A stretch of DNA of 64,000 bases from Nitrospinia bacterium. GTDB lineage: Bacteria > Nitrospinota > Nitrospinia > Nitrospinales > JAJDAT01. The translations under genes were made by a program, and so were the position numbers. The DNA lies in assembly GCA_029261715.1 (NCBI GenBank), contig JAJDAT010000014.1, forward strand, positions 124,001 through 188,000. Reading direction: 5' to 3'. The notes below the pieces were generated by a model. It was given only the letters and a program-made list of their open reading frames with translations, did no database searches and was not told the DNA's origin. Below, one piece after another: positions 1 to 64,000 of the stretch (position 1 is its first letter; each line of letters opens with the position of its first letter).

Positions 1-2
1 AC

Positions 3-1496
3 GAACTAGACAACAAGGGAGAAAACCCATTACTTATCGAAAATAGCGTCGAAACAATTCGTATTTTTTGCCATAGTCAGGGTGGATTAGTCACAGCAAA
101 TGCAATCGAACTTTTTAATAATACTGATGAAACAAAACTGAATTATATAGGCTACCGAAAATTATTTAAAATTTATGCCTTTGCATCGGCTCAGACCCAT
201 ATGCCTTCAGGCTGCGGGCATTTTGAACTTTTTTTTAATAGGCATGACTTTTTATATGATCTTATTCATCAGGTATACGACACTAATTGGGGACCTCGAT
301 ATATTAGATCTCCAAAACTCGAAAAAGATCCAAATTACGACGAATTTGATGATGGAACTGGAGATATTGGAAATGGCGACACTTCCGAATTTCCTGGCTT
401 CATACGTCCAGACGGATTTGAGGAACATTTCTTCGTTGAAAGTTATTTAAAAAAATATAGCGAATTTAAAGATTTTGAAAAAAGTGAATTTTATAAACTT
501 CTAAGCAGACCTTCCCGACTAAAAAAAGCTCAACATGCAAAAGATCTCTACGAAAAGGCTTCTAGCTCAATAAATCTACAAGACGACGAGATAGAATTGC
601 CAAATGATGAAAATGACGAAGCCTTAATTGAAGATTCAAATAACGAAAAAATACTTTCTTTTGAACCAGGCGAATTTGGCGAAGGAATTACGGCCTTCAA
701 AGACCATCCATTATTTAACTGCGGAGCAATCCCTGTAGATTTTAAGGTCCAAGAAATTTACGACTTAGTAGAATCAGGCGAGGCATTTTACAACAAAGTT
801 GCTTCCAACATCGACCAAGTGAAAACGGAAGTACAACCGGTTATAGATTTGTTGACTAGCGACAACCTCACCTTAGAAAGCTGGGAAATAACACCTCCAG
901 CAGGCTGGACAGGTATTGGCGGCACTGTTCAGGATATTACTAACATCCTTGGGCAAACCACAAGTCTTTTAGAATCGGCTGATGAATTCAAAAAAATGGT
1001 AGAAGATTTTGAAATTCACACCAACATTTTGAGCGGAGTGGACCTAGTTCCTGAAGATAAATCTGGATTATATTCCCTTTTTACAACGGCAGTTTCGTGG
1101 AACATGGGGTCTCGATCTTTTGGTGACCAAACAGATAAACTTGAAAAAGTATTCGGTTCATTATTTAACGGCGAAGCCGTTATGGACACGGTAAAATCTG
1201 CGGCTGAAAATATTAAAACGGCAACAAACGCTATCGATTTGATTAATGAGATTCAAAACGGAACATCAACACCAACTGAAATATTAGATGAATTATCTCA
1301 AATTGGTATTTTTACAGATCAAATAGCGCAAGTTAAAGAATTGATCAATCTGGATGAATTAGCTTTAAAAGAAGCTAAAAAGTTTTTCAATACTTCAGGT
1401 TTAGCCAGGCAGCTCGCGGAAGTATACAGAAATCCATGTTCAGCTTCTTTACCCCAAGACGTTTTTGGCGCGGACCCATTAAAAATCCTGTTATAA
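3..1496 (+). CDS. Alpha/beta-hydrolase-like protein, 5' end outside window
   Basis: The reading frame is open from the left edge (about 497 visible residues), so the true start lies outside the window. The visible N-terminal part has a hydrophobic strand followed by CHSQGG (visible residues 23-28). This is the GxSxG-type nucleophile elbow of alpha/beta hydrolases with Cys in the first position. A second strand (IYAFASAQ) follows, then an acidic/loop segment, then a possible catalytic His in EEHFF near residue 145. The rest is a long acidic, helical region with no recognised domain. Lipase or esterase activity is inferred from the elbow only; the substrate is unknown. It converges on the minus-strand flagellar genes. 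Confidence 0.72.
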   Translation, partial: ELDNKGENPLLIENSVETIRIFCHSQGGLVTANAIELFNNTDETKLNYIGYRKLFKIYAFASAQTHMPSGCGHFELFFNRHDFLYDLIHQVYDTNWGPRYIRSPKLEKDPNYDEFDDGTGDIGNGDTSEFPGFIRPDGFEEHFFVESYLKKYSEFKDFEKSEFYKLLSRPSRLKKAQHAKDLYEKASSSINLQDDEIELPNDENDEALIEDSNNEKILSFEPGEFGEGITAFKDHPLFNCGAIPVDFKVQEIYDLVESGEAFYNKVASNIDQVKTEVQPVIDLLTSDNLTLESWEITPPAGWTGIGGTVQDITNILGQTTSLLESADEFKKMVEDFEIHTNILSGVDLVPEDKSGLYSLFTTAVSWNMGSRSFGDQTDKLEKVFGSLFNGEAVMDTVKSAAENIKTATNAIDLINEIQNGTSTPTEILDELSQIGIFTDQIAQVKELINLDELALKEAKKFFNTSGLARQLAEVYRNPCSASLPQDVFGADPLKILL

Positions 1497-1535
1497 GTAT
1501 AAAAACGTCTCAAAAAAACTAACTATTTATCGGCT

Positions 1536-1826
1536 TTAAATAGAATCGGTTCGTGTTCCTGCAAGATCATTACTTTCGGATGGAGAGTTTGAGTTATTAG
1601 CTTCGACTGACTCGGCAAGAATATCGGCAATATCTTTTCGGTTATCTTGAGTCTCAGCATCGGCTTGAGCTTTTTTAAACTCTTCTAAAGCGCGAGGAGA
1701 TATGGTAACTCGATCATTTTGAGTTTGTACACTCCTAACGTTAGATTGCTTGTTGCGCTCAGCAATAACACTCTGAGTTTGGTAGGCTTTAAAGACCTTA
1801 CCAGGAGGTAAAATCGAAAAATCCAT
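1536..1826 (-). CDS. Small flagellar-cluster protein with a DRVTIS motif
   Basis: A 96-residue polar protein with no signal peptide or membrane segment. The motif DRVTISPRALEEF (about residues 39-51) resembles the short D-x-V-x-(I/L)-S-x-x-A segment found in FlgM and other small flagellar proteins. The last 30 residues are Ser/Asn-rich and probably disordered. It begins 18 nt after the FlgN-like gene, so it is probably the last gene of the fliD operon. A FlgM-like regulatory role is possible, but the FlgM C-terminal sigma-binding helices are not evident, so function is left open. No clear Shine-Dalgarno sequence was seen. Confidence 0.6.
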   Translation of the reverse strand: MDFSILPPGKVFKAYQTQSVIAERNKQSNVRSVQTQNDRVTISPRALEEFKKAQADAETQDNRKDIADILAESVEANNSNSPSESNDLAGTRTDSI

Positions 1827-1844
1827 GATGCGAGGGGTGGTTGG

Positions 1845-2285
1845 TTAAAGTTTTTTTGAAATAAAAGAATTTTTTAGAACTGAAGAGCTATATCCTCTGA
1901 TTACATTTTTTCCATGCTTCAGATTTGAAATCTTTCCCTTAATTTCAACTTTTTCTCGTTCTATAAAATCTTCACAATGATTTTCAAGGGAAATAATATC
2001 TAAAATTTTTGATTCAATTTTAGCTCGTATATTCTTTGTTTGAACAATGATTTTCTCTCGCTTTGCATCGTCCAAAGCATCCATATGTTTCTTAATGCGT
2101 CTATCTAATTTACTTATCATCTGTTGGAAGTTTTGTACTTTTTGGATTACCTCCATCAACCGATCAATGGTTTTTTCTTCTATGATTTTTTTTTGTTCTT
2201 CAAGAAGTAGTTCTAGCTTTTCATAATAATGAACTTCATGTTCAAGTAACTTTATGATTTGAGTAGGCGAGTCTTCGGTTTTCAA
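1845..2285 (-). CDS. FlgN-like flagellar export chaperone
   Basis: A 146-residue, almost wholly alpha-helical, charged protein. It has heptad-like Leu/Ile spacing and a long coiled-coil segment (residues 10-125). This size and composition fit the FlgN family, cytoplasmic chaperones that bind the hook-filament junction proteins FlgK and FlgL. FliT-like chaperones of FliD are the alternative, and FliT would fit the position directly downstream of fliD. The start is TTG at 2285; the next in-frame Met is about 40 residues further in. It lies 85 nt downstream of fliD on the same strand. The family call rests on size, helicity and context, not on a diagnostic motif. Confidence 0.6.
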   Translation of the reverse strand: MKTEDSPTQIIKLLEHEVHYYEKLELLLEEQKKIIEEKTIDRLMEVIQKVQNFQQMISKLDRRIKKHMDALDDAKREKIIVQTKNIRAKIESKILDIISLENHCEDFIEREKVEIKGKISNLKHGKNVIRGYSSSVLKNSFISKKL

Positions 2286-2370
2286 ACTTCAGCAAGGACC
2301 TCAATCCAGAAAAGGTTGTCACTACTTAATTGTAGGAAAAACTTCTTGAAAATAAAACTTTTGATTCGAT

Positions 2371-4227
2371 TCAGACAATTGCGATTAGATTTTGGGCTCT
2401 TTCTTCTATTCTAGTGTTTTCTACTAACCTTCTGAAAGATTGTAAAGCGGTTGTTTGAACATTTTTTTGAAATCCCTCCGCCACTCCCAAGGGATTATTT
2501 GATTCTATCACGATATTATCTTTTTTAAGATCAATATCTCCAATGTTTTCATTTAAAATTCTCTCCAACCCAGACTCTAAAGCAGGCAACAACCCAGTCT
2601 CAGGGTTTGTAAAAATATCTATAACCGTTTGTGGTCTTGTGGAAAATGCTCGTTTTAAATTCGCTTCATTAACAGAAATAGTGTTGTCATTTTCTGTTTT
2701 AATTCCAAAAGAACTTAATCGATTTCTGATTTCGTTTGGCAGGCTAGCAAATGGAGTAGTAATCCCTTCCTTGATTTTTTCTAGAGAATTTGTAATGGAT
2801 AACTCCTGTACAACTTTTTTATCAGAGCCCACAACATTTAATCCTAAGCTACGTAATTTCAAAGGATCTGGTCGAATCGTTTCAACATTCTCTGAAAGAG
2901 AATTCAAATTTTGAATATTATCTTGGGATTCTCCAATTAATTCTTGTCGAATGGATTGAATTTCAGGATCTCTTTCAAACACTCGAGAAATCGTTAGAGC
3001 TTGATTAACTTGCCTAACAACCTCATTAAATTCATCAAAAAAGTTTTGGGCCAGATTTACAGCATTTTGAGGATCAGAAAATACTTGTACTTCCGTCTCT
3101 AAATTTGAAGATTTTTTTATCTCAAGCTCTACCCCCTCTACAACATTGTCAATTAAGGAAGTAGAGCTTTCAACAAGAGATTCGTCTATTTTTATAAAAG
3201 CAGATCGACTCTCTCTATTTAAATTTACTGGTGGATTTTGAGAAAAATCAAACTGTCTTTCCTTAACCACGGGGAAACCTTTGTTGTTCGTCCCTATAAC
3301 ACCAATCGCCAACAAGATACCATCGTCATCGTCAAGCTCAATATCCGCAGCTCCTTCCGCTGTGCTCCTTAGAACCAAACGGTTATCTTCAATGGAGGCG
3401 GTTAGCTTTATCTGATCACTTCCACCATCTAATCTCTCGTTGTTATTAACGTCTTCAGAAGCATCTAAAACGCCATCGCTATCTTTATCTTCAATAATAA
3501 AAACTCCAGGACCAAATTCGCTAGGATCGATCGTGAGGACATCAATTCGACCATTCTGATTAAAATCTTCCTCTAAATCCAGTTGCCCGTTTTTGTTTAA
3601 ATCTTCGCCAAAATTTATTTTATCTTTTATATTTCTAATAGTGTCCGTGGTTTCAACGCTTACCTCAAAACCATTAACAACAAAACTTCCAGATAAACCT
3701 AATGGTTCTAATGGCGAGGTTTGCTGATCGGAAACCAAAACTGCGTTCACAGCATTTTGTCTGGGCACAACTGAAAAGCTTCCTACATTCGCTCTGCTAG
3801 AAGCGGTAGCTGCTACAATGTCTTCACGAGATGAACGAGCCGACAAAGAATTTAAAGCATCTTCTTCCTGCAATTGTGTCGTTAAACGACTTAATCCTCT
3901 AACTGATTTTCTGAGCTTTTCCAAAGTTTCAACTCGAAGGTCGACAAACTCAGACTTGTTTTGAATCGTCTCATTGACAGGCAAACGATTAGCGCGTAAA
4001 TTTTCGGCAATAAAATTAATCGCTTCATTCACTCTAAAACCTGCCACAGGGCTGGTTAATTCCAAACTGGGTTTATTATTAGAAGTTGTATTGAAAGAAT
4101 CTAAAAGAATTCCTCGAACATCAGAGGAAAAACTATCATCAGTGTTTAATTTTTTGAAAGGAAGGTCGCCCGTTGAGGATGGGTCTTTCAAAGCAAGAAT
4201 CGAATTTATTAATCCGTCAATTTGCAT
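2371..4227 (-). CDS. fliD: Flagellar filament cap protein FliD, with a calcium-loop insert
   Basis: A 618-residue protein with FliD architecture. The N-terminal helical part (DGLINSILALKDP, then a helix around 90-130) is followed by the GSFVVNGFEVSV beta segment (about 180-191). The FliD C-terminal pattern is seen around 340-420, including IDNVVEGVELEIKK and AQNFFDEFNEVVRQVN. FliD caps the growing filament and folds exported flagellin. The unusual part is an insert at about 209-267 with four D-x-(N/D)-x-(N/D)-(G/E)-x-x-D loops, at D209-D217, D221-D229, D247-D255 and D259-D267. These look like EF-hand or thrombospondin-type calcium loops. It is the first gene of a three-gene flagellar set. Confidence 0.9.
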   Translation of the reverse strand: MQIDGLINSILALKDPSSTGDLPFKKLNTDDSFSSDVRGILLDSFNTTSNNKPSLELTSPVAGFRVNEAINFIAENLRANRLPVNETIQNKSEFVDLRVETLEKLRKSVRGLSRLTTQLQEEDALNSLSARSSREDIVAATASSRANVGSFSVVPRQNAVNAVLVSDQQTSPLEPLGLSGSFVVNGFEVSVETTDTIRNIKDKINFGEDLNKNGQLDLEEDFNQNGRIDVLTIDPSEFGPGVFIIEDKDSDGVLDASEDVNNNERLDGGSDQIKLTASIEDNRLVLRSTAEGAADIELDDDDGILLAIGVIGTNNKGFPVVKERQFDFSQNPPVNLNRESRSAFIKIDESLVESSTSLIDNVVEGVELEIKKSSNLETEVQVFSDPQNAVNLAQNFFDEFNEVVRQVNQALTISRVFERDPEIQSIRQELIGESQDNIQNLNSLSENVETIRPDPLKLRSLGLNVVGSDKKVVQELSITNSLEKIKEGITTPFASLPNEIRNRLSSFGIKTENDNTISVNEANLKRAFSTRPQTVIDIFTNPETGLLPALESGLERILNENIGDIDLKKDNIVIESNNPLGVAEGFQKNVQTTALQSFRRLVENTRIEERAQNLIAIV

Positions 4228-4270
4228 TGGTATATGCTTTATTAAACTTAGGCGTTTTTTTCAATAAAAT

Positions 4271-4303
4271 AAAAACTTAAAAGCTAAAGCTTTTAAGTTT
4301 TTT
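4271..4303 (-). terminator. Intrinsic terminator between the Gln-rich gene and fliD
   Basis: A perfect inverted repeat of about 14 bp per arm (AAACTTAAAAGC paired with GCTTTTAAGTTT, loop TAAA) flanked by T-runs on both strands. It lies 65-100 nt past the stop of the minus-strand Gln-rich gene and 44 nt before fliD. It should therefore end the Gln-rich transcript and separate it from fliD. Confidence 0.7.
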
Positions 4304-4311
4304 GCCGATAA
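4285..4311 (+). promoter_or_regulatory. Near-consensus sigma-28 (FliA) promoter facing right
   Basis: TAAAGCTT (4285-4292), an 11-nt spacer, then GCCGATAA (4304-4311). The enterobacterial FliA consensus is TAAAGTTT-N11-GCCGATAA, so 15 of 16 positions match with exact spacing. It overlaps the terminator hairpin and points into the antisense strand of the Gln-rich gene. No plus-strand gene begins until 5671. Confidence 0.5.
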
Positions 4312-4367
4312 ACACAATAAGGCTAAGAGGATCAAACCTTAAGCCGGGATTAAAAAAATATATTTAT

Positions 4368-5354
4368 CTATATCAACTCGTCTACGTTTCTACCAACCTG
4401 CGTTTGAACAGATACAGGGTCCTGGTTTCTATCTTCCTGCCTTGAAATATCTTGCCTATCTTGCTGTTGATCGTTCGTCTGAGAATCAATCTCCTCTTGT
4501 TGAGCCGGTCTAACCTCTTCTGTCTGTCCAGTTTGGTTCTGATTAGCTGGGCTTGTCTCTTGAGCTGCTGATTGTTGGGTATCCCCTAAATCTGGATTTT
4601 GTCTTGGGGTTTCCAGAATTTGATCGCGTTCTGTTTCCCTAGCGGCAGTTTGACTAATCCCCTCCCTCGGTTCTGGAGTCTGATTTTCAGTATTTTCTGT
4701 AATTCTATTTTGTACTGTATTTTGGTTCTGCTCTGCTTGAGCGCCAGCTTCTTGTTGCTGATCCACCTGTTGCTGTTCTAATCGAATGTCCTGCTCAGAT
4801 TGCTCTGAAACTTCTTGCCTTTCTGCTCGTTGATTTTCTGATTCAATCCGTTCGCCCACAGGCCCCGTATTATCTCTATTTTCAATTGGATTATTTTGGT
4901 TACCTAATGGATTAACTTCTGAATCTTCACGCAATTCCACACCGCTTCCTAGCTCTTGTCGACCAGAAATATCTCCAGATACTTCAGCTTCTTGTGGGAT
5001 TCTTTGATCAATAGGAAAATTTCCAGCCTGATTTGCGCCAGGAGCGTTTCCTAAGCTATTTGGGTCTCCTACCTCTCTAATATTTTGCTCTTCTGGGATG
5101 GGAGCGCTGGGTGTCGCAAAAGCTTCAGCTTCGGTTTCATTAGGAGCAAGATCTTCAATCCCGCTGCTAAGAGCATCTTGTCTTCTTGCTGCCTCGCTAA
5201 ACTCTACACGATCATCCGCCCTACCTCGAGCAGGATTAGTCTCAATTTGTTGTAATGTATTTTGATTTTCTCTTTCGTTAGAGTTTTGCTCAGGTTCCGG
5301 ATTAATCCTTGGAACGTCTCCTCGAAGAAATGGACTTTCAGATACTTCAGCCAT
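4368..5354 (-). CDS. Gln/Glu/Asn-rich disordered protein of the flagellar cluster
   Basis: A 328-residue hydrophilic protein made mostly of Q, E, N, R and S, with many QQ and NQ runs and no predicted fold, signal peptide or membrane segment. The start chosen is ATG at 5354, which has GGAGGG 7 nt upstream; an upstream in-frame start at 5378 has no such site. Near the N-terminus is RVEFSEAARR, a D/R-V-x-(F/I)-S-x-x-A motif like the one in the 96-residue protein of this cluster. It has a sigma-28-type promoter and its own terminator. A FliK-like hook-length role is conceivable from the Gln-rich composition, but no FliK C-terminal domain is visible. Confidence 0.7.
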   Translation of the reverse strand: MAEVSESPFLRGDVPRINPEPEQNSNERENQNTLQQIETNPARGRADDRVEFSEAARRQDALSSGIEDLAPNETEAEAFATPSAPIPEEQNIREVGDPNSLGNAPGANQAGNFPIDQRIPQEAEVSGDISGRQELGSGVELREDSEVNPLGNQNNPIENRDNTGPVGERIESENQRAERQEVSEQSEQDIRLEQQQVDQQQEAGAQAEQNQNTVQNRITENTENQTPEPREGISQTAARETERDQILETPRQNPDLGDTQQSAAQETSPANQNQTGQTEEVRPAQQEEIDSQTNDQQQDRQDISRQEDRNQDPVSVQTQVGRNVDELI

Positions 5355-5670
5355 TGGGGCTCCCTCCATTAAAATCAACCATTTAGACCATATTGCATAA
5401 GATTTCCGCGCTTAGTAAATACTTTCCCATTTCCTTATCGGACGCGCTTTAGAAAAACTTTAGCTTTTTTTTTAAAATTTAAATTTATAGATATCTTCAT
5501 TTTACTCCATTTCTAGAAACAAAAATGAGATATTTAAAAATGCTTAATAAAAAAGGCTTTGAAGATTATCCTAATACATGGCAAAAAAACTAATTATAAC
5601 GATAAAAATTATCCCTTTTAATCACTTCATAATAAAAAACTAATCATTTAAACCGCATATCATCGAACCA
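5355..5670. other. Divergent intergenic region
   Basis: An AT-rich gap between the divergent Gln-rich gene and the SGNH/TPR gene. It holds the minus-strand sigma-28-type promoter at 5435-5462. A 22-codon open frame (5525-5593, plus) has no ribosome binding site and is not called. No clear promoter for the rightward gene was recognised. Confidence 0.5.
5435..5462 (-). promoter_or_regulatory. Sigma-28-type promoter of the Gln-rich gene
   Basis: Read on the minus strand: TAAAGTTT (5462-5455, perfect -35), a 12-nt spacer, then TCCGATAA (5442-5435, 7 of 8 to GCCGATAA). The spacer is 1 nt longer than the usual 11. Transcription would start about 75 nt before the ATG at 5354, marking the gene as a late flagellar gene. 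Confidence 0.5.
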
Positions 5671-7635
5671 ATGTTCAGAAAAATCAGCTTTTCGCTTATT
5701 TATACAATCCTAAGTATTATCTTAGTATTTTCTTTTCTTGAAGTTTCTCTTCGCCATCTTTCCCCAAAGGAAATTAGTTGGGTACCGCTAGTCAATAAAT
5801 TTGGAACTTTCGCAAGCTATCGAAAAACTGGTTATAAGGCCAAACAGAAATATGCAGGAATCCCATATACAATAGAAATTGATGAGAATAATCTTAGAAA
5901 CTTTAAAAATATTCCCTACAAAAAACCTAAAAATACTATACGAATCCTTAGCCTTGGAGATTCACTTTTTGAAGGACCGGGATTAGAAAAAAACGAACTA
6001 TTTTCTTATTTTTTAAATCGAGAGTTAGAAAATAATATTTCAGATGTAAACTTTGAAGTGATCAATGGAGCAGCCAATGGATCTTTTTTATTAGACTACT
6101 ATTTATACCTAAAAAATGAAGGTCATAAATTCCTTCCAGATATTGTTTTAATACCTTGGTCTAAATATGATTTCGACGAAAAGGCTTTAAATTTTATTAA
6201 TTTTAATTCAATTCGTTTTCAAAAAACGGGAACCAAGAATATTCGAGTTGATTTGGAAGGTTTAAAAGTTGAACCGCCGAAGTCATTTATTAAACTTTTG
6301 ATGACTAAATTAAATGAATCCTACGTTTACGGTCTTTTTTCTAAAAACTCTCAATTGTTGGAAAAATTCAGGTACCGATTAAATAATTTATATAAAGATA
6401 GAAAACGAGAAGAATCTAATGTTAAAACTCTTCAAAAAAAAATTATTAAAAACTTGAACTCCTCTAAAGAAACAATCAAAAAAGTTAGTATCTTTTTTAA
6501 TAATGAACATCTTGGCGATTTATCTAAAGACTCCCAAAATATTTCCCCCATTATTTTAAATCTTATATTTAAAAGCACCGTTGACATTATCCAAAAGTTT
6601 GGAGCGCAACTAATTATCATTGAAATGCCCGACGATGAAGAGGCCTTAGGTGTTCAAACTTTCAGGATTCCGACAGATTTCTTTTCACAGTTAGATGCAA
6701 AACGGCTCAACTTGATACAAAAAACAGCTGAGTTTCAAAAAAGAAATATCATTCCACTTTACATACCAGGAGATTTTCATTGGACTCCTGCAGGTAGTTA
6801 TTTGACCGCAATTTTAACTTTTAATTATTTAGTGGAAAATGTACTACCTCCCAACATATCCAAACAAACACGCCCAATCGATTTAAAAAACATAAAATTC
6901 GTCCAAAAGATTCGTTCAGCCAATGAGAGAATTCTCAAGTATAAGGATTGGTCGCAATATCTACTTTATTTGAAAGCAAATAGTTTAAGAAACCAAAGGA
7001 AATATAATCAAGCAATTCTAATTTTTGAAAAATATTTAGAAATTTCGAAGAACGATTATTATGCACACTATAAGCTTGGCTTGATTTATTTTCGCAAAAA
7101 ATATTTCGCAAAAGCGGAAAATCATTTCTTAAAAGTGGCAGAATCTTCAAAAAGACTAAAACTAAAAAGTTTATTTAAACTTGGACAAACCTATGATGAA
7201 TTGGAGAAATATTCAAAAGCAATAAAAACTTTTAAAGAATTAATCAAGGAGTGTGAGAATCTTAATATTACATCTAGTTATGAGGCTTATAACGCTTTAG
7301 GTCTAGCCTACAGAGACTTAAACGATTTTGAAAATGCTGAAATCTCCTTTAAAAAAGCCACAAAAATGAATCCTAAGAGTATTTCTTATTGGCAAAACTT
7401 AGGAAATTTATATTTTGACAATAAAAAGTTTCGACAATCCATTTTAGCTTACAAAAATCTTATAAATTTAGACTCTACAAACGTGAAAATTCTAACTATT
7501 ACGGGTTTAGCTTATCTGCAGATGTACGAAGTAAAAAGTGCCAAAGAGATGTTTGAAAAAGTTTTACAAATACAACCTACAAACAAAATGGCTCGGGCAA
7601 TCTTGAGTCAACTAACAAATCAAACCGCACAGTAA
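5671..7635 (+). CDS. Membrane-anchored SGNH hydrolase-like protein with TPR repeats
   Basis: A 654-residue protein. Residues 7-27 form one membrane anchor. A SGNH/GDSL-type domain follows, with GDS at 96-98 (Ser98 as nucleophile), a Gly block in INGAANGS, and the C-terminal dyad D368-x-H370 in DFHWTPAGS. This last motif resembles the D-x-H-W-x-P-x-G of AlgX/AlgJ-like polysaccharide O-acetylation enzymes. From about residue 430 on there are about six TPR units. By family, such proteins transfer or remove acyl groups on exported glycans; the TPR part suggests a partner protein. It stands alone on the plus strand, so its substrate is unknown. Confidence 0.82.
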   Translation: MFRKISFSLIYTILSIILVFSFLEVSLRHLSPKEISWVPLVNKFGTFASYRKTGYKAKQKYAGIPYTIEIDENNLRNFKNIPYKKPKNTIRILSLGDSLFEGPGLEKNELFSYFLNRELENNISDVNFEVINGAANGSFLLDYYLYLKNEGHKFLPDIVLIPWSKYDFDEKALNFINFNSIRFQKTGTKNIRVDLEGLKVEPPKSFIKLLMTKLNESYVYGLFSKNSQLLEKFRYRLNNLYKDRKREESNVKTLQKKIIKNLNSSKETIKKVSIFFNNEHLGDLSKDSQNISPIILNLIFKSTVDIIQKFGAQLIIIEMPDDEEALGVQTFRIPTDFFSQLDAKRLNLIQKTAEFQKRNIIPLYIPGDFHWTPAGSYLTAILTFNYLVENVLPPNISKQTRPIDLKNIKFVQKIRSANERILKYKDWSQYLLYLKANSLRNQRKYNQAILIFEKYLEISKNDYYAHYKLGLIYFRKKYFAKAENHFLKVAESSKRLKLKSLFKLGQTYDELEKYSKAIKTFKELIKECENLNITSSYEAYNALGLAYRDLNDFENAEISFKKATKMNPKSISYWQNLGNLYFDNKKFRQSILAYKNLINLDSTNVKILTITGLAYLQMYEVKSAKEMFEKVLQIQPTNKMARAILSQLTNQTAQ

Positions 7636-7829
7636 GAATCTTTCCTAAGTTATTTAAAAACTAATGAGTTTCTACCGTTTTTTTGGGAATTGCTGGGAAT
7701 GGATCAAAAATACCAAGTAAGCAGGAGTAACGATAAGACACAAATACTTTTTTTGACTGCTTAAGGTTGTTAAATTGCAGGAACACTTGGTTTGCCAGGG
7801 GGGAATAATTGTCGATTTGAAACCCCTTA

Positions 7830-7994
7830 TCAATCAAAAATGCTACACGCCCTCATCAAACCTTCTTTAAACCAATATTTTAACTTATACCCATTTCGAT
7901 TTAAATAATAGTAACGTATTGAAGGACGCTTGAATTTAGAAGTTTTTTGAGCCATTCCAAACTTGTCATGCTCATTAACGCGTATTTTTTTCAC
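7830..7994 (-). pseudogene. 54-codon frame, possible glycosyltransferase C-terminal relic
   Basis: Starts at GTG 7994, which overlaps the TGA of the preceding fragment. The product is basic and aromatic (RYYYLNRNGYKLKYWFKEG), resembling the RNxxY/K tail found after the catalytic domain of some GT2 rhamnosyltransferases. There is no ribosome binding site of note. It may be a relic or an independent small gene. Confidence 0.28.
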
Positions 7995-8098
7995 TTCCGT
8001 CTCATTGGGACTTTTGGCTGATCGATAGGTCTCTCGATCACCCGGAAATAAATTAACGCTACGACCGAAACGAATAAAAACAAAAAACCTTTATACAA
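7991..8098 (-). pseudogene. 35-codon fragment resembling the C-terminus of an acyltransferase-3 protein
   Basis: A minus-strand frame with one hydrophobic helix followed by YFRVIERPID and a short basic tail. Members of acyltransferase family 3 (OafA-like) end with a last helix followed by a (F/L)xExP sequence, which this matches. The only possible start is TTG, preceded by a stop 15 nt upstream. The fragment is too short to be functional alone. Confidence 0.3.
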
Positions 8099-8273
8099 AA
8101 GAGTTTTCTTTTAACGATTCATCCATAATTTTAATAGCTTTTCTAACAAACTATTAAAAATGCGCCCAGAGGTTGGAGAGTAATAATAAAACTTTCAAGT
8201 TGGAAGCGCTATGCAAAGGGCTAGGAGGTTTTAACTAGAAAAATTAAACTATCTAAAATTAATTAAAAATCTT

Positions 8274-8906
8274 CTAGTTGACTAAATCTTCCATCATTTT
8301 TCGAAACTCAGGAATCAACTCTGACCATTCACGGTAAAAAGGTAAGATCTCATATTCGAGTAAATCAGCTACTAAAACCCAATCTTTATTTTTATTTGCC
8401 TCAACAAGTTGTTGGGTCAAATCAATTAATTGAGTTTGACGTTCTTGAATCGTTTTACCTTTGATTTTTGTGTTTTCAATATCAATGCTTAAAGCTGTTA
8501 CCACTCCATCTAAAACTTGCGATAACCAATCAATACCATCAATAATATTTAGAAAAAATTGATTAGCTTCAGTTTCGTCTTCCATTTGAAATAACTCTGC
8601 CGCTTTTTCAATTCCTGGTATTAATTTTTCTAGATATTGCTCGGCATTCTCTAAATTCTTGTTAACGATCTCTTGTACAGAAACAATTTCAATTTCCAAC
8701 TTTTCTATATCATTAACCAATACCGCACGAAATTCTTGAGCTTTTGATTCTTCAATTTGCAAATCGATAGGGGTTCCATCCAAAATTACAGCGCTCATAT
8801 AAGTTCCAGGAAGAACGGTATTTTTTTGAATCTGGTCTAAAAGCTCCCCTAAAGTATTTCCATGGAAATCCATGGCTTTTTCTACACTGTTTATGAAAAG
8901 TTTCAT
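8274..8906 (-). CDS. Unknown acidic helical protein next to flagellin
   Basis: A 210-residue soluble, acidic and mainly helical protein. The N-terminus (about residues 1-50) looks like a small alpha/beta domain, and the remainder is long amphipathic helices ending in DLLEYEILPFYREW. No family was recognised with confidence. It is divergent from the flagellin gene and shares a 140-nt promoter region with it, so a filament-related role such as chaperone or flagellin-production control is possible. ATG at 8906 is the natural start. It has no membrane segment and no cysteine clusters. Confidence 0.68.
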   Translation of the reverse strand: MKLFINSVEKAMDFHGNTLGELLDQIQKNTVLPGTYMSAVILDGTPIDLQIEESKAQEFRAVLVNDIEKLEIEIVSVQEIVNKNLENAEQYLEKLIPGIEKAAELFQMEDETEANQFFLNIIDGIDWLSQVLDGVVTALSIDIENTKIKGKTIQERQTQLIDLTQQLVEANKNKDWVLVADLLEYEILPFYREWSELIPEFRKMMEDLVN

Positions 8907-8988
8907 AATCTACTCTAAAATAGTTAAGTCTTCGGTCATTTTATTATGCTCGAAGTTTTTATTCAATTCTATTAGCTTTTAAAAGCCA

Positions 8989-9017
8989 TTGACATCAATT
9001 AAAATAAGGATTAATTT
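8989..9017 (+). promoter_or_regulatory. Housekeeping-type promoter of flagellin
   Basis: TTGACA (8989-8994), 17-nt spacer, TAATTT (9012-9017), 30 nt before the flagellin ATG. The -35 is perfect and the -10 is weak. No sigma-28 site was found in this gap. Confidence 0.4.
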
Positions 9018-9046
9018 GGAAATTAAACAAATCAATTGGCTAAATC

Positions 9047-9889
9047 ATGGTATCTCCCATTAATTCAGGTGGCTCTGAAAGCATATTGGGGTCGCTTAGA
9101 CAAAATCGCTCCAATGCCCAAAATTCTATTTCTAGAATAGCGTCTGGGCAACAAACTAGTTTTTCACAAAATCCTTCTGCCTCAGCGCTTTCGGCTCAAC
9201 TTCAATCAGAAATTGAAACGCTTTCGCAAGCTTCTTCCAATATTCAATCAGGGAATAACTTGTTAAAATCTGCTGGAGGAGGGATTGATGCTATTTCCCA
9301 ATTAACCCAGCGAGGTCGAGAAATTTCAATACAAGCCGCAAATGGCACCCTAAGTTCAGAACAAAGAGACGCTTTGGGGCAAGAACTTCAATCTATAACA
9401 AGCGAAATTGACCGGATATCCCAATCAACTGAATTTAATGATCAATCTCTTTTAGACGGCAGTTTAGCGCCAGACTCTTCGCAAAGTCTAGATATCCAAA
9501 CAGGTTCTAGCTCCGGCGACTCTATAAATCTAAATATCATCTCTGGAACTAGTACCTCAGATCTGGGTTTAGACAATTTAGACTTATCTAGCTCAGAAAG
9601 TTCTTTGCAAGCGGCTGAGAGTTTTAGCCAAGCTGAAAATTCTCTTAATGCTATTCAAGGACAAATTGGCGCAACTTCAAACCGACTTCAATCAACAGCA
9701 AATAGCCTTTCCCAGCGAACAGAAGGTCTGGTTCAAACGGTATCAAATCTAACAGGAACAAATATACCTGAAGAAATTACTAGCTTAAAATCAAACCTCA
9801 CTCAAATTCAGGCATCTTTAAGCGCTTTAGGAACCCAAAACAACCAAAACGAAGCAACTATTGGCCGGCTACTAAACATTCGCGCTTAA
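9047..9889 (+). CDS. fliC: Minimal flagellin
   Basis: A 280-residue flagellin built almost only of the D0/D1 helical core. The N-terminal helices (residues 10-140) include ISRIASGQQ, RGREISIQAANGTLS, the SEQR-type turn and TEFNDQSLLDG. The C-terminal helices (about 200-280) include LNAIQGQIGATSNRLQS. The middle (about 145-195) is a short Ser/Thr-rich link with no outer D2/D3 domains. It would be exported by the flagellar type III apparatus and polymerise under the FliD cap. The C-terminus ends RLLNIRA, slightly unlike classic flagellins. FlgL is an alternative, but the N-terminal conservation favours flagellin. The ribosome binding site is weak. Confidence 0.88.
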   Translation: MVSPINSGGSESILGSLRQNRSNAQNSISRIASGQQTSFSQNPSASALSAQLQSEIETLSQASSNIQSGNNLLKSAGGGIDAISQLTQRGREISIQAANGTLSSEQRDALGQELQSITSEIDRISQSTEFNDQSLLDGSLAPDSSQSLDIQTGSSSGDSINLNIISGTSTSDLGLDNLDLSSSESSLQAAESFSQAENSLNAIQGQIGATSNRLQSTANSLSQRTEGLVQTVSNLTGTNIPEEITSLKSNLTQIQASLSALGTQNNQNEATIGRLLNIRA

Positions 9890-10019
9890 TGCCTTACTTG
9901 CATACTCAATCAATCCCATCCTAATAAATGGACTTGACCAGGGAAAATTGAAATGCTATTAAATGGTTCCTCATTTTATTAGAAGTTTTTAAATTAACTA
10001 TTATAGCGGAGACCTTTCA

Positions 10020-10220
10020 ATGGACGTTACGACCATAAAAATTGAAATAAGAAAGCATCACGTTTTGGAGGGCGTGAAGGTTTTGGATCTAGTGATTGAA
10101 ACAGACGAGGAAAACCTCGTTAAACAAACTCAACATAAAGAATCCGATAGAGCCTATCAAAACTTTGTTAAAGAAGCGATTCGCATTAGCAAAGAACTCG
10201 CTTACGCTAGAATTGAATAA
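10020..10220 (+). CDS. Small unknown protein downstream of flagellin
   Basis: A 66-residue soluble, charged protein. A GGAG site lies about 8 nt before the ATG, which supports real translation. The first half looks like beta strands and the second half a helix (YQNFVKEAIRISKELAY). No family is recognised. It lies 130 nt after flagellin on the same strand and could belong to the same transcript, then converges on the sigma-54 activator. Confidence 0.58.
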   Translation: MDVTTIKIEIRKHHVLEGVKVLDLVIETDEENLVKQTQHKESDRAYQNFVKEAIRISKELAYARIE

Positions 10221-10286
10221 GCCTTATTTGGAGCGTTAAAAAGACGTAATAGTTTGATTGTTATTAGCTTTATCAAAAAACCGCTT

Positions 10287-11324
10287 CTAAATATTCAACT
10301 TTTTCATCTTTTCTACTAAAGTTGTTCGGTTTAAACCTAGTAATCCAGCAGCCTTATTTTTGACTGAATTTGTTTTTTCAAGGGCTTCCATTATCATCTC
10401 GCGTTCGAAATCTTCGACCGCTTGTTTAAGATTCATGCCCTCTTCAGGCAGCCCTATAAAAAAAGATTTTTTTAAGGATTGCCTTAAAACTTCGGCTGGA
10501 TTTTCGTCTATTTCAGCTTCTAGTTTTGGTTCAGTATCTCTATCCAACTTCTCAATAGGAACATCAACCAAGGTTTTTTCTGGGAGATCCTTTGTGGTTA
10601 GAACACTACCAGAGCTCAGAACTACCATACGTTCGACAAAATTAACTAACTCCCTGATATTTCCAGGCCATTTATAGTCAGCTAAAATCTCTAAAGCCGC
10701 GTCATTGATTCCTTTGATGGACTTATTTTTAGCCTGATTAAAATGTTTGATGTAGTAATCAATTAAGATTGGAATATCTGGCTTTCTTTCCCGAAGTGCC
10801 GGCATTAAAATTGGAATTACGTTCAATCTGTAAAACAGGTCCTCCCGAAATCTACCTTTTTCAATTAATTCTTCCAAATTATGATGCGTCGCTGCAACCA
10901 CTCGTATATCTATTTTTATAGGACGAGACCCACCAATCCTATCAATTTCTCTTTCGGCCAAAACTCGTAATAATTTAACCTGTAAAACAGGAGGCATATC
11001 TCCAATTTCATCCAACAAAATAGTGCCATTATTAGCCATTTCTAGACGGCCAACCTTTGTATGCACAGCTCCCGTGAAAGCCCCTTTTTCATAACCAAAT
11101 AATTCGCTCTCAAGCAAATCATGAGGTATTGCGGCGCAGTTTACAGGTACAAATGTATTTTGGGCTCTTGGGCTATTTTGGTGAAGCGCCCGGGCAATGA
11201 GTTCTTTTCCGGTACCACTTTCTCCAGATATCAAAACCGTACTATCAGAAGAAGCCGCTTTCTGCGCCAAGTCTAAAACTCTCTGAATGGCGTCACATTT
11301 TCCAATTATTTGGTAAGAATTCAA
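10287..11324 (-). CDS. Sigma-54-dependent transcriptional activator without a sensor domain
   Basis: A 345-residue protein that begins directly with the sigma-54 AAA+ domain. It has Walker A GESGTGKE (34-41), the sigma-54 contact loop GAFTGA (81-86), a Walker B LLDEIGD segment, the arginine-finger region FREDLFYRLNV, and a C-terminal Fis-type HTH (VKNKAAGLLGLNRTTLVEKMKKL). It hydrolyses ATP to open sigma-54 holoenzyme promoters. No receiver, GAF or PAS domain precedes the AAA+ module, so activity must be set by expression level or a partner, as in PspF-type activators. The start is TTG at 11324 since an in-frame stop lies 6 nt upstream. Its position beside flagellin suggests a FleQ/FlrC-like role. 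Confidence 0.9.
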   Translation of the reverse strand: MNSYQIIGKCDAIQRVLDLAQKAASSDSTVLISGESGTGKELIARALHQNSPRAQNTFVPVNCAAIPHDLLESELFGYEKGAFTGAVHTKVGRLEMANNGTILLDEIGDMPPVLQVKLLRVLAEREIDRIGGSRPIKIDIRVVAATHHNLEELIEKGRFREDLFYRLNVIPILMPALRERKPDIPILIDYYIKHFNQAKNKSIKGINDAALEILADYKWPGNIRELVNFVERMVVLSSGSVLTTKDLPEKTLVDVPIEKLDRDTEPKLEAEIDENPAEVLRQSLKKSFFIGLPEEGMNLKQAVEDFEREMIMEALEKTNSVKNKAAGLLGLNRTTLVEKMKKLNI

Positions 11325-11400
11325 TTGTCAGTCCAGATCTATAAAATTGCAATTATTATATCTATAACTCTCAATTTGTCAATAATTTAGAAAAACTGCG

Positions 11401-13650
11401 TCAAAATTCCATCTTTTTTCTAAATTTAAATATCCCAACCAATAAAAGCAATAAAGAAAATATAGAAATCGTTTTTCCAATTCTCCAACCTTCCGGTTCA
11501 TAAATAAATTCAATCACGTGATTTCCCGATTCTAAAGCCACAGTTCGGTAAAAATAATTAGCGCGATATATAGTAGCTAGCTTCCCATCTACAGTCGCTT
11601 TCCAGCCAGGAAACCAACTATCTAATAAAACCAAAAAGGCTTTGCCATTTTGATGCGTTTTTATCTTAACTTTATTAGGTTGATAACTTATTGATTCAAC
11701 ACCTCCAGAAAAACTTTGACTTGGTTGCCAATCTATTGGCTCGGAAAGTAGTACCCGCTTTCTTGGATCAAACTCTTTATCAAAATAAACATTAATTAAA
11801 TGTGGAATTTTTTCGATTTGAAGATCTGGAACTAAAAACGCTCTTGGCAAACTGTCATCAAAAAAAACTATTTCTGGGTTTAATAATCGAAGGATTTCAT
11901 CAGGGTTCCCTGAATAAGTTTCGTATTTAATTTGACTCTTTACGTTACTCCTCTCCAAAACACGTCTTTTCTTCTCTTTGGGAGATCCATAAAAAATGAG
12001 CCTCCAAACTTCCACACTTTCTAGATACATTGAAGACCAACCATCCGCATACTCAAAATCAAAAGCAACACCCAGGTTTGGCACAACAAAGTCTTTAGTT
12101 AATTGATAACCTATCAAACGCTGGGGAGATTTTGGGAAAAGTGTTTTTTTTTCTTTTACGTTCAGAGCCCCAGAATAGATTCGGAAAGGTTTATTTGTTT
12201 GATTTAGATTTTTTGCTAATACCGGCTTTTTATTAAAAAACTCGGAACTAATCATTGGAACCAAAGGAGCATTACTGAGAAAAACGTCCACAATCAAAAA
12301 CAAAGGAAGAATTCCCACAATCAAAAATGATTGAGAAGTATTAAAATTTGCTAAATAAATCCAAAAACAAAATGCGATTAAAATAAAAAAGGGAAATTGC
12401 CAGTTTACTTCTGGCTTTAAAATAGCAATCAAACCTACAAATAAAATAAGAAGGACAGAAAAACCATAAACCAACCGATTATTAATAGCTCCTTTTAAGA
12501 TAAAATCAACAATATACCCCGTCAAAAAAATCAAACTAAATTGACATATAAAAAAATACTTTTCCGGATACCTAAACACATCCAATAAGGGTATCCAGGA
12601 ATATAGTTGTTCATATATCGGATTAAAACGCCCAAAAGCGCAAAATAAACCAATTAAAAAAGCTCCCAACCAAAATTGAATATCAGAATTTCTCCACAAT
12701 CCAAAAGCTAAAATTAAAAATAAAATCGGTAAAATTCCAGAATAAAAACTTTCTAAAAACTGAAATGTCTGGTTACCCTCCGTTGTAAGAAAGTCGGAAT
12801 AGTTTTCAGAAGCCATCAACTTCCATAGGGACGCTGGCTCCATAGATTTCATAGAATGAGTTTTAAAATCTAAACCTTGACCTCTGTTAGACCCTTTAAT
12901 AAATACTAACGATGGAATAAGTTGAATGGCTGATATTGCTAGGGTAAAAAAAACCACTGCAATTAGAGAGGCTATCCGTTGAAAAGAAGAAAACGACGAA
13001 TCGTTTTTTGATAAAACAAAAAGACAATAACCCGCAAGAAGGACCACAATCATTACGCAGTTTTCTGCCCCACCCGCTAATGTTGGACATAGAAGAAAAA
13101 AAACGCTCGCTAAAAAATATATAGTTTTTTTACTCGATAAAAACTTTTGAAAATATAAGAAAATCAGAGGAAGCCAAACCAAAGAAGCAAAATGGTTATA
13201 AATATCTAATAAAGATAGAAAATAACCTCCGAAAAGAGAAGGAGCAGAAGCGCAAATAGATGCAACACAAGACATTCTCCAATACCGGCATAAGAAATAA
13301 ACCGAAAGAGACAAAATAAAGTGATGTAAAACGATGTATAAATTTAGCGCATACGTATAATCTTCAATCAAAAAAACAATATTGAGCGGATAAAAAACCC
13401 CTGGATGCAAAGTAGACATAAAGGGAATCCCGCTATAAATATAAGGATTCCAAAAGGGCCAAAAATTCTCATGGATTGCTTTATAAACAAAAAACTTCCA
13501 TGGATAAGCCATCATGGAAAAATCGCCAATAAAAAAAGTCTGTTTACCAGATAAAACTGGAAAATAAAAACCAATCAATATTACGCACAATATACCCGGA
13601 GCAATTGCAGCATTTGACGATGAAACTAATTTTTTAAGAAATAAGACCAA
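11401..13650 (-). CDS. YfhO-family membrane protein
   Basis: A 749-residue polytopic membrane protein with about 12 hydrophobic segments in residues 15-480. A soluble beta-rich region follows, then the YfhO signature near the C-terminus (LLDSWFPGWKATVDG, then GNHVIEFIYEP) and a final helix pair. YfhO proteins belong to the GT-C superfamily; in Gram-positives a member is implicated in lipoteichoic acid glycosylation. Residues 33-45 (YFPVLSGKQTFFIGD) carry the early acidic loop typical of GT-C enzymes. The start is TTG at 13650. It is the fourth gene of a minus-strand glycan set after GT4 and two TMTC-like proteins. Confidence 0.82.
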   Translation of the reverse strand: MVLFLKKLVSSSNAAIAPGILCVILIGFYFPVLSGKQTFFIGDFSMMAYPWKFFVYKAIHENFWPFWNPYIYSGIPFMSTLHPGVFYPLNIVFLIEDYTYALNLYIVLHHFILSLSVYFLCRYWRMSCVASICASAPSLFGGYFLSLLDIYNHFASLVWLPLIFLYFQKFLSSKKTIYFLASVFFLLCPTLAGGAENCVMIVVLLAGYCLFVLSKNDSSFSSFQRIASLIAVVFFTLAISAIQLIPSLVFIKGSNRGQGLDFKTHSMKSMEPASLWKLMASENYSDFLTTEGNQTFQFLESFYSGILPILFLILAFGLWRNSDIQFWLGAFLIGLFCAFGRFNPIYEQLYSWIPLLDVFRYPEKYFFICQFSLIFLTGYIVDFILKGAINNRLVYGFSVLLILFVGLIAILKPEVNWQFPFFILIAFCFWIYLANFNTSQSFLIVGILPLFLIVDVFLSNAPLVPMISSEFFNKKPVLAKNLNQTNKPFRIYSGALNVKEKKTLFPKSPQRLIGYQLTKDFVVPNLGVAFDFEYADGWSSMYLESVEVWRLIFYGSPKEKKRRVLERSNVKSQIKYETYSGNPDEILRLLNPEIVFFDDSLPRAFLVPDLQIEKIPHLINVYFDKEFDPRKRVLLSEPIDWQPSQSFSGGVESISYQPNKVKIKTHQNGKAFLVLLDSWFPGWKATVDGKLATIYRANYFYRTVALESGNHVIEFIYEPEGWRIGKTISIFSLLLLLVGIFKFRKKMEF

Positions 13651-13871
13651 TGATTTTTCTTTTGAAAAGTTAAGTAAAACTACTACGACTCAACATTCTA
13701 ATCCCACTACTAAAACTCGGGAAACAATCATTACCGCAAATATTTATCCCTCTCCAAAAGCTGGGTTTTAGAAGAAGATAATATAACTTTCGAATTAATC
13801 ATTTAGGATTTAATTCGGAAAAAGTTGTTTTTTCTAAAGACAATTCAAAGGTTATTTTCGACCTGGAATTA

Positions 13872-15938
13872 TTACGTTCCCTCTAATTTAGAAATAATGG
13901 AACGGATTTCGGTCGCTTGCGGTTGGTTCTCATCAAGTTTGAGAGATTCTTTAAAATGATGGATAGCTTTTTCAGGGATTTTCTTGTGTTTATAATAGAT
14001 CAACCCTAGATTTTTATGAATACCGGCTATTTTTGGAAATTGTTTCAAAATACGATCAAAAACCAAAATTGAATCGTCTATATTTCCCACGTTTAAATAT
14101 GCTGTCGCAAGGCTAATGTTTGCAGAAAGAGAAGAAGGCTTTAGGCCTACAGCTTTTTGGAATGCTTCGATCGCTTTAGCATTTTCTTTTACTCCTAAAA
14201 ATGCTCGCCCTAACCCCAGGTACCCTTTAGCTAACTTAGGTTGCAGATCAATGAATTTTACGTAGTTTTTTATTGAATCTTCGTAAAAACCCAATTGCGT
14301 TTCAAGATGAGCTAAGTTAAAAATAGCTTCTGCAAAATACGAATTTCCCTCTATCGCCCTTTGGTAATATCCTCTTGCTTCATGTGGTTTACCCATAACA
14401 TGAAGAGCTTTGGCAAGGTTATAATTGGCAGGCGAATAATCTGGTTTTATGGCGATAGCTTTTCTAAAATATTTAATTGATTCTGGATAATTCTTTAATT
14501 TCCCGAATATATTTCCAAGATTACTAAGCGCAAACACATAATTAGGATTGAGATTTAAAGCGGCTTTAAACTCACTGACAGCTGAAGAATAATCCCCTAA
14601 CTTATCGTATGCTTCGCCTATATTATTATATGGGCGAACAATATTTGGAGCCTTTGTTTTTGCGTCCCTCCATAAAGAGATTTCATCTTTCCATACCTTG
14701 TTACGCTTTGTCGTTAAAACTCCAAAACAAATAAGAATTATTATTGGAAAAACCAAAGCGAACATTTTGTAATTCACTTTCGCAGGAAACTTTTTTCCAA
14801 GCCATTCCAACGCGACTTTACCAAAACTAGAAATCATCGCCGCCATTGCCAATGAAAAACCAGCTAATGGTAAATAGGTTCTATGCTCGACTGCGATATC
14901 AAATAACGGGATAACACTTGAAGTAGGTAAAAAAGTAACGATTCCCCAGAGCATCCCAAAACAGATTATTCTTGATGACGAGGTAAAACAAACCCATAAA
15001 TAAAAACCTATTATTGTAATTCCTAAAAAATTTGACACTCTCATCCAGTCAGAAACTAAAGGAAAGTCAATCTCAATACTCAAATTAAATGGGAAGAAGA
15101 ATTTCCAAAAATATTCAAATGGGATTACAAAAGTTTGGGTTAATAAATAGGTTTTCCAAGTGAATGAGCTAGGGTGCATATTTAGAATAGTATTTTTAAA
15201 CAAAAGTATTCCGCCTAGCACCAAAATAAGGCATAACCCTACGGTACAAATAATTTTAAAATTCTGGCGAATCCAATTTAAAATCGAATACCGTGAAACA
15301 AATAAAAAATGAGCTAAAAAAGCAATGGCTGGGAAAGTAACTACAATTTCTTTACAAAGAAAACCGAAAAATAAACAAACAAAAGATAAAATAAACGGAA
15401 TAATTCCATTTATACTTTTATCGCTAGATTCTACGTTTTTGTGCAAGGACCCATTTCTAGCGCCAATCGCCCTTAAAAAAAATATTGTTGCGGATAAATA
15501 AAAGCATGTCGCCATTATAGAAGAACGGCTAGAAATATAAGTTACAGCCTGAGTATTTAACGGGTGTAATGCAAAAATAGCTGCCGCTAAAAAACCATTT
15601 CTTTTATTTAATAATGGGTCTAATTTTTTGGAAAGAGCGCTTAATTCTAAGGCCAATCGATAAACCAGCCAAACGGCAATCATGTGAAAAGCTATATTGA
15701 AAAGATGATAGCTCCAAACTTGAACTTCGCTAAGGTAGTAATTTAAATTAAAAGAAAGAATGACCAATGGCCTTTGAAAAAAGCTAAACAAAAACATCGG
15801 AATCTTATCTAGTCCTCGAATCCAAGGTTTTTGCAATATGGCCGTTAAATCGTCAAAATGAAAAGAATTTAAATAGATATTTGCGTAAACTACACTGACC
15901 AGCCCCGCTAATAGCAAATAAGGTTTTTTTTGTATCAT
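13872..15938 (-). CDS. TMTC-like GT-C membrane protein with TPR repeats (copy 1)
   Basis: A 688-residue protein. The N-terminal half (about 1-425) has about ten membrane helices and the early NSFHFDD acidic loop. The C-terminal half (about 435-688) has about seven TPR units, such as AYDKLGDYSSAVSEFKAAL. The layout matches TMTC-type proteins, GT-C mannosyltransferases with TPRs that act on proteins in eukaryotes; bacterial members are presumed to glycosylate exported proteins or glycans. It is a close tandem paralogue of the gene just upstream, with near-identical first 45 residues, differing most in membrane loops around 160-270. Activity and substrate are inferred. Confidence 0.83.
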   Translation of the reverse strand: MIQKKPYLLLAGLVSVVYANIYLNSFHFDDLTAILQKPWIRGLDKIPMFLFSFFQRPLVILSFNLNYYLSEVQVWSYHLFNIAFHMIAVWLVYRLALELSALSKKLDPLLNKRNGFLAAAIFALHPLNTQAVTYISSRSSIMATCFYLSATIFFLRAIGARNGSLHKNVESSDKSINGIIPFILSFVCLFFGFLCKEIVVTFPAIAFLAHFLFVSRYSILNWIRQNFKIICTVGLCLILVLGGILLFKNTILNMHPSSFTWKTYLLTQTFVIPFEYFWKFFFPFNLSIEIDFPLVSDWMRVSNFLGITIIGFYLWVCFTSSSRIICFGMLWGIVTFLPTSSVIPLFDIAVEHRTYLPLAGFSLAMAAMISSFGKVALEWLGKKFPAKVNYKMFALVFPIIILICFGVLTTKRNKVWKDEISLWRDAKTKAPNIVRPYNNIGEAYDKLGDYSSAVSEFKAALNLNPNYVFALSNLGNIFGKLKNYPESIKYFRKAIAIKPDYSPANYNLAKALHVMGKPHEARGYYQRAIEGNSYFAEAIFNLAHLETQLGFYEDSIKNYVKFIDLQPKLAKGYLGLGRAFLGVKENAKAIEAFQKAVGLKPSSLSANISLATAYLNVGNIDDSILVFDRILKQFPKIAGIHKNLGLIYYKHKKIPEKAIHHFKESLKLDENQPQATEIRSIISKLEGT

Positions 15939-16018
15939 GTAATTTTAAAACTATCTTTCCTAAACTTTTTAAAACATTTTTTCAAAAAAACCCTTAAAAA
16001 TCTCTTTTGGTTTTCTAA

Positions 16019-18088
16019 TTATTGTTCTACTTCTAACTTGGAAATAATAGAGCGAATTTGAGCCGCGTGCGGTTGATCTTTATCAATTTTGAGAGATTCT
16101 TTAAAATGAAAAATAGCTTTGGGAGAATTTTTCTTGTGTTGATAATAAATCAATCCCAGATTTTTATGGATCCCAGCTATCTTAGGGAATTGCTTCAAAA
16201 TACTATCAAAAACTAAAATGGCATTATCGAAATCCTCCAAGTTTGAATAAGCCATTGCTAAATTGACTTTAACGGAAAGAGAAGAAGGACCTAATTCTAA
16301 AACTTTTTTGAATGCCTCAACCGCTTGAGAGTTTTTATTTAGGCTCATTAATGCTCGACCCAATCCCAAATAAGCCTTATAAAATTTTGGCTGAAGCGCA
16401 ATAAACCTTTTATAATATTCTACTGAATATTCATAGCGACCTAATTCCATTTCAACGTGAGCCAAATTAAAAATAGCTTCTGCAAAATATGATTCCGCTT
16501 CTATTGCCTCTCTATAATAATCTCTTGCTTGGCGTAGCTTACCTTCTATATGTAGAATTTTTCCAAGATTGTATATAGCGGGCGCATAATCTGGTTTTAT
16601 AGCAATAGCTTTCCTTAAATACTTAGCCGATTCTGGATAATTCTTTAACTTTCCATATATATTTCCAAGATTACCTAGAGCAAATACATAATTTGGATTA
16701 AGGTTTAGAGCAGCTTCAAATTCCTTAATAGCAGAATCGTAATTTCCTAATTTATCGTAGGCTTCTCCCACATTATTATATGGACGAACAAAATTTGGAG
16801 CCTTTAATTTTGCATCGCTCCATAAAGAAATCTCATCCTTCCATACTCTGTTTCGCTTAGTTGTTAAAGTTCCAAAACAAATAATCACTACTATTGGAAA
16901 TACCAAACCCAAAAAACTGTAATTTATCTTTTTAGGGAAATTTTCTCTAAACCAATCAACCGCCAGTTTACAAGAGCTAGAAATAATGGCTGCCATTGCT
17001 AAAGAAAAACCAGCTAAAGGCAAATAAGTTCTATGCTCCGCCGTAATATCCAGCAAGGGAACAATACTCGAGGTAGGCAATAAAGTAATAATTCCCCAAA
17101 TCATTCCAAAGCGAACAATTTTTGACGAAGTCGTAAAACTAACCCACAAATATAAACTCAGTATGCCCACTCCGAAGAAGCTTGAAGCTCTGGTCCAGTC
17201 CGAAATTAGAGGGAAATCGTTTTCTATGCTTAAATTAAAAGGAAAAAAGAATTTCCAAAAATATTCAAATGGAATTACAAAGGTCTGAGTTAATAAATAG
17301 GTCTGCCAGGAAAATGTAGCTGAAGATAATATTAAAAAATTCCACTTAAAATAAATTGTTTCAATAAATATCAAAACTATGCCTGTCGCAACTATACAAA
17401 CAAGCCTTAAGTTTTGACGAATCCAATCTAAAACTGAACTTTGTGAAAAAAATAAAAGATGCGCTAAAAAGGCTAGCGCTGGAAAGGTAAATACAATCTC
17501 TTTACAAAGAGTGCCTAAAAATAGAAATACCAAAGATAAAAAAAAAGGGATATTCATATTTGTATTTTGATAGTTTGGTATCACGCCTTTTTGAGAAGCG
17601 TTATTTTTAGCGTTAACGCCTTTTAAAAAAAATATCGTAGCGCCTAGATAAAAACATGTGGCCATTATAGAAGAACGGCTGGAAATATAAGTCACAGCTT
17701 GGGTATTTAATGGATGTAGCGCAAAAAGGGTTGCGGCTAAAAAACCATTTCTTCGGTTTATTAATGGGTCGGAATTTCCAGAAATAAACGTTAATTCCAA
17801 AACCAATCGATAAATCAACCAAACAGCGATCATATGGAAAGCTATATTAAAAAGATGATAGCTCCAAACTTGAAACTCGCTAAGAAAATAGTTTAAATTT
17901 AGAGAAAGGATAACCAGTGGCCTATGGGCGAAACTAAACAAAAACATTGGAATTTTGTCCAACCCTCGAATCCAAGGTTTCTGTAAAATAGTTGTTATGT
18001 CGTCAAAATGAAAAGAATTTAAATAAACGTTGGCATAAACGACACCGACCAATCCAGCTAATAACAAATAAGGTTTTTTTTGCATCAT
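16019..18088 (-). CDS. TMTC-like GT-C membrane protein with TPR repeats (copy 2)
   Basis: A 689-residue protein with the same plan as its neighbour: about ten membrane helices with an NSFHFDD acidic loop (residues 23-29), then about seven TPR units from residue 435. It lies 80 nt upstream of copy 1 and 11 nt downstream of a GT4 gene, so the three are probably cotranscribed. The two copies align without gaps over most of their length, with divergence in the luminal loops, pointing to a local duplication followed by change of substrate or partner. Start ATG 18088; a second ATG follows directly and is equally possible. Confidence 0.83.
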   Translation of the reverse strand: MMQKKPYLLLAGLVGVVYANVYLNSFHFDDITTILQKPWIRGLDKIPMFLFSFAHRPLVILSLNLNYFLSEFQVWSYHLFNIAFHMIAVWLIYRLVLELTFISGNSDPLINRRNGFLAATLFALHPLNTQAVTYISSRSSIMATCFYLGATIFFLKGVNAKNNASQKGVIPNYQNTNMNIPFFLSLVFLFLGTLCKEIVFTFPALAFLAHLLFFSQSSVLDWIRQNLRLVCIVATGIVLIFIETIYFKWNFLILSSATFSWQTYLLTQTFVIPFEYFWKFFFPFNLSIENDFPLISDWTRASSFFGVGILSLYLWVSFTTSSKIVRFGMIWGIITLLPTSSIVPLLDITAEHRTYLPLAGFSLAMAAIISSSCKLAVDWFRENFPKKINYSFLGLVFPIVVIICFGTLTTKRNRVWKDEISLWSDAKLKAPNFVRPYNNVGEAYDKLGNYDSAIKEFEAALNLNPNYVFALGNLGNIYGKLKNYPESAKYLRKAIAIKPDYAPAIYNLGKILHIEGKLRQARDYYREAIEAESYFAEAIFNLAHVEMELGRYEYSVEYYKRFIALQPKFYKAYLGLGRALMSLNKNSQAVEAFKKVLELGPSSLSVKVNLAMAYSNLEDFDNAILVFDSILKQFPKIAGIHKNLGLIYYQHKKNSPKAIFHFKESLKIDKDQPHAAQIRSIISKLEVEQ

Positions 18089-18099
18089 TAAACCAAATC

Positions 18100-19344
18100 T
18101 TACCTCTCTAAAACTTCGTAAAATATTTTTTCCAAACGGTCAACGGATAAACTCCAATCGTACTTCTTCTCCGCTTCTTTTCTACAGTTTTCTTTTAAAG
18201 CCAAAAAGGATTCGGAGTTTTCAAAAAAATCCTGCAATAAAATTGACATAGATTCTGGCGAGGAATCTTCAAATAAGAGCTTTGAATCAATATTGCTCAA
18301 AATCTCCTTAGTTCCTCCAACTGGAGTCCCAAAAACCGGTAAACCGCTGGCTAAAGCTTCTACCGTTGCAAGACCAAACCCTTCAATTGCTAGAGTGGGC
18401 AAAACAAATAAATCTGCAGCCCCATAATAATAGGCTATATCTTCATCAGAAACTCTTCCTGCTAGTCTTATTTTCTCTCCCATTCCATGCTTTTCAATTT
18501 GATTCCGAAGACTATTTTCCAGAGATCCCGCTCCCACAATTGTCAGACAAAATAATAATTTGGGGTTCCTCTGATTCACCAAATAGCAAGCATCGATTAA
18601 ATTTTGCAACCCCATACGAGCTTCCAACCTCCGAACAGTCAAAAGCATCTTATTATCTTTGGGGACTCCTATACGTTTGCGGCATTCGTCTTGAGATAAA
18701 CCAGTAATTCCAGGTTTGAAAGTCTCTAAATCAACACCTCCCGGAATAACATTTAATTTTGACTTCTTGAAAGGAAAAAAATCTTGAAATCGCCTTTTAG
18801 TATAAGAACTTAAGAAAACAAATCGTTTGGATGCAAAAAAGCAAATCCACTCTATTATTTTTATTACCCATAATTTTGCCCTAAGCTTAAAATCAAAAAA
18901 AGGTACCTTATTATAATTTTGGAATCCCAAACAGTTTATTTTTTCCTCATCAAACCATAAACTGTGAAAATGGTACACCCTTGGTATTTTCCAAAGCTTC
19001 GAACTAAACAAACAAGCAAAATCAACAAGAGGATTATGTATATGAATTAGGTCTATTTTGTATTTTGCGATTATTTTTTCAGACACCCGACGAACTTCTT
19101 TTATCAAACTAATAAAACTTTTACACTCTTTAGCGCCTATTCTGTAGTATTCAATTCCATCGATAATCTCAAAGTCTGGTAAGAAATCATTAGGTTTACA
19201 AGCAATTTGAACCACTTTATGTCCTTTTTCCACTAATCTCTTGTTCACCTCATAAGTCAATTTCCATGCTCCACCCATTTCATCTGGGAAACAATAAAAC
19301 TGTAAAGACAATATTTTCAATGGCTTTTCATTACTTATCATCAT
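18100..19344 (-). CDS. Glycosyltransferase family 4
   Basis: A 414-residue GT-B fold enzyme. The N-terminal Rossmann domain shows the donor-side glycine region (MGGAWKLTYEVNKRL) and the C-terminal domain carries the nucleotide-sugar E-x7-E motif, EGFGLATVE, followed by ASGLPVFGTPVGG. GT4 enzymes transfer a sugar from a nucleotide donor with retention on the cytoplasmic face. An upstream TTG at 19389 would add a hydrophobic stretch but has no ribosome binding site, so ATG 19344 is preferred. It leads the GT4, TMTC, TMTC, YfhO set. Confidence 0.88.
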   Translation of the reverse strand: MMISNEKPLKILSLQFYCFPDEMGGAWKLTYEVNKRLVEKGHKVVQIACKPNDFLPDFEIIDGIEYYRIGAKECKSFISLIKEVRRVSEKIIAKYKIDLIHIHNPLVDFACLFSSKLWKIPRVYHFHSLWFDEEKINCLGFQNYNKVPFFDFKLRAKLWVIKIIEWICFFASKRFVFLSSYTKRRFQDFFPFKKSKLNVIPGGVDLETFKPGITGLSQDECRKRIGVPKDNKMLLTVRRLEARMGLQNLIDACYLVNQRNPKLLFCLTIVGAGSLENSLRNQIEKHGMGEKIRLAGRVSDEDIAYYYGAADLFVLPTLAIEGFGLATVEALASGLPVFGTPVGGTKEILSNIDSKLLFEDSSPESMSILLQDFFENSESFLALKENCRKEAEKKYDWSLSVDRLEKIFYEVLER

Positions 19345-19510
19345 ACGAATTATAATAGGGAAGATTAATGGAAAGAACAAGTAGAACAATAAAAGTAAAA
19401 AACGTTTTCTATTCCAAAACAGAAATCATCTTTCTCTTTTTTTATTAAGAATGTTTATGTATACTGTATCTTTTTTTAGACTAATTAAACCGATATTGTA
19501 AATATCTCCA

Positions 19511-20998
19511 ATGAAACATGTTGACAATCAGCCAAATATACAAGCTCTAAGGAAAATTTCCTCCTTATTTGCCACAGCAGACCTGGAAATTGACCATTTG
19601 TTAAGCTTAGCAATTGAAACGGCTACTGAAACCATTGGAGCTCGAAACTCCTCTCTACTTTTGGTTGACGATAATTCTGGACACCTTCAATTCTACCAAG
19701 CTTCCGGGCAAAAAAAGATACAATTAAAAAACTTTGAAATTCCACCTGGAATGGGTCTTGCTGGAGCGGTTTTGGAAAATGGCAAACCTATCGTTTCAAA
19801 CGACGTAGTAAACGATCCCCGGTGGTACAGCTATATTAACGAAAAAATTAGCTTTCAAGTAACCGCAATTGCAACTTTACCCCTCATTATTGATAATGAG
19901 GTAATAGGAGTGCTTCAATTCCTCGATAAATTAGACGAAACCCCATTTTCTGAGAAGGACGTTGGAACTTTAGAAAAGTTTGCCAATATGATGGCAGCTT
20001 TCATCAACACTTCTCAAAGTAAAAAAATATTAGGAAGGGAGTTTGATCGACTGCGACAGAAATACATGCGTCGCTACATGATTGTGGGAGAAAGCAAAGC
20101 TCTTAGAAAATGCATTATGGAGTGTGAAAAAGTAGCAAATTCTAAAGCTGCAGTTTTGATTTCCGGAGAAAGCGGAACGGGAAAAGAGCTATTTGCGAAT
20201 ATGATCCATGATCGAAGTAACCGTCAAACAAAGCCTTTTATTTCTGTTAATTGTGGAGCCTTACCAGATTCAATTTTAGAAAGAGAACTATTTGGTCACG
20301 AGAAAGGCGCTTTCACTGGTGCTGATTCCAGAAAAATAGGGCTATTTGAAGCAGCCCACACCGGAACGTTATTTTTAGACGAAATCGGAGAAATGCCTCT
20401 AGAAATGCAGGTCAAACTTTTAAGGGTTATTCAAGAAGGCTCTTTCATGCGTTTAGGCGGGACAACTCCTATTCAAGTAGATGTAAGAATTATTTCTGCC
20501 ACTAACCAAAATTTAGAAAAATCTGTGCCAGAAGGTCTGTTTAGAAAAGATTTATATTACCGAATAAATGTCATTAATATCAAATTACCCTCTCTGAGAG
20601 ATAGAAAAGAAGATATTCCAGATTTAACTTCTTTTTTCCTTAAAAAACATAGTCGAGATGGACAAAATCCCGTAAAATGCGGCAAAGAAGTTTTAAGCTA
20701 TTTGATGAGTTACAGTTGGCCTGGAAACATTAGGCAATTAGAAAACGTTGTTGAAAGAGCTTTAGTTCTTTGTGACAGTGACGAACTAACAAAAGAGTCC
20801 TTTGAATTTGAAACAGAAACGCCATCTATTGACGTTGGAGTAGGCCAGAGCCTTAAAGAAGCAAACGACGCTTTTCGGCGTTGCTATATCTCCAAGACTT
20901 TAAATTCTACCGATGGCAACCGCACAAAAGCGGCAAAAATTCTTCAAGTTCAACGGTCTTATCTTTCCCGGTTAATCAAAGAGCTAGAAATTGATTAA
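19511..20998 (+). CDS. GAF-domain sigma-54-dependent activator
   Basis: A 495-residue, three-domain regulator. A GAF domain (about 25-170, including the [14 protein letters not shown] segment) is followed by a sigma-54 AAA+ domain with Walker A GESGTGKE (219-226) and GAFTGA (266-271), and a Fis-type HTH at the C-terminus ([24 protein letters not shown]). The GAF domain senses a small ligand or modulates ATPase activity, as in NifA and NorR. Unlike NorR, the Fe-ligand set is not evident here. It is divergent from the GT4 operon and precedes folD on the same strand. Targets are not visible. Confidence 0.9.
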
Positions 20999-21071
20999 AA
21001 ATACCTGCCAAAATTGAATTTTAACGGTCAGGTCCCTCCCAATAAACAAAGTATTAAGTACTGGTTAAATA

Positions 21072-21929
21072 ATGACGGCTAAAATAATTGACGGTAAAAA
21101 AGTTTCCGCTAGCATATTAGAAAAGCTAACCCAGCAAACCAAAGATTTAAAAAAACAATTCGGTCGAGCTCCAGGATTGGCTACAGTATTAGTGGGAGAA
21201 GACCCCGCTTCGCAAGTATACGTTCGAAATAAAAATAAACGATGTAAAGAAATAGGATTTCAGTCATTTGAACAAATTCTACCTGCAGACATCCCCGAAA
21301 CAGAGCTACTCCAATTAGTCGAAAACCTTAATAAAAACCCTGACGTAGATGGAATTTTAGTCCAATTGCCTTTACCTAACCACATAAGATCTGAGCTTAT
21401 TCTGGAAGCAATTCTTCCAGAGAAAGACGTTGACGGTTTTCATCCTGTTAATGTTGGCGGTCTAGCTTCGGGGAAAAATGTTCTTTGCCCTTGCACTCCG
21501 TCTGGGGTTATCCAAATGTTGGATTATTATGAAATCTCAATTGAAGGAAAAAATGCCGTTATTTTGGGAAGAAGCAATATTGTAGGAAAACCTCAAGCCT
21601 TCCTCTTGTTGCATCGAAACGCTACCATTACAATTTGTCATTCTCGTACAAAAAATTTAGAGGAAGTAACATCTTCGGCAGATCTTCTTATCGCCGCCAT
21701 TGGAAAACCAAATTATGTGACGGCGAATATGGTTAAAGAAGGCGCCGTAGTAATTGACGTAGGTATCAATCGCGTAGATGGGAAATTAACTGGAGACGTT
21801 GATTTTGGCCCTGTCGCAGAAAAAGCCTCTTATATCACTCCTGTTCCTGGAGGGGTTGGTCCCATGACAATCGCCATGCTCATGAGTAATACCCTAAAAG
21901 CCTTCAAAGCTCGAGTAAATGCTGAGTAA
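21072..21929 (+). CDS. folD: Bifunctional methylenetetrahydrofolate dehydrogenase/cyclohydrolase FolD
   Basis: A 285-residue FolD of normal family length. It converts 5,10-methylene-THF to 10-formyl-THF using NADP in the cytoplasm. The YVRNKNKRCKEIGF segment holds the catalytic Lys, QLPLP follows, the cofactor-binding loop is GRSNIVGKP, and the C-terminal signature PVPGGVGPMTIAML is intact. It stops 5 nt before xseA, and the folD-xseA pair is a common arrangement. Base composition matches its neighbours. Confidence 0.96.
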   Translation: MTAKIIDGKKVSASILEKLTQQTKDLKKQFGRAPGLATVLVGEDPASQVYVRNKNKRCKEIGFQSFEQILPADIPETELLQLVENLNKNPDVDGILVQLPLPNHIRSELILEAILPEKDVDGFHPVNVGGLASGKNVLCPCTPSGVIQMLDYYEISIEGKNAVILGRSNIVGKPQAFLLLHRNATITICHSRTKNLEEVTSSADLLIAAIGKPNYVTANMVKEGAVVIDVGINRVDGKLTGDVDFGPVAEKASYITPVPGGVGPMTIAMLMSNTLKAFKARVNAE

Positions 21930-21934
21930 ACACA

Positions 21935-23584
21935 ATGGACTTAACTCCTAACTCATTTACATCCCCCTCTGAAGATTCACATGAAACCAGAATCTATTCA
22001 GTAAATGACATTACAGAAGACATTAAATCAATATTAGAAGCCGCTTTCGATGGGGTTTGGATTGAAGGAGAAATTTCTAATTATCGAGTAGCCGCTTCAA
22101 ATCATGCTTATTTTGTATTAAAAGACGATCGTTCTCAAATCCGTTCTGTAATGTTCCGGCATCAAAAAAGTAGACTCCGCTTTGACCCTGAAGACGGCGA
22201 TCAAGTTCTACTATTCGGGAGAATATCTGTTTATAACGCACGAGGCGAATACCAAATTATCGCCGAAAATATGGAACCTCGCGGTTTAGGAGCTCTTCAA
22301 AAAGCCTTTGAGCAATTAAAGGCAAGATTGTCTAAAGAAGGTTTATTTGAAGAATCAAAAAAAGTGGAAATCCCATGGTTTCCTTGGAAAGTAGGCATAA
22401 TTACCTCTCCTACCGGAGCCGCCGTTCGGGATATCATTGAGGTTATCTCGAGAAGAAATTCCAACGTATCGATCTTACTTAATCCAGTTAAAGTTCAAGG
22501 CGAAGGCTCGGCCGAAGAGATTGCAGAAGCAATTGAACAAATGAACGAATTGTCCGATGTCGATGTATTAATTGTGGGAAGAGGTGGAGGCTCGATTGAA
22601 GACCTATGGGCGTTTAACGAAGAAATTGTCGCCCGCGCTATTCACGATTCAAAAATTCCCATTATATCGGCTGTTGGCCATGAAATTGATTTCACTATCG
22701 CCGACTTTGTAGCCGATTTAAGAGCTCCAACCCCATCGGCAGCAGCGGAATTAGCAGTTCCGGAACTTTCTGACGTAATGTCACAGTTGCGCGCTAATAC
22801 CGAAACCCTAATCAAATCAGTTCAAGAAAAAATCGAAGGTCAACGCCAACAATTAACGAACTACACAAACCGTAGGTTTTTTCGATCTCCTATGGAAATC
22901 ATACAACCCGCAGCTCAGCGATTGGACGATTTGAATCAAAGGTTAGCTCGAGCTCCAAGCCAAGGTTTAAAATTACGGAAAGAACGTCTACGTGGAACTG
23001 TTCAAAGTCTATTTAATAATTCTCCGGAAAGAAAATTTGAGAACTTAAAAGAGCGCTTAACTGACCGCATCCAACGTTTATCCCGAGTTCCAGAAAAAAC
23101 ATTTTCTATTAAGAGAGAAAGACTACAAAACCTACTTCAATTATTGCTCCACAATTCTCCTAAAAGTAGTATATCCATATCAATAAATAAATTAGACGAT
23201 ATAAATAGACGTTTCATCAGAGCGCCAATCCAAGGAATAAAGCTTCATAAGGAACGACTTCGTCAAGCGTCTCAGGCGCTAGCTTATAATTCACCTGCGG
23301 CTAAAATCTCTGCTCAAAGCGAGAAGCTCGAAGCGTTGACATCGCAACTAATTAAAAGAATAAACTCGTTAACTCAATTTAAAAGAGAACAACTGGGAGG
23401 TTTGGGGAAAAGTTTAAACGCTCTAAGTCCACTTCAAGTTTTAGACAGGGGATACAGCGTTACGTTCTCTAAAGAAACAGGTAAAGCTCTTAAAGAGATT
23501 AAAGAAGTTAAACCAGGCGACAAAATTCAAACTCAACTTTCTAATGGCAAGTTAGATTGCACTGTTGACAAAGTTTTTGAATAA
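21935..23584 (+). CDS. xseA: Exonuclease VII large subunit XseA, enlarged
   Basis: A 549-residue XseA, about 90 residues longer than the Escherichia coli protein. The N-terminal OB-fold (SVNDITEDIKSILEAAF to about 120) and the catalytic domain are complete, including GRGGGSIEDLWAFNEE, AVGHEIDFTIAD and RAPTPSAAAE. The extra length lies in the helical region (about 335-510). About four modules of roughly 45 residues repeat there, each with RL near the start, RxPxx, K-x-x-x-L and NSP near the end. The end (LSPLQVLDRGY) is canonical. No xseB is seen downstream, since the next gene converges. XseA degrades single-stranded DNA with XseB. Confidence 0.95.
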   Translation: MDLTPNSFTSPSEDSHETRIYSVNDITEDIKSILEAAFDGVWIEGEISNYRVAASNHAYFVLKDDRSQIRSVMFRHQKSRLRFDPEDGDQVLLFGRISVYNARGEYQIIAENMEPRGLGALQKAFEQLKARLSKEGLFEESKKVEIPWFPWKVGIITSPTGAAVRDIIEVISRRNSNVSILLNPVKVQGEGSAEEIAEAIEQMNELSDVDVLIVGRGGGSIEDLWAFNEEIVARAIHDSKIPIISAVGHEIDFTIADFVADLRAPTPSAAAELAVPELSDVMSQLRANTETLIKSVQEKIEGQRQQLTNYTNRRFFRSPMEIIQPAAQRLDDLNQRLARAPSQGLKLRKERLRGTVQSLFNNSPERKFENLKERLTDRIQRLSRVPEKTFSIKRERLQNLLQLLLHNSPKSSISISINKLDDINRRFIRAPIQGIKLHKERLRQASQALAYNSPAAKISAQSEKLEALTSQLIKRINSLTQFKREQLGGLGKSLNALSPLQVLDRGYSVTFSKETGKALKEIKEVKPGDKIQTQLSNGKLDCTVDKVFE

Positions 23585-23619
23585 AACTTTTGCTCACACT
23601 ACCTTCTTCTGAAAAACTT

Positions 23620-24192
23620 TTAGCCGGTTATCATATCTTCAACTTTAGATAACACCGGTGAATCTTTGAGTACCTTAATCGCTTCGACACTCATCTTATT
23701 ATTAACAACATCCAAATATTTTAGGTCTGTTAAAGAGGCGGCTTCTGCGAGGGACTTTGCCCCTTCGTCACCTAAATTATTTTCGGCCAAATCTAAAGTT
23801 GTTAAGTTTGATAAATAAAGTGAGATAGAAAGTTCTTCAGCGGCTTTTGCCCCTACCTTGCATTTCCACAAATTCAAAGCTTTTAAGTTTGAAAAATTAG
23901 AAGATTGAGCTATCGCCGCCACTCCTTCATCCCCAATATCGTTACGTTCTAAGTTTAACGAAACGAGTCCTTTAATGACAGGTGAATTGGCTAAATGTTT
24001 AATGCCTTCAGCCGTCAGATCATTACGCTCTAAATTTAATTCTTTCAAATTTGCGAATCGTTCGTCATTTGATATGAACTTCAATCCTTCGTCACCAATG
24101 TACTTTAGGCGAATGTCCAATACCGTCCCGTCGTTCTTTAACATTTCAGGAGCGATTTCCTCTACTGGTTGATCATTAAACGGTTTTTTCAT
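23620..24192 (-). CDS. Leucine-rich repeat protein, ribonuclease-inhibitor type
   Basis: A 190-residue soluble protein with about five LRRs of the 28-residue type, each with L-x-x-L-x-L-x-x-N-x-(I/L)-G/T-x-E-G, for example LNLERNDIGDEG and LDLAENNLGDEG. This forms a small alpha/beta solenoid for protein binding. No catalytic domain, signal peptide or membrane segment. It precedes the M1 aminopeptidase gap in the minus direction (75 nt) and converges with xseA. The partner is unknown. Confidence 0.82.
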   Translation of the reverse strand: MKKPFNDQPVEEIAPEMLKNDGTVLDIRLKYIGDEGLKFISNDERFANLKELNLERNDLTAEGIKHLANSPVIKGLVSLNLERNDIGDEGVAAIAQSSNFSNLKALNLWKCKVGAKAAEELSISLYLSNLTTLDLAENNLGDEGAKSLAEAASLTDLKYLDVVNNKMSVEAIKVLKDSPVLSKVEDMITG

Positions 24193-24266
24193 CTTTCTTT
24201 CCTTTTCTAACTACGAAATATTTTTCGTCTAATAAATGTTTTAATTATCTCAACTATCTATATTCT

Positions 24267-26879
24267 TCATGATTTAGATTTTTTCTTAATTTTAACTTCT
24301 TCAGTTCTTTCTAACTTTTCTAATCGATCTCTTAAAGATTTATTTTCTTTTACGACATCGTCTAATTCAGATCGAATTTCTCCGATTTCTTTTGGTTTTT
24401 TAGCAGAATTTCTTAAAGCCGCAATTGCATCTTCAGCCCTTCTTTGCAATCGCCCATCAGGTTCATTATCAGCCAGTTTTCTCAAAATTGAAACCGCAGC
24501 TAAATCTTCTAACGTTTGCAACGCTTGTATCGCTCCTAGTTTACCTCGAAAAATAGCGGCAGGAGTACCTCTCGTTTCGCGGGCATAGCGAGCCAGTAAT
24601 TCCAAAGCTTTTCCCTTTTTGCTTTCAAATCGCTTCGCTAGTATAGCCAACCCTCTCATTGCCGCCACTCGGCTCAATTTAGGAGCGCCATACTCAGCGC
24701 CCTTTTCAAAAACATCCCAAGACTTTTCATCCTCAAGTTCCGCCAAACCGGCATAAACAGCAATCTTTGCCATGTCGTTATGAGTTTCTTTTTCTAAAGC
24801 ATTCTCGAGAAATTCTCTCGAATCAACGTCTTTAATTCTTCCTAAAGCTCTTAATGCAACAGCTTCTACTCGATACGAGGAGTCGCCTTGCGCCACTTTT
24901 CTTAAAGCCTTAGCGACTTTATCATCTCGAATAAAACCTCCCAAAGCGCTGACAACTCCATGACGAACTTTTGGGCAATCATGTTTTAAACCTTTCAAAA
25001 GACCATCTCGCGCTAAATCACCGCCAATTTTTTTAAGCGATGAAGCTATTCTGTTTGAAACGCCCCAAAACTTTTCTTTAACTAATCGTTCCGAAAGAAG
25101 TTTAATATCTTCAGTCGAAGGCTTTTCGGCAAGAGCGACAGCGGCTTCTAATCTACCTATAGGGTCTGGATCTTTCTTCAATTGCTCCGCTAACATTGGT
25201 CGAGCTAAATCCAATTTAACTTTCTTACAAGGAATTTCATAATCTGGGTCCAACCGAACAAAAGCAGGTTTGCTTTTCAATTTAAAAGAAAACCTATTTT
25301 CCTTGGTATCTAATATAATTGGGAATGTTTCATCTTTTTTTCCATAAAAAAAACGGAGATTCATTGGAAGGTGGAATAATAAATCTTCCCCTTTATTCTC
25401 AGACTTCTGGTTTTGCTTAATAACAACAGTTCCAATCTTATTGGTATTATCCCAACTGAATCCCAATTCTAGAACGGGATAACCGCCACGAAAAATCCAT
25501 TGAGCCGCCCATTCATCGTAATTTTTAGAAACTGTTTCTTCGATACAACGAAGCAAATCTACCGTTTCCACTAAATCAAATTCATGTCGCTTTAAAAATA
25601 AACCTAAAACTTTGCGAAAATTTGATTCTCCCAAAGACGCCATCAAATGACGTAATCGAACGGCCCCTCCCGGATATAAATGAGCGTCGAATAAATCGAT
25701 TGGCTCTTTATACACATTAGTCACAATAGGCCGACGGTAACTTGCATCTTCGCCAAAATACATTTCTGCGTCTTCATACAATTGATATCGAAATTCGTCT
25801 TCGCCTTTAGATTCTCTCGTATATAAAGCGTCAAAATAAGTTGCGAACGATTCATGCAACCATGCGTGTGACCATGTCTTAGCAGTAACAAGATCTCCAA
25901 ACCACATGTGCGCCGCTTCATGAGCCACCAATCCATTAGAATTTATATCTAAATGAGCTCGATTATCGTGAAGGGTTAAATCAGTTTGGGTTGTTACTGT
26001 AAAGTTTTCCATTCCTCCAAAAATAAATTCTGGTACCGCAATCTGGGTATAATGCGGATAGGGATATCGGTAACCCACAAAATCAGAAAAAAAGCGGATG
26101 ATTTTCCCCGTATCTTGGAATGAATTTTTCCCTTCCTTTTCCCTACCCTTTTGCACATACCATTTAATATTAGTTCCACTAACCATTTCGCTATGTTCGG
26201 CAAATTCTCCGCCAACAATTGAAAGCAAATAGGTCGAGTATGGAAGCTCCAATTTGTAATGAAAAAAAGATTCCTTTGGCGTAATTTTCTTTTTTAATAA
26301 TTTCCCATTGGCCAAACCAAACATTCCAGAAGGCAACCTTAGAACAACTTCAGTCGTTTGCTTAAAGTTTGGCTGATCAAAACATGGAAAATAATATCTT
26401 GAATCCTCGTCTTGTCCTTGAGTCCAAACCGTTTTAAAACGATCAGGATAGTCGGCATCCGGTTTTGTAAAATAAATACCTGCCAACGGCTTTTCTACGG
26501 AATGGTCTATAGAAACTGAAATTTTTGTTCCAGGTTTAAGAGGAGTCTTTAAAAAGGCTATAACTTTCTCTCCAGTATTATCAAAATCAACTGGCTTATC
26601 TTGAATTCGAACTTTTGAGACTTGTAGTCGCATTGCATCAAAACCAATTTCCACAACATTGGCAGAATTAACTTTAAGATCATAGCGGGTCGTACCCCAT
26701 ACCTTCTCTTGGTCCCAATCGAAGCGTAAATCCAACTTTAAATGAATTGGAACAACCGATGTGTCTGGTCCGTAATGTGGTTTTGAACCTTTTTGGGCAA
26801 ATGGTTTGCGCTCTAAGAGTCCCCAATGCTCCGAAAAACCTTCCACATAATGACATTTACAGTATCTCGTTGAATGCAA
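24267..26879 (-). CDS. M1-family aminopeptidase with C-terminal HEAT repeats
   Basis: An 870-residue zinc metallopeptidase. The beta-rich N-terminal domain is followed by the exopeptidase signature GGMENF, the zinc motif HEAAH (about 317-321) and the third ligand Glu about 19 residues later (LHESFATYFDALYTRE). From about residue 580 to 830 there are HEAT-like repeats (for example ALRALGRIKDVDSREFLENAL). A short charged coiled coil ends the protein (ENKSLRDRLEKLERTEE). It removes N-terminal residues from peptides. The start is TTG at 26879 with AGAGG 5 nt upstream; there is no signal peptide, so it is cytoplasmic. Confidence 0.92.
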   Translation of the reverse strand: MHSTRYCKCHYVEGFSEHWGLLERKPFAQKGSKPHYGPDTSVVPIHLKLDLRFDWDQEKVWGTTRYDLKVNSANVVEIGFDAMRLQVSKVRIQDKPVDFDNTGEKVIAFLKTPLKPGTKISVSIDHSVEKPLAGIYFTKPDADYPDRFKTVWTQGQDEDSRYYFPCFDQPNFKQTTEVVLRLPSGMFGLANGKLLKKKITPKESFFHYKLELPYSTYLLSIVGGEFAEHSEMVSGTNIKWYVQKGREKEGKNSFQDTGKIIRFFSDFVGYRYPYPHYTQIAVPEFIFGGMENFTVTTQTDLTLHDNRAHLDINSNGLVAHEAAHMWFGDLVTAKTWSHAWLHESFATYFDALYTRESKGEDEFRYQLYEDAEMYFGEDASYRRPIVTNVYKEPIDLFDAHLYPGGAVRLRHLMASLGESNFRKVLGLFLKRHEFDLVETVDLLRCIEETVSKNYDEWAAQWIFRGGYPVLELGFSWDNTNKIGTVVIKQNQKSENKGEDLLFHLPMNLRFFYGKKDETFPIILDTKENRFSFKLKSKPAFVRLDPDYEIPCKKVKLDLARPMLAEQLKKDPDPIGRLEAAVALAEKPSTEDIKLLSERLVKEKFWGVSNRIASSLKKIGGDLARDGLLKGLKHDCPKVRHGVVSALGGFIRDDKVAKALRKVAQGDSSYRVEAVALRALGRIKDVDSREFLENALEKETHNDMAKIAVYAGLAELEDEKSWDVFEKGAEYGAPKLSRVAAMRGLAILAKRFESKKGKALELLARYARETRGTPAAIFRGKLGAIQALQTLEDLAAVSILRKLADNEPDGRLQRRAEDAIAALRNSAKKPKEIGEIRSELDDVVKENKSLRDRLEKLERTEEVKIKKKSKS

Positions 26880-26920
26880 AATATCCTCTACCTTTCAATA
26901 ATTTTTATTAAAATAATTTT

Positions 26921-27331
26921 TTAGAATTTGAATAAATCAAACGCCTTTTTTATCACCTTAGGTAATTGTAAAGATCCTTTATTAATTCCCGGACAAAACC
27001 CCGCTGTTAACTCCCAATGCTGTGGCGTTTCCATATTTTCTCGCCAGAAAGGGTATGTTCTACACTGGGCAGGTTTAGCCTCGTGAATTGCGCAGCCTTC
27101 AAACGTCAAAAATGGACATGGATTACCTTCTTGAACGTCTATATACCACATATCGTGTTCTTTCTTAAGAAACTCTGATTTAAAAAGTTTCTGAGAAAGC
27201 TGCAAATATTCTGCTGCATCTCGGACGTCCTTGCGGTCCATATAAACTACTCCTGGCTTCGTGCAGCATTTAAAGCAATCAGGCTCGCATTCAAAACGTA
27301 CGGGCTCTTTTTCCCACCAGTTGGTCTCCAT
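26921..27331 (-). CDS. YkgJ-type CxxxC cysteine-cluster protein
   Basis: A 136-residue protein of the YkgJ family (zinc/iron-chelating domain). The cysteine pattern is complete: CEPDCFKCC (14-22), CPFLTFEGCAIHEAKPAQCRTYPFW (about 72-96; the Cys positions bind the metal) and a last Cys in GFCPG. Biochemical function is unknown; a metal or Fe-S cluster is predicted. It begins 4 nt after proB and is probably cotranscribed with it. Confidence 0.88.
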   Translation of the reverse strand: METNWWEKEPVRFECEPDCFKCCTKPGVVYMDRKDVRDAAEYLQLSQKLFKSEFLKKEHDMWYIDVQEGNPCPFLTFEGCAIHEAKPAQCRTYPFWRENMETPQHWELTAGFCPGINKGSLQLPKVIKKAFDLFKF

Positions 27332-27335
27332 TATT

Positions 27336-28508
27336 CTATAACAATACTAAATCGTTTCTATGAATCACTTCCTCATAAAAACGCTCATGAAGAGCTGAGC
27401 GAACAGCAGATGTTTTAAGTCCTTTAATTTTATCTAAATCTCTTGAACTATAATTAACCAAACCAACGGCAAATTCTTTTCCGGATTCGTCTAAAAGATT
27501 TACCGCATTACCAAACTCAAAATTTCCTTGAATTTCTACAACCCCAGCTGAAAGCAAACTTTTGCCTCTAGAAAAAATCGCCTTTTTAGCTCCCGCATCA
27601 ATTCGAATTTTGCCTTTAGATTTTAAAGTATGGGCGATCCAATGTTTACGACTTTTAATTTTAGATGTGCCCGACCAAAACAAAGTCCCAATATCTTCGC
27701 CAAACGTAATCTTTTCTAAGGAATTTAAGTTCTTCCCATTCATGATAATTGTTGGAATGCCAAAGCTAATAGTTTTTTTTGCCGCTAATACCTTAGTATA
27801 CATTCCTCCAACGGTATAATGACTACCGCTTTTACCCGCCAGTTGCAAAATTTTGTTCGTGATACTTCCCACAAATGGAATCAATTCTGGAGGCGTTCCA
27901 TTTTTTGCAATCTTCTTAGTGGGATCGCTCGAATATAAACCGTCAATATCTGACAATATTATTAGCAATTGAGAATCCACCAGACAGGCAGATAATGCTG
28001 CCAAGGTATCATTATCCCCAATTTTGATTTCATCTACAGATACGGTATCGTTTTCGTTAATTATTGGAATCACTCCATGCGATAGCAGCGTATTAATAGT
28101 ATTCTTTGCATTAAGATATCGTTTGCGATCTCCCAAGTCGTGGTGGTCAAATAAAATTTGAGCGACTTTAAGCCCTTCTTTTTCAAACCGCTTTTCGTAT
28201 ATCCGCATCAAGTAACTTTGACCTATAGCGGCGCATGCTTGTTTTTCAGGAATCGATAAACGCGGAGCTTTTATATCCAACCGGCCTCTACCTGCCATGA
28301 CTGCTCCCGACGAAACTAGAACGACTTCATACCCGTTATCAATCAATCTCTTCACGCAGGCTGAGATTTTACTAACAGTACCTTCGTCCAACTCTAAAAC
28401 AGAATCATCCAGTTTTGGTTTTTGCCGTGCGATAACGCTACTGCCAATTTTAATAACAATACGTTTTAAACCTTTTAATATTTCTTTTCTTGCCGAAGCG
28501 TTTTCCAT
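27336..28508 (-). CDS. proB: Glutamate 5-kinase ProB
   Basis: A 390-residue ProB with an N-terminal amino-acid kinase domain (IVIKIGSSVIA, VSSGAVMAGRGRL, IINENDTVSVDEIKIGDNDTL split across the active site) and a C-terminal PUA domain (about 290-370). It phosphorylates L-glutamate to glutamyl-5-phosphate, the first proline step. PUA-containing ProB forms are typical of proline feedback-regulated enzymes. proA is not in the window. YkgJ follows directly on the same strand. Confidence 0.95.
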   Translation of the reverse strand: MENASARKEILKGLKRIVIKIGSSVIARQKPKLDDSVLELDEGTVSKISACVKRLIDNGYEVVLVSSGAVMAGRGRLDIKAPRLSIPEKQACAAIGQSYLMRIYEKRFEKEGLKVAQILFDHHDLGDRKRYLNAKNTINTLLSHGVIPIINENDTVSVDEIKIGDNDTLAALSACLVDSQLLIILSDIDGLYSSDPTKKIAKNGTPPELIPFVGSITNKILQLAGKSGSHYTVGGMYTKVLAAKKTISFGIPTIIMNGKNLNSLEKITFGEDIGTLFWSGTSKIKSRKHWIAHTLKSKGKIRIDAGAKKAIFSRGKSLLSAGVVEIQGNFEFGNAVNLLDESGKEFAVGLVNYSSRDLDKIKGLKTSAVRSALHERFYEEVIHRNDLVLL

Positions 28509-28656
28509 TTAAAAAATAGGGAATCATTTAGTAAAATTTTTAACGGTATTAATATAACACGGCAGGAGGTAGGCGGGAATCTAAAGTGTGAAGAGGATAA
28601 AATGCCGAATTTCATCGACAAGAAAAAGCCGAGTAATGTTTATTTAATCTAATCTT

Positions 28657-28986
28657 TTAGCGGAGCGCAAAAATATCGGTAAACTTTTGACTAGTCCGGG
28701 CGCGCAAACCTACATAAACAAGAGTTACTAAATTGCCTAGAATGTAGACCGCCAAAGTCCAAACGATCCCACGCGCAACACTTTTCTCCATCACTCCAAT
28801 CCAAATCCCGACAAAAGTGGCTCCGATATAAAAATCTGTAAATGTAGCAACTCCCCAACGCAAAGCGGCCATCTCTTCAACCCCTTGCATAACATTGCTT
28901 TCGACGCTTGCCCAAACTATTACGCATGTAAGCGCAACAAAAAGTAGCGCGCAAACAAATAAAACCTGCAGTTTAAAATTAGGCAT
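28657..28986 (-). CDS. DUF1475-like small membrane protein
   Basis: A 109-residue protein with three membrane helices (about 8-28, 43-66 and 72-92) and a basic C-terminus. It resembles DUF1475 by the TDFYIGATFVG and LGNLVTLVY segments. It is the last gene of the lipid operon, 15 nt after the CFA-type methyltransferase. By association it may help in substrate handling at the inner membrane, but no catalytic residues stand out. Confidence 0.72.
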   Translation of the reverse strand: MPNFKLQVLFVCALLFVALTCVIVWASVESNVMQGVEEMAALRWGVATFTDFYIGATFVGIWIGVMEKSVARGIVWTLAVYILGNLVTLVYVGLRARTSQKFTDIFALR

Positions 28987-29001
28987 CGTTATCTCTCAGG
29001 T

Positions 29002-30033
29002 TTAATTTTTTCTAAATAAATAATGAGCTACAACCCATTCTTTTCCTCGCTTATAGCCAAATAACTCAGCACACGCCATGAAAAATATTCTCCACCTTTG
29101 AAACCAAATGGAGCTTTCTTCGTCGCCATAAACTTGTCTAAATATTGGAAGAATGACAGATTTCTTCTCATCCATATTTTTTAGCCATGCATTTGAAGTC
29201 TTCATATAATGACGACCATCCCAACGCCACTGTTTTTCTAAAGAAAGATCTTTTTGGAAATGGGACAACAAACCTTCAGACGGCATAACGCCACCTGTAA
29301 AAAAATATCGCCCCATCCAATTGTCCGAACCTGCTGTTTCAAAAAAATATGCATACTTCCGATGACAAAAAATATGGACAAACAACTTACCCTTTGGTTT
29401 TAACCATGATGCTATATTCCCCATTAGTTGCTCATAGTTACGCATATGTTCAAACATCTCGATAGAAACCACTCGATCAAATTTTTTTTCAGTAGAAAAC
29501 CGATTTATGTCTTCAGTTAAAACAATTAGGTTCTTTAATCCCCTATCTTTTGCATTTTGGCTAATAGCTTCTCTTTGCGGATTAGAATTTGAAATCGCGA
29601 CAATTTGACTGTTAGGGTATTTCTCCGCCATCCATAGAGATAGCGATCCCCAACCGCAACCTAACTCAAGAATATCCATTCCATCAGCTAATTCAGCTCT
29701 TTCACACGTGGCCATTAAAGAACTTTCTTCCGCTTGATTTAATTGGATCGACCCGTCTCCCCAATAGCAAGAACTGTATTTTTTATATTCCCCTAAAGTT
29801 AATTCAAAAAACCTCGGAGGCAATTCATAATGTTGTTGATTTGCTTCTAAAGTATTAACTGCTATGGGGCAAGATTTCAATTCTTCCACAAATTGAAGAA
29901 TCGACTCTGAACCCGATCCATTTTGCGAGGCTCGTTCCTCATCTAACCTTTTTTTTAATAACCATCTAATACCTAACCGAATCCCACTATCAGCGATTAA
30001 ACCTCGTTCCATCCAATCAACAATTTTATCCAT
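29002..30033 (-). CDS. CFA-synthase-like SAM methyltransferase (second copy)
   Basis: A 343-residue class I methyltransferase of the cyclopropane-fatty-acid-synthase family. SAM motif I is LELGCGWGSL and a later segment is IEMFEHMRNYEQLM; the end is aromatic (WRIFFMACAELFGY). ATG 30033 lies 2 nt after the DUF1295 stop and has AAGGA upstream, so it is preferred to an overlapping upstream start at 30057. It acts on an unsaturated acyl chain or similar lipid using S-adenosylmethionine. It is divergent in sequence from the main CFA synthase of this operon, so it may methylate a different position. Confidence 0.85.
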   Translation of the reverse strand: MDKIVDWMERGLIADSGIRLGIRWLLKKRLDEERASQNGSGSESILQFVEELKSCPIAVNTLEANQQHYELPPRFFELTLGEYKKYSSCYWGDGSIQLNQAEESSLMATCERAELADGMDILELGCGWGSLSLWMAEKYPNSQIVAISNSNPQREAISQNAKDRGLKNLIVLTEDINRFSTEKKFDRVVSIEMFEHMRNYEQLMGNIASWLKPKGKLFVHIFCHRKYAYFFETAGSDNWMGRYFFTGGVMPSEGLLSHFQKDLSLEKQWRWDGRHYMKTSNAWLKNMDEKKSVILPIFRQVYGDEESSIWFQRWRIFFMACAELFGYKRGKEWVVAHYLFRKN

Positions 30034-30035
30034 TT

Positions 30036-30824
30036 TCAATTTTCCTTCGGAGGCCATGGGAAAAACATACTCGTTGTTTCCAAATATTTTTTATAATCTT
30101 CACCTTTAGTTTTCAAAGCTTGCTGTTCCGTAAACGGGATTCCAGAAATTTTGATCAAAAAAAGCAACATGATACAAGGGCCAACTAAAGTTACCCAACC
30201 ATAACCAGCGCCCCATCCCAAGACGACATAACTCCACCAATGAACCCACTCAAAAAAATAATTAGGATGCCGAGAATATTTCCACAAACCGGCACGACAA
30301 ACTTTTCCTTTATTAGATTCTTCCGCTCTAAATTTCGCGAGTTGATTATCCGCCGTCCATTCTCCCCCTATAGAGAATATCCATATTAATACGGCCAAGC
30401 TATCTATCGTTTCCAATGGCCTAGGGTTATAAACAACGATGGACATTGGAACAATAAATAATACCGCCACGGCCGCTTGGGATTGAAAAAAGAAAAAAAA
30501 GTATTCACCTACTTTTTTTCCTGCGGCTCGACGAAAGTTTTGATAACGACCATCTTCTTCTTTTGCTTTAATTATTCTATCGACGAGCAAATGAGTTCCT
30601 AAACGAATTCCCCAACCCGCTCCCATAACAGCCGCTAATATTCTTCGACTTTCATCGCCATTCCCCACAAAGGCAAAATACAATATGCCTCCTGCAATTG
30701 CATACGACCAACCGACATCCGCAATTCCCGCATCTCCCGTTTTTAGTTGCAATGCCCACAAGGCAATCATAAAAATTGCTATTACGATCCAACAATTAAT
30801 TAAATGAAAAAGGATTACAGGCAC
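30036..30824 (-). CDS. DUF1295 membrane oxidoreductase-like protein
   Basis: A 262-residue protein with about seven membrane helices. It has the DUF1295 / steroid 5-alpha-reductase-like signature near the C-terminus, including SRHPNYFFEWVHWW, GIPFTEQQAL and YLETTSMFFPW. Families with this fold reduce double bonds or methylate lipids at the membrane; the reaction here is not known. It lies between two CFA-type methyltransferases with gaps of 2 and 11 nt, indicating translational coupling in one operon. Confidence 0.88.
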   Translation of the reverse strand: MPVILFHLINCWIVIAIFMIALWALQLKTGDAGIADVGWSYAIAGGILYFAFVGNGDESRRILAAVMGAGWGIRLGTHLLVDRIIKAKEEDGRYQNFRRAAGKKVGEYFFFFFQSQAAVAVLFIVPMSIVVYNPRPLETIDSLAVLIWIFSIGGEWTADNQLAKFRAEESNKGKVCRAGLWKYSRHPNYFFEWVHWWSYVVLGWGAGYGWVTLVGPCIMLLFLIKISGIPFTEQQALKTKGEDYKKYLETTSMFFPWPPKEN

Positions 30825-30835
30825 AAATAAACCTC

Positions 30836-32140
30836 TTAAAGGGCTTTTTTAGGGTTTTCTATGAAAGGTAAAATGGGGTCCATTCGGCAATGTGGCTTGG
30901 TAAATAACATCTGTACATTGCCAATTTGCCTTTCAATAAAACCGCCTTCACAGTAACAAAGATAAAAAATCCACATTCTAATAAAAGCTTCAGAAAAACC
31001 TAAATTCTTAACTTTGCTCTCATTTTCCAAAAAGCGTTCTCTCCACTCCTTAAGCGTCTTAGCGTAATGCGGCGTAATATCTTCCAGATGAAACAATCTC
31101 ATATCGGAAGAGGCGGCAGCTGCGGAACAAAGCGCAGTAATCGAAGGAATGCAACTTCCCGGAAAAATATATTGCTTGATAAAATCTACAAAATCTTTCG
31201 CCTCGTCAAATAAGTTATCTACAATAATAATTGCTTGAATCATCATTCGCCCGTTTGGCTTGAGCAATTGACCACATTTTTGAAAAAAGGTACTATAATA
31301 TTGATAGCCAACCGCTTCGATCATCTCGATAGAAACCAATTTATCGAATTGCCCTTGTAAATCTCTATAATCTTGTTTTAGAACCGTTACTTGGCCGTCT
31401 ACACCATTCTCTTTTATTAAGTTTCTGGAAAAGGCAAGTTGTTCGTCTGAGATTGTGGTGGTAGTTACGCGACAACCATAATTTTTGGCAGCGTGAAGAG
31501 CAAACCCTCCCCATCCGGTTCCAATTTCCAATACATGGTCTTCTGACGACAAATCCATTTTTTTACAGATTCGATCAATTTTAGCTACGGAAGCGTCATA
31601 CAAAGAACTATCAGGATTTTCAAAAATACCGCAGGAATACATTCGAGTATCGTCCAAAAAGGTCGAAAAAAAATCATTTCCCAAGTCGTAATGAGCGTGA
31701 ATATTTTTCAGACTTCCTTGTCGGTTATTCTTCTTCCAGGCATGCGCAAGTTTAAAAGCTAAAACTCCCAAACTAGCCAAACCTCCTTCCATGTTGTTAG
31801 CGGCATCTCTATTCCGAGTAAAAATTTGAACCAAGGCGGTTAAATCATCGCAAGTCCATCTTCCTCTTATATAAGATTCACCTGCGCCATTTAAACCCTT
31901 AGCAGCTATATCTAAAAACATCTTGGGACTTTGTACATTAACGGTCGCCTTAAGAGGAAACTCAGAAGTCGCTTTCCCAAAAATCATACGTTCGTTTTCT
32001 TCTATAACAGTAACTTCCCCTTCAGTTATGTTTTTAAAATAATTCAAAACCAATTTTCGAGCGATTTTATCGATAAAAGTAGTAGCCAACTCATCGGTTA
32101 ATTCTATTTCTTTGGGAGCAATAAATTCTTCAGTTTGCAC
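30836..32140 (-). CDS. cfa: Cyclopropane-fatty-acyl-phospholipid synthase
   Basis: A 434-residue CFA synthase. It has an N-terminal lipid-interaction domain (about 1-130), then NIHAHYDLGNDFF and FLDDTRMYSCGIF, SAM motif I (VLEIGTGWGGFAL), KLVSIEMIEAVG and YIFPGSCIPS. It transfers the SAM methyl group to a cis double bond of membrane phospholipids; CFA-family members can give cyclopropane or methyl-branched products. The start chosen is GTG 32140: GGGAGG lies 6 nt before it inside the end of the DUF1365 gene. A TTG at 32146 directly abuts that site and is less likely. Gap to DUF1365 is 2 nt. Confidence 0.93.
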   Translation of the reverse strand: MQTEEFIAPKEIELTDELATTFIDKIARKLVLNYFKNITEGEVTVIEENERMIFGKATSEFPLKATVNVQSPKMFLDIAAKGLNGAGESYIRGRWTCDDLTALVQIFTRNRDAANNMEGGLASLGVLAFKLAHAWKKNNRQGSLKNIHAHYDLGNDFFSTFLDDTRMYSCGIFENPDSSLYDASVAKIDRICKKMDLSSEDHVLEIGTGWGGFALHAAKNYGCRVTTTTISDEQLAFSRNLIKENGVDGQVTVLKQDYRDLQGQFDKLVSIEMIEAVGYQYYSTFFQKCGQLLKPNGRMMIQAIIIVDNLFDEAKDFVDFIKQYIFPGSCIPSITALCSAAAASSDMRLFHLEDITPHYAKTLKEWRERFLENESKVKNLGFSEAFIRMWIFYLCYCEGGFIERQIGNVQMLFTKPHCRMDPILPFIENPKKAL

Positions 32141-32142
32141 GA

Positions 32143-32910
32143 TCAACCTCCCTCATGAATTCTATGTTTTGGATGAGAATAAAAAGGACATTTTTTCCAC
32201 CAAAGAAGCAGGGCTTGGTAATATATAGCCGCCTTAACTTTCCAGGTCATTAATGGGTATTTAATTAAAACTCTAGCGAGAGAATGACCGTTGATTGGTT
32301 TTCGTTTCATAACTAAATTAGCTTCGAAAATTTTCTTACCCTTATTCCAATTTTCCATTTGAACTTTAAGGCGTTCTCCAGGCTCTGAAAAATACCACTC
32401 GTAATCAATACCCATATCCATAAATGGAGATATATGAAATTCTTTTTCAAAACAAAACTTTTTCATCCCGTTTTTTTCGTTAACTAAACTTAAATCAAGT
32501 AAATAACAATGTTGTTCACCCCAGGGAGTATTATTAATTTCTGCAATTATGCTTTGCACAGATTCCATCGTTCGATCAAAACAAAAGTAGAAACTAACCG
32601 GGTTGAAGCGATAACCTAAATAGCTTAAGTGAGTCATTAAAAATACTGGACCATCAGGTTTTTTTCCTGTTTGTTCAAAAACCCAGTTTCTAACCGCTTC
32701 CGAAAGGGGAATATCATTATCGCCTAAATGGTCGCGCCGTCGAAAATGGGCAAAATTCCATCTGCGCGCAGACCAAAACCAGTAAGGATCAAATAACTCT
32801 GGAAGCTCGTCCAAATCTAAAAAAAGCATGAATAAAGAATAGTCAAACGTTCTTCTAGTAGGAGAATATCTAATATGATTAACTGCACCTTCGTATATAG
32901 CGCTATTCAT
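32143..32910 (-). CDS. DUF1365 protein
   Basis: A 255-residue protein of DUF1365, which is nearly always found beside an FAD oxidoreductase and a CFA synthase. Visible family segments are HIRYSPTRRTFDYSLFM (after residue 9), YLGYRFNPVSFYFCFD and KEFHISPFMDMGIDYEW. It is probably cytoplasmic or membrane-associated, without a known reaction. ATG 32910 overlaps the stop of the FAD gene as TAATG, a typical coupled start. An upstream in-frame start (32937) would overlap the FAD gene by 28 nt and is rejected. Confidence 0.92.
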   Translation of the reverse strand: MNSAIYEGAVNHIRYSPTRRTFDYSLFMLFLDLDELPELFDPYWFWSARRWNFAHFRRRDHLGDNDIPLSEAVRNWVFEQTGKKPDGPVFLMTHLSYLGYRFNPVSFYFCFDRTMESVQSIIAEINNTPWGEQHCYLLDLSLVNEKNGMKKFCFEKEFHISPFMDMGIDYEWYFSEPGERLKVQMENWNKGKKIFEANLVMKRKPINGHSLARVLIKYPLMTWKVKAAIYYQALLLWWKKCPFYSHPKHRIHEGG

Positions 32911-34154
32911 TAAAGAGATTTCCCAAATTGTCGACAAACCGCCAAAGCGCTTTTAAGACCATCTTCGTGAAAGCCAAATCCCCAATAAGCTCCACAAAAA
33001 TGGATTCTATCCGCGCCGTCAATTTCTTGATGACGCTTTTGAGCGGTAATACTACCGGTGTTATATATTGGATGATGGTATATAATTTTTTTTATAACTT
33101 TTTTAGGGTCGATAGAGTCTTCCATATTTAGCGAAACGCAAAACGTTTTCTCAGAGTCAAGCGTTTGAAGCATATTCATGTTATAAGTCACCGTTGATTC
33201 TTCAATAGGCTTAACTAATCTTCGATAATTCCAACTAGCCCAGGCTCTTCGTTCATTGGGTAAAACTGAAGAGTCCCAGTGTAAAACTGCAACATTTTTT
33301 TGATAGGGAATAGCTCCCAGAACTTCTCTTTCCTTTTTAGTTGGGTTTTCAATCATTCCTAAAGCTTGATCGCTATGAGTCGCAATGACTACCCGATCAA
33401 AAACTTTGTTTTCTCCACTCACATTTGTTATCTCGACACCATCCGTTCTTCTAGAAATCTTTTGAACTGGGGCGTTAAGAAAAATACGATCCTTAAACGA
33501 ATCTATAAGAGGAAGCACATATTGTTTTGAGCCTCCTCGGATCACTCTCCATTGAGGTCGTTCTTCGACATTTAGCATTCCATGGTTTTCAAAAAACTCT
33601 GCAAAAAACCGAAAATTAGAATTTTCAATGACTTTTGGTTTTGCCGACCAAATAGCCGACGCCATCGGAAAAGCATAATTCTCTCTCAGTTCATTAGAAT
33701 ACTGGCCACGCTTTAGAAATTCGCCAAAAGTGATTTCTTCTTTAGAACCATCTAAAAATGATTTTGCATCGCGATTAAACTTTAGAATATCCCTGACCAT
33801 AGATAGGAAGGAGGGTTTCAATAAGTTGATCCTTTGGGCAAATAAACCATTCAGAGACGTTCCATTGTATTCCAAACCTGACTTATCGCATTTAACGCTA
33901 AAACTCATACTCGTCGGTTGCGACGAAACCCCAAGGCGATCCATTAATTTAATAAAATTGGGATAGGTTTTATCGTTATAAACTATAAAACCAGTATCAA
34001 TCTCATAATTTGCGTTATCCATTGATACCGCAACAGTGTGAACATGACCTCCAACATAATCAGATGCCTCGTAAACACAAATGTCATGCTCACTTGCAAG
34101 CAAATAAGCGGTAGCCAAACCAGATATTCCTGTTCCAACAACAGCAATCTTCAT
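32910..34154 (-). CDS. FAD-dependent amine oxidase/desaturase-like oxidoreductase
   Basis: A 414-residue flavoprotein. The FAD dinucleotide-binding motif is at the N-terminus (VVGTGISGLATAYLLASE), then the second GG motif (YVGGHVHTVAV) and the C-terminal FAD signature (FCGAYWGFGFHEDGL). This family (NAD(P)-binding Rossmann-like flavoprotein of the CFA/DUF1365 cluster) is related to protoporphyrinogen oxidase and phytoene desaturase. In actinobacteria a flavoprotein partners with a CFA-type enzyme to make 10-methyl fatty acids, so lipid oxidoreduction is the likely role. ATG 34154 is preferred over an in-frame TTG just upstream. Confidence 0.9.
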   Translation of the reverse strand: MKIAVVGTGISGLATAYLLASEHDICVYEASDYVGGHVHTVAVSMDNANYEIDTGFIVYNDKTYPNFIKLMDRLGVSSQPTSMSFSVKCDKSGLEYNGTSLNGLFAQRINLLKPSFLSMVRDILKFNRDAKSFLDGSKEEITFGEFLKRGQYSNELRENYAFPMASAIWSAKPKVIENSNFRFFAEFFENHGMLNVEERPQWRVIRGGSKQYVLPLIDSFKDRIFLNAPVQKISRRTDGVEITNVSGENKVFDRVVIATHSDQALGMIENPTKKEREVLGAIPYQKNVAVLHWDSSVLPNERRAWASWNYRRLVKPIEESTVTYNMNMLQTLDSEKTFCVSLNMEDSIDPKKVIKKIIYHHPIYNTGSITAQKRHQEIDGADRIHFCGAYWGFGFHEDGLKSALAVCRQFGKSL

Positions 34155-34160
34155 CAAAAA

Positions 34161-35096
34161 CTAACGCTTTTCTGAAATAAGAGAGGATCTTAAAGCTTTT
34201 TCGGGAACGCTTTTTAAATCCCAGACTATTCCAATCCGAGACATAAAATTTAAAATCAAGTAAGTAATATCAAGTTCCCACCAATAAAAACCTTGTCTCA
34301 CAGAATTAGGATAATGGTGGTGGTTATTATGCCAACCTTCCCCCAAGGTGATTAAAGCTACCCAAAAATTATTTCGACTATCGTCGCCAGTCACATACCT
34401 TCTACTCCCAAATTTATGCGCTAAAGAATTAGTAGAACAGGTCCCATGAAATAAAAAAATGGTTGAGATTAAAAATCCCCAAACAAATAATTGAGATCCA
34501 GTAACTCCCCACTCCGGCATATTGATACTCATATAATCTCCAACAGCAATAATCCCAGTCGCAAACAAAATCGGAATAACGACATCAAATCTATCCAACC
34601 ACCTTAGCTCTGGATAGCGCATAAAATCGCTAATCAACTCTTTTTTGGTTGAGAAGTTTGACTTACCCATAAACCAAAACATATGACTGCGCCAAAACCC
34701 TGATTGTCTGGGGGAATGAATATCTTTTTCCGTATCGGAATATTTATGATGAAGGCGATGATAAGAAGCCCACCAAATGGGACCCCTTTGAATTGCAGAA
34801 GCGCCTATAACAGCAAAAACAAATTGAAAAAAACGAGACGTCTTAAATGCTCGGTGAGAAAAGTATCGATGGTAAAATCCCGTGATAGCAAACATCCGAA
34901 TAAAGTATAAAAAAAAAGCTATAAAAACTGCGGGCCAACTCCAACCAACCCAAAAAACGGCAAAACAACCTAGGTGAAGCGCGACAAAAGGAATACAACG
35001 TACCCAATCAACAGATTGATCGTTTTCTTCATCTAAATTATTCGTCCCTGCATGGCTATCAAACCATTGGGTAAAAGCGTCTAATCGATCAAGCAT
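34161..35096 (-). CDS. Acyl-CoA delta-9-type fatty acid desaturase
   Basis: A 311-residue membrane di-iron desaturase. The three His boxes are visible: HRYFSH (76-81), HRLHH (113-117) and HNNHHHYPN (about 255-263). Four membrane helices flank them. The enzyme introduces a cis double bond into acyl-CoA with oxygen and an electron donor, so the organism lives with oxygen at least part of the time. It is the first gene of the lipid operon, 6 nt upstream of the FAD oxidoreductase, and would supply the unsaturated acyl substrate used by the CFA-type enzymes. Confidence 0.93.
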   Translation of the reverse strand: MLDRLDAFTQWFDSHAGTNNLDEENDQSVDWVRCIPFVALHLGCFAVFWVGWSWPAVFIAFFLYFIRMFAITGFYHRYFSHRAFKTSRFFQFVFAVIGASAIQRGPIWWASYHRLHHKYSDTEKDIHSPRQSGFWRSHMFWFMGKSNFSTKKELISDFMRYPELRWLDRFDVVIPILFATGIIAVGDYMSINMPEWGVTGSQLFVWGFLISTIFLFHGTCSTNSLAHKFGSRRYVTGDDSRNNFWVALITLGEGWHNNHHHYPNSVRQGFYWWELDITYLILNFMSRIGIVWDLKSVPEKALRSSLISEKR

Positions 35097-35345
35097 ACCA
35101 ATTTCAGCTCCAACAATCGGGTTTCCGTTTTCGTATAAACCACTCTATATTAAAGAATCAACAAAGAGGAAAGCAAAGATTTTATTCAAAGTCCAAAATC
35201 GTTGAATTCTCCTAACTTAATAACACAAAAAAAAACAACTATTCGGAATTCGGATAACAAAAACAAAAAAAACACAAAAGCGTCATCATGCCAATATTAA
35301 AAAATGAAAAAAAATCGCAAGCGGATTGGTCTAATGAAATTAAAC

Positions 35346-36263
35346 TTAGGAAATATTTTTTTTGCGGGAATCAAGGAAAGAAAGAATTATATCGCGGCGG
35401 ACGCGTTCGCATTCCGGGCAATATCTTCTTAAAAGATCGTTACCAGCTAGATCTTTTACCAAAGAATCGTGATCAACTTTAAAACCAGACTCAGAAGTTA
35501 ACCATTCGATTCCTCCAGTTTTATTACAAATGGGACATAAAATGATAGCTCCTTCAGTGTCGCCAGTAAACTCTGAATTATCGTCGGTAGCATTTGTCTT
35601 TTTTGCGTTTTTGAGGTTCTCGGTCAGTCCTGCCCGATTTTCCATTTGTCGCTCTAATTCATTACGATAATCCGCAACAACTTCACAAGATAATTTTCTT
35701 TTTTCCTTAAGATCAACATCATTCTCATTTTCAACTAAATGAGCCACAAGGTTTAAAAGAATTGATACAAAATTCAGGATTTTTCCATTTAATTGATCGG
35801 CATCTAAATCTACAACCCCTATAAAAACTCCAAATGTTCTAGATCGAGTAGATAAGCTCTTCACTACAGTTTGAATTTTTAATTCCGAGTCTTTGGTTTT
35901 GAAAGCCTTATTAGACTTTAAAGACCACGAGAAAATCCCCTTATCTATAAGAGAATCAACCGCGCTTTGTAAAAGTTCACTTTTTGATTCCGGATGGCAA
36001 AGTTGTAAACGAAAATCTCCTGCGCTATCTTCAGGCACAAAAAAGCCCATTGCCTTAAAATCAAAGATTTGTTTAATGTAATTGGAAGAAATTTTTAAGA
36101 AGTAATCAGAATCTAAATGTTTTTCACGATCCATATTTAGATCAAATAAAGACGTTAGCAATTCTAAGGAGTAATAATACCAGCGGTTACTCTGCTCCAG
36201 AAAATTGTTTCTAGCTTCAAGTCTTTCTAACTTCAACCTTCCTTTTGAATCTTCTTTATCCAT
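35346..36263 (-). CDS. GAF-like domain protein with C-terminal zinc ribbon
   Basis: A 305-residue soluble protein. The region from about 45 to 190 has GAF-like secondary structure (for example FKAMGFFVPEDSAGDF and RTFGVFIGVVDLD). A helical linker follows, and the C-terminus has CPICNKTG (about 243-250) and YCPECERVR (about 282-290), a four-Cys zinc ribbon with the middle segment between. A signalling or regulatory role is likely, but no output domain is recognised. It begins 8 nt after the HDOD gene, so the two are probably cotranscribed and may act together. Confidence 0.7.
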   Translation of the reverse strand: MDKEDSKGRLKLERLEARNNFLEQSNRWYYYSLELLTSLFDLNMDREKHLDSDYFLKISSNYIKQIFDFKAMGFFVPEDSAGDFRLQLCHPESKSELLQSAVDSLIDKGIFSWSLKSNKAFKTKDSELKIQTVVKSLSTRSRTFGVFIGVVDLDADQLNGKILNFVSILLNLVAHLVENENDVDLKEKRKLSCEVVADYRNELERQMENRAGLTENLKNAKKTNATDDNSEFTGDTEGAIILCPICNKTGGIEWLTSESGFKVDHDSLVKDLAGNDLLRRYCPECERVRRDIILSFLDSRKKNIS

Positions 36264-36271
36264 TGTTCACT

Positions 36272-37117
36272 CTAAATAAAAAAATCGATCACGTCCGTAA
36301 ATTGGGTCTCTACCCTATCCAAAAGAACATCTAAGTTCTTTGGACTTAAATTTATTTTATCCCAAACAGCAGGTTCAATAGGAGGCACAAAACAATCCCC
36401 ACTAGAACCTAATTCCATAGCTTTGGTAATTGTGTCTGCAACATTAATAATACAACATTCGTAAACTAAGTTCGGCGCATTCAATGGTTCGTGATGATAA
36501 CGCACTATTTCAGCTAAAGAAGCTGGTAATTTCCAATGTTCAACTAATGCTGCGCCTACCGCGGCATGATCCTCCCCCCATGAATCTTTTTCAGATAAAA
36601 ATAAAAATTCACCTGTTTCTTTATGTGAATCTAACGCTTTATTTACAAGGTCTGGCCTATTTTCAAGCATAACTAGCCTACCAACGTCGTGTAAAATTCC
36701 GCTTAAAAAGAGCTTTTCGGAATTTAGCTTTTGATCCCAAGCGCCTATAGCCCTAGCGCAAATGCCACAACTGACATGATGTCTCCAAAAAGAATTCATA
36801 TCGATCGATTCAGAATCAACATCTGCAAAAACAGATAATATAGTTGTCGCCAAAGCTAAATCAACCAAATCACTAGTGCCAATAATAGAAATAGCGTGCG
36901 ATATTGCTTCAATCTCTTCTTCAAACCCATAAAATGAGCTATTTACAATTTTCAATAATCTAAATGAAAGCGCAGAGTCGTTTTTAATAATATATTCGAC
37001 ATCTTCGAACCCGCTAGCGGGATTATTAACCGCCTCTTTAATCTGAAAATAAACTTCTGGCAAAGAAGAAAGTTTAGGGTCTTCATTTATTACTCCAAGA
37101 ATATTAAGTCCCGACAA
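36272..37117 (-). CDS. HDOD-domain signalling protein
   Basis: A 281-residue single-domain HDOD protein (about residues 8-210, with the LKIVNSSFYG and LFLSGILHDVGRLV segments). HDOD domains resemble HD phosphohydrolases but usually lack catalysis and act in signalling or motility control. The start is set at TTG 37117, which has AGAGGA 6 nt upstream. The upstream in-frame ATG at 37156 lies inside the loop of an intrinsic terminator hairpin and has no ribosome binding site. The HD pair in ILHDVG is present, so residual metal binding is possible. Confidence 0.86.
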   Translation of the reverse strand: MSGLNILGVINEDPKLSSLPEVYFQIKEAVNNPASGFEDVEYIIKNDSALSFRLLKIVNSSFYGFEEEIEAISHAISIIGTSDLVDLALATTILSVFADVDSESIDMNSFWRHHVSCGICARAIGAWDQKLNSEKLFLSGILHDVGRLVMLENRPDLVNKALDSHKETGEFLFLSEKDSWGEDHAAVGAALVEHWKLPASLAEIVRYHHEPLNAPNLVYECCIINVADTITKAMELGSSGDCFVPPIEPAVWDKINLSPKNLDVLLDRVETQFTDVIDFFI

Positions 37118-37140
37118 AAGATTTCCTCTAAATAAGATTA

Positions 37141-37177
37141 AAAAAATGAAGCTCATAAAAATTGGGCTTCATTTTTT
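37141..37177 (-). terminator. Intrinsic terminator upstream of the HDOD gene
   Basis: A perfect 12-bp inverted repeat (AAAAAATGAAGC 37141-37152 and GCTTCATTTTTT 37166-37177) with a 13-nt loop. T-runs lie on both strands. On the minus strand it follows the 100-residue membrane protein gene and precedes the HDOD gene, so it ends the upstream transcript or acts as an attenuator. Confidence 0.75.
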
Positions 37178-37248
37178 TGAAATTCGGAATATAACACATT
37201 TTCAAAAAAAACATTTACCCTCTAATTAATTGTTTTAATTGAAAAATT

Positions 37249-37551
37249 TCAATCTGATGTTTTAACAAAAAAACCATATAAACATACAGCTAAAAACAAA
37301 AAACCAAATAACAAATAAAAGATAAGGCTTTCTAACGTATTACCAAAAAGATCAACAAAAAGACCTTTATTAAATAAAAACCCCCAATAGAATGAGTAAA
37401 TAAAGGTAATTAACAATCCCAACTTATATTTCTGGTAAAGAAGGCAACACGAAATAATAATTGTAAGGGCAAACACTTCTCCCAATGGAATACACAATGT
37501 TTTATCCGTTAAAAAACCGAAAAAAGAAACGGATTTAGAAACTGGTTCCAT
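37249..37551 (-). CDS. Small membrane protein, unknown
   Basis: A 100-residue protein with three hydrophobic helices (about 22-42, 43-65 and 70-96). No family is recognised. The ATG lies in a region without a strong ribosome binding site. The gene is followed by a perfect terminator at 37141-37177, which supports it being a real transcription unit. Confidence 0.6.
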   Translation of the reverse strand: MEPVSKSVSFFGFLTDKTLCIPLGEVFALTIIISCCLLYQKYKLGLLITFIYSFYWGFLFNKGLFVDLFGNTLESLIFYLLFGFLFLAVCLYGFFVKTSD

Positions 37552-37653
37552 ATAGAATTCTCTGGTTTAATTATTTAATAATTTTCAAAAAAGTGAATCG
37601 CCAACTTAACGCGTAATTATAATAATGTTATGCGAAACTTTTGAAATCATTAA

Positions 37654-38055
37654 CTAAGAATAAAAAGTCAGCAAATACCCAGAATAAATCGAAGCAATTA
37701 GACTTAAAAAAGTAATTCCATAAAAAATAAAAGCTGCTTTTGAAAACGCTTTAACGTAAGAATAACCCGCGCTAAAGGCGTAAAAAATTGCAGCTAACAA
37801 TGAATATCCTTGATGAGCTTCGATTTCGATGGTTGTTCTAAAATCTAAATCTGAGGAAATCATCCCCGAAAGAGCAGCTAAAGCCAAAATCAAAAGACCA
37901 ATGCTAAGATTAAAATTAGCAGCCGCTACCATTTTTGAATCATCTCTTTTTTGGGAAAGCCTTAAAAGTAAAATTCCCGCAATAAAAAGGGGGAGGGGAA
38001 AATGAGAGAAAAAAGGATGAAATGTTACCGAACTGATCAAGGCTGATCTCGCCAA
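37654..38055 (-). CDS. DUF2231-like membrane protein
   Basis: A 133-residue protein with four membrane helices. It starts with the DUF2231-type sequence FHPFFSHFPLPLFIAGILLL, where a His near the membrane surface is typical of that family, and has IEIEAHQGYSLLAAI further on. Some DUF2231 members resemble cytochrome b-like membrane proteins, but haem ligation is not shown. The start is TTG 38055, as no in-frame ATG occurs upstream. It lies 75 nt after the lipocalin gene on the same strand. Confidence 0.68.
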   Translation of the reverse strand: MARSALISSVTFHPFFSHFPLPLFIAGILLLRLSQKRDDSKMVAAANFNLSIGLLILALAALSGMISSDLDFRTTIEIEAHQGYSLLAAIFYAFSAGYSYVKAFSKAAFIFYGITFLSLIASIYSGYLLTFYS

Positions 38056-38130
38056 TCATTCAAGTTTATTATATATTCAGAATCAAAAAACGCTACGACT
38101 GCTATTTCAAAAGTTTTTCCAACCGACATT

Positions 38131-39273
38131 TCATTTTACTGGGCCTGTATCTAAAGCCTTATCATACCCAACTAGCTCGACATAACCCTTTCCACTAGCA
38201 GGTTTTCCATTATACTTTCCTCTTACAGAAACGCTTCCTTCCCAATAAGCTCCCGCAATTGATCGCAAACCATAAAGTTCTTGATCGGAAAAGTCGGGTT
38301 TTACTTGCAAATCAATTCCGTGCTTTGGAACGGCAATAGTCCACGCTGACGGATAAACAGCTCCAGTTTTTTCACTACGCCACCTTGCAACTGCCTTTAT
38401 ATCAAAATCACTCAATTCTAAATGAGTGTACGATCCATTTCTCAATACAATCGTCCCGGACGAATAAGGCTCAACCTCTCCACTTTTCAGACGAATGTTA
38501 TAAAACATTAGCTCAGTTTCATTATCTAATTTGATAGAAAACCAATCCCAGCCAACTTGTTTTTCGTTCAATTGACTACTTGAAAATTCACGATCCATCC
38601 AACTAGTCCCCTTAACCTCAAACTCTTCGCCATTTAAATAAATTTTTCCCCAGGTTTTCATACGAGTATAGGAAAAATAATGCGAAGCATTGCCCGCTCC
38701 TTTCTGACTGACACCATTTTCTCCATGAAAAACTATGTTTTTTTGAGGTTTCAAATTTAATTTCAATCCAAACCCTCTTTGAATAGCCGTAAGATTTTGA
38801 GTTTCTCCATCATTTGCTAAAACCCAATCTTCGTTCCAAATTAGGAATCTATCTAATTCTGCGCCAGCATTGCCCAAACCTGCGCGATTTAATCTTTCAA
38901 AAAAATAAAATTTTTCGTTTTCAATATCCGATACAGTCATATGAGCAAAGTAAATATCACGCAACCTCCAACGGGAAGACTTCGAAATATCTGAAAAACG
39001 ATCTAATGCAACACGGAAAAAGGTAAGCTGAAATCCAAATTCTCTTTCATCTTTATTTTTTAAGTTACCAGTGTAATACCACCACTCCACTTTATAATTA
39101 TCGTGAGAAAAGTTATCGCGCGGAAAACTATATTCGTAATCGGGTAGAGCCTTTGTAAATCCTGGAGGATTTTCAGCTGGAGCGGCGCTTAAGAAGTTGG
39201 CAAATGGAGCAACCAACAAACCAATTGTAGAAAAGAAAAAACTAAAAAAAAATTTTCTAAAAAAATAATTCAT
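38131..39273 (-). CDS. CrtC/AttH-like lipocalin, exported
   Basis: A 380-residue protein with an N-terminal signal peptide (residues 1-30, basic then hydrophobic, cleavage near AAPAENPP). The body fits the CrtC (carotenoid 1,2-hydratase) / AttH lipocalin family: YEYSFPRDNFSHDNYKVEWWYYTGNL, FGFQLTFFRVAL, WMDREFSSSQL and WDWFSIKLDN. Members bind or hydrate lipids; CrtC hydrates carotenoids, while AttH-like forms in the periplasm have unknown substrates. No other carotenoid genes are nearby, so lipid binding in the periplasm is the safer reading. ATG 39273 is preferred over a TTG two codons upstream. Confidence 0.85.
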   Translation of the reverse strand: MNYFFRKFFFSFFFSTIGLLVAPFANFLSAAPAENPPGFTKALPDYEYSFPRDNFSHDNYKVEWWYYTGNLKNKDEREFGFQLTFFRVALDRFSDISKSSRWRLRDIYFAHMTVSDIENEKFYFFERLNRAGLGNAGAELDRFLIWNEDWVLANDGETQNLTAIQRGFGLKLNLKPQKNIVFHGENGVSQKGAGNASHYFSYTRMKTWGKIYLNGEEFEVKGTSWMDREFSSSQLNEKQVGWDWFSIKLDNETELMFYNIRLKSGEVEPYSSGTIVLRNGSYTHLELSDFDIKAVARWRSEKTGAVYPSAWTIAVPKHGIDLQVKPDFSDQELYGLRSIAGAYWEGSVSVRGKYNGKPASGKGYVELVGYDKALDTGPVK

Positions 39274-39304
39274 CTGCAATTTAAAAAAGAAACAGTGCCT
39301 TCAG

Positions 39305-41536
39305 TTACAATAAAGGCTCTAAAAGTTTAACAATATCACTCACGTCTGCGCCTAGTCCGCTTGCCAAATCCGCGTAGTCTTTTGATTTTTGGAATTCTTT
39401 AAGATAATAATAATTAATAGCTAAGCTTTTATAAGCGCCTGCCCAATTCGGAGCTAACCATATTACTTTATCAAGAACTTCTATAGATTCAATGTAGCGA
39501 CCTTTCTGGAAGTAGTCGGCACTAATCTCAAAAAGATAACCGACTCGATAGTTTCTATGAGGTTGAATTGTTAATGCAGTTTTCATGTATCTAATGTAAT
39601 TAGGTTGGCCAGATTTTTTTAGCGCAATCCCCATTGCCCAATACGCATTATGATTTAAGTTATCTAGTTCAATTGATTTTTTTAAAAATCGAATCGCCTT
39701 AGAGAAACTTTCTTGTTTTAAATAAAAATACCCTAATTGAAAAACCGCTCTAGAAGATTTAGGCTTCAACTCAATTGCCGTTAATGCATCTGCTTCATTT
39801 CCGACAAAAGCGTTATCAAAAATAAATTCGGGGTATGTCTGCATTATAGAAACAAACCGAACTCTATTGTTCTTTGACGCTTCTGAATAGGATACCCTGT
39901 TTCTATCCAAATAAATCACTGAACAGGTTATCAATGCCATCACTAAAATGGGCGCCCACGCTTTATATTTGGGAGTTGTATCGATATCTGCCTTTCCAAA
40001 CCCACAAAGCTTCCACGCTCCCCACATAAGAAATAGAATTAACAACGGAAGCAAAAATATAAAAAAGAAATCGATCGAAGAATTCAAAGGTACAGTTTTT
40101 AAGTAAAGTATCTTGGCAAAGGAAGTAGAAAGTATTCCTCCAGGGGCTGAAAACATGTCTGGAATTTTTTTAAACGACTCAAAGGAGTAATTAGGATCTG
40201 CATAATCGATTAACCATCGAAACTGAATCGTATGAATAACATTTATTAAAACAAATAAAACGCACGAACTGGAAAGAGCAATTCTCCAAAACTTAGTTTC
40301 AACTCGATCAAATAAAGCAGCCAGTCCAATAGCAACAAAAGGAATAGAAGCAATCAGCAATCTTCTTCCATAAGAAGAAAATTCTGCCAATGTCCATGTC
40401 AAAGTTAGGTAGAAAGACCAAAAAGTCAAAACAATTGCCAAAACCTTAAAAATTTTTGATTCAAGTTTTTCCGGTAAATTAACTGCAAATAATGGCGTGA
40501 TTTTTAGTTTTTCGTAAGACATGAAAAATAAACCTACATACCCAACTAACCAAGGTTGGAAGCACCAGGCAAGTCCAAAATAAGGACCCGCCAAAACAGA
40601 AACGAATCTTTCCCACAAAAAAACAAAGTTATCCGGAATTATAATAGTTTTGAATTTACTCAGATGAGGATCGTCAGGATAATAATTTCCATATAAAATA
40701 ATCCAAATAAATACTTGGATAGAAACAGTTACTAAAAACGCTAATAAAATCGACCCGCAGGTTTTAGTAAAAACTTTAAAATTTTCGGATCGTTTCGGTA
40801 TAAACCAAATAATTAAAAAGAAAGCCGTAACAGGAAAAATTCCCATAATAATATTTGTGTAGCGCGACATACCAACTAAAGCCAAGACACAACCTAGGCA
40901 AAGTCCCCAAGAAATCGAGTTATCTAGCTTCGGCCGCCGAAACCATATATATAAAATCAAAGATAAAGTAAAGAACTCAGCAAAATGCCCCATGCGACTA
41001 CGAACAAAGGCAAAATATGGCAACGGTGAAGATAAAAATAAAGTCCAGCAAGACCATAACGCAGCTCTTTTCGAAAATATTGAGCTTACAGTTTTATATA
41101 AGAGAAGAAATCCGCTAAAAACATAAAACAAAGTTCCTAATCCAGTCGAAATTAAATGACTCCAACCATAGCCATAAGTCTTTTGCCCCATTCCAAAATA
41201 AATCAATACTTTTTCGACTAGCTCACCAACCAAAAAAAACGGAGCCCATAATAAAGCTGGTCCACATGGCCAGAGGTTTAAAGTTTGATTGGTCCTAGTT
41301 AAATGGAAATAATAGGCATAATTTCTCTCATTTAAGAAATCAATATCTCCATCAAAAAAAAAGGACCTTATGTATGCGTAATATCCCTGATCATCCCCAG
41401 CGTCTATAGTTGTTAAAGAAAAAAATCCTGAATGTTCAAATGGATCAATTTCTTGGCTGAACAAACCCAAGGGAACTAAAAATAAAACACAAAGAAAAAA
41501 AGGGAGGAAAATCGTTAATCTTTCGTTTTTTATCAT
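39305..41536 (-). CDS. GT-C membrane glycosyltransferase-like protein with TPR repeats
   Basis: A 743-residue protein. About twelve membrane helices run from residue 7 to about 540. The first periplasmic loop has an acidic patch (TTIDAGDDQGYYAY), as in PMT/ArnT-type GT-C enzymes. From about 590 to 743 there are four to five TPR units (YFYLKQESFSKAIRFLKKSIELD). This is the third GT-C plus TPR protein in the window and is not closely related to the two at 13.9-18.1 kb. The start at ATG 41536 (MIKNER) is preferred to an upstream ORF extension. A glycosyl-transfer role in the periplasm is inferred. Confidence 0.78.
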   Translation of the reverse strand: MIKNERLTIFLPFFLCVLFLVPLGLFSQEIDPFEHSGFFSLTTIDAGDDQGYYAYIRSFFFDGDIDFLNERNYAYYFHLTRTNQTLNLWPCGPALLWAPFFLVGELVEKVLIYFGMGQKTYGYGWSHLISTGLGTLFYVFSGFLLLYKTVSSIFSKRAALWSCWTLFLSSPLPYFAFVRSRMGHFAEFFTLSLILYIWFRRPKLDNSISWGLCLGCVLALVGMSRYTNIIMGIFPVTAFFLIIWFIPKRSENFKVFTKTCGSILLAFLVTVSIQVFIWIILYGNYYPDDPHLSKFKTIIIPDNFVFLWERFVSVLAGPYFGLAWCFQPWLVGYVGLFFMSYEKLKITPLFAVNLPEKLESKIFKVLAIVLTFWSFYLTLTWTLAEFSSYGRRLLIASIPFVAIGLAALFDRVETKFWRIALSSSCVLFVLINVIHTIQFRWLIDYADPNYSFESFKKIPDMFSAPGGILSTSFAKILYLKTVPLNSSIDFFFIFLLPLLILFLMWGAWKLCGFGKADIDTTPKYKAWAPILVMALITCSVIYLDRNRVSYSEASKNNRVRFVSIMQTYPEFIFDNAFVGNEADALTAIELKPKSSRAVFQLGYFYLKQESFSKAIRFLKKSIELDNLNHNAYWAMGIALKKSGQPNYIRYMKTALTIQPHRNYRVGYLFEISADYFQKGRYIESIEVLDKVIWLAPNWAGAYKSLAINYYYLKEFQKSKDYADLASGLGADVSDIVKLLEPLL

Positions 41537-41639
41537 TTGAGTTTCTAGCAGGTAACCTTTAAATTTCTTAGACGTCCAATATACACCATACAATTATCCA
41601 TGGTAAAGTTGCTCAAAAATTGAGAAAACTCCCTTTTTC

Positions 41640-41669
41640 TTGAAGAGACAATTAAGGTTTTGCTATATT
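41640..41669 (+). promoter_or_regulatory. Possible promoter of the polysaccharide locus
   Basis: TTGAAG (41640-41645), 18-nt spacer, TATATT (41664-41669), in the divergent gap before the GT-C gene at 41752. Both boxes match the housekeeping consensus in 4-5 of 6 positions. Confidence 0.3.
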
Positions 41670-41751
41670 AGCGAGGTAACGTTTCGGTAATGTCTCATCA
41701 TCTTTCCTGCCGGTAACCGCTCCATATTTTTCTCCTTAATCAAAAAGCAAC

Positions 41752-43446
41752 ATGAATTCCTCTCAAACCAACTGGACTCGAAACACTGAAAATCTATGTT
41801 TAATTCTAATCATAGTGTCGGGAGTCTATTTTCGATGGGCGAACTTATGGACTAGAGGGCTAATAAATGGGGATGGAGTCGTTCATTGGAAAGCGGTAAT
41901 AGATGCAATGACCCAAGGGGTATATCATTGGTATCATGCCAAACCTGGCCATATGCTACTGCTCGGGATTTTTGCAAAAATATTTGGAATGAAAAGTTTT
42001 GTCCCAATAGCCGTATCGTTTACGACAGGATTACTTTGCGTTGGAGTCGTTTATCTTATTGGGCGTTTGATTTACTCCCCACGCGCCGGTTTATTTGCCG
42101 CTACTTTGATTTCAGTTTCTCCTTGGCACGTATTCTATTCCCGAACAAGCGCTTCAACCGGAAACTCGATCTTTTTTTGGACATTAGCGCTTTTTCTTTA
42201 TTTATTAAGCCGTCCTGAAACGAGGAAGAACAAAGATAATTCTAAATCCAATAACGAAGGTCATGATTTCAAATCTTTGTTTTTTTTAATACTTTCTGGC
42301 CTCTCAATGGGCTTTGCCTTCAGTTGCCATTACAATTTAGGATTACTACCTTTTATATTTTTTATATATGAAATAGCTTTTATAGCCAAAATAAGGTTTG
42401 ATTATCTATCGCAAGTCTCAAGTTTACTGCCAACGCCCCCATTTCCCTGGAAAAAAGTTCTCCCCAAAAATGGGTTGCGCATTTTCATTCTTTTCAGCGC
42501 AATGCTATACCCATTAGTCCTTTTCAATTTCTCTCATATTTATCTTCGATATGTAGAAGTTTTTGAAGTGCCCTACGACCCTTTGAAAAATGACGTCATT
42601 TTTAGCTATTTTCAACAAATTATTATTCAATTGATTTCAAGCACTACCGCAATATGGGGCGGCGTTTCTGACCTTTCATTTTGGACAAAAGTTATCTGGA
42701 ATAATGAAGGAGCCCCAGTTTTTATCGTTTTCTTAATGGGATTCATCTTTGGAATCATCCAAATTTTCTCAAAATTCAAATTTAGTCATATTTTGACTAT
42801 ATTACCATTCGTTTTTGTTTTCATTTTCTTAATAAATTCAAAATATACTGCTCAAGCTCGTTCTTTTGCTCTAGCAATACCATTAATTGCCTTAATAACG
42901 GGGAATTTTCTTGCCGAATTTTTAAAAAATTATAGAATTAACGCTTGGCTTTGGTTCGTTCCATTATTTACCTTTATCTTTAACTTTCCATTGTTGTTAA
43001 GCCAATCCCAAATTTCCAATCAGGAACCGGAAATAAAACAATATTTAATTGAAAATAAACATTCTTCAATGATTGTTCAAGGTAAACCAATGTATGCTTT
43101 AGCTTACAAAACAGTCGATGAGCTTCTGCTTTCTGAAAATATTGAATGGACCCAAAAGCAGGTTCAAACCGCACGAAAAGGAAAATTAGTAATATCACCA
43201 TCATTTCTTTTAGCAAGATTCAAAAAAGCTGAAATAAGAAGTCATTATCGTTGTCGTCCTTTAGCTCAATGGCCTAGTTTAACAGGTAACTCATCTATGA
43301 GCTTTGAGATAGGTCAGACGAATAGAAATTGGAATTTAAAACCACGCCAAAATTTTAATCAGATAGTAGGAGTATTCCCTCTAAATGTCTGCTTTAGCGA
43401 TGAAAAAAAACAAAATATCCCAAAAATTCAAACTCAACAAAAATAG
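41752..43446 (+). CDS. ArnT/PMT-like GT-C glycosyltransferase
   Basis: A 564-residue polytopic membrane protein with about 10-12 helices. The first periplasmic loop has LINGDGVVHW, an acidic pair as in GT-C enzymes, and the next helix region includes GRLIYSPRAGLFAA with SPWHVFYSRTSAS, a typical PMT_2 pattern. These enzymes take a sugar from a polyprenyl carrier and add it to lipid A, a glycan or protein. It is the first gene of a rightward locus and stops 9 nt before the first SDR gene. The last 60 residues are soluble. Confidence 0.82.
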   Translation: MNSSQTNWTRNTENLCLILIIVSGVYFRWANLWTRGLINGDGVVHWKAVIDAMTQGVYHWYHAKPGHMLLLGIFAKIFGMKSFVPIAVSFTTGLLCVGVVYLIGRLIYSPRAGLFAATLISVSPWHVFYSRTSASTGNSIFFWTLALFLYLLSRPETRKNKDNSKSNNEGHDFKSLFFLILSGLSMGFAFSCHYNLGLLPFIFFIYEIAFIAKIRFDYLSQVSSLLPTPPFPWKKVLPKNGLRIFILFSAMLYPLVLFNFSHIYLRYVEVFEVPYDPLKNDVIFSYFQQIIIQLISSTTAIWGGVSDLSFWTKVIWNNEGAPVFIVFLMGFIFGIIQIFSKFKFSHILTILPFVFVFIFLINSKYTAQARSFALAIPLIALITGNFLAEFLKNYRINAWLWFVPLFTFIFNFPLLLSQSQISNQEPEIKQYLIENKHSSMIVQGKPMYALAYKTVDELLLSENIEWTQKQVQTARKGKLVISPSFLLARFKKAEIRSHYRCRPLAQWPSLTGNSSMSFEIGQTNRNWNLKPRQNFNQIVGVFPLNVCFSDEKKQNIPKIQTQQK

Positions 43447-43455
43447 GCTAAAAAA

Positions 43456-44412
43456 ATGAACGTTTTAGTTACTGGCGCGGCGGGTTTATACGGTATTCAT
43501 TTAGTAGACGAATTAGTGAAACGTCCGGATATTAATAAGGTCATAGGTATAGATGACTTTTCCCGCGAATACTTCGAAGCCGACCCTTTTATAAAATCTT
43601 CAGAGTTTGAATCAAAATTTACTTTAATAAGAAAAAAGTTTTATGACTTAACTGTCGAAGAATTGGATGATATGGATTTAGACGCTTTCGTCCATCTGGC
43701 GGCACATATATCCATTCCAGAATCTATGGAAAAAGCGGACGATTATTTTAGAAATAACGAGTGGGGCACTTTTCATCTGATGCAGTTATTATTTCGCACC
43801 AAAAAATGGCCTTTGATGATATATGCATCTTCTCCAGAGGTTTATGGTAATCCAGTATACACTCCAATGGATATACACCATCCCATGCTCCCAAGAAGTA
43901 TTTATGCTGCAACCAAATTAGCCGCTGAAAAACATTGCAAAGCAATGCATGAATGGTATAAATACCCCGTAATCGTAATTCGTAATTTCAACACATTCGG
44001 TGAGAATCAAGATATTTCAGGATACGCTGGGGTTGTTTCTACATTTATCCTGAAATCATTAAAAAACGAATCAATAGTTATTCACAACTCAGGAGAACAA
44101 ACGCGAGACTTTCAATATGTAAAAGACGCAGTTCGCGCATACTCTTTAGTTATTAATAAGGAAAAGAGTTTAGCTGGCGAAGTTTTCAATATTGGAACTC
44201 AAAACCAAACGTCGATTAAAAACCTAGCGGAAACCATTAAGCGATTAGCAGGCTCTCAATCAGAAATAAAATTTGAGTCTGGAAGAGCCGCAGACTTAAT
44301 GTCACTTGAAGCGGATTATAAGCTCATAAAAGAAAAAACTGGGTGGGAGCCGCAATATTCACTCGAAGAAGGACTTAAACGAACTATTGAATGGTACAAA
44401 CAACGAATATGA
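43456..44412 (+). CDS. NAD-dependent nucleotide-sugar epimerase/dehydratase (extended SDR)
   Basis: A 318-residue extended SDR. GAAGLYG is the NAD motif (7-13), the active site has the S-x(n)-YxxxK pattern with YAATK (about 156), and DFQYVKDAVRAY is the substrate-side motif. It acts on a UDP- or dTDP-sugar to supply a precursor of the surface glycan. The exact sugar cannot be read from the sequence. The TGA overlaps the next ATG (ATGA at 44409-44412), so it is translationally coupled to a second SDR. Confidence 0.9.
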   Translation: MNVLVTGAAGLYGIHLVDELVKRPDINKVIGIDDFSREYFEADPFIKSSEFESKFTLIRKKFYDLTVEELDDMDLDAFVHLAAHISIPESMEKADDYFRNNEWGTFHLMQLLFRTKKWPLMIYASSPEVYGNPVYTPMDIHHPMLPRSIYAATKLAAEKHCKAMHEWYKYPVIVIRNFNTFGENQDISGYAGVVSTFILKSLKNESIVIHNSGEQTRDFQYVKDAVRAYSLVINKEKSLAGEVFNIGTQNQTSIKNLAETIKRLAGSQSEIKFESGRAADLMSLEADYKLIKEKTGWEPQYSLEEGLKRTIEWYKQRI

Positions 44413-45359
44413 AAAAAGCGCTTGTAACAGGAGGCGCCGGTTTTATCGGGCGTTGGTTAGTCAAAAAATTACTTAATGAGGGTATCGATGTCTGGGTAGT
44501 AGATAACCTTGAAAATGGCTGCAAGGAAAACCTCAATGAATTTAAAAATGATTCAAAATTACGAGACGTCGTTTTTGCAGATATTTTAGACGTTCCAAAA
44601 CTGCAAAGCCTTTTTACAGACAAACCCGACATTGTCTTCCACTTAGCGGCCCAAATTAATGTTCATGAAAGCTTAGAAAACCCGGGAAAGTCATATCTAT
44701 CAAATATTCAGGGTACATATAATGTATTAGAAGCTTGCCGCCCAAACCTAACAAAACTAATGCTGATGGGTACATGCATGGTATATGATGTTGCTGATAG
44801 CAAAGGGGCAATTACTGAAAACCATCCCGTAAAACCCGCGTCTCCATATGCGGGCTCTAAATTAGGCGCAGAAGTATTAGCCGAATCCTATTTCCATGGA
44901 TATGGCTTGCCCTTGATCACATGCCGCCCATTTAATACTTATGGCCCATTTCAAAAAAACAATATGGAAGGTGGCGTGGTATCCATATTCGTAAAAAAAG
45001 AATTAGATGGGGAAGAATTGCAAATTTTTGGAGATGGCACTCAAACTAGAGATCTTTTGTACGTAGAGGATTGCGTAGAATTTCTTTTCAAAGCAGCTAA
45101 TAACGAAAAGGCGATTGGACAAATCATCAATGCCGGTTTAGGTGAAGATGTCGCTATTAAAGATTTAGCGGCGATGGTTTGCTCTGATCCTAATCGTATT
45201 AAATATGTCACACATCATCATCCGCAATCGGAGATACAAAAGCTTCTCTGCGATTATTCGAAGGCTAAGTCCATGTTGGACTGGAAGCCCCAAACTGACT
45301 TAAAAACAGGAATTCAAAAAATTCGACAATGGTTTCAAAGCCAACCAGATTTGGGATAA
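44409..45359 (+). CDS. NAD-dependent nucleotide-sugar epimerase/dehydratase (second SDR)
   Basis: A 316-residue extended SDR with GGAGFIG near the N-terminus, YAGSK as active-site YxxxK, and TRDLLYVEDCVEF. The start at ATG 44409 overlaps the previous stop (ATGA); an upstream in-frame start at 44391 is unnecessary. It overlaps the CapF-like gene by 31 nt at its 3' end. Together the three SDR genes form a nucleotide-sugar pathway. Product sugar is unknown; 4-epimerase, 4,6-dehydratase or decarboxylase functions are all possible. Confidence 0.9.
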   Translation: MKKALVTGGAGFIGRWLVKKLLNEGIDVWVVDNLENGCKENLNEFKNDSKLRDVVFADILDVPKLQSLFTDKPDIVFHLAAQINVHESLENPGKSYLSNIQGTYNVLEACRPNLTKLMLMGTCMVYDVADSKGAITENHPVKPASPYAGSKLGAEVLAESYFHGYGLPLITCRPFNTYGPFQKNNMEGGVVSIFVKKELDGEELQIFGDGTQTRDLLYVEDCVEFLFKAANNEKAIGQIINAGLGEDVAIKDLAAMVCSDPNRIKYVTHHHPQSEIQKLLCDYSKAKSMLDWKPQTDLKTGIQKIRQWFQSQPDLG

Positions 45360-46186
45360 CAGGAGCTTCCGGTTTTGTCGGATCACATTTGAAATCGGCT
45401 CTTGAAAAACAACATTCTGTCTTTCAATTTAAAAGAAAGCGGGGAGAAGTACTTCCCGACATTGATCGTCTACAAGAATTTGCCAAAAACGTAGATATCA
45501 TATTTCATTTAGCTGGGGTTAACCGTGGAACCGAGGAAGAAATTGCAACGGGAAATATCCTTTGGACTTACCGTTTAGCACAAGCCCTTAAATCAATAAA
45601 GCCGGCTCCGCGCGTCATATTTGCTTCTTCTTCCCAAGTTTATCGCCCAATTAGTCGACCTATAAAAGAAGCTGATAAACCCAAACCTGAATCTCTATAT
45701 GGATTTGCAAAACTTTCTGCAGAAGAAATTTTGCTAGCCTCTGGTTTAGATTGCATAATATTACGTTTGTCAAACGTTTATGGCCCAGGCTGCCGCCCAA
45801 ACTATAATTCAGTAATAGCGACTTTTTGTCATCGTTCAATAAATCAAAAGCCTCTAACAGTTAATGGAGATGGCTCACAGGGTAGGGATTTCGTTTATAT
45901 TGACGATATAGTACGAGCATTCCTACTATCGGTAAAAATAAAATCAAAAATCAAAACTTTTAATGTGAGCTCAGGTAAAATCATTTCCTTGCGAACAATT
46001 TTAAATCAGGTAGACCGTCAATTGCCTGGATTACAAGTCGAATATAATGAAAACGCAGATATGGGAGGGTTATCTTATTGTTGCGATTTTTCCCGCTTTA
46101 AGGCGCAATCTGGTTGGACCCCAAAAGTTTCTCTCAAAAAAGGAATCAATAACACTCTAGATTTTTTTGAAAATGCGACAAATTGA
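45329..46186 (+). CDS. capF: CapF-like nucleotide-sugar reductase, SDR half only
   Basis: A 285-residue SDR with GASGFVG (about 11-17) and YGFAK as YxxxK. The segment PNYNSVIATFC matches the same stretch in CapF/WbjC, the enzyme that makes UDP-2-acetamido-2,6-dideoxy-L-talose on the way to N-acetyl-L-fucosamine. In known CapF this SDR half is fused to a C-terminal cupin; here it stops and a separate cupin gene overlaps it by 14 nt. Context: third of three SDR genes. The 2-epimerase CapG is not seen in the window, so the final sugar need not be FucNAc. Confidence 0.85.
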   Translation: MVSKPTRFGITGASGFVGSHLKSALEKQHSVFQFKRKRGEVLPDIDRLQEFAKNVDIIFHLAGVNRGTEEEIATGNILWTYRLAQALKSIKPAPRVIFASSSQVYRPISRPIKEADKPKPESLYGFAKLSAEEILLASGLDCIILRLSNVYGPGCRPNYNSVIATFCHRSINQKPLTVNGDGSQGRDFVYIDDIVRAFLLSVKIKSKIKTFNVSSGKIISLRTILNQVDRQLPGLQVEYNENADMGGLSYCCDFSRFKAQSGWTPKVSLKKGINNTLDFFENATN

Positions 46187-46577
46187 AATAACTGAATTAA
46201 AAAAACGATCCGATGAACGTGGCTGGCTAGTAGAAGTTTTACGTGGTGAAGGTATGGGAGAACGTAACGAATTTGGACAAATTTTTGTTTCCGTAGCTCC
46301 TCCAGGTAAGATTAGAGGCAACCATTATCATGATCGAAAAATTGAATGGTTTTGCGTTCCATCTGGAACCGGATTGCTTCTCCTAAAAGACCCAGAAACT
46401 GGTGAAGAAATGGAAGTTGTTCTCGGAGAAAATGAACCAAAAACAGTAAAAATATCGCCTCCAATCATTCATGCCATTAAAAACATTGGAGAAAAAGACA
46501 TGGTTCTAATGGTGTATGTCAACGAAACATTCGATCCTTCCGATCCCGACACGTTTTACAAAAAAATCTTAGAATAA
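46173..46577 (+). CDS. CapF-type cupin domain as a separate protein
   Basis: A 134-residue cupin. It aligns with the CapF/WbjC C-terminal domain: FGQIFVSVAPPGKIRGNHYH, then the metal Glu in RKIEWF, the last His in PPIIHAI, and ending FDPSDPDTFYKKI. The likely zinc ligands (two His, one Glu, one His) are present. In CapF this domain carries out the 3-epimerisation before reduction by the SDR half. ATG 46173 lies inside the end of the SDR gene (14-nt overlap, -1 frame), giving coupled translation; an upstream TTG at 46167 is less likely. Confidence 0.85.
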   Translation: MRQIEITELKKRSDERGWLVEVLRGEGMGERNEFGQIFVSVAPPGKIRGNHYHDRKIEWFCVPSGTGLLLLKDPETGEEMEVVLGENEPKTVKISPPIIHAIKNIGEKDMVLMVYVNETFDPSDPDTFYKKILE

Positions 46578-46625
46578 TTAAAAAAACTCATCATCCAGAC
46601 AATCCGGACAAAAACAATTGAATTT

Positions 46626-46654
46626 TTGTGGATTGCTTATACTTGTTGTATTAT
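46626..46654 (+). promoter_or_regulatory. Possible promoter before the methyltransferase gene
   Basis: TTGTGG (46626-46631), 17-nt spacer, TATTAT (46649-46654). It lies in the 282-nt gap after the cupin gene and about 205 nt before the next start, so a second transcript of the locus is plausible. Confidence 0.35.
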
Positions 46655-46859
46655 AGGCTGAGCATATCAATCATAAAAATTTCATCCATATTTGTTTCAC
46701 TTATCTTCAATTCATCCGATTGAAAGAATTTTTTTATATAAAACCTGGTAACTCCTTTCGCACAACTTCAAACTCAAAAACTTTACCTAAACCAAGTTTT
46801 ATATTTTAAATGCCTATTATTACAATTTTAAATCCTGAAATAAATTAAAACTTTTATAA

Positions 46860-47921
46860 ATGCAAAAGGAACACTTTTTAAAACTTATTAGCGATCTTGG
46901 TAACTCTAACGGGTTAATTGATGAAAAAGAAACCAAATCGAGAGCATGCCCCCTTTGCAATCACAATGAAGGTTTTGATTTATTTAAAAAACATGGTTTT
47001 CGTTATATCCAATGCTCTTCATGTAAGTTTGTATTCGTAAAACATATACTGAAAGACAATTTTCATTACTCCGATGACTACTGGGATGAACCAAGTTATT
47101 ACGATGATTTAGATCCTAAGAGCATGGCATGGGAACGGAGTTCTCGAATTTTAAAAGAAGTTGAAAAAAGATTTGAAGGCAATAAGAATATATCTCTGCT
47201 TGATATAGGATGCGGTCCTGGATATTTTTTAAGAGTCGCTAAAGAAAAAGGCTATACAAATTTATCGGGAGTCGAAATTAATAAAAGCGCATGCCAATAT
47301 GTCAACGACGTTGTAAAAATTGAATGTCACAACAAAATATTAGAAGAAATTGAATTCCCTGAAAACCATTTTGATGTCGTAATATTAGATCAGGTTCTTG
47401 AACATGTTGAAGACCCCAAAAAGCTAATCAAATCAATTTTTAAAATTTTAAAACCAAAAGGCTTTTTATATATTGGAGTACCAAATATAGATGGAATCGT
47501 TATGAAAATTCTTGGCAAAAACCATAGACATTTTTCTGGATGGTTCCATATCAATTATTTTAGGGTCAACACGCTAGAAAGCTTACTCACTTCGGAGAAC
47601 TTTAATAAAATCAAATCCTACACAATCTGGGAAGAATTGACTCCTGCAGTGGTTTACTGCTGCTTAATGTATCCAAAAGTATTCGATAACGATCCCTTCG
47701 AAAATTTAAAACCTAATCCTAAGAAAAAAAACGGTTTGGGTACTCCCCCTCCCAATTCTGAGGAAAATTATTTAATTTTTAACATCAAAAAGTTTATTTT
47801 ATTGTGCCTAACTCCGATAGATATATTATGTAAATTAATAACTAATTACTTCCATAAAGGCTCATACATTGAGTATTTTGGAGAAAAATCGATAGATTCT
47901 TCCTCTAAATTAGATCCATAA
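46860..47921 (+). CDS. Class I SAM methyltransferase with N-terminal zinc ribbon
   Basis: A 353-residue protein. An N-terminal zinc ribbon (CPLCNHNEG near 30 and CSSCKF near 53) is followed by a class I methyltransferase domain: LLDIGCGPGYFLRVA (about 113-127), VVILDQVLEHVEDPKKLI (about 174-191), then a C-terminal helical region. Zinc-ribbon methyltransferases of this type are common in LPS and surface-glycan loci and methylate sugars or sugar nucleotides. Neighbours are glycan genes; the exact target is unknown. The upstream gap is long (282 nt) with its own possible promoter. Confidence 0.85.
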   Translation: MQKEHFLKLISDLGNSNGLIDEKETKSRACPLCNHNEGFDLFKKHGFRYIQCSSCKFVFVKHILKDNFHYSDDYWDEPSYYDDLDPKSMAWERSSRILKEVEKRFEGNKNISLLDIGCGPGYFLRVAKEKGYTNLSGVEINKSACQYVNDVVKIECHNKILEEIEFPENHFDVVILDQVLEHVEDPKKLIKSIFKILKPKGFLYIGVPNIDGIVMKILGKNHRHFSGWFHINYFRVNTLESLLTSENFNKIKSYTIWEELTPAVVYCCLMYPKVFDNDPFENLKPNPKKKNGLGTPPPNSEENYLIFNIKKFILLCLTPIDILCKLITNYFHKGSYIEYFGEKSIDSSSKLDP

Positions 47922-48008
47922 AATACAACTCACAATATTCAATTAGTTTTATCATGAAGAAGAATATAAAGCTTTTCTTTTGAATTTGTATCTAATTAGA
48001 CAAATATG

Positions 48009-48024
48009 CTAACATTCTTGTTAG
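48009..48024. promoter_or_regulatory. Short inverted repeat before the B12/radical-SAM gene
   Basis: CTAACA (48009-48014), 4-nt gap, TGTTAG (48019-48024), about 57 nt before ATG 48081. It may be an operator or a weak hairpin in the leader; no T-run follows. Confidence 0.3.
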
Positions 48025-48080
48025 TATATAAGAGAAGCGGCTCCAAAAAAATGAGTTAAAGGTATGAAAGGCAAAGATTT

Positions 48081-49490
48081 ATGAATGTTTTGCTGGTTAG
48101 ACCTCACACAGACGACAAAGATATTTCTAGAGTAATGCCACTAGGATTAGTGGCCGTTGCTACCGTCCTAAAACGTGAGGGACACAACCCTAAAATAATA
48201 GATCTCCGGTTATCTGAAACACCGCAATCAGATCTCAAAAAAGCTATGTTTGAGTTCGACCCTGATGCCGTAGGAATTGGCCTAATGACGGTAGAAAGCG
48301 AATGTGCTTTCAGACTAGCTAAAGACATTAAAGCAATAAACCATAACGTTCCTATAATTTTTGGCGGTCCGCATTGTGCCCATGAACCAGAATTCATTTT
48401 GCACGATTCAAATGTCGACCTCATGGTAATCGGCGAAGCAGAACTGACTATAGTTGAATTGGTTGAAGCTTTAAAAAACAAACAAGACCTTGGAACTGTA
48501 AAAGGTATTGCGTATAAACACGATGGCCAATATATAAAAACTGCCGCAAGAGAAAAAATACTAGATTTGAATTGGCTGGATCAGGATTATGAAACATTAA
48601 ATGTTACAGACTATTTTAACTTTGATTGTTCCCATGAGTACCTTCCTGCTTTTGATAGCTTCATGCCACTAGTAACCTCGCGGGGCTGCCCCTTTACCTG
48701 TATATATTGCCACGATATATTTGGAAAAGATATTCGCTACAGATCAGCTGAGAAAGTATTGGAAGAAATTGAATTTTTAATGAAAGAATATGGAGTTAGA
48801 GAATTCCATATTTTAGACGACTCTTTCAATATTGATATGAAGCGCGCAAAAAAAATATTCGATATGATCGTAGAGAAGGGTTTTGATATTCGGATTGCAT
48901 TTCCAAATGGTATCCGCGCAGATTATATCGATGACGAAATGGTTGAAAAAATGGCTAAAGCGGGAGTTTATAGACTCGCATTAGGCATAGAATCCGGTTC
49001 GTTAAGAATTCAAAAACTGATCTCTAAAAGCCTGGATATTGGAATTTTAAAAGATGTTGTCAGTAAACTAGCGAAAGCTAGAATCGGCGTAAACGGTTTT
49101 TTTATGCTTGGTTTTCCTGGTGAAACTCTAGACGAAATGAACCAAACTATTGAATTCGCGTGTGATTTGGATCTTAGTACAGCTCTGTTTTCTTTGGTTA
49201 TTCCCAACCCAGGAACCGATTTACGAGATATGGTTATAGAAGAAGGAGAAACTACAAATAAAAGTTTTTCTGACTACTCAATAACTGCTGTAAATAGTAA
49301 CGCAAGTAAAGTTGATCCAGGACAACTGGTAAAACTTCAAAAACACGCTTACCGGAAATTTTATTTCAATCCGAAACGCGCTTGGCACATTTTTCAGACC
49401 ACACGATCTAAAAAATTACTCTTTTCAAAATTTCTCTCGCTTTTAAAGCTTACCAGCGCATGGTCCAAACGATTGAGCTATCAATCGTAA
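48081..49490 (+). CDS. B12-binding-domain radical SAM protein
   Basis: A 469-residue protein. An N-terminal cobalamin-binding-like Rossmann domain (about 1-140; LGLVAVATVLKREGHNPKIID, no DxHxxG, as in base-off-only members) precedes a radical SAM domain with Cx3Cx2C at C203, C207 and C210 (SRGCPFTCIYC). The C-terminal region (about 320-469) is helical. Members catalyse methylation or other carbon-carbon chemistry, using SAM and often methylcobalamin. It sits in the polysaccharide locus and overlaps the GT2 gene by 31 nt. The substrate is unknown; modification of a glycan lipid or sugar is an inference. Confidence 0.88.
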   Translation: MNVLLVRPHTDDKDISRVMPLGLVAVATVLKREGHNPKIIDLRLSETPQSDLKKAMFEFDPDAVGIGLMTVESECAFRLAKDIKAINHNVPIIFGGPHCAHEPEFILHDSNVDLMVIGEAELTIVELVEALKNKQDLGTVKGIAYKHDGQYIKTAAREKILDLNWLDQDYETLNVTDYFNFDCSHEYLPAFDSFMPLVTSRGCPFTCIYCHDIFGKDIRYRSAEKVLEEIEFLMKEYGVREFHILDDSFNIDMKRAKKIFDMIVEKGFDIRIAFPNGIRADYIDDEMVEKMAKAGVYRLALGIESGSLRIQKLISKSLDIGILKDVVSKLAKARIGVNGFFMLGFPGETLDEMNQTIEFACDLDLSTALFSLVIPNPGTDLRDMVIEEGETTNKSFSDYSITAVNSNASKVDPGQLVKLQKHAYRKFYFNPKRAWHIFQTTRSKKLLFSKFLSLLKLTSAWSKRLSYQS

Positions 49491-50389
49491 TTCCCGTTTT
49501 CAATGAAGCTCTGGTACTACCAGAGCTTCATGAACGAGTTAAAACGGTCTGCGACGATTTAGGAAAATCATACGAGATCCTTTTTGTTGACGATGGGAGC
49601 TTAGACGGTTCTTCCATTAAACTCCAAGAACTTCAAAAAAACGATAGTGCTGTTCGAGTCGTCCAATTCACAAGAAACTTTGGACAACAAGCGGCAGTTC
49701 TTGCTGGTTTTAGACTAAGCTGTGGAGAAATCGTTGTTCAGATAGACTCTGATCTCCAAAACCCTCCGGAAGAAATACCTAAACTACTTGAAGCCTTGGG
49801 ACCAAACTACGATTTAGTGACCACAATCTCCAAAAATAGGAAAGACGAATTTTGGAGAGTCGCCGGGTCAAAGTTTTTAAAATGGCTGGGACAAAAAGTA
49901 TTAGGAAACAGGTTTAGACTAAATTTGAGTTCATTTAGGGCCATGAGAAGAAGCGTAATAAAAAAAATTGACGCTTGTAGTGATCGATCCAGGTACATGG
50001 CAGTTCTAGCAAGCTGGATGGCAGTCCCTTCAAAAGAAATAGAGGTAGAACATCATAACCGTACTAAAGGCACAACAAAATATAGTTTTTTTGATTTGGC
50101 GATCCTAGCATGGGACTTACTCGCAGGTTTTTCAAACGCCCCGCTTCGATTTGTAACTTACATGGGAGTATTTGGCGCCATAATGGGCTTTACGGTTACA
50201 GCCTTTTTATTGTTTCAGCGTATTGTTAACGATATTTTAATCGAAGGTTTCATAGTTCTTTCAGCCGTGTTTGCTTTTTTTGCTGGAGTTCAATTACTAT
50301 CGATTGGAATACTAGGAGAATACGTAGGACGTATTTACTTACAAGTACAAAATAGGCCCGACTATATAGTCGAGAAAATTTACGAATAA
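49460..50389 (+). CDS. GT2 polyprenyl-phosphate glycosyltransferase-like protein
   Basis: A 309-residue GT2 with IVIPVFNEA at the N-terminus, the nucleotide-binding DD (VDDGSLDGSS), and the divalent-metal DSD (VQIDSDLQNPPEEI). Two membrane helices (about 230-285) end the protein, as in GtrB and DPM-synthase-like enzymes that load a sugar onto a polyprenyl phosphate. Its start overlaps the previous gene by 31 nt and its stop forms TAATG with the next start, so it is coupled on both sides. It may produce the polyprenyl-sugar donor for the GT-C enzymes of the window. Confidence 0.9.
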   Translation: MVQTIELSIVIPVFNEALVLPELHERVKTVCDDLGKSYEILFVDDGSLDGSSIKLQELQKNDSAVRVVQFTRNFGQQAAVLAGFRLSCGEIVVQIDSDLQNPPEEIPKLLEALGPNYDLVTTISKNRKDEFWRVAGSKFLKWLGQKVLGNRFRLNLSSFRAMRRSVIKKIDACSDRSRYMAVLASWMAVPSKEIEVEHHNRTKGTTKYSFFDLAILAWDLLAGFSNAPLRFVTYMGVFGAIMGFTVTAFLLFQRIVNDILIEGFIVLSAVFAFFAGVQLLSIGILGEYVGRIYLQVQNRPDYIVEKIYE

Positions 50390-51234
50390 TGGAAGTTAAA
50401 AATTTAACCTCATTAATAATTGAACCTACTAATACCTGCAACCTCCGATGCCGGTTTTGTTTTGTCACAGAAGGTATGGAACGCAAAGAAGGTTTTATGG
50501 ATCTTGAGCTATTTAAAAAGATCATAGACGACTCTCCTAATTTGGAACACCTTTGCATGCATAACTGGGGAGAACCATTGCTCCATAAAGACATTTTTAA
50601 AATGTTTAAATATGCCCATAATGCAGGAGTTCCTTGGATCGTAATGAATACGAACGGTACTCTGTTAACAGACAAAATGATCGATAAAATTATAGATAGC
50701 CCACTCAACATTATCCGGTTTTCCATTGACGGCTCAGCAGAAACCTTTAAAGCTGTCCGTGGAGTAGAATTAGAAAAAATAGAAAGAGCTATTATAAAAA
50801 TAAAAGAGAAAAAAGAAACTAGACGCCCCGAATTAAGTATCGGAGTTGTTTTTACCGTTGAAGAATCTACCCAAAACGACGCCGAAGAATTTATTGCTTA
50901 CTGGAAAGAAATTGCTGATCATATACGATTACAACCAGAGCTAATTCAAAGCCCGCGTGTGGAAGTTTGCCCAGAACCGTTTGGCAAAGACTACGGAAAA
51001 CTCGCAGTATTATGGGACGGAACAGTAATACCCTGTTGCGTTGACTACAATGCAACTCTTACCCTTGGGAATGCATGGGATAACCGTGTAACCGATATTT
51101 GGCAAGGACATGCAATTAATCAACTACGCGAACAACACCTAAGCGGAAATTTTCCAAAAGTATGCACAAACTGCAATGAATGTACGACTGAAAAAGCTCC
51201 TAAGCGCTTTTTTTACGAAGCAGACTTAGCCTAA
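50389..51234 (+). CDS. Radical SAM protein with SPASM-like C-terminus
   Basis: A 281-residue radical SAM protein. The Cx3Cx2C cluster is at C17, C21 and C24 (TNTCNLRCRFC). The C-terminus has a SPASM-like set of cysteines: VCPEPF (about 195), GTVIPCCVDYN (about 212-222) and VCTNCNEC (about 260-267), which would bind an auxiliary Fe-S cluster. SPASM enzymes modify peptides or small molecules. It starts one base inside the GT2 stop (TAATG). In glycan loci such proteins probably modify a sugar or lipid; no precursor peptide was seen nearby. Function remains open. Confidence 0.85.
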   Translation: MEVKNLTSLIIEPTNTCNLRCRFCFVTEGMERKEGFMDLELFKKIIDDSPNLEHLCMHNWGEPLLHKDIFKMFKYAHNAGVPWIVMNTNGTLLTDKMIDKIIDSPLNIIRFSIDGSAETFKAVRGVELEKIERAIIKIKEKKETRRPELSIGVVFTVEESTQNDAEEFIAYWKEIADHIRLQPELIQSPRVEVCPEPFGKDYGKLAVLWDGTVIPCCVDYNATLTLGNAWDNRVTDIWQGHAINQLREQHLSGNFPKVCTNCNECTTEKAPKRFFYEADLA

Positions 51235-51270
51235 CCTAACCTTTGGTTTCCCCCTGCCGAACTTCTCCAA

Positions 51271-52083
51271 ATGACCCCGTTAACTGACGATAAAAACCTC
51301 GAGCAAAAAATACTCGACGAAAACAAAAGAGTTCACGCTCTTGAAAACAAGCTGTATTTGAGTAGACATCCCGAACAGACTAATTTCTTCCAACGTAATA
51401 TATTAAACAAAGCTCTCGACTCATTTTGTAAAATCCTACCGGTGAATAAAAATAGAATTATCGATATCGGTTGTGGATCAGGGTACGTTTTTCTACCCAT
51501 GATAGCCAAAGGCTACCAAATGACAGGAGTTGATTTATCTGAAGAGATGATCCAAGCGTTAAAAGAAAACTTAGATAAAGAAAAATTAAGCCGATCAGAA
51601 CTTATTGTTGGGGACGTAGTCGAATTTTCTAAAAGTGATATAACTCCATTCGATGGAATGATTGTATCGGCATTACTTCATCATCTTTATGACTATAAAA
51701 GTGCCGTAAGAAAATTTTGCTCTAAAGTAGCTCCCGGAGGCCCTCTGCTAATTTTTTTTGAACCTCTAAGGCAAAAAATTAATTCGCCAATAAGGTACGG
51801 ATTACACAAACGTATAGCCGAAATAGAAGAAAGAATTTACAAAAAAGAAATGAAATTTCGGAAAATTCCAATATTTGAAGACGACTATGAATACTCCGAC
51901 TACCAAAGACAATTTGGAGGAATAGCGCCAGAAGAATTAAGGGAAATCCTCGAACAAGAAGGGCTGGAAGTTTTAAAAATATCAAAATATTGCGCAAGAA
52001 GATATGGCATTCCAGCTTTCATTGCTAATTCCATTCTTGGAACGGCAAATACTTTTAACATACTTGCAAAAAAACGAAGCTAA
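51271..52083 (+). CDS. Class I SAM methyltransferase
   Basis: A 270-residue methyltransferase with motif I IIDIGCGSGYVFLPM (about 63-77), GVDLSEEM next, and MIVSALLHHLYDY as motif II (about 130-142). The C-terminal part is helical and ends without a membrane segment. It is the last plus-strand gene of the locus, 36 nt after the SPASM gene, and converges on the flippase fusion. Target unknown; sugar O- or N-methylation is the likely role by context. Confidence 0.87.
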   Translation: MTPLTDDKNLEQKILDENKRVHALENKLYLSRHPEQTNFFQRNILNKALDSFCKILPVNKNRIIDIGCGSGYVFLPMIAKGYQMTGVDLSEEMIQALKENLDKEKLSRSELIVGDVVEFSKSDITPFDGMIVSALLHHLYDYKSAVRKFCSKVAPGGPLLIFFEPLRQKINSPIRYGLHKRIAEIEERIYKKEMKFRKIPIFEDDYEYSDYQRQFGGIAPEELREILEQEGLEVLKISKYCARRYGIPAFIANSILGTANTFNILAKKRS

Positions 52084-52107
52084 ACTGTTTATTCAAACTG
52101 ATTTTTT

Positions 52108-54672
52108 CTATATTTTTACAACTGGCACAATTTCCAAACTTCGTTTCACTTCTCCCCACGCCTCTTCTACTGAAATTGAATACAAACAATCGAGGTGGGA
52201 ACATTCGGGAAACTTTCCATTATCGTAACAAGGAGAACATTCAACCCCCTTGTATAAAGTTGTATTGGTCTTGCCAGGCGGCGCCCAATCTTTTGGATTA
52301 GTAGGCCCATAAAACGATAAGGTAGGAGTAGACATCGCTGATGCGATATGGAGGGGTCCGCTATCGTTTCCAATAAATAAAGAACAAGTCTTAAAAATTG
52401 AAGCGACCTCTCCTAAGCTCAAATCAGTGGCCCCATAACATTGCGGAAGTTGATGTCGAATATCTTTAATCAATTCTTGTTCGTCAGAACTTCCAAATAA
52501 AACAATTTTACATGAAACTTCTGCGCTCAATTTCCTGATTAATTCCACATAGTACTCTTTCGGCCACCTTTTATTGGGCATCTCCAATTTAACATTTTTA
52601 CCTCCTCCAGGAGCAACGGCAATAAGTTTTTCTCCTTCTTGCAAATCCAATGTCTCAATAAAGCTGGAACCGCTAGAGCTTTCATTTTCAGAAACAAAAT
52701 AATAACTTCCTTCGTATTCAGCTTCCATACCTAAAACCCGAAGTAAGTCCAAATAGTTTTCTCTTTCATTTCGCGATGTACGAGGAACAGCTCTATGTGT
52801 TAAAGAAAATCCTTCTCGCCCTCTGGAAAATCCAACACGACAAGAAATTCCACAGATATAAATCAACAAATTAAACGGCCAAGCTCTATGCATAACAAAA
52901 GCCAGGTCAAAGTTTTCTTTTCTTAAGTCTAGGACTATTCTCAACACTTCCTTTAATCTAGCGAATGGAGCTCCTCTATATAAAACTTTATCATCTACTC
53001 GTATGAAACGGTCAATACATGGGTTATTTCGAATACTCTCGTAAGAAAATTTACCTGTTAGCAATGTAATGTCTGAGTTTGGAAACCGTTTTCGAGCTTG
53101 ATCAAAAAACGAGGAAGCCATCACCAAATCTCCCACAGCGCCAAGCTTAATCATTAAAATTCTTTTTGGTTTTTCATCATCGGGGACAAAAGGAATAGAC
53201 GGGTTTTTTCTTTCTGCAGGAAGCTTTTTTAAATCAAGAACTCCGCGTACAACTTTCCAGTCATATTCCGTGAAAGCCCCTAAAACCATCAACAATACAA
53301 AATAAGACCCAAAACTTAATATTAATAATGGTAGTAAGGGAAGCGAAAACATTCCCCATAAAACCACCATCATACCGCCCACGGCAAAAATTGGTCTCCA
53401 TACAGGCGGCCAAAGATCTTTAGGTCCCCAAATATTTCCAATGGTTTTAAAATAAATACAAAATACCAACAATTCCGTAGCGCAAGTTGCAAATGCCGCT
53501 CCCATATATCCCCAAATGGGGATACAAATCGCATTGATCAAAACATTTACACAAGCCCCAATACCGGTAATTTTTAAAACCTTTGACGCCTTGTCCGCTG
53601 ACATCAGCAGATAAGAAACAATATCATTGAGACATAGCAACGGGAGAGCCAATACAACTATCTGTAAAGCATGCCCTGTGCCTTCAAAAGCCGTTCCATA
53701 AAGAGTTTCAACTAAACGCGGAGCTAGCAAAGAAATTGCAGCAGCGGCAGGTAAACTCACTATCAAAAGAAAGCGGGAACCTTCTCTCCAAATACTGACA
53801 AAACTCTTGGATTCGTCGGCATAAGTTTTCGACAACATTGGGAAAATAGCATTTCGAATACCTGCAATCAAAATAACGGAAGCTTCAATCAATTTAAGAG
53901 CAGCCGAATACCAACCCGTTTCCGCTTCTCCTCGAAAGAAAAACAACATCACAGAGTCGATGCGGAAATAAATATAAGTAAATAAAATCGTTCCGCCAAT
54001 GGGAAGGGAAAGAATTAAAATCTCTTTAATTCTCGCACGATCTACAACCCATGGTCGAGAACCATAAAGAGCCTTCATTTTCCATCGAACTATAAATAAA
54101 TTAACTACCGCTGCGCCTAAAAAGGCTAAAGAAAGAGGAACAACTTTATAATCCATTAACAATAAAACCATTCCACCAGCAAAAAACATTCCTCGCTGGA
54201 TAATCATTAAAATCGAAACCAGGGACATGTTTTCAAAAGCTCGAAACACCGCAATATACGTATCCGAATATCCATTTATCAACAAAGCCAAGCCAATAGC
54301 CCAAACCACGAGACGAGCTTCTTCATCTAATGGGAAAATGGCTGGCAACGCTAATAAAATGATTAAAATACCTAGAGATAGTACAGCTTTAAGAAAAAAT
54401 GCATTTCCTAAATAATTGTCGGCTTTATCAGGTTCGCGAGAGATTTCTCTAATCAACAAAGTATTAATCCCGGTATCAGCCAATACAGTCAAAATACCCG
54501 TTATTGAAAATGCAAAGGCAAACGTCCCAAAACCTTTATCGCCTAAATAACGAGCAGCAACAATTTGTGTCGCTAGCGCAATTAATTTAGATATAGTTTC
54601 TGCGGTAAATAAGCGAATGGAGTTTTTTACCAATCGCTCGGCAGTTCGTGTGCTATTTCCTTTAAATTCCAT
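52108..54672 (-). CDS. Polysaccharide flippase fused to GT9 heptosyltransferase domain
   Basis: An 854-residue fusion. Residues 1 to about 465 are a MOP-superfamily flippase (Wzx-like) with 12-14 helices, opening with NSIRLFTAETISKLI and IVAARYLGDKGFGTF. After a short linker, residues from about 500 form a GT9 (ADP-heptose:LPS heptosyltransferase) domain: KRILMIKLGAVGDLVMAS, then APGGGKNVKLEMPNKRWP, and FIGNDSGPLHIASAMSTPTLSFYGPTNP near the C-terminus. The two halves are usually separate proteins. Joining them puts a cytoplasmic transferase on the protein that exports lipid-linked glycan. No stop or frameshift lies between the halves, and the linker (EKPKRILMIK) reads through cleanly. Confidence 0.88.
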   Translation of the reverse strand: MEFKGNSTRTAERLVKNSIRLFTAETISKLIALATQIVAARYLGDKGFGTFAFAFSITGILTVLADTGINTLLIREISREPDKADNYLGNAFFLKAVLSLGILIILLALPAIFPLDEEARLVVWAIGLALLINGYSDTYIAVFRAFENMSLVSILMIIQRGMFFAGGMVLLLMDYKVVPLSLAFLGAAVVNLFIVRWKMKALYGSRPWVVDRARIKEILILSLPIGGTILFTYIYFRIDSVMLFFFRGEAETGWYSAALKLIEASVILIAGIRNAIFPMLSKTYADESKSFVSIWREGSRFLLIVSLPAAAAISLLAPRLVETLYGTAFEGTGHALQIVVLALPLLCLNDIVSYLLMSADKASKVLKITGIGACVNVLINAICIPIWGYMGAAFATCATELLVFCIYFKTIGNIWGPKDLWPPVWRPIFAVGGMMVVLWGMFSLPLLPLLILSFGSYFVLLMVLGAFTEYDWKVVRGVLDLKKLPAERKNPSIPFVPDDEKPKRILMIKLGAVGDLVMASSFFDQARKRFPNSDITLLTGKFSYESIRNNPCIDRFIRVDDKVLYRGAPFARLKEVLRIVLDLRKENFDLAFVMHRAWPFNLLIYICGISCRVGFSRGREGFSLTHRAVPRTSRNERENYLDLLRVLGMEAEYEGSYYFVSENESSSGSSFIETLDLQEGEKLIAVAPGGGKNVKLEMPNKRWPKEYYVELIRKLSAEVSCKIVLFGSSDEQELIKDIRHQLPQCYGATDLSLGEVASIFKTCSLFIGNDSGPLHIASAMSTPTLSFYGPTNPKDWAPPGKTNTTLYKGVECSPCYDNGKFPECSHLDCLYSISVEEAWGEVKRSLEIVPVVKI

Positions 54673-54728
54673 AATTTATTACTATCACACTTTCAATGTA
54701 GGCGCTAGAGCGCTCAAGAAGCCACCGG

Positions 54729-56306
54729 CTAACCAACCGGATTCAAAAAGCTAATACGTTTCCAAAAAATTTGATCTAGGGCGTTCAACTCCAACCCATC
54801 CACGTAAGGTTTAACTAAAAGGTTTTTTGCCGTAACAAAAAGAGGAATAATAACTGCCTCGCTTTCTGTAAGAATTCTTTGAGCTCTATCATAGAGTTCC
54901 TTTCTTACGATTGGATCTCTTTCCAAAGCCGCGCGATCCACTAGCTGATCATATTCCAAATGACTCCAATTTAAATGGTTGTTTCCACTTGAAGAAAGAA
55001 ACAAGTTCATAAAGTTATCTGGATCAGGGAAATCAGCTCCCCATCCCAACCTAAATATCTGAGGAGGATCAGTTTTTAAACGACTTAAAAATACTTTCCA
55101 TTCTTGGCTAGCTAATTCAACTTTCACATTTAAATGTCGTCGCCATTGATCTTGGATATATTCAGCCACCAGTCTATGTGTTTGATCAGTATTGTAAACC
55201 AAAGTAATTAGAGGCAAACCTTTACCTCCAGAAAAACCAGCTTTAGACAATAAAGAACGGGCTTTTTCTGGATTAAATTTTGCTCCAACATCTGAACTAT
55301 ATCCCAGTAATCCAACGGGAATCCAAGAAGAAACAGGAACTTCTCCTCCTTGAAGAATGTCCGGTAATTGAGATCGATCTATGGAATGCGCAAAAGCTCT
55401 TCTCACTAATGGATTGTCGAAAGGTTTTTCCGTAACTGTGAACCCATAATAATATCCCCTCAAAAGAGGTAACGTTCTATATTCAGGGCTAGTCCTATAA
55501 TGAGGAATAGAAACTGAAGACAATAACGCCATATCAAGTTCCCCAGTTTCATACAAAGTTAATGCCGTTGTCGTTTCCTCAACAATGTAAGCAATTATTT
55601 TCTCAACTTCTGGAGCCTTGCCATAATATTTCGGATTAGATTTGAAAATTAATTTATATTCGTGTTTCCATTCCTCTAATGCAAAAGGGCCTGTCGTCTC
55701 AAGGTACTTAGGGTCTGTCCAATGATCGCCATACTTTTCGATTAGATCTTTACGCTGAGGGAACGTAACCATAAAAGTCGCTATTGAAGGAAAATAGTAA
55801 ACTGGTCGTTTTAATTTAACCCTTAAAACAGTTGGAGATATCGCCTCTACTCCCAAGCGATTTGGATCTTTTATTTTTCCCGAGTTATATTCAAAAGCAT
55901 TCTCGATATCGAATAAAAAATAGGCATATTCAGCAGCAGTCGCAGGATTTAAAAGTCTCTTCCATGAATATTCAAAATCCATAGCGGTCACGGCTTTACC
56001 ATCCGTCCAACGAACATCATCTCTCAAGAAAAAAGTGATTGTTTTCCCATCTGAAGAAAATTCCCATCTTTTTGCAATTGCGGGAATCGGCTCCATTTTT
56101 TGATTATATTGTGTCAACCCCTCCATAAGATTTGTTAATACATCAAACGAAACATGATCCGTCGCTAACGACCAATCTAAAGTAGGCGGTTCAGCATGCA
56201 AAGCTAAGCGAAATGTTTTGTCAGGGGTAGAAACAGGCGAAGAACAAGAAATGATCGACAACAATATCACCCCACCCAAAACTCTCCATAAATTCCGAAT
56301 TGACAT
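54729..56306 (-). CDS. Peptide ABC transporter substrate-binding lipoprotein
   Basis: A 525-residue SBP_bac_5 (OppA/DppA) protein. The N-terminus has a lipoprotein signal with lipobox LSIISC (Cys about residue 21). The mature part starts LALHAEPPTLDWSLATDHVSFDVL and has the family segment FYWKRLLNPATAAEYAYFL. It binds peptides or similar solutes outside the inner membrane for an ABC importer; permease and ATPase genes are not in the window. The start at ATG 56306 is preferred since it gives a normal lipoprotein signal; upstream ATGs at 56354 and 56324 would lengthen it. Confidence 0.88.
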   Translation of the reverse strand: MSIRNLWRVLGGVILLSIISCSSPVSTPDKTFRLALHAEPPTLDWSLATDHVSFDVLTNLMEGLTQYNQKMEPIPAIAKRWEFSSDGKTITFFLRDDVRWTDGKAVTAMDFEYSWKRLLNPATAAEYAYFLFDIENAFEYNSGKIKDPNRLGVEAISPTVLRVKLKRPVYYFPSIATFMVTFPQRKDLIEKYGDHWTDPKYLETTGPFALEEWKHEYKLIFKSNPKYYGKAPEVEKIIAYIVEETTTALTLYETGELDMALLSSVSIPHYRTSPEYRTLPLLRGYYYGFTVTEKPFDNPLVRRAFAHSIDRSQLPDILQGGEVPVSSWIPVGLLGYSSDVGAKFNPEKARSLLSKAGFSGGKGLPLITLVYNTDQTHRLVAEYIQDQWRRHLNVKVELASQEWKVFLSRLKTDPPQIFRLGWGADFPDPDNFMNLFLSSSGNNHLNWSHLEYDQLVDRAALERDPIVRKELYDRAQRILTESEAVIIPLFVTAKNLLVKPYVDGLELNALDQIFWKRISFLNPVG

Positions 56307-56587
56307 AAAAAGTAAAACTCTCATTATTTTTATTGAGGTATCTGAAAAAATCATTATCTCATTAAATCTAATCGATTATCCCAAATCAACATTGAATACC
56401 CTGTTTATTAAAAATCATTTTCAAAATAGACCAAATTACTTTGTTTCAAAGGTATAAACCGAGAGAAAAACATGCCAAACCCACACAATTAATATTATTT
56501 TATATAAATTTATGCTAATTTAAATAAAATATAATAAGCTATCTTAAGAGTTTATTACTGTTAACTCATTTACATTCAAATAAATAA

Positions 56588-57583
56588 ATGAGCCAATACT
56601 ATTTTCGATTTTTTTTGATTTTTATCTTAATTCTGCTATTAGGTGGATGTGGCGCTGCAAAGGTAAAAGTACACAAATCCCCCCTTTTTAGTTCCTATCC
56701 TCTTTCTGTTGCAATATTACCCTTTACCACTGAAAAAGACGGAGAATTTTTAGAAAAAGGTATTGAGAAAATTTTGCGAGATGTTTTTTATAATTATTTT
56801 AGCTACCTAAGTTTTTCAGATTTACCTCTCGAAAAAATCGATAAAATTCTGGCTCAAAATAAACTCGAAAACATAAGTTATTCAAAGAAACTTCCATTAA
56901 AAAAATTGCGAGATGCACTAGGGGTAGACGCAGTCATCCAAGGAAAATTAATCAATTCCAATAATTTTACTGCAGGGATATATGCAGAAACTTGGTTAAA
57001 AGCTCAAATGCAATTGATTGATTTAAAAACGGGAGAAACTTTGTGGGATTTAGATCATGAAGAGCTAGATCAATCTAGTCTAGCAACTCCAACTATTGTG
57101 GACATGGTGCGTCAACAGATAGCTAACTCAAACACTGAAAAAGCCTATTATAAATTGGCCGAGCAATTTGCGTCGAAAGTAGTCCGAAAAATACCAGACC
57201 CAAACAAAATTGCGCAAAACCAAATAATATCTCCTAAAATTTCCGGAGTTTTTGCGAATATAGAGTCAAATCAAAAACTGAATATAGGAGATATTATTGA
57301 AGTAACTTTGACAGGAACGCCCAAGCTTACGGCCTCATTTGATATTGGTAGCTGGAAGTTTTCAATTCCATTAAAAGAAACTCAACCAGGTTTATATACT
57401 GGAGCCTACTCAGTTCAACCTAGAGACCATTTTCAAAATGCCCTGATTATAGGACGACTAAAAGATAGATTAGGCATCACTGGGAAAAAAGCGCTTCACG
57501 GCATAACGCTTTCAACCTCAAAAACTCCTATCCAAAAAGCTAATTTAAAGTTGCCCGATAATGCAAAAAAATTCAAAAATTAA
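56588..57583 (+). CDS. GNA1162/CsgG-like lipoprotein
   Basis: A 331-residue lipoprotein with lipobox LGGC (Cys21). The domain from about 40 to 200 fits the GNA1162 (DUF799) / CsgG-like group, with VAILPFTTEKDGEFLEKGI, LRDVFYNYFSYLSF, LGVDAVIQGKL and LIDLKTGETLWD. The C-terminal part (about 220-331) looks like an additional beta-sandwich. GNA1162-type proteins sit at the outer-membrane inner leaflet in ring-like or oligomeric complexes. It overlaps the next gene by 23 nt. No partner is identified beyond that gene. Confidence 0.8.
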   Translation: MSQYYFRFFLIFILILLLGGCGAAKVKVHKSPLFSSYPLSVAILPFTTEKDGEFLEKGIEKILRDVFYNYFSYLSFSDLPLEKIDKILAQNKLENISYSKKLPLKKLRDALGVDAVIQGKLINSNNFTAGIYAETWLKAQMQLIDLKTGETLWDLDHEELDQSSLATPTIVDMVRQQIANSNTEKAYYKLAEQFASKVVRKIPDPNKIAQNQIISPKISGVFANIESNQKLNIGDIIEVTLTGTPKLTASFDIGSWKFSIPLKETQPGLYTGAYSVQPRDHFQNALIIGRLKDRLGITGKKALHGITLSTSKTPIQKANLKLPDNAKKFKN

Positions 57584-58718
57584 TCAACAAAAACGTGAAC
57601 ACTCGTTTACTTATTTAATATTTATATTGTCCTTAACTATATGGACAATCACAGGGTGTGCCACACAAAAACCTACAACTAAAATGTCGGGGAATCTTGC
57701 AAAATTACCGAAAGATCTTTTAGTCGCAATTCTACCGGTACAAATTTCAGATCCGAAACAAAAAGATGCAGCGGAGCTTTTTCGGCAAAGCTTGTACGCA
57801 AACTTTGAACGATCTCGGTTTAAAGTAGTAGAACGCTACATTGTCGATGGACTACTAGAACAAAACAATATTCAATATTTAAATGAAATAAAAAAAGTTA
57901 GCGCAATAAGACTTGGAGAAATATTAGGAGCTGATGCCGTTCTTTATCCAGTCATGTCCAAAATAGAACGCTCATATGCAGTAATTCATTCCTCAATTGA
58001 ATTAACAGCCTCATTTACTTTAACAGATACAAGAACTGGAGAAATTCTTTGGACTGCCAGTCAAACTGAAACCGATTTTGAAGGAATTGGAAAAATTCCA
58101 ACCGGTATTTTTGCGGCAGCAATAGCGCCAGTAGAACTTGTAACAAACAAATTAAATCTAAATAAGATAGTCCATAAACTAACTGAAAAACTTACCTTTT
58201 TAATTGAAGAACCCGAATCAGCTCAAGAAGGAGAATTTTTCAATTCTCTACAAATTGCTCCAGATTCAGCAAAAGAAATTGAAGAAATAGCATCATATCC
58301 CATTCAATTTGCACCGAATCAGACAAAAGAAATTGAAGAAATAACGTCATCTCCCATTAAATTTGCGTCGAATCAAGCCAAAGAAGTTGAAATCTATAAA
58401 GAGATTAAAAAAAGTGAGCTAAAAGACAAATCAGAAAAAGAAAATCCAATTATTAAAGCGGTTAAATCATTTTTTTATACTGTACAAGTGGGAGCCTATA
58501 AAACCAAAGTTTATGCCCAAAAAATGATTTCGACTTTGGCAAAAAAAGGATACTCAGCATTTATAACCCCATCAAAAAAGAACGAACAAGTTCTTTATAA
58601 AGTCAATGTAGAAAAGTTTAATAACAAAGAACAAGCTGGTGAGTTTGCAGAACAATTTTCCATACGAGAAAACTTAGATCACTTTGTTACCCGGGTGGAT
58701 TCTCAAAATCCATCATAA
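57561..58718 (+). CDS. GNA1162/CsgG-like lipoprotein with C-terminal SPOR domain
   Basis: A 385-residue lipoprotein with lipobox ITGC (Cys33). The domain from about 50 to 215 matches its upstream neighbour (AILPVQISDPK, ILGADAVLYPVMSK and LTDTRTGEILWTA). A linker of about 220-290 has near-repeats of about 19 residues, each with (D/N)(S/Q)(A/T)KEIEEI and PI(Q/K)FA. The final 75 residues are a SPOR domain (FYTVQVGAYKTKVYAQKMIST), which binds denuded glycan strands of peptidoglycan. This would tether the complex to the septum or cell wall. It overlaps the upstream gene, so both are coupled. Confidence 0.85.
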   Translation: MQKNSKINQQKREHSFTYLIFILSLTIWTITGCATQKPTTKMSGNLAKLPKDLLVAILPVQISDPKQKDAAELFRQSLYANFERSRFKVVERYIVDGLLEQNNIQYLNEIKKVSAIRLGEILGADAVLYPVMSKIERSYAVIHSSIELTASFTLTDTRTGEILWTASQTETDFEGIGKIPTGIFAAAIAPVELVTNKLNLNKIVHKLTEKLTFLIEEPESAQEGEFFNSLQIAPDSAKEIEEIASYPIQFAPNQTKEIEEITSSPIKFASNQAKEVEIYKEIKKSELKDKSEKENPIIKAVKSFFYTVQVGAYKTKVYAQKMISTLAKKGYSAFITPSKKNEQVLYKVNVEKFNNKEQAGEFAEQFSIRENLDHFVTRVDSQNPS

Positions 58719-59034
58719 AATTGAAATTTAAAAAGCTTAATCATCCTTCCTAAGTTTCTATATATGCGTTTGTCTATTTCTCGTCAAGATAGTCAACCCT
58801 AAGAGCATCTTTAAAAACAATTTCATTCCATCATTTCTCAGTAAACGCCCCATCCCTCATGTAGTAGTCATACTACAAAAAAATTAAACATTTCACTTCA
58901 CCAACATAACGTTACTGGCGATTTCCAATTTACTACCTATATTTTATATTAGGGATGCAATCTGCAATTGAGATAAAAATTGCATTGAAAAGCATGCAAG
59001 CAAAATTATGAACCCTAGATAAGGTAAACCAGCC
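58719..59034. other. Intergenic region with an inverted repeat
   Basis: A 316-nt gap with no supported ORF. It holds an inverted repeat, TGTAGTA-GTCA-TACTACA (58860-58877), followed by an A-run. On the plus strand this is not a terminator; it may be an operator. The leader before the DUF2892 gene includes ATAAGG about 8 nt before ATG 59035. Confidence 0.4.
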
Positions 59035-59241
59035 ATGATTTGTAATATCTGTGAAATAGAACGATTAGGGCGAGTGTTTGTTGGAAGCCTTCTTATTGGA
59101 TGGGGTATTTTTTTTGGAAGTCAAATAGGAACAGTTATGTTTGTTATTGGAGTCATTCCATTAATAACCGGGTTAATTGGCAACTGCCCACTTTATACAA
59201 TTTTCAAGAATTATTATTTAGGAAATTATAGGAAGCATTAA
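59035..59241 (+). CDS. DUF2892 (YgaP-type) small membrane protein
   Basis: A 68-residue protein with two membrane helices (about 13-30 and 32-50). The DUF2892 pattern is present, with an IERLGRVFVGSLLIGWGI start and a NCPLYTIFKNY end. In YgaP this domain follows a rhodanese; here it stands alone with two additional Cys at the N-terminus (ICNIC). It lies at the edge of the prophage-like region and is probably chromosomal. The ribosome binding site ATAAGG lies just upstream. Confidence 0.82.
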   Translation: MICNICEIERLGRVFVGSLLIGWGIFFGSQIGTVMFVIGVIPLITGLIGNCPLYTIFKNYYLGNYRKH

Positions 59242-59907
59242 TTGTCAATTCCCCATAAATCACCAAGGAAACCTTGTTCACAAATAACTCAAAAAACTAC
59301 AAGACAATAAAAAATAACCGTCAATAAAGTTATTCAAACCACAAAGTAAAAACCCTCCCCTCAGATTTTTTTAAAAAAATCCCTCTTGATTCCACATACC
59401 AACACCAACTTTCAAAATAAAAATAATCAAAAGTTTTGAATTCCACAAAACAGATTTAGCGCGATGAATTTACAACAAAATACTATTTTAAATTCATAAC
59501 TCTCGATAAGTTTTTAATCAAAAACCTAAAGTCCTTTTTTAAAATTCTCATTTTGCAAAATCCCCTCCAATTAAACTCCATGCGTTAAAACTAAATCCCA
59601 ACACCAAACCTCTTGAATGCCATTTATGCGACTGGGATTAATTAGAAATTTAATACCTGTTGTATATCGAGCATTTGCAATTTCATCGCATTATTTTCAA
59701 ACCGTTCCTGCGATTTTGATCCTACTTTTTAAAACATAATAAAACCTTGAATGGAGATCTTTGGCTACATTTTGGCTACAGGAATCGCCATCGCTCTACA
59801 TTTCAAAAAAACATTAGATTGCTTTGTCTCATTTTGACAATCGCATAGTTTTGCTTTTGACATTTATTAACGCCGCCACTAAAACGCCATTAGCAGGAGA
59901 ATAACAA
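59242..59907. other. Left flank of the phage-like element
   Basis: A 666-nt AT-rich gap. It holds two short frames that are not called: 59483-59551 minus (22 codons, preceded by GGAGGGG) and 59617-59739 plus (40 codons, no ribosome binding site). TTGGCTACA occurs twice (59761-59769 and 59772-59780); this may be part of an attachment site, but nothing confirms it. A promoter-like pair lies at 59857-59885. No integrase, repressor or tRNA was found. Confidence 0.45.
59857..59885 (+). promoter_or_regulatory. Promoter of the phage replication genes
   Basis: TTGACA (59857-59862), 17-nt spacer, TAAAAC (59880-59885), 22 nt before ATG 59908. A second TTGACA (59834-59839) lies 17 nt before the first. 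Confidence 0.4.
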
Positions 59908-60822
59908 ATGGCTAAATCATTAGCTCCCGCATTTCAGTTTTATCCAAATGATTGGTTAAGTAGTACCAATATTGCTTTAATGAACCCAGCCCAAGAGGGC
60001 GCTTACATTAGACTTCTTTGTTATGCATGGAACGATCCAGATTGTTCCATTCCAGATAACGATGAAAAATTATCAGCTCTTTCTCGCCTCGGTTCCGATT
60101 GGAATCTTCACGGAACACAAGTAAAAGAATGCTTCGAACCTCACCCTGAAAAAAAAGACCGCCTAATAAATTCTAAACTTTATCGTGTCCGATCAGAAAT
60201 GTTGGAATATCAACGCACTAAATCGGCCGCCGGTAAAAAAGGAGCTCAAAAACGATGGCAAAACAAATCTTCTGATAAAGAATTTGATTTAGCAGAAGAA
60301 TCCCAAGCTAAAAGTTTGCCATTGACACCCCACATAACAAAAAATAGCTCCTCATCCTCACCTTCATCCTCATCTTCAAAACTTAATCAAAACACTCTCT
60401 TAAATAAAAATCTGGATCTACAAGATTTAGAGAAAGATAGAGATTCTTGTTTTGATTTTTCCGAAGAACACATGGATTTCGCGCAATACATGCTTAACGA
60501 AATTCGTGAATTCGCTCCCAGCTTATTTAACGGAAAAAAAAGACCTCCTAATCTCGATTCATGGGCAAACGACGTCAGGTTAATGCAAACAGAAGATGGT
60601 CACGAAGTACGAGAAATTTGGGGACTCTATCAATGGATTTTAGATCAACCCCCCCAGGGTAATGGCTTCAGCTGGAAAGCCAACATCCTATCTCCTAAAG
60701 ATCTTAGAAAAAAATGGGCTAAAGCCGAAGCAAGAAAAAATTGTTCGCGACTACCGGATACCACAACCGTCGTTAGCGGTATGAACGGATCCAACGGTTC
60801 AAATTCAAAATTCATTTTATAA
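59908..60822 (+). CDS. DUF1376 phage replication protein
   Basis: A 304-residue protein. The N-terminal 100 residues match DUF1376 (YdaU-type): FQFYPNDWLSSTNIALMNPAQEGAYIRLLCYAW, where the QEGAYIRLL stretch is diagnostic, then KDRLINSKLYRVRSEM. A Ser-rich linker (about 140-165) follows, then a unique C-terminal part (about 190-290). These proteins initiate phage DNA replication with a DnaC-type loader, and the loader gene is next (11 nt). AGGAG lies 8 nt before the ATG. The origin may lie in this gene's linker. Confidence 0.86.
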   Translation: MAKSLAPAFQFYPNDWLSSTNIALMNPAQEGAYIRLLCYAWNDPDCSIPDNDEKLSALSRLGSDWNLHGTQVKECFEPHPEKKDRLINSKLYRVRSEMLEYQRTKSAAGKKGAQKRWQNKSSDKEFDLAEESQAKSLPLTPHITKNSSSSSPSSSSSKLNQNTLLNKNLDLQDLEKDRDSCFDFSEEHMDFAQYMLNEIREFAPSLFNGKKRPPNLDSWANDVRLMQTEDGHEVREIWGLYQWILDQPPQGNGFSWKANILSPKDLRKKWAKAEARKNCSRLPDTTTVVSGMNGSNGSNSKFIL

Positions 60823-60833
60823 GGGGAGGACAT

Positions 60834-61637
60834 ATGACTGAAGAAACCAATAATAAAAATAAATTTTATTCATTTGTGGAAGCAAACCACGCCTCTTACG
60901 CAATTTGCGACCAAACTAAATGCTCTACTTGCGAAGGAACCGGGAAATTACGTTCTCAAGAGGCTATGAACTTTTATTCCGTCAAAAAGTGCCATTGCCA
61001 AAACTTTAGAAACCGATTATCAACTTTGACTAACGCAGAAATTCCCGGTCGATTTCATGATTGTGACTTTGAAAATTATCACCCCAAACATGACAGTCAA
61101 GAATTAGCCAAAAAAAAATCTATAAACTTATCGAAAAATATCCTCTCTGCTAAGAAAGGATTAATCTTCATTGGCAATCCAGGTCTTGGCAAAACTCACC
61201 TCGCAATCTCATTATTAAAATCATGTGTCTTAAACCATGATATTTCTGGCATTTTTTTAGATTTCTCAAATTTGCTTTCAAGCATCCGCGACGGGTTTTC
61301 TAAAAATCGATCAGAAAGAGATGTCTTCGACAAAATCCTAAATTACCGCCTCATCGTAATAGATGAGTTAGGAAAAGGACGCCAAGACACCAATTGGGAA
61401 TGGGGGAGAAGCGTCTTAGATGATTTAATTTCACAAATTTATAACGCTGGAAATATCATCCCAATTTTCACAACAAACTATTTATTAGATCGTGAAAAAG
61501 AAGATTTTTTCTTAGGACCTAGAATTGGTCTTCGATCATTTTCAAGAGTTCAAGAAATGTGCGATTTGGTCTCACTAAATGGGCTGGATGATAGACAAAA
61601 AAACATCCCAAATAGAAGCAAATATATGATGGTTTGA
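60834..61637 (+). CDS. DnaC-like helicase-loader ATPase
   Basis: A 267-residue AAA+ ATPase of the DnaC/IstB type. The N-terminal zinc-binding segment has C25, C30, C33, C53 and C55 (CSTCEGTG and CHCQNF). Walker A is GNPGLGKT (114-121) and Walker B is LIVIDELG (about 180-187), with sensor I TTNY. It loads the host or phage replicative helicase onto DNA. An AGGGG-type ribosome binding site precedes the ATG (AGGGGAGGACAT). It pairs with the DUF1376 initiator. Confidence 0.9.
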   Translation: MTEETNNKNKFYSFVEANHASYAICDQTKCSTCEGTGKLRSQEAMNFYSVKKCHCQNFRNRLSTLTNAEIPGRFHDCDFENYHPKHDSQELAKKKSINLSKNILSAKKGLIFIGNPGLGKTHLAISLLKSCVLNHDISGIFLDFSNLLSSIRDGFSKNRSERDVFDKILNYRLIVIDELGKGRQDTNWEWGRSVLDDLISQIYNAGNIIPIFTTNYLLDREKEDFFLGPRIGLRSFSRVQEMCDLVSLNGLDDRQKNIPNRSKYMMV

Positions 61638-61830
61638 TTTCATTAAAAGAAGAAAACTTTTTTATTATCGCCAGTCACTTTAATTAAGCGAAATAAAAAG
61701 TTTCTTTATTTAAACATTATCAAAGAAATTTATTTCATATAAAGAGCCAATCAACAAATAAACCCATTAATAAAAAATGAAAATCATATTTTTTCAACTT
61801 TTATTTTTTGATCTATAAGGAAATAGAATC

Positions 61831-62055
61831 ATGTCTCCAAATTATTCAAAAGCCAAATTACCCGAAAAACCAAGCTTCTCTGTATCCGAAGTCGCAAGGT
61901 TTTTAGCGGTTGAACTTCATATCAAAACTGACGCAGCGAAAAAACGAATTTATCGAGCCATCGAGTGCGGATACGTCATTGGATTCAAAAATTTTGGATC
62001 AATTCGGATATCTAGGGATGATGCTCAACGAATCATGAAAGGCGAGATCGTATGA
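61831..62055 (+). CDS. Excisionase-like helix-turn-helix protein
   Basis: A 74-residue protein. The region FSVSEVARFLAVELHI (about 16-31) and IYRAIECGYVIGFKNFGSIRISRDDAQRIM form a MerR/Xis-type winged helix. Such proteins bind phage attachment or control sites. ATAAGGA lies 8 nt before the ATG. No integrase gene is visible, so a role in excision would need one outside the window. Confidence 0.72.
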   Translation: MSPNYSKAKLPEKPSFSVSEVARFLAVELHIKTDAAKKRIYRAIECGYVIGFKNFGSIRISRDDAQRIMKGEIV

Positions 62056-62171
62056 CTAAATAGAACTTTATTAATTATTTATAGACAGTTCCATAAACCA
62101 AAGACCTTCATAACAAAATAAAGTTTCTTTTAAATCAATAACCAATTCCATAAATAAAGTAGAGGAAAAAC

Positions 62172-62381
62172 GTGACTCAAAAACAAATATCTTTAATCAG
62201 ATTCAAGCTAACAAAATCCCTGAAAAGTGGCATAGATCCCCCTATTACTCTCAAATCCTATCAACAAAAACTTTTCGAACACATCAAATCCTCCACAAGT
62301 TTTTCTTATTTTTTAAAGAAACTTTTACATTGTTTGACATCCGAGAAGTACGTGACAAACCGGACTATATACTGTCTTTAG
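62172..62381 (+). CDS. Doubtful small phage gene
   Basis: A 69-residue frame starting at GTG with AGAGGA 7 nt upstream. The product is basic and has no recognised domain. A different frame over the same DNA (about 62110-62392, no start codon) is open longer and more protein-like, with KIPEKWHRSPYYSQIL and FDIREVRDKPDYILSLV. One of these is probably a remnant or a frameshifted gene. The call here is low confidence. Confidence 0.28.
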   Translation: MTQKQISLIRFKLTKSLKSGIDPPITLKSYQQKLFEHIKSSTSFSYFLKKLLHCLTSEKYVTNRTIYCL

Positions 62382-62433
62382 TGATTAATTAATAGGTTGA
62401 CGTTTAGTTTTCCACTCAACTTTAAGCTATTAA

Positions 62434-62553
62434 ATTTTCTATAAAAATATTGATTCATTCTTAGTTTCCAAACTAAGAATCGAACAACGTAGCGGCATTG
62501 AATTTGGAATATCTCATCGCCACTGGGACCGAGTCATTCAATCAATAGAGTAA
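62434..62553 (+). pseudogene. C-terminal fragment of an unknown phage gene
   Basis: A 39-codon open frame (ends TAA 62551-62553) between two stops. It reads SKLRIEQRSGIEFGISHRHWDRVIQ and then IE before the stop, clearly protein-like. There is no usable start codon. It ends 4 nt before the gp37-like gene. Confidence 0.3.
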
Positions 62554-62557
62554 TGAT

Positions 62558-63064
62558 ATGACATTTGACCAAATATTAGACGCGATCGTTCAAAAGCTAA
62601 ATGAACAAGTTGCTGGACTTGGAACCTGTTCCCGAATCGAAAAACCCTTTTCGATTTCTGAGGTTACCTATCAAGTTCCAGCCCTATTTACCGGCATGCT
62701 CGCCTTTAGTCGAGAACCTGACAAAGGTACTGAAGAAATAAGATTTAAAGTCAGCTGGTTGACCTGGGCCATTGCAAACGACAGCAAAGGATCCGGTCTT
62801 TCTTTAGCGCAATCTACGGCAGAAATCATTCAAGGGAATCGCTGGGGTCTTGACCTAGTTGAAGTGGCGGAACTGGAAATTGGGGAGCTTCAAGACTCTG
62901 GCGATCCTACCCTAATTCTGTGGAAAATTCCATGGACACAAATCGTAACGTTAGGAACCAACGTGTGGGATGCTTCTGGCAGCATAGTTACAGATCCTAA
63001 ATTCAATTGGGTACCAGAAGTCGGAACCGCTCACGAACCAGATTACAAACCTCTAGGCGGATAA
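62558..63064 (+). CDS. Mu gp37-like (DUF1834) phage protein
   Basis: A 168-residue protein that resembles DUF1834/Mu gp37. It starts with a helix (FDQILDAIVQKLNEQVAGL), has a paired beta segment VTYQVPALFTGMLAF, and ends in a polar, Gly-rich tail. In Mu gp37 lies before the tail sheath genes and helps tail assembly. Here it is followed by a holin-like gene and a baseplate V gene, not by a sheath. The family call is from pattern and context. Confidence 0.62.
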   Translation: MTFDQILDAIVQKLNEQVAGLGTCSRIEKPFSISEVTYQVPALFTGMLAFSREPDKGTEEIRFKVSWLTWAIANDSKGSGLSLAQSTAEIIQGNRWGLDLVEVAELEIGELQDSGDPTLILWKIPWTQIVTLGTNVWDASGSIVTDPKFNWVPEVGTAHEPDYKPLGG

Positions 63065-63067
63065 TTT

Positions 63068-63241
63068 ATGGGCATTACTAGTCGCTTCAGAGAACCTAGT
63101 ACATATGTAGCATTAGGTGGATTTTTAGTTTTGTTCAGCGTCAATTTAAACGACGAAATCATGGCTCAAATCGCTCAACTTGGAGCGAGCTTATTTTTCC
63201 TCTTGGGAATTCTTCTCAAAGAAAAAGGAAGATATTACTAG
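63068..63241 (+). CDS. Holin-like small phage membrane protein
   Basis: A 57-residue protein. The N-terminus (ITSRFREPSTYVALGG) leads into one membrane helix (about 13-25), a short polar turn (NLNDEIMAQI), and a second helix ending KEKGRYY. This layout fits class II/III holins and similar small phage membrane proteins; a start 3 nt after the gp37 stop supports coupling. A holin forms membrane lesions for endolysin release; no endolysin is in the window. Confidence 0.6.
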   Translation: MGITSRFREPSTYVALGGFLVLFSVNLNDEIMAQIAQLGASLFFLLGILLKEKGRYY

Positions 63242-63397
63242 CTTGAGAAATTGTCGCGCATTTGGTTTTGCTTCACTCAAATACGATATTCAAATCATAA
63301 CGTTTAAACAAATATCGTTCTCAAAGCCTAATTTAGTTTACGAAAAATTTAAGTTCTCTTCAAAAACCTCTTTTCAGGCCTAGAAACCACTTAATAC

Positions 63398-64000
63398 ATG
63401 TCCGAAATTTCTAATCAAACTCAAATAAGCGAACTAGAGAGACGTGTAGGCAATTTCATTCGTCCTGGCGTTATTCACGAAGTTTTTTATGAAGAGGGGT
63501 TATGCAGAGTGAATTTTGGGGAAAGAATAAGTCCTAAGATCCCCTGGTTAGAAACACGCGCTGGAGACGATATTTCATATTGGCATCCGGATATAGGGGA
63601 ACAAGTATTGGTCCTCGCAGAATATGGAGACGCTACTAGAGGTTGGGTTTTACGCGGTTTTTTCTCAAATCAAAAAAGAATAAACGGCAAGAAAGACCTT
63701 CATCGTATTGAATATTCTAATGGCACTTCGTTTGAATACGATAAAACAAAAAAAACAATGAAGGTCAATTACGAAGACGGAAGTCTATTTGAATATAACG
63801 GCGAAACGAAATCGATGAAGTTGCACTCAATAGACAATTTTGAAGTCTCTTCAGGAGACGGCAGTCTTGTCACATATGACAAAAAGTCAAAATCGTTGAA
63901 GTTGCATTCAGAAGGAACTTTAGAAATTAGCGCCCTTGATAACATACTTTTTGTAGGCGAAGAAAATTTAACACTTAGAGCCGATCGTATCGACCTCAAT
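63398..64000 (+). CDS. Phage baseplate assembly protein V (gp45-like), 3' end outside window
   Basis: The visible 201 residues start at ATG 63398. A helix (ISELERRVGNFIRPG) leads into the OB-fold of gp45/gpV (VIHEVFYEEGLCRVNF, then IPWLETRAGDD, WHPDIGEQVLVLAEYGD and GWVLRGF). From residue 105 there are three repeats of about 18-20 residues, each with SxxxYDxxxKxMK or a close variant, typical of the beta-helical spike. The protein forms the membrane-piercing spike of contractile tails. The gene continues past the right edge. Confidence 0.82.
   Translation, partial: MSEISNQTQISELERRVGNFIRPGVIHEVFYEEGLCRVNFGERISPKIPWLETRAGDDISYWHPDIGEQVLVLAEYGDATRGWVLRGFFSNQKRINGKKDLHRIEYSNGTSFEYDKTKKTMKVNYEDGSLFEYNGETKSMKLHSIDNFEVSSGDGSLVTYDKKSKSLKLHSEGTLEISALDNILFVGEENLTLRADRIDLN

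Follow-up and report, generated by a model that had tools for sequence, protein, structure and literature searches.

In Nitrospinota, an SDR and a cupin that in CapF/WbjC/FnlB form one chain are encoded by two adjacent genes, and conservation of this arrangement extends across a bacterial class. On balance, we consider it probable that the pair corresponds to CapF in a conserved, unfused form, older than the fused one, in which two proteins would act on the product of Pal or CapE—the cupin as 3-epimerase and the SDR (here SDR3) as 4-reductase—to give UDP-PneNAc. CapF has been described as a bifunctional enzyme with an unusual two-domain architecture; no earlier description of an unfused CapF was found in the open-licence papers searched.

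The pair lies in a window of 64,000 nt (the whole stretch of DNA analyzed here) on contig C14 of a Nitrospinia bacterium genome of 5.33 Mb in 52 contigs. Other parts of the window hold further features. A single 854-aa ORF (52108–54672, minus strand) combines a polysaccharide flippase domain (PF01943) with a family 9 glycosyltransferase (PF01075); two adjacent ORFs, 688 and 689 aa long (13872–18088, minus strand), carry TPR repeats and are very similar, a tandem duplication; flagellar genes, FliD and flagellin (2371–9889), are separated from the sugar operon by about 35 kb; and the segment 59908–64000 is a probable prophage segment, with an ORF at 63398 that matches Phage_base_V.

The gene pair and its CapF-type features

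The first-pass annotation had described the SDR and the cupin as overlapping genes in different frames, and this is the arrangement found. They close a run of four genes, SDR1–Pal–SDR3–cupin (43456–46577), in which neighbors overlap serially by 22, 31, and 14 nt (Table 1); since all four genes overlap their neighbors, the SDR3/cupin overlap is ordinary operon packing. The overlapping SDR3 and cupin genes would probably be translationally coupled. A promoter and terminator scan gave results at chance level, and Rfam returned no match.

Table 1. Coordinates of the four-gene unit and of motifs within the pair (window positions)
Feature	Position	Strand	Remarks
SDR1	43456–44412	+	Extended SDR, candidate 4,6-dehydratase-type; SSPEVYG motif, NAD-type GIDD after beta-2
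Pal ortholog (SDR2)	44391–45359	+	Overlaps SDR1 by 22 nt and SDR3 by 31 nt; expected to give UDP-4-keto-6-deoxy-L-AltNAc
SDR3 gene	45329–46186	+	285 aa; CapF-lineage SDR, expected NADPH-dependent C4 reductase
SDR3 YxxxK motif	45698–45712	+	Y124, K128, from alignment
PNYNSVIATFC motif	45797–45829	+	Common to SDR3 and CapF
SDR3 stop/cupin start overlap	46173–46186	+	14 nt, different frames
Cupin gene	46173–46577	+	ATG at 46173, 134 aa; CapF-type, expected metal-dependent C3 epimerase
GNHYHDRKIEWF	46317–46352	+	Cupin H51, H53, E58 align with S. aureus CapF H288, H290, E295
Cupin H100 codon	46470–46472	+	Aligns with S. aureus CapF H337

Family models place both genes with CapF. The CapF/WbjC model NF047837 is the top NCBIfam match of SDR3 (112 bits, model positions 5–193) and the cupin covers its positions 250–366, so that the two matches fall in CapF order; the cupin also scores 103 bits against PF14667 (cut-off 28.7). 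Joined, SDR3 and the cupin reach 181 bits against NF047837, whose cut-off of 500 does not discriminate, because S. aureus CapF itself reaches just 388.

The metal-ligand pattern read earlier in the cupin half holds up: H51, H53, E58, and H100 align with the metal-site residues of CapF. In the S. aureus enzyme, His290 is a Zn ligand, and Lys285, Gly286, His288, and Phe297 lie at the inhibitor pocket (PMC5393024). The five best PDB matches of the AlphaFold model of the cupin (mean pLDDT 84.7) are CapF structures, with RmlC-type epimerases next; the closest solved structures are those of CapF (3vhr/4yrd/2zkl/3st7).

SDR3 of the window keeps S100, Y124, and K128, and the CapF motif PNYNSVIATFC is present where the first reading had placed it, in the SDR half. 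More broadly, PxYNSxxxTxC is common to unfused SDR3s and the SDRs of CapF, with YNS, T165, and C167 kept in all 33 unfused SDRs and in nearly all of 23 fused CapFs. R36 after beta-2, which bears on NADPH use, is found in 30 of the 33 unfused and 13 of the 23 fused sequences. The C-terminal third tells the two forms apart: in SDR3 it is a full canonical extended-SDR substrate domain, whereas CapF/WbjC/FnlB lacks this C-terminus and has its own type of region ahead of the cupin. R186 and W263 are invariant in the unfused SDRs and absent in CapF. The predicted model of SDR3 (pLDDT 92) aligns over its whole length with full-length UDP-sugar 4-epimerases and with GDP-4-keto-6-deoxymannose reductase; CapF was not found among its 50 best structural matches.

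Distribution within and beyond Nitrospinota

A search of genomes for other cases, as had been proposed from the sequence, recovered the pair in 37 of 77 Nitrospinota genomes, two of the 37 being judged from a cupin truncated at a contig edge. The SDR stands directly upstream of the cupin in nearly all loci with a long enough flank. Of 28 distinct loci measured in the order, 24 share an overlap of exactly 4 nt (ATGA/GTGA), three of these relying on an alternative GTG start; the remaining junctions comprise the window's own 14-nt overlap, genes that abut, and gaps of 12 and 86 nt. Across the order, identity is 60–71% for the cupin and 43–53% for SDR3. The pair also occurs in three genomes from other orders of the class.

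One-chain CapF (366–390 aa, one frame being shortened by a contig end) is encoded in seven other genomes, none of which carries the pair, and the identity of the fused cupin is only about 30–38%. Two of the genomes with a fused CapF between CapE and CapG (G006 and G009) also have an orphan cupin of 46–49% identity without an SDR (L042, L043).

Outside the phylum, where there are many cupins of about 155 aa, neighbors were examined for the strongest cupin matches. In G342, from another phylum, a standalone CapF-type cupin (50% identity) adjoins a CapE-type gene and a separate RmlD-like SDR (L088, 6338–8633), which we read as a further unfused layout that uses a different reductase. Viral contigs gave no relative, and the plasmid and phage matches examined were only fused CapF or RmlC-like cupins; the named plasmid loci with fused CapF have the gene order CapE–CapF–WecB.

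Proposed substrate and function of the pair

SDR2, directly upstream, matches Pal of Bacillus thuringiensis (6bwl) at 50% identity over 310 columns (345 bits, the next PDB match scoring 161) and is classed as a Pal ortholog. Twelve genomes of the phylum have a Pal ortholog of at least 59% identity, and each of them carries the pair. An SDR1 ortholog is present in 13 genomes, 12 of which carry the pair; the SDR1 orthologs beside the pair in other genomes share 70–79% identity. SDR1–Pal–SDR3–cupin is a conserved four-gene unit. Its neighborhood departs from that of CapF/WbjC/FnlB, which has CapE and CapG as neighbors: in the operon Pal and SDR1 stand instead. It also departs from the Pen/Pal system of B. 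thuringiensis, which serves pseudaminic acid, whereas here the genes after Pal are for CapF-type enzymes and not for pseudaminic acid. SDR1 is not obviously Pen; it best matches UDP-glucuronate decarboxylases (top PDB match, 130 bits), it matches PF02719 only weakly (34 bits), and its SPEVYG motif resembles those of dehydratases and decarboxylases. It is a candidate supplier of the 5,6-ene, the Pen-type product, for Pal.

We take the Pal product, the CapE product, and the CapF substrate to be the same compound. This identity is in line with the pathway of PMC3699295; the chemistry of CapF is treated there and in PMC5393024, and a passage of PMC5109656 gives the Pal product as UDP-4-keto-6-deoxy-L-AltNAc. 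In the proposed route, SDR1, perhaps Pen-like, would act first on UDP-GlcNAc, and Pal would yield UDP-2-acetamido-2,6-dideoxy-L-arabino-hexos-4-ulose, the two replacing CapE in the operon. The cupin would then invert C3 of this product at its metal site, and SDR3 would reduce C4 with NADPH to give UDP-2-acetamido-2,6-dideoxy-L-talose (UDP-PneNAc). CapE and CapF otherwise combine these stages in two bifunctional enzymes. It is a tentative, if serious, possibility that the operon represents an unbundled route to UDP-PneNAc, with SDR1 (Pen-like, from another SDR family), Pal, the cupin, and SDR3 taking one stage each and the pair standing as a living pre-fusion CapF.

A CapG-type 2-epimerase elsewhere could convert UDP-PneNAc to UDP-L-FucNAc. 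Because none was found in the operon (one WecB-type gene lies about 280 kb away in the window genome), the product may stop at UDP-PneNAc, the FnlB product, which is itself used in one capsule (PMC4838161). The earlier view that no other FucNAc enzyme (CapE/CapG type) is certain here, and that the product may differ, is weakened by the upstream Pal, expected to make the CapF substrate.

A known source of the substrate, counted as a Pal, CapE-type, or PseB-type gene, is present in 29 of the 37 genomes with the pair, in all seven with fused CapF, and in one of 33 with neither, a count that ignores kinship. Among genomes at least 90% complete the association is weaker: a source is present in 15 of 20 with the pair and in 4 of 12 others, all four being fused-CapF genomes, and no association with the pair is seen for CapE/PseB taken alone. 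A short CapE/PseB-type gene was not found in the 12 Pal genomes, the window genome included. In eight genomes with the pair (G010, G018, G032, G034, G036, G045, G054, and G064), Pal, CapE, and PseB were not found; four of these are 94–95% complete and a fifth 92%, and the pair of G064 is judged from a truncated cupin.

These eight genomes would fit a reading that we think unlikely, in which the pair acts on a different 4-keto-6-deoxy sugar nucleotide (e.g., a dTDP or GDP sugar) in the manner of RmlC and an RmlD-like reductase and owes only its ancestry to CapF. Nearly all carry an RmlB-like dehydratase, the cupin fold resembles RmlC-type epimerases most closely after CapF, and other PF14667 cupins occur in dTDP-rhamnose gene sets. 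RmlC and RmlD resemble the pair as a separate cupin epimerase and SDR reductase that act sequentially on a 4-keto sugar. The two-subunit form suggested from the sequence is a possibility; the pair may instead act as two separate enzymes, as RmlC and RmlD do. However, RmlC belongs to PF00908, whereas the pair's cupin is of the PF14667/CapF type; SDR3 does not fall in the RmlD clade; the nearest family and structure are those of CapF, not RmlC; and the neighboring Pal is expected to make the CapF substrate. RmlB, RmlC, and RmlD of the window genome are located elsewhere.

Two more specific roles were considered and rejected. The pair does not appear to be the rhamnose RmlC/RmlD of the window genome, which has its own set. 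Nor does it appear to replace a missing RmlD: RmlD is absent from some genomes with the pair, but genomes without the pair also lack it, so there is no clear complementarity.

A further alternative, which we regard as improbable, is that in some lineages SDR3 is a partner or altered enzyme rather than a reductase, the cupin being the main catalyst. Five of the 33 unfused SDRs (L034, L047, L075, L076, and L077), among them all three SDR3s from Pal-carrying genomes of other orders, have Phe in place of the catalytic Y124; none of the 23 fused CapFs does. Conservation is much higher in the cupin than in SDR3, and the two orphan cupins stand without an SDR. Against this, the window SDR3 retains Ser, Tyr, and Lys, and the CapF-specific motif is kept even in the Phe124 orthologs. 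The Phe124 orthologs, together with the eight genomes in which no substrate source was found, allow for a different substrate, or for SDR3 having changed its role, in some lineages.

Origin and significance of the two-gene form

In an SDR tree built on shared N-terminal columns, with GalE-like sequences, RmlB, Pal, SDR1, and RmlD as outgroups, unfused SDR3s and the SDRs of fused CapF form one clade (99/97). The fused CapFs are monophyletic in both the SDR tree (100/99) and the cupin tree (100/100). The SDR tree favors neither a sister clade nor a paraphyletic stem for the unfused SDRs (AU p 0.34). The window genes had been taken for a CapF split in two; because SDR3 has the complete C-terminus that CapF lacks and the fused CapFs form their own clade, an unfused state that is probably ancestral fits better. 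All outgroups are unfused and have an SDR3-like C-terminus, which makes fusion as the derived event the simpler reading. The unfused pair is, therefore, probably the pre-fusion state, older than fused CapF.

Fission of a fused CapF ancestor, with the two parts retained since they still worked, seems to us very improbable. The genes are adjacent and in CapF domain order, and the tree does not reject a single unfused SDR clade beside CapF; but the monophyly of fused CapFs is strongly supported, and fission would not restore the complete canonical C-terminus seen in SDR3. Fission from within the crown CapFs is disfavored by both trees as well as by that C-terminus. An error in sequencing or assembly, or gene decay, as the frame change alone might suggest, is excluded, since the junction recurs in 28 distinct loci and in other orders and active-site residues are conserved, in keeping with the first reading that this is not decay.

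If the pair is an unfused CapF equivalent, as we favor, this conserved form allows testing of what fusion gained, whether channeling, stability, or a changed SDR C-terminus, and it also bears on the order of fusion and divergence. The conserved unit further indicates a second gene set for an L-amino-sugar precursor, based on Pal rather than on CapE, and the annotation of these genes is corrected across the Nitrospinota.
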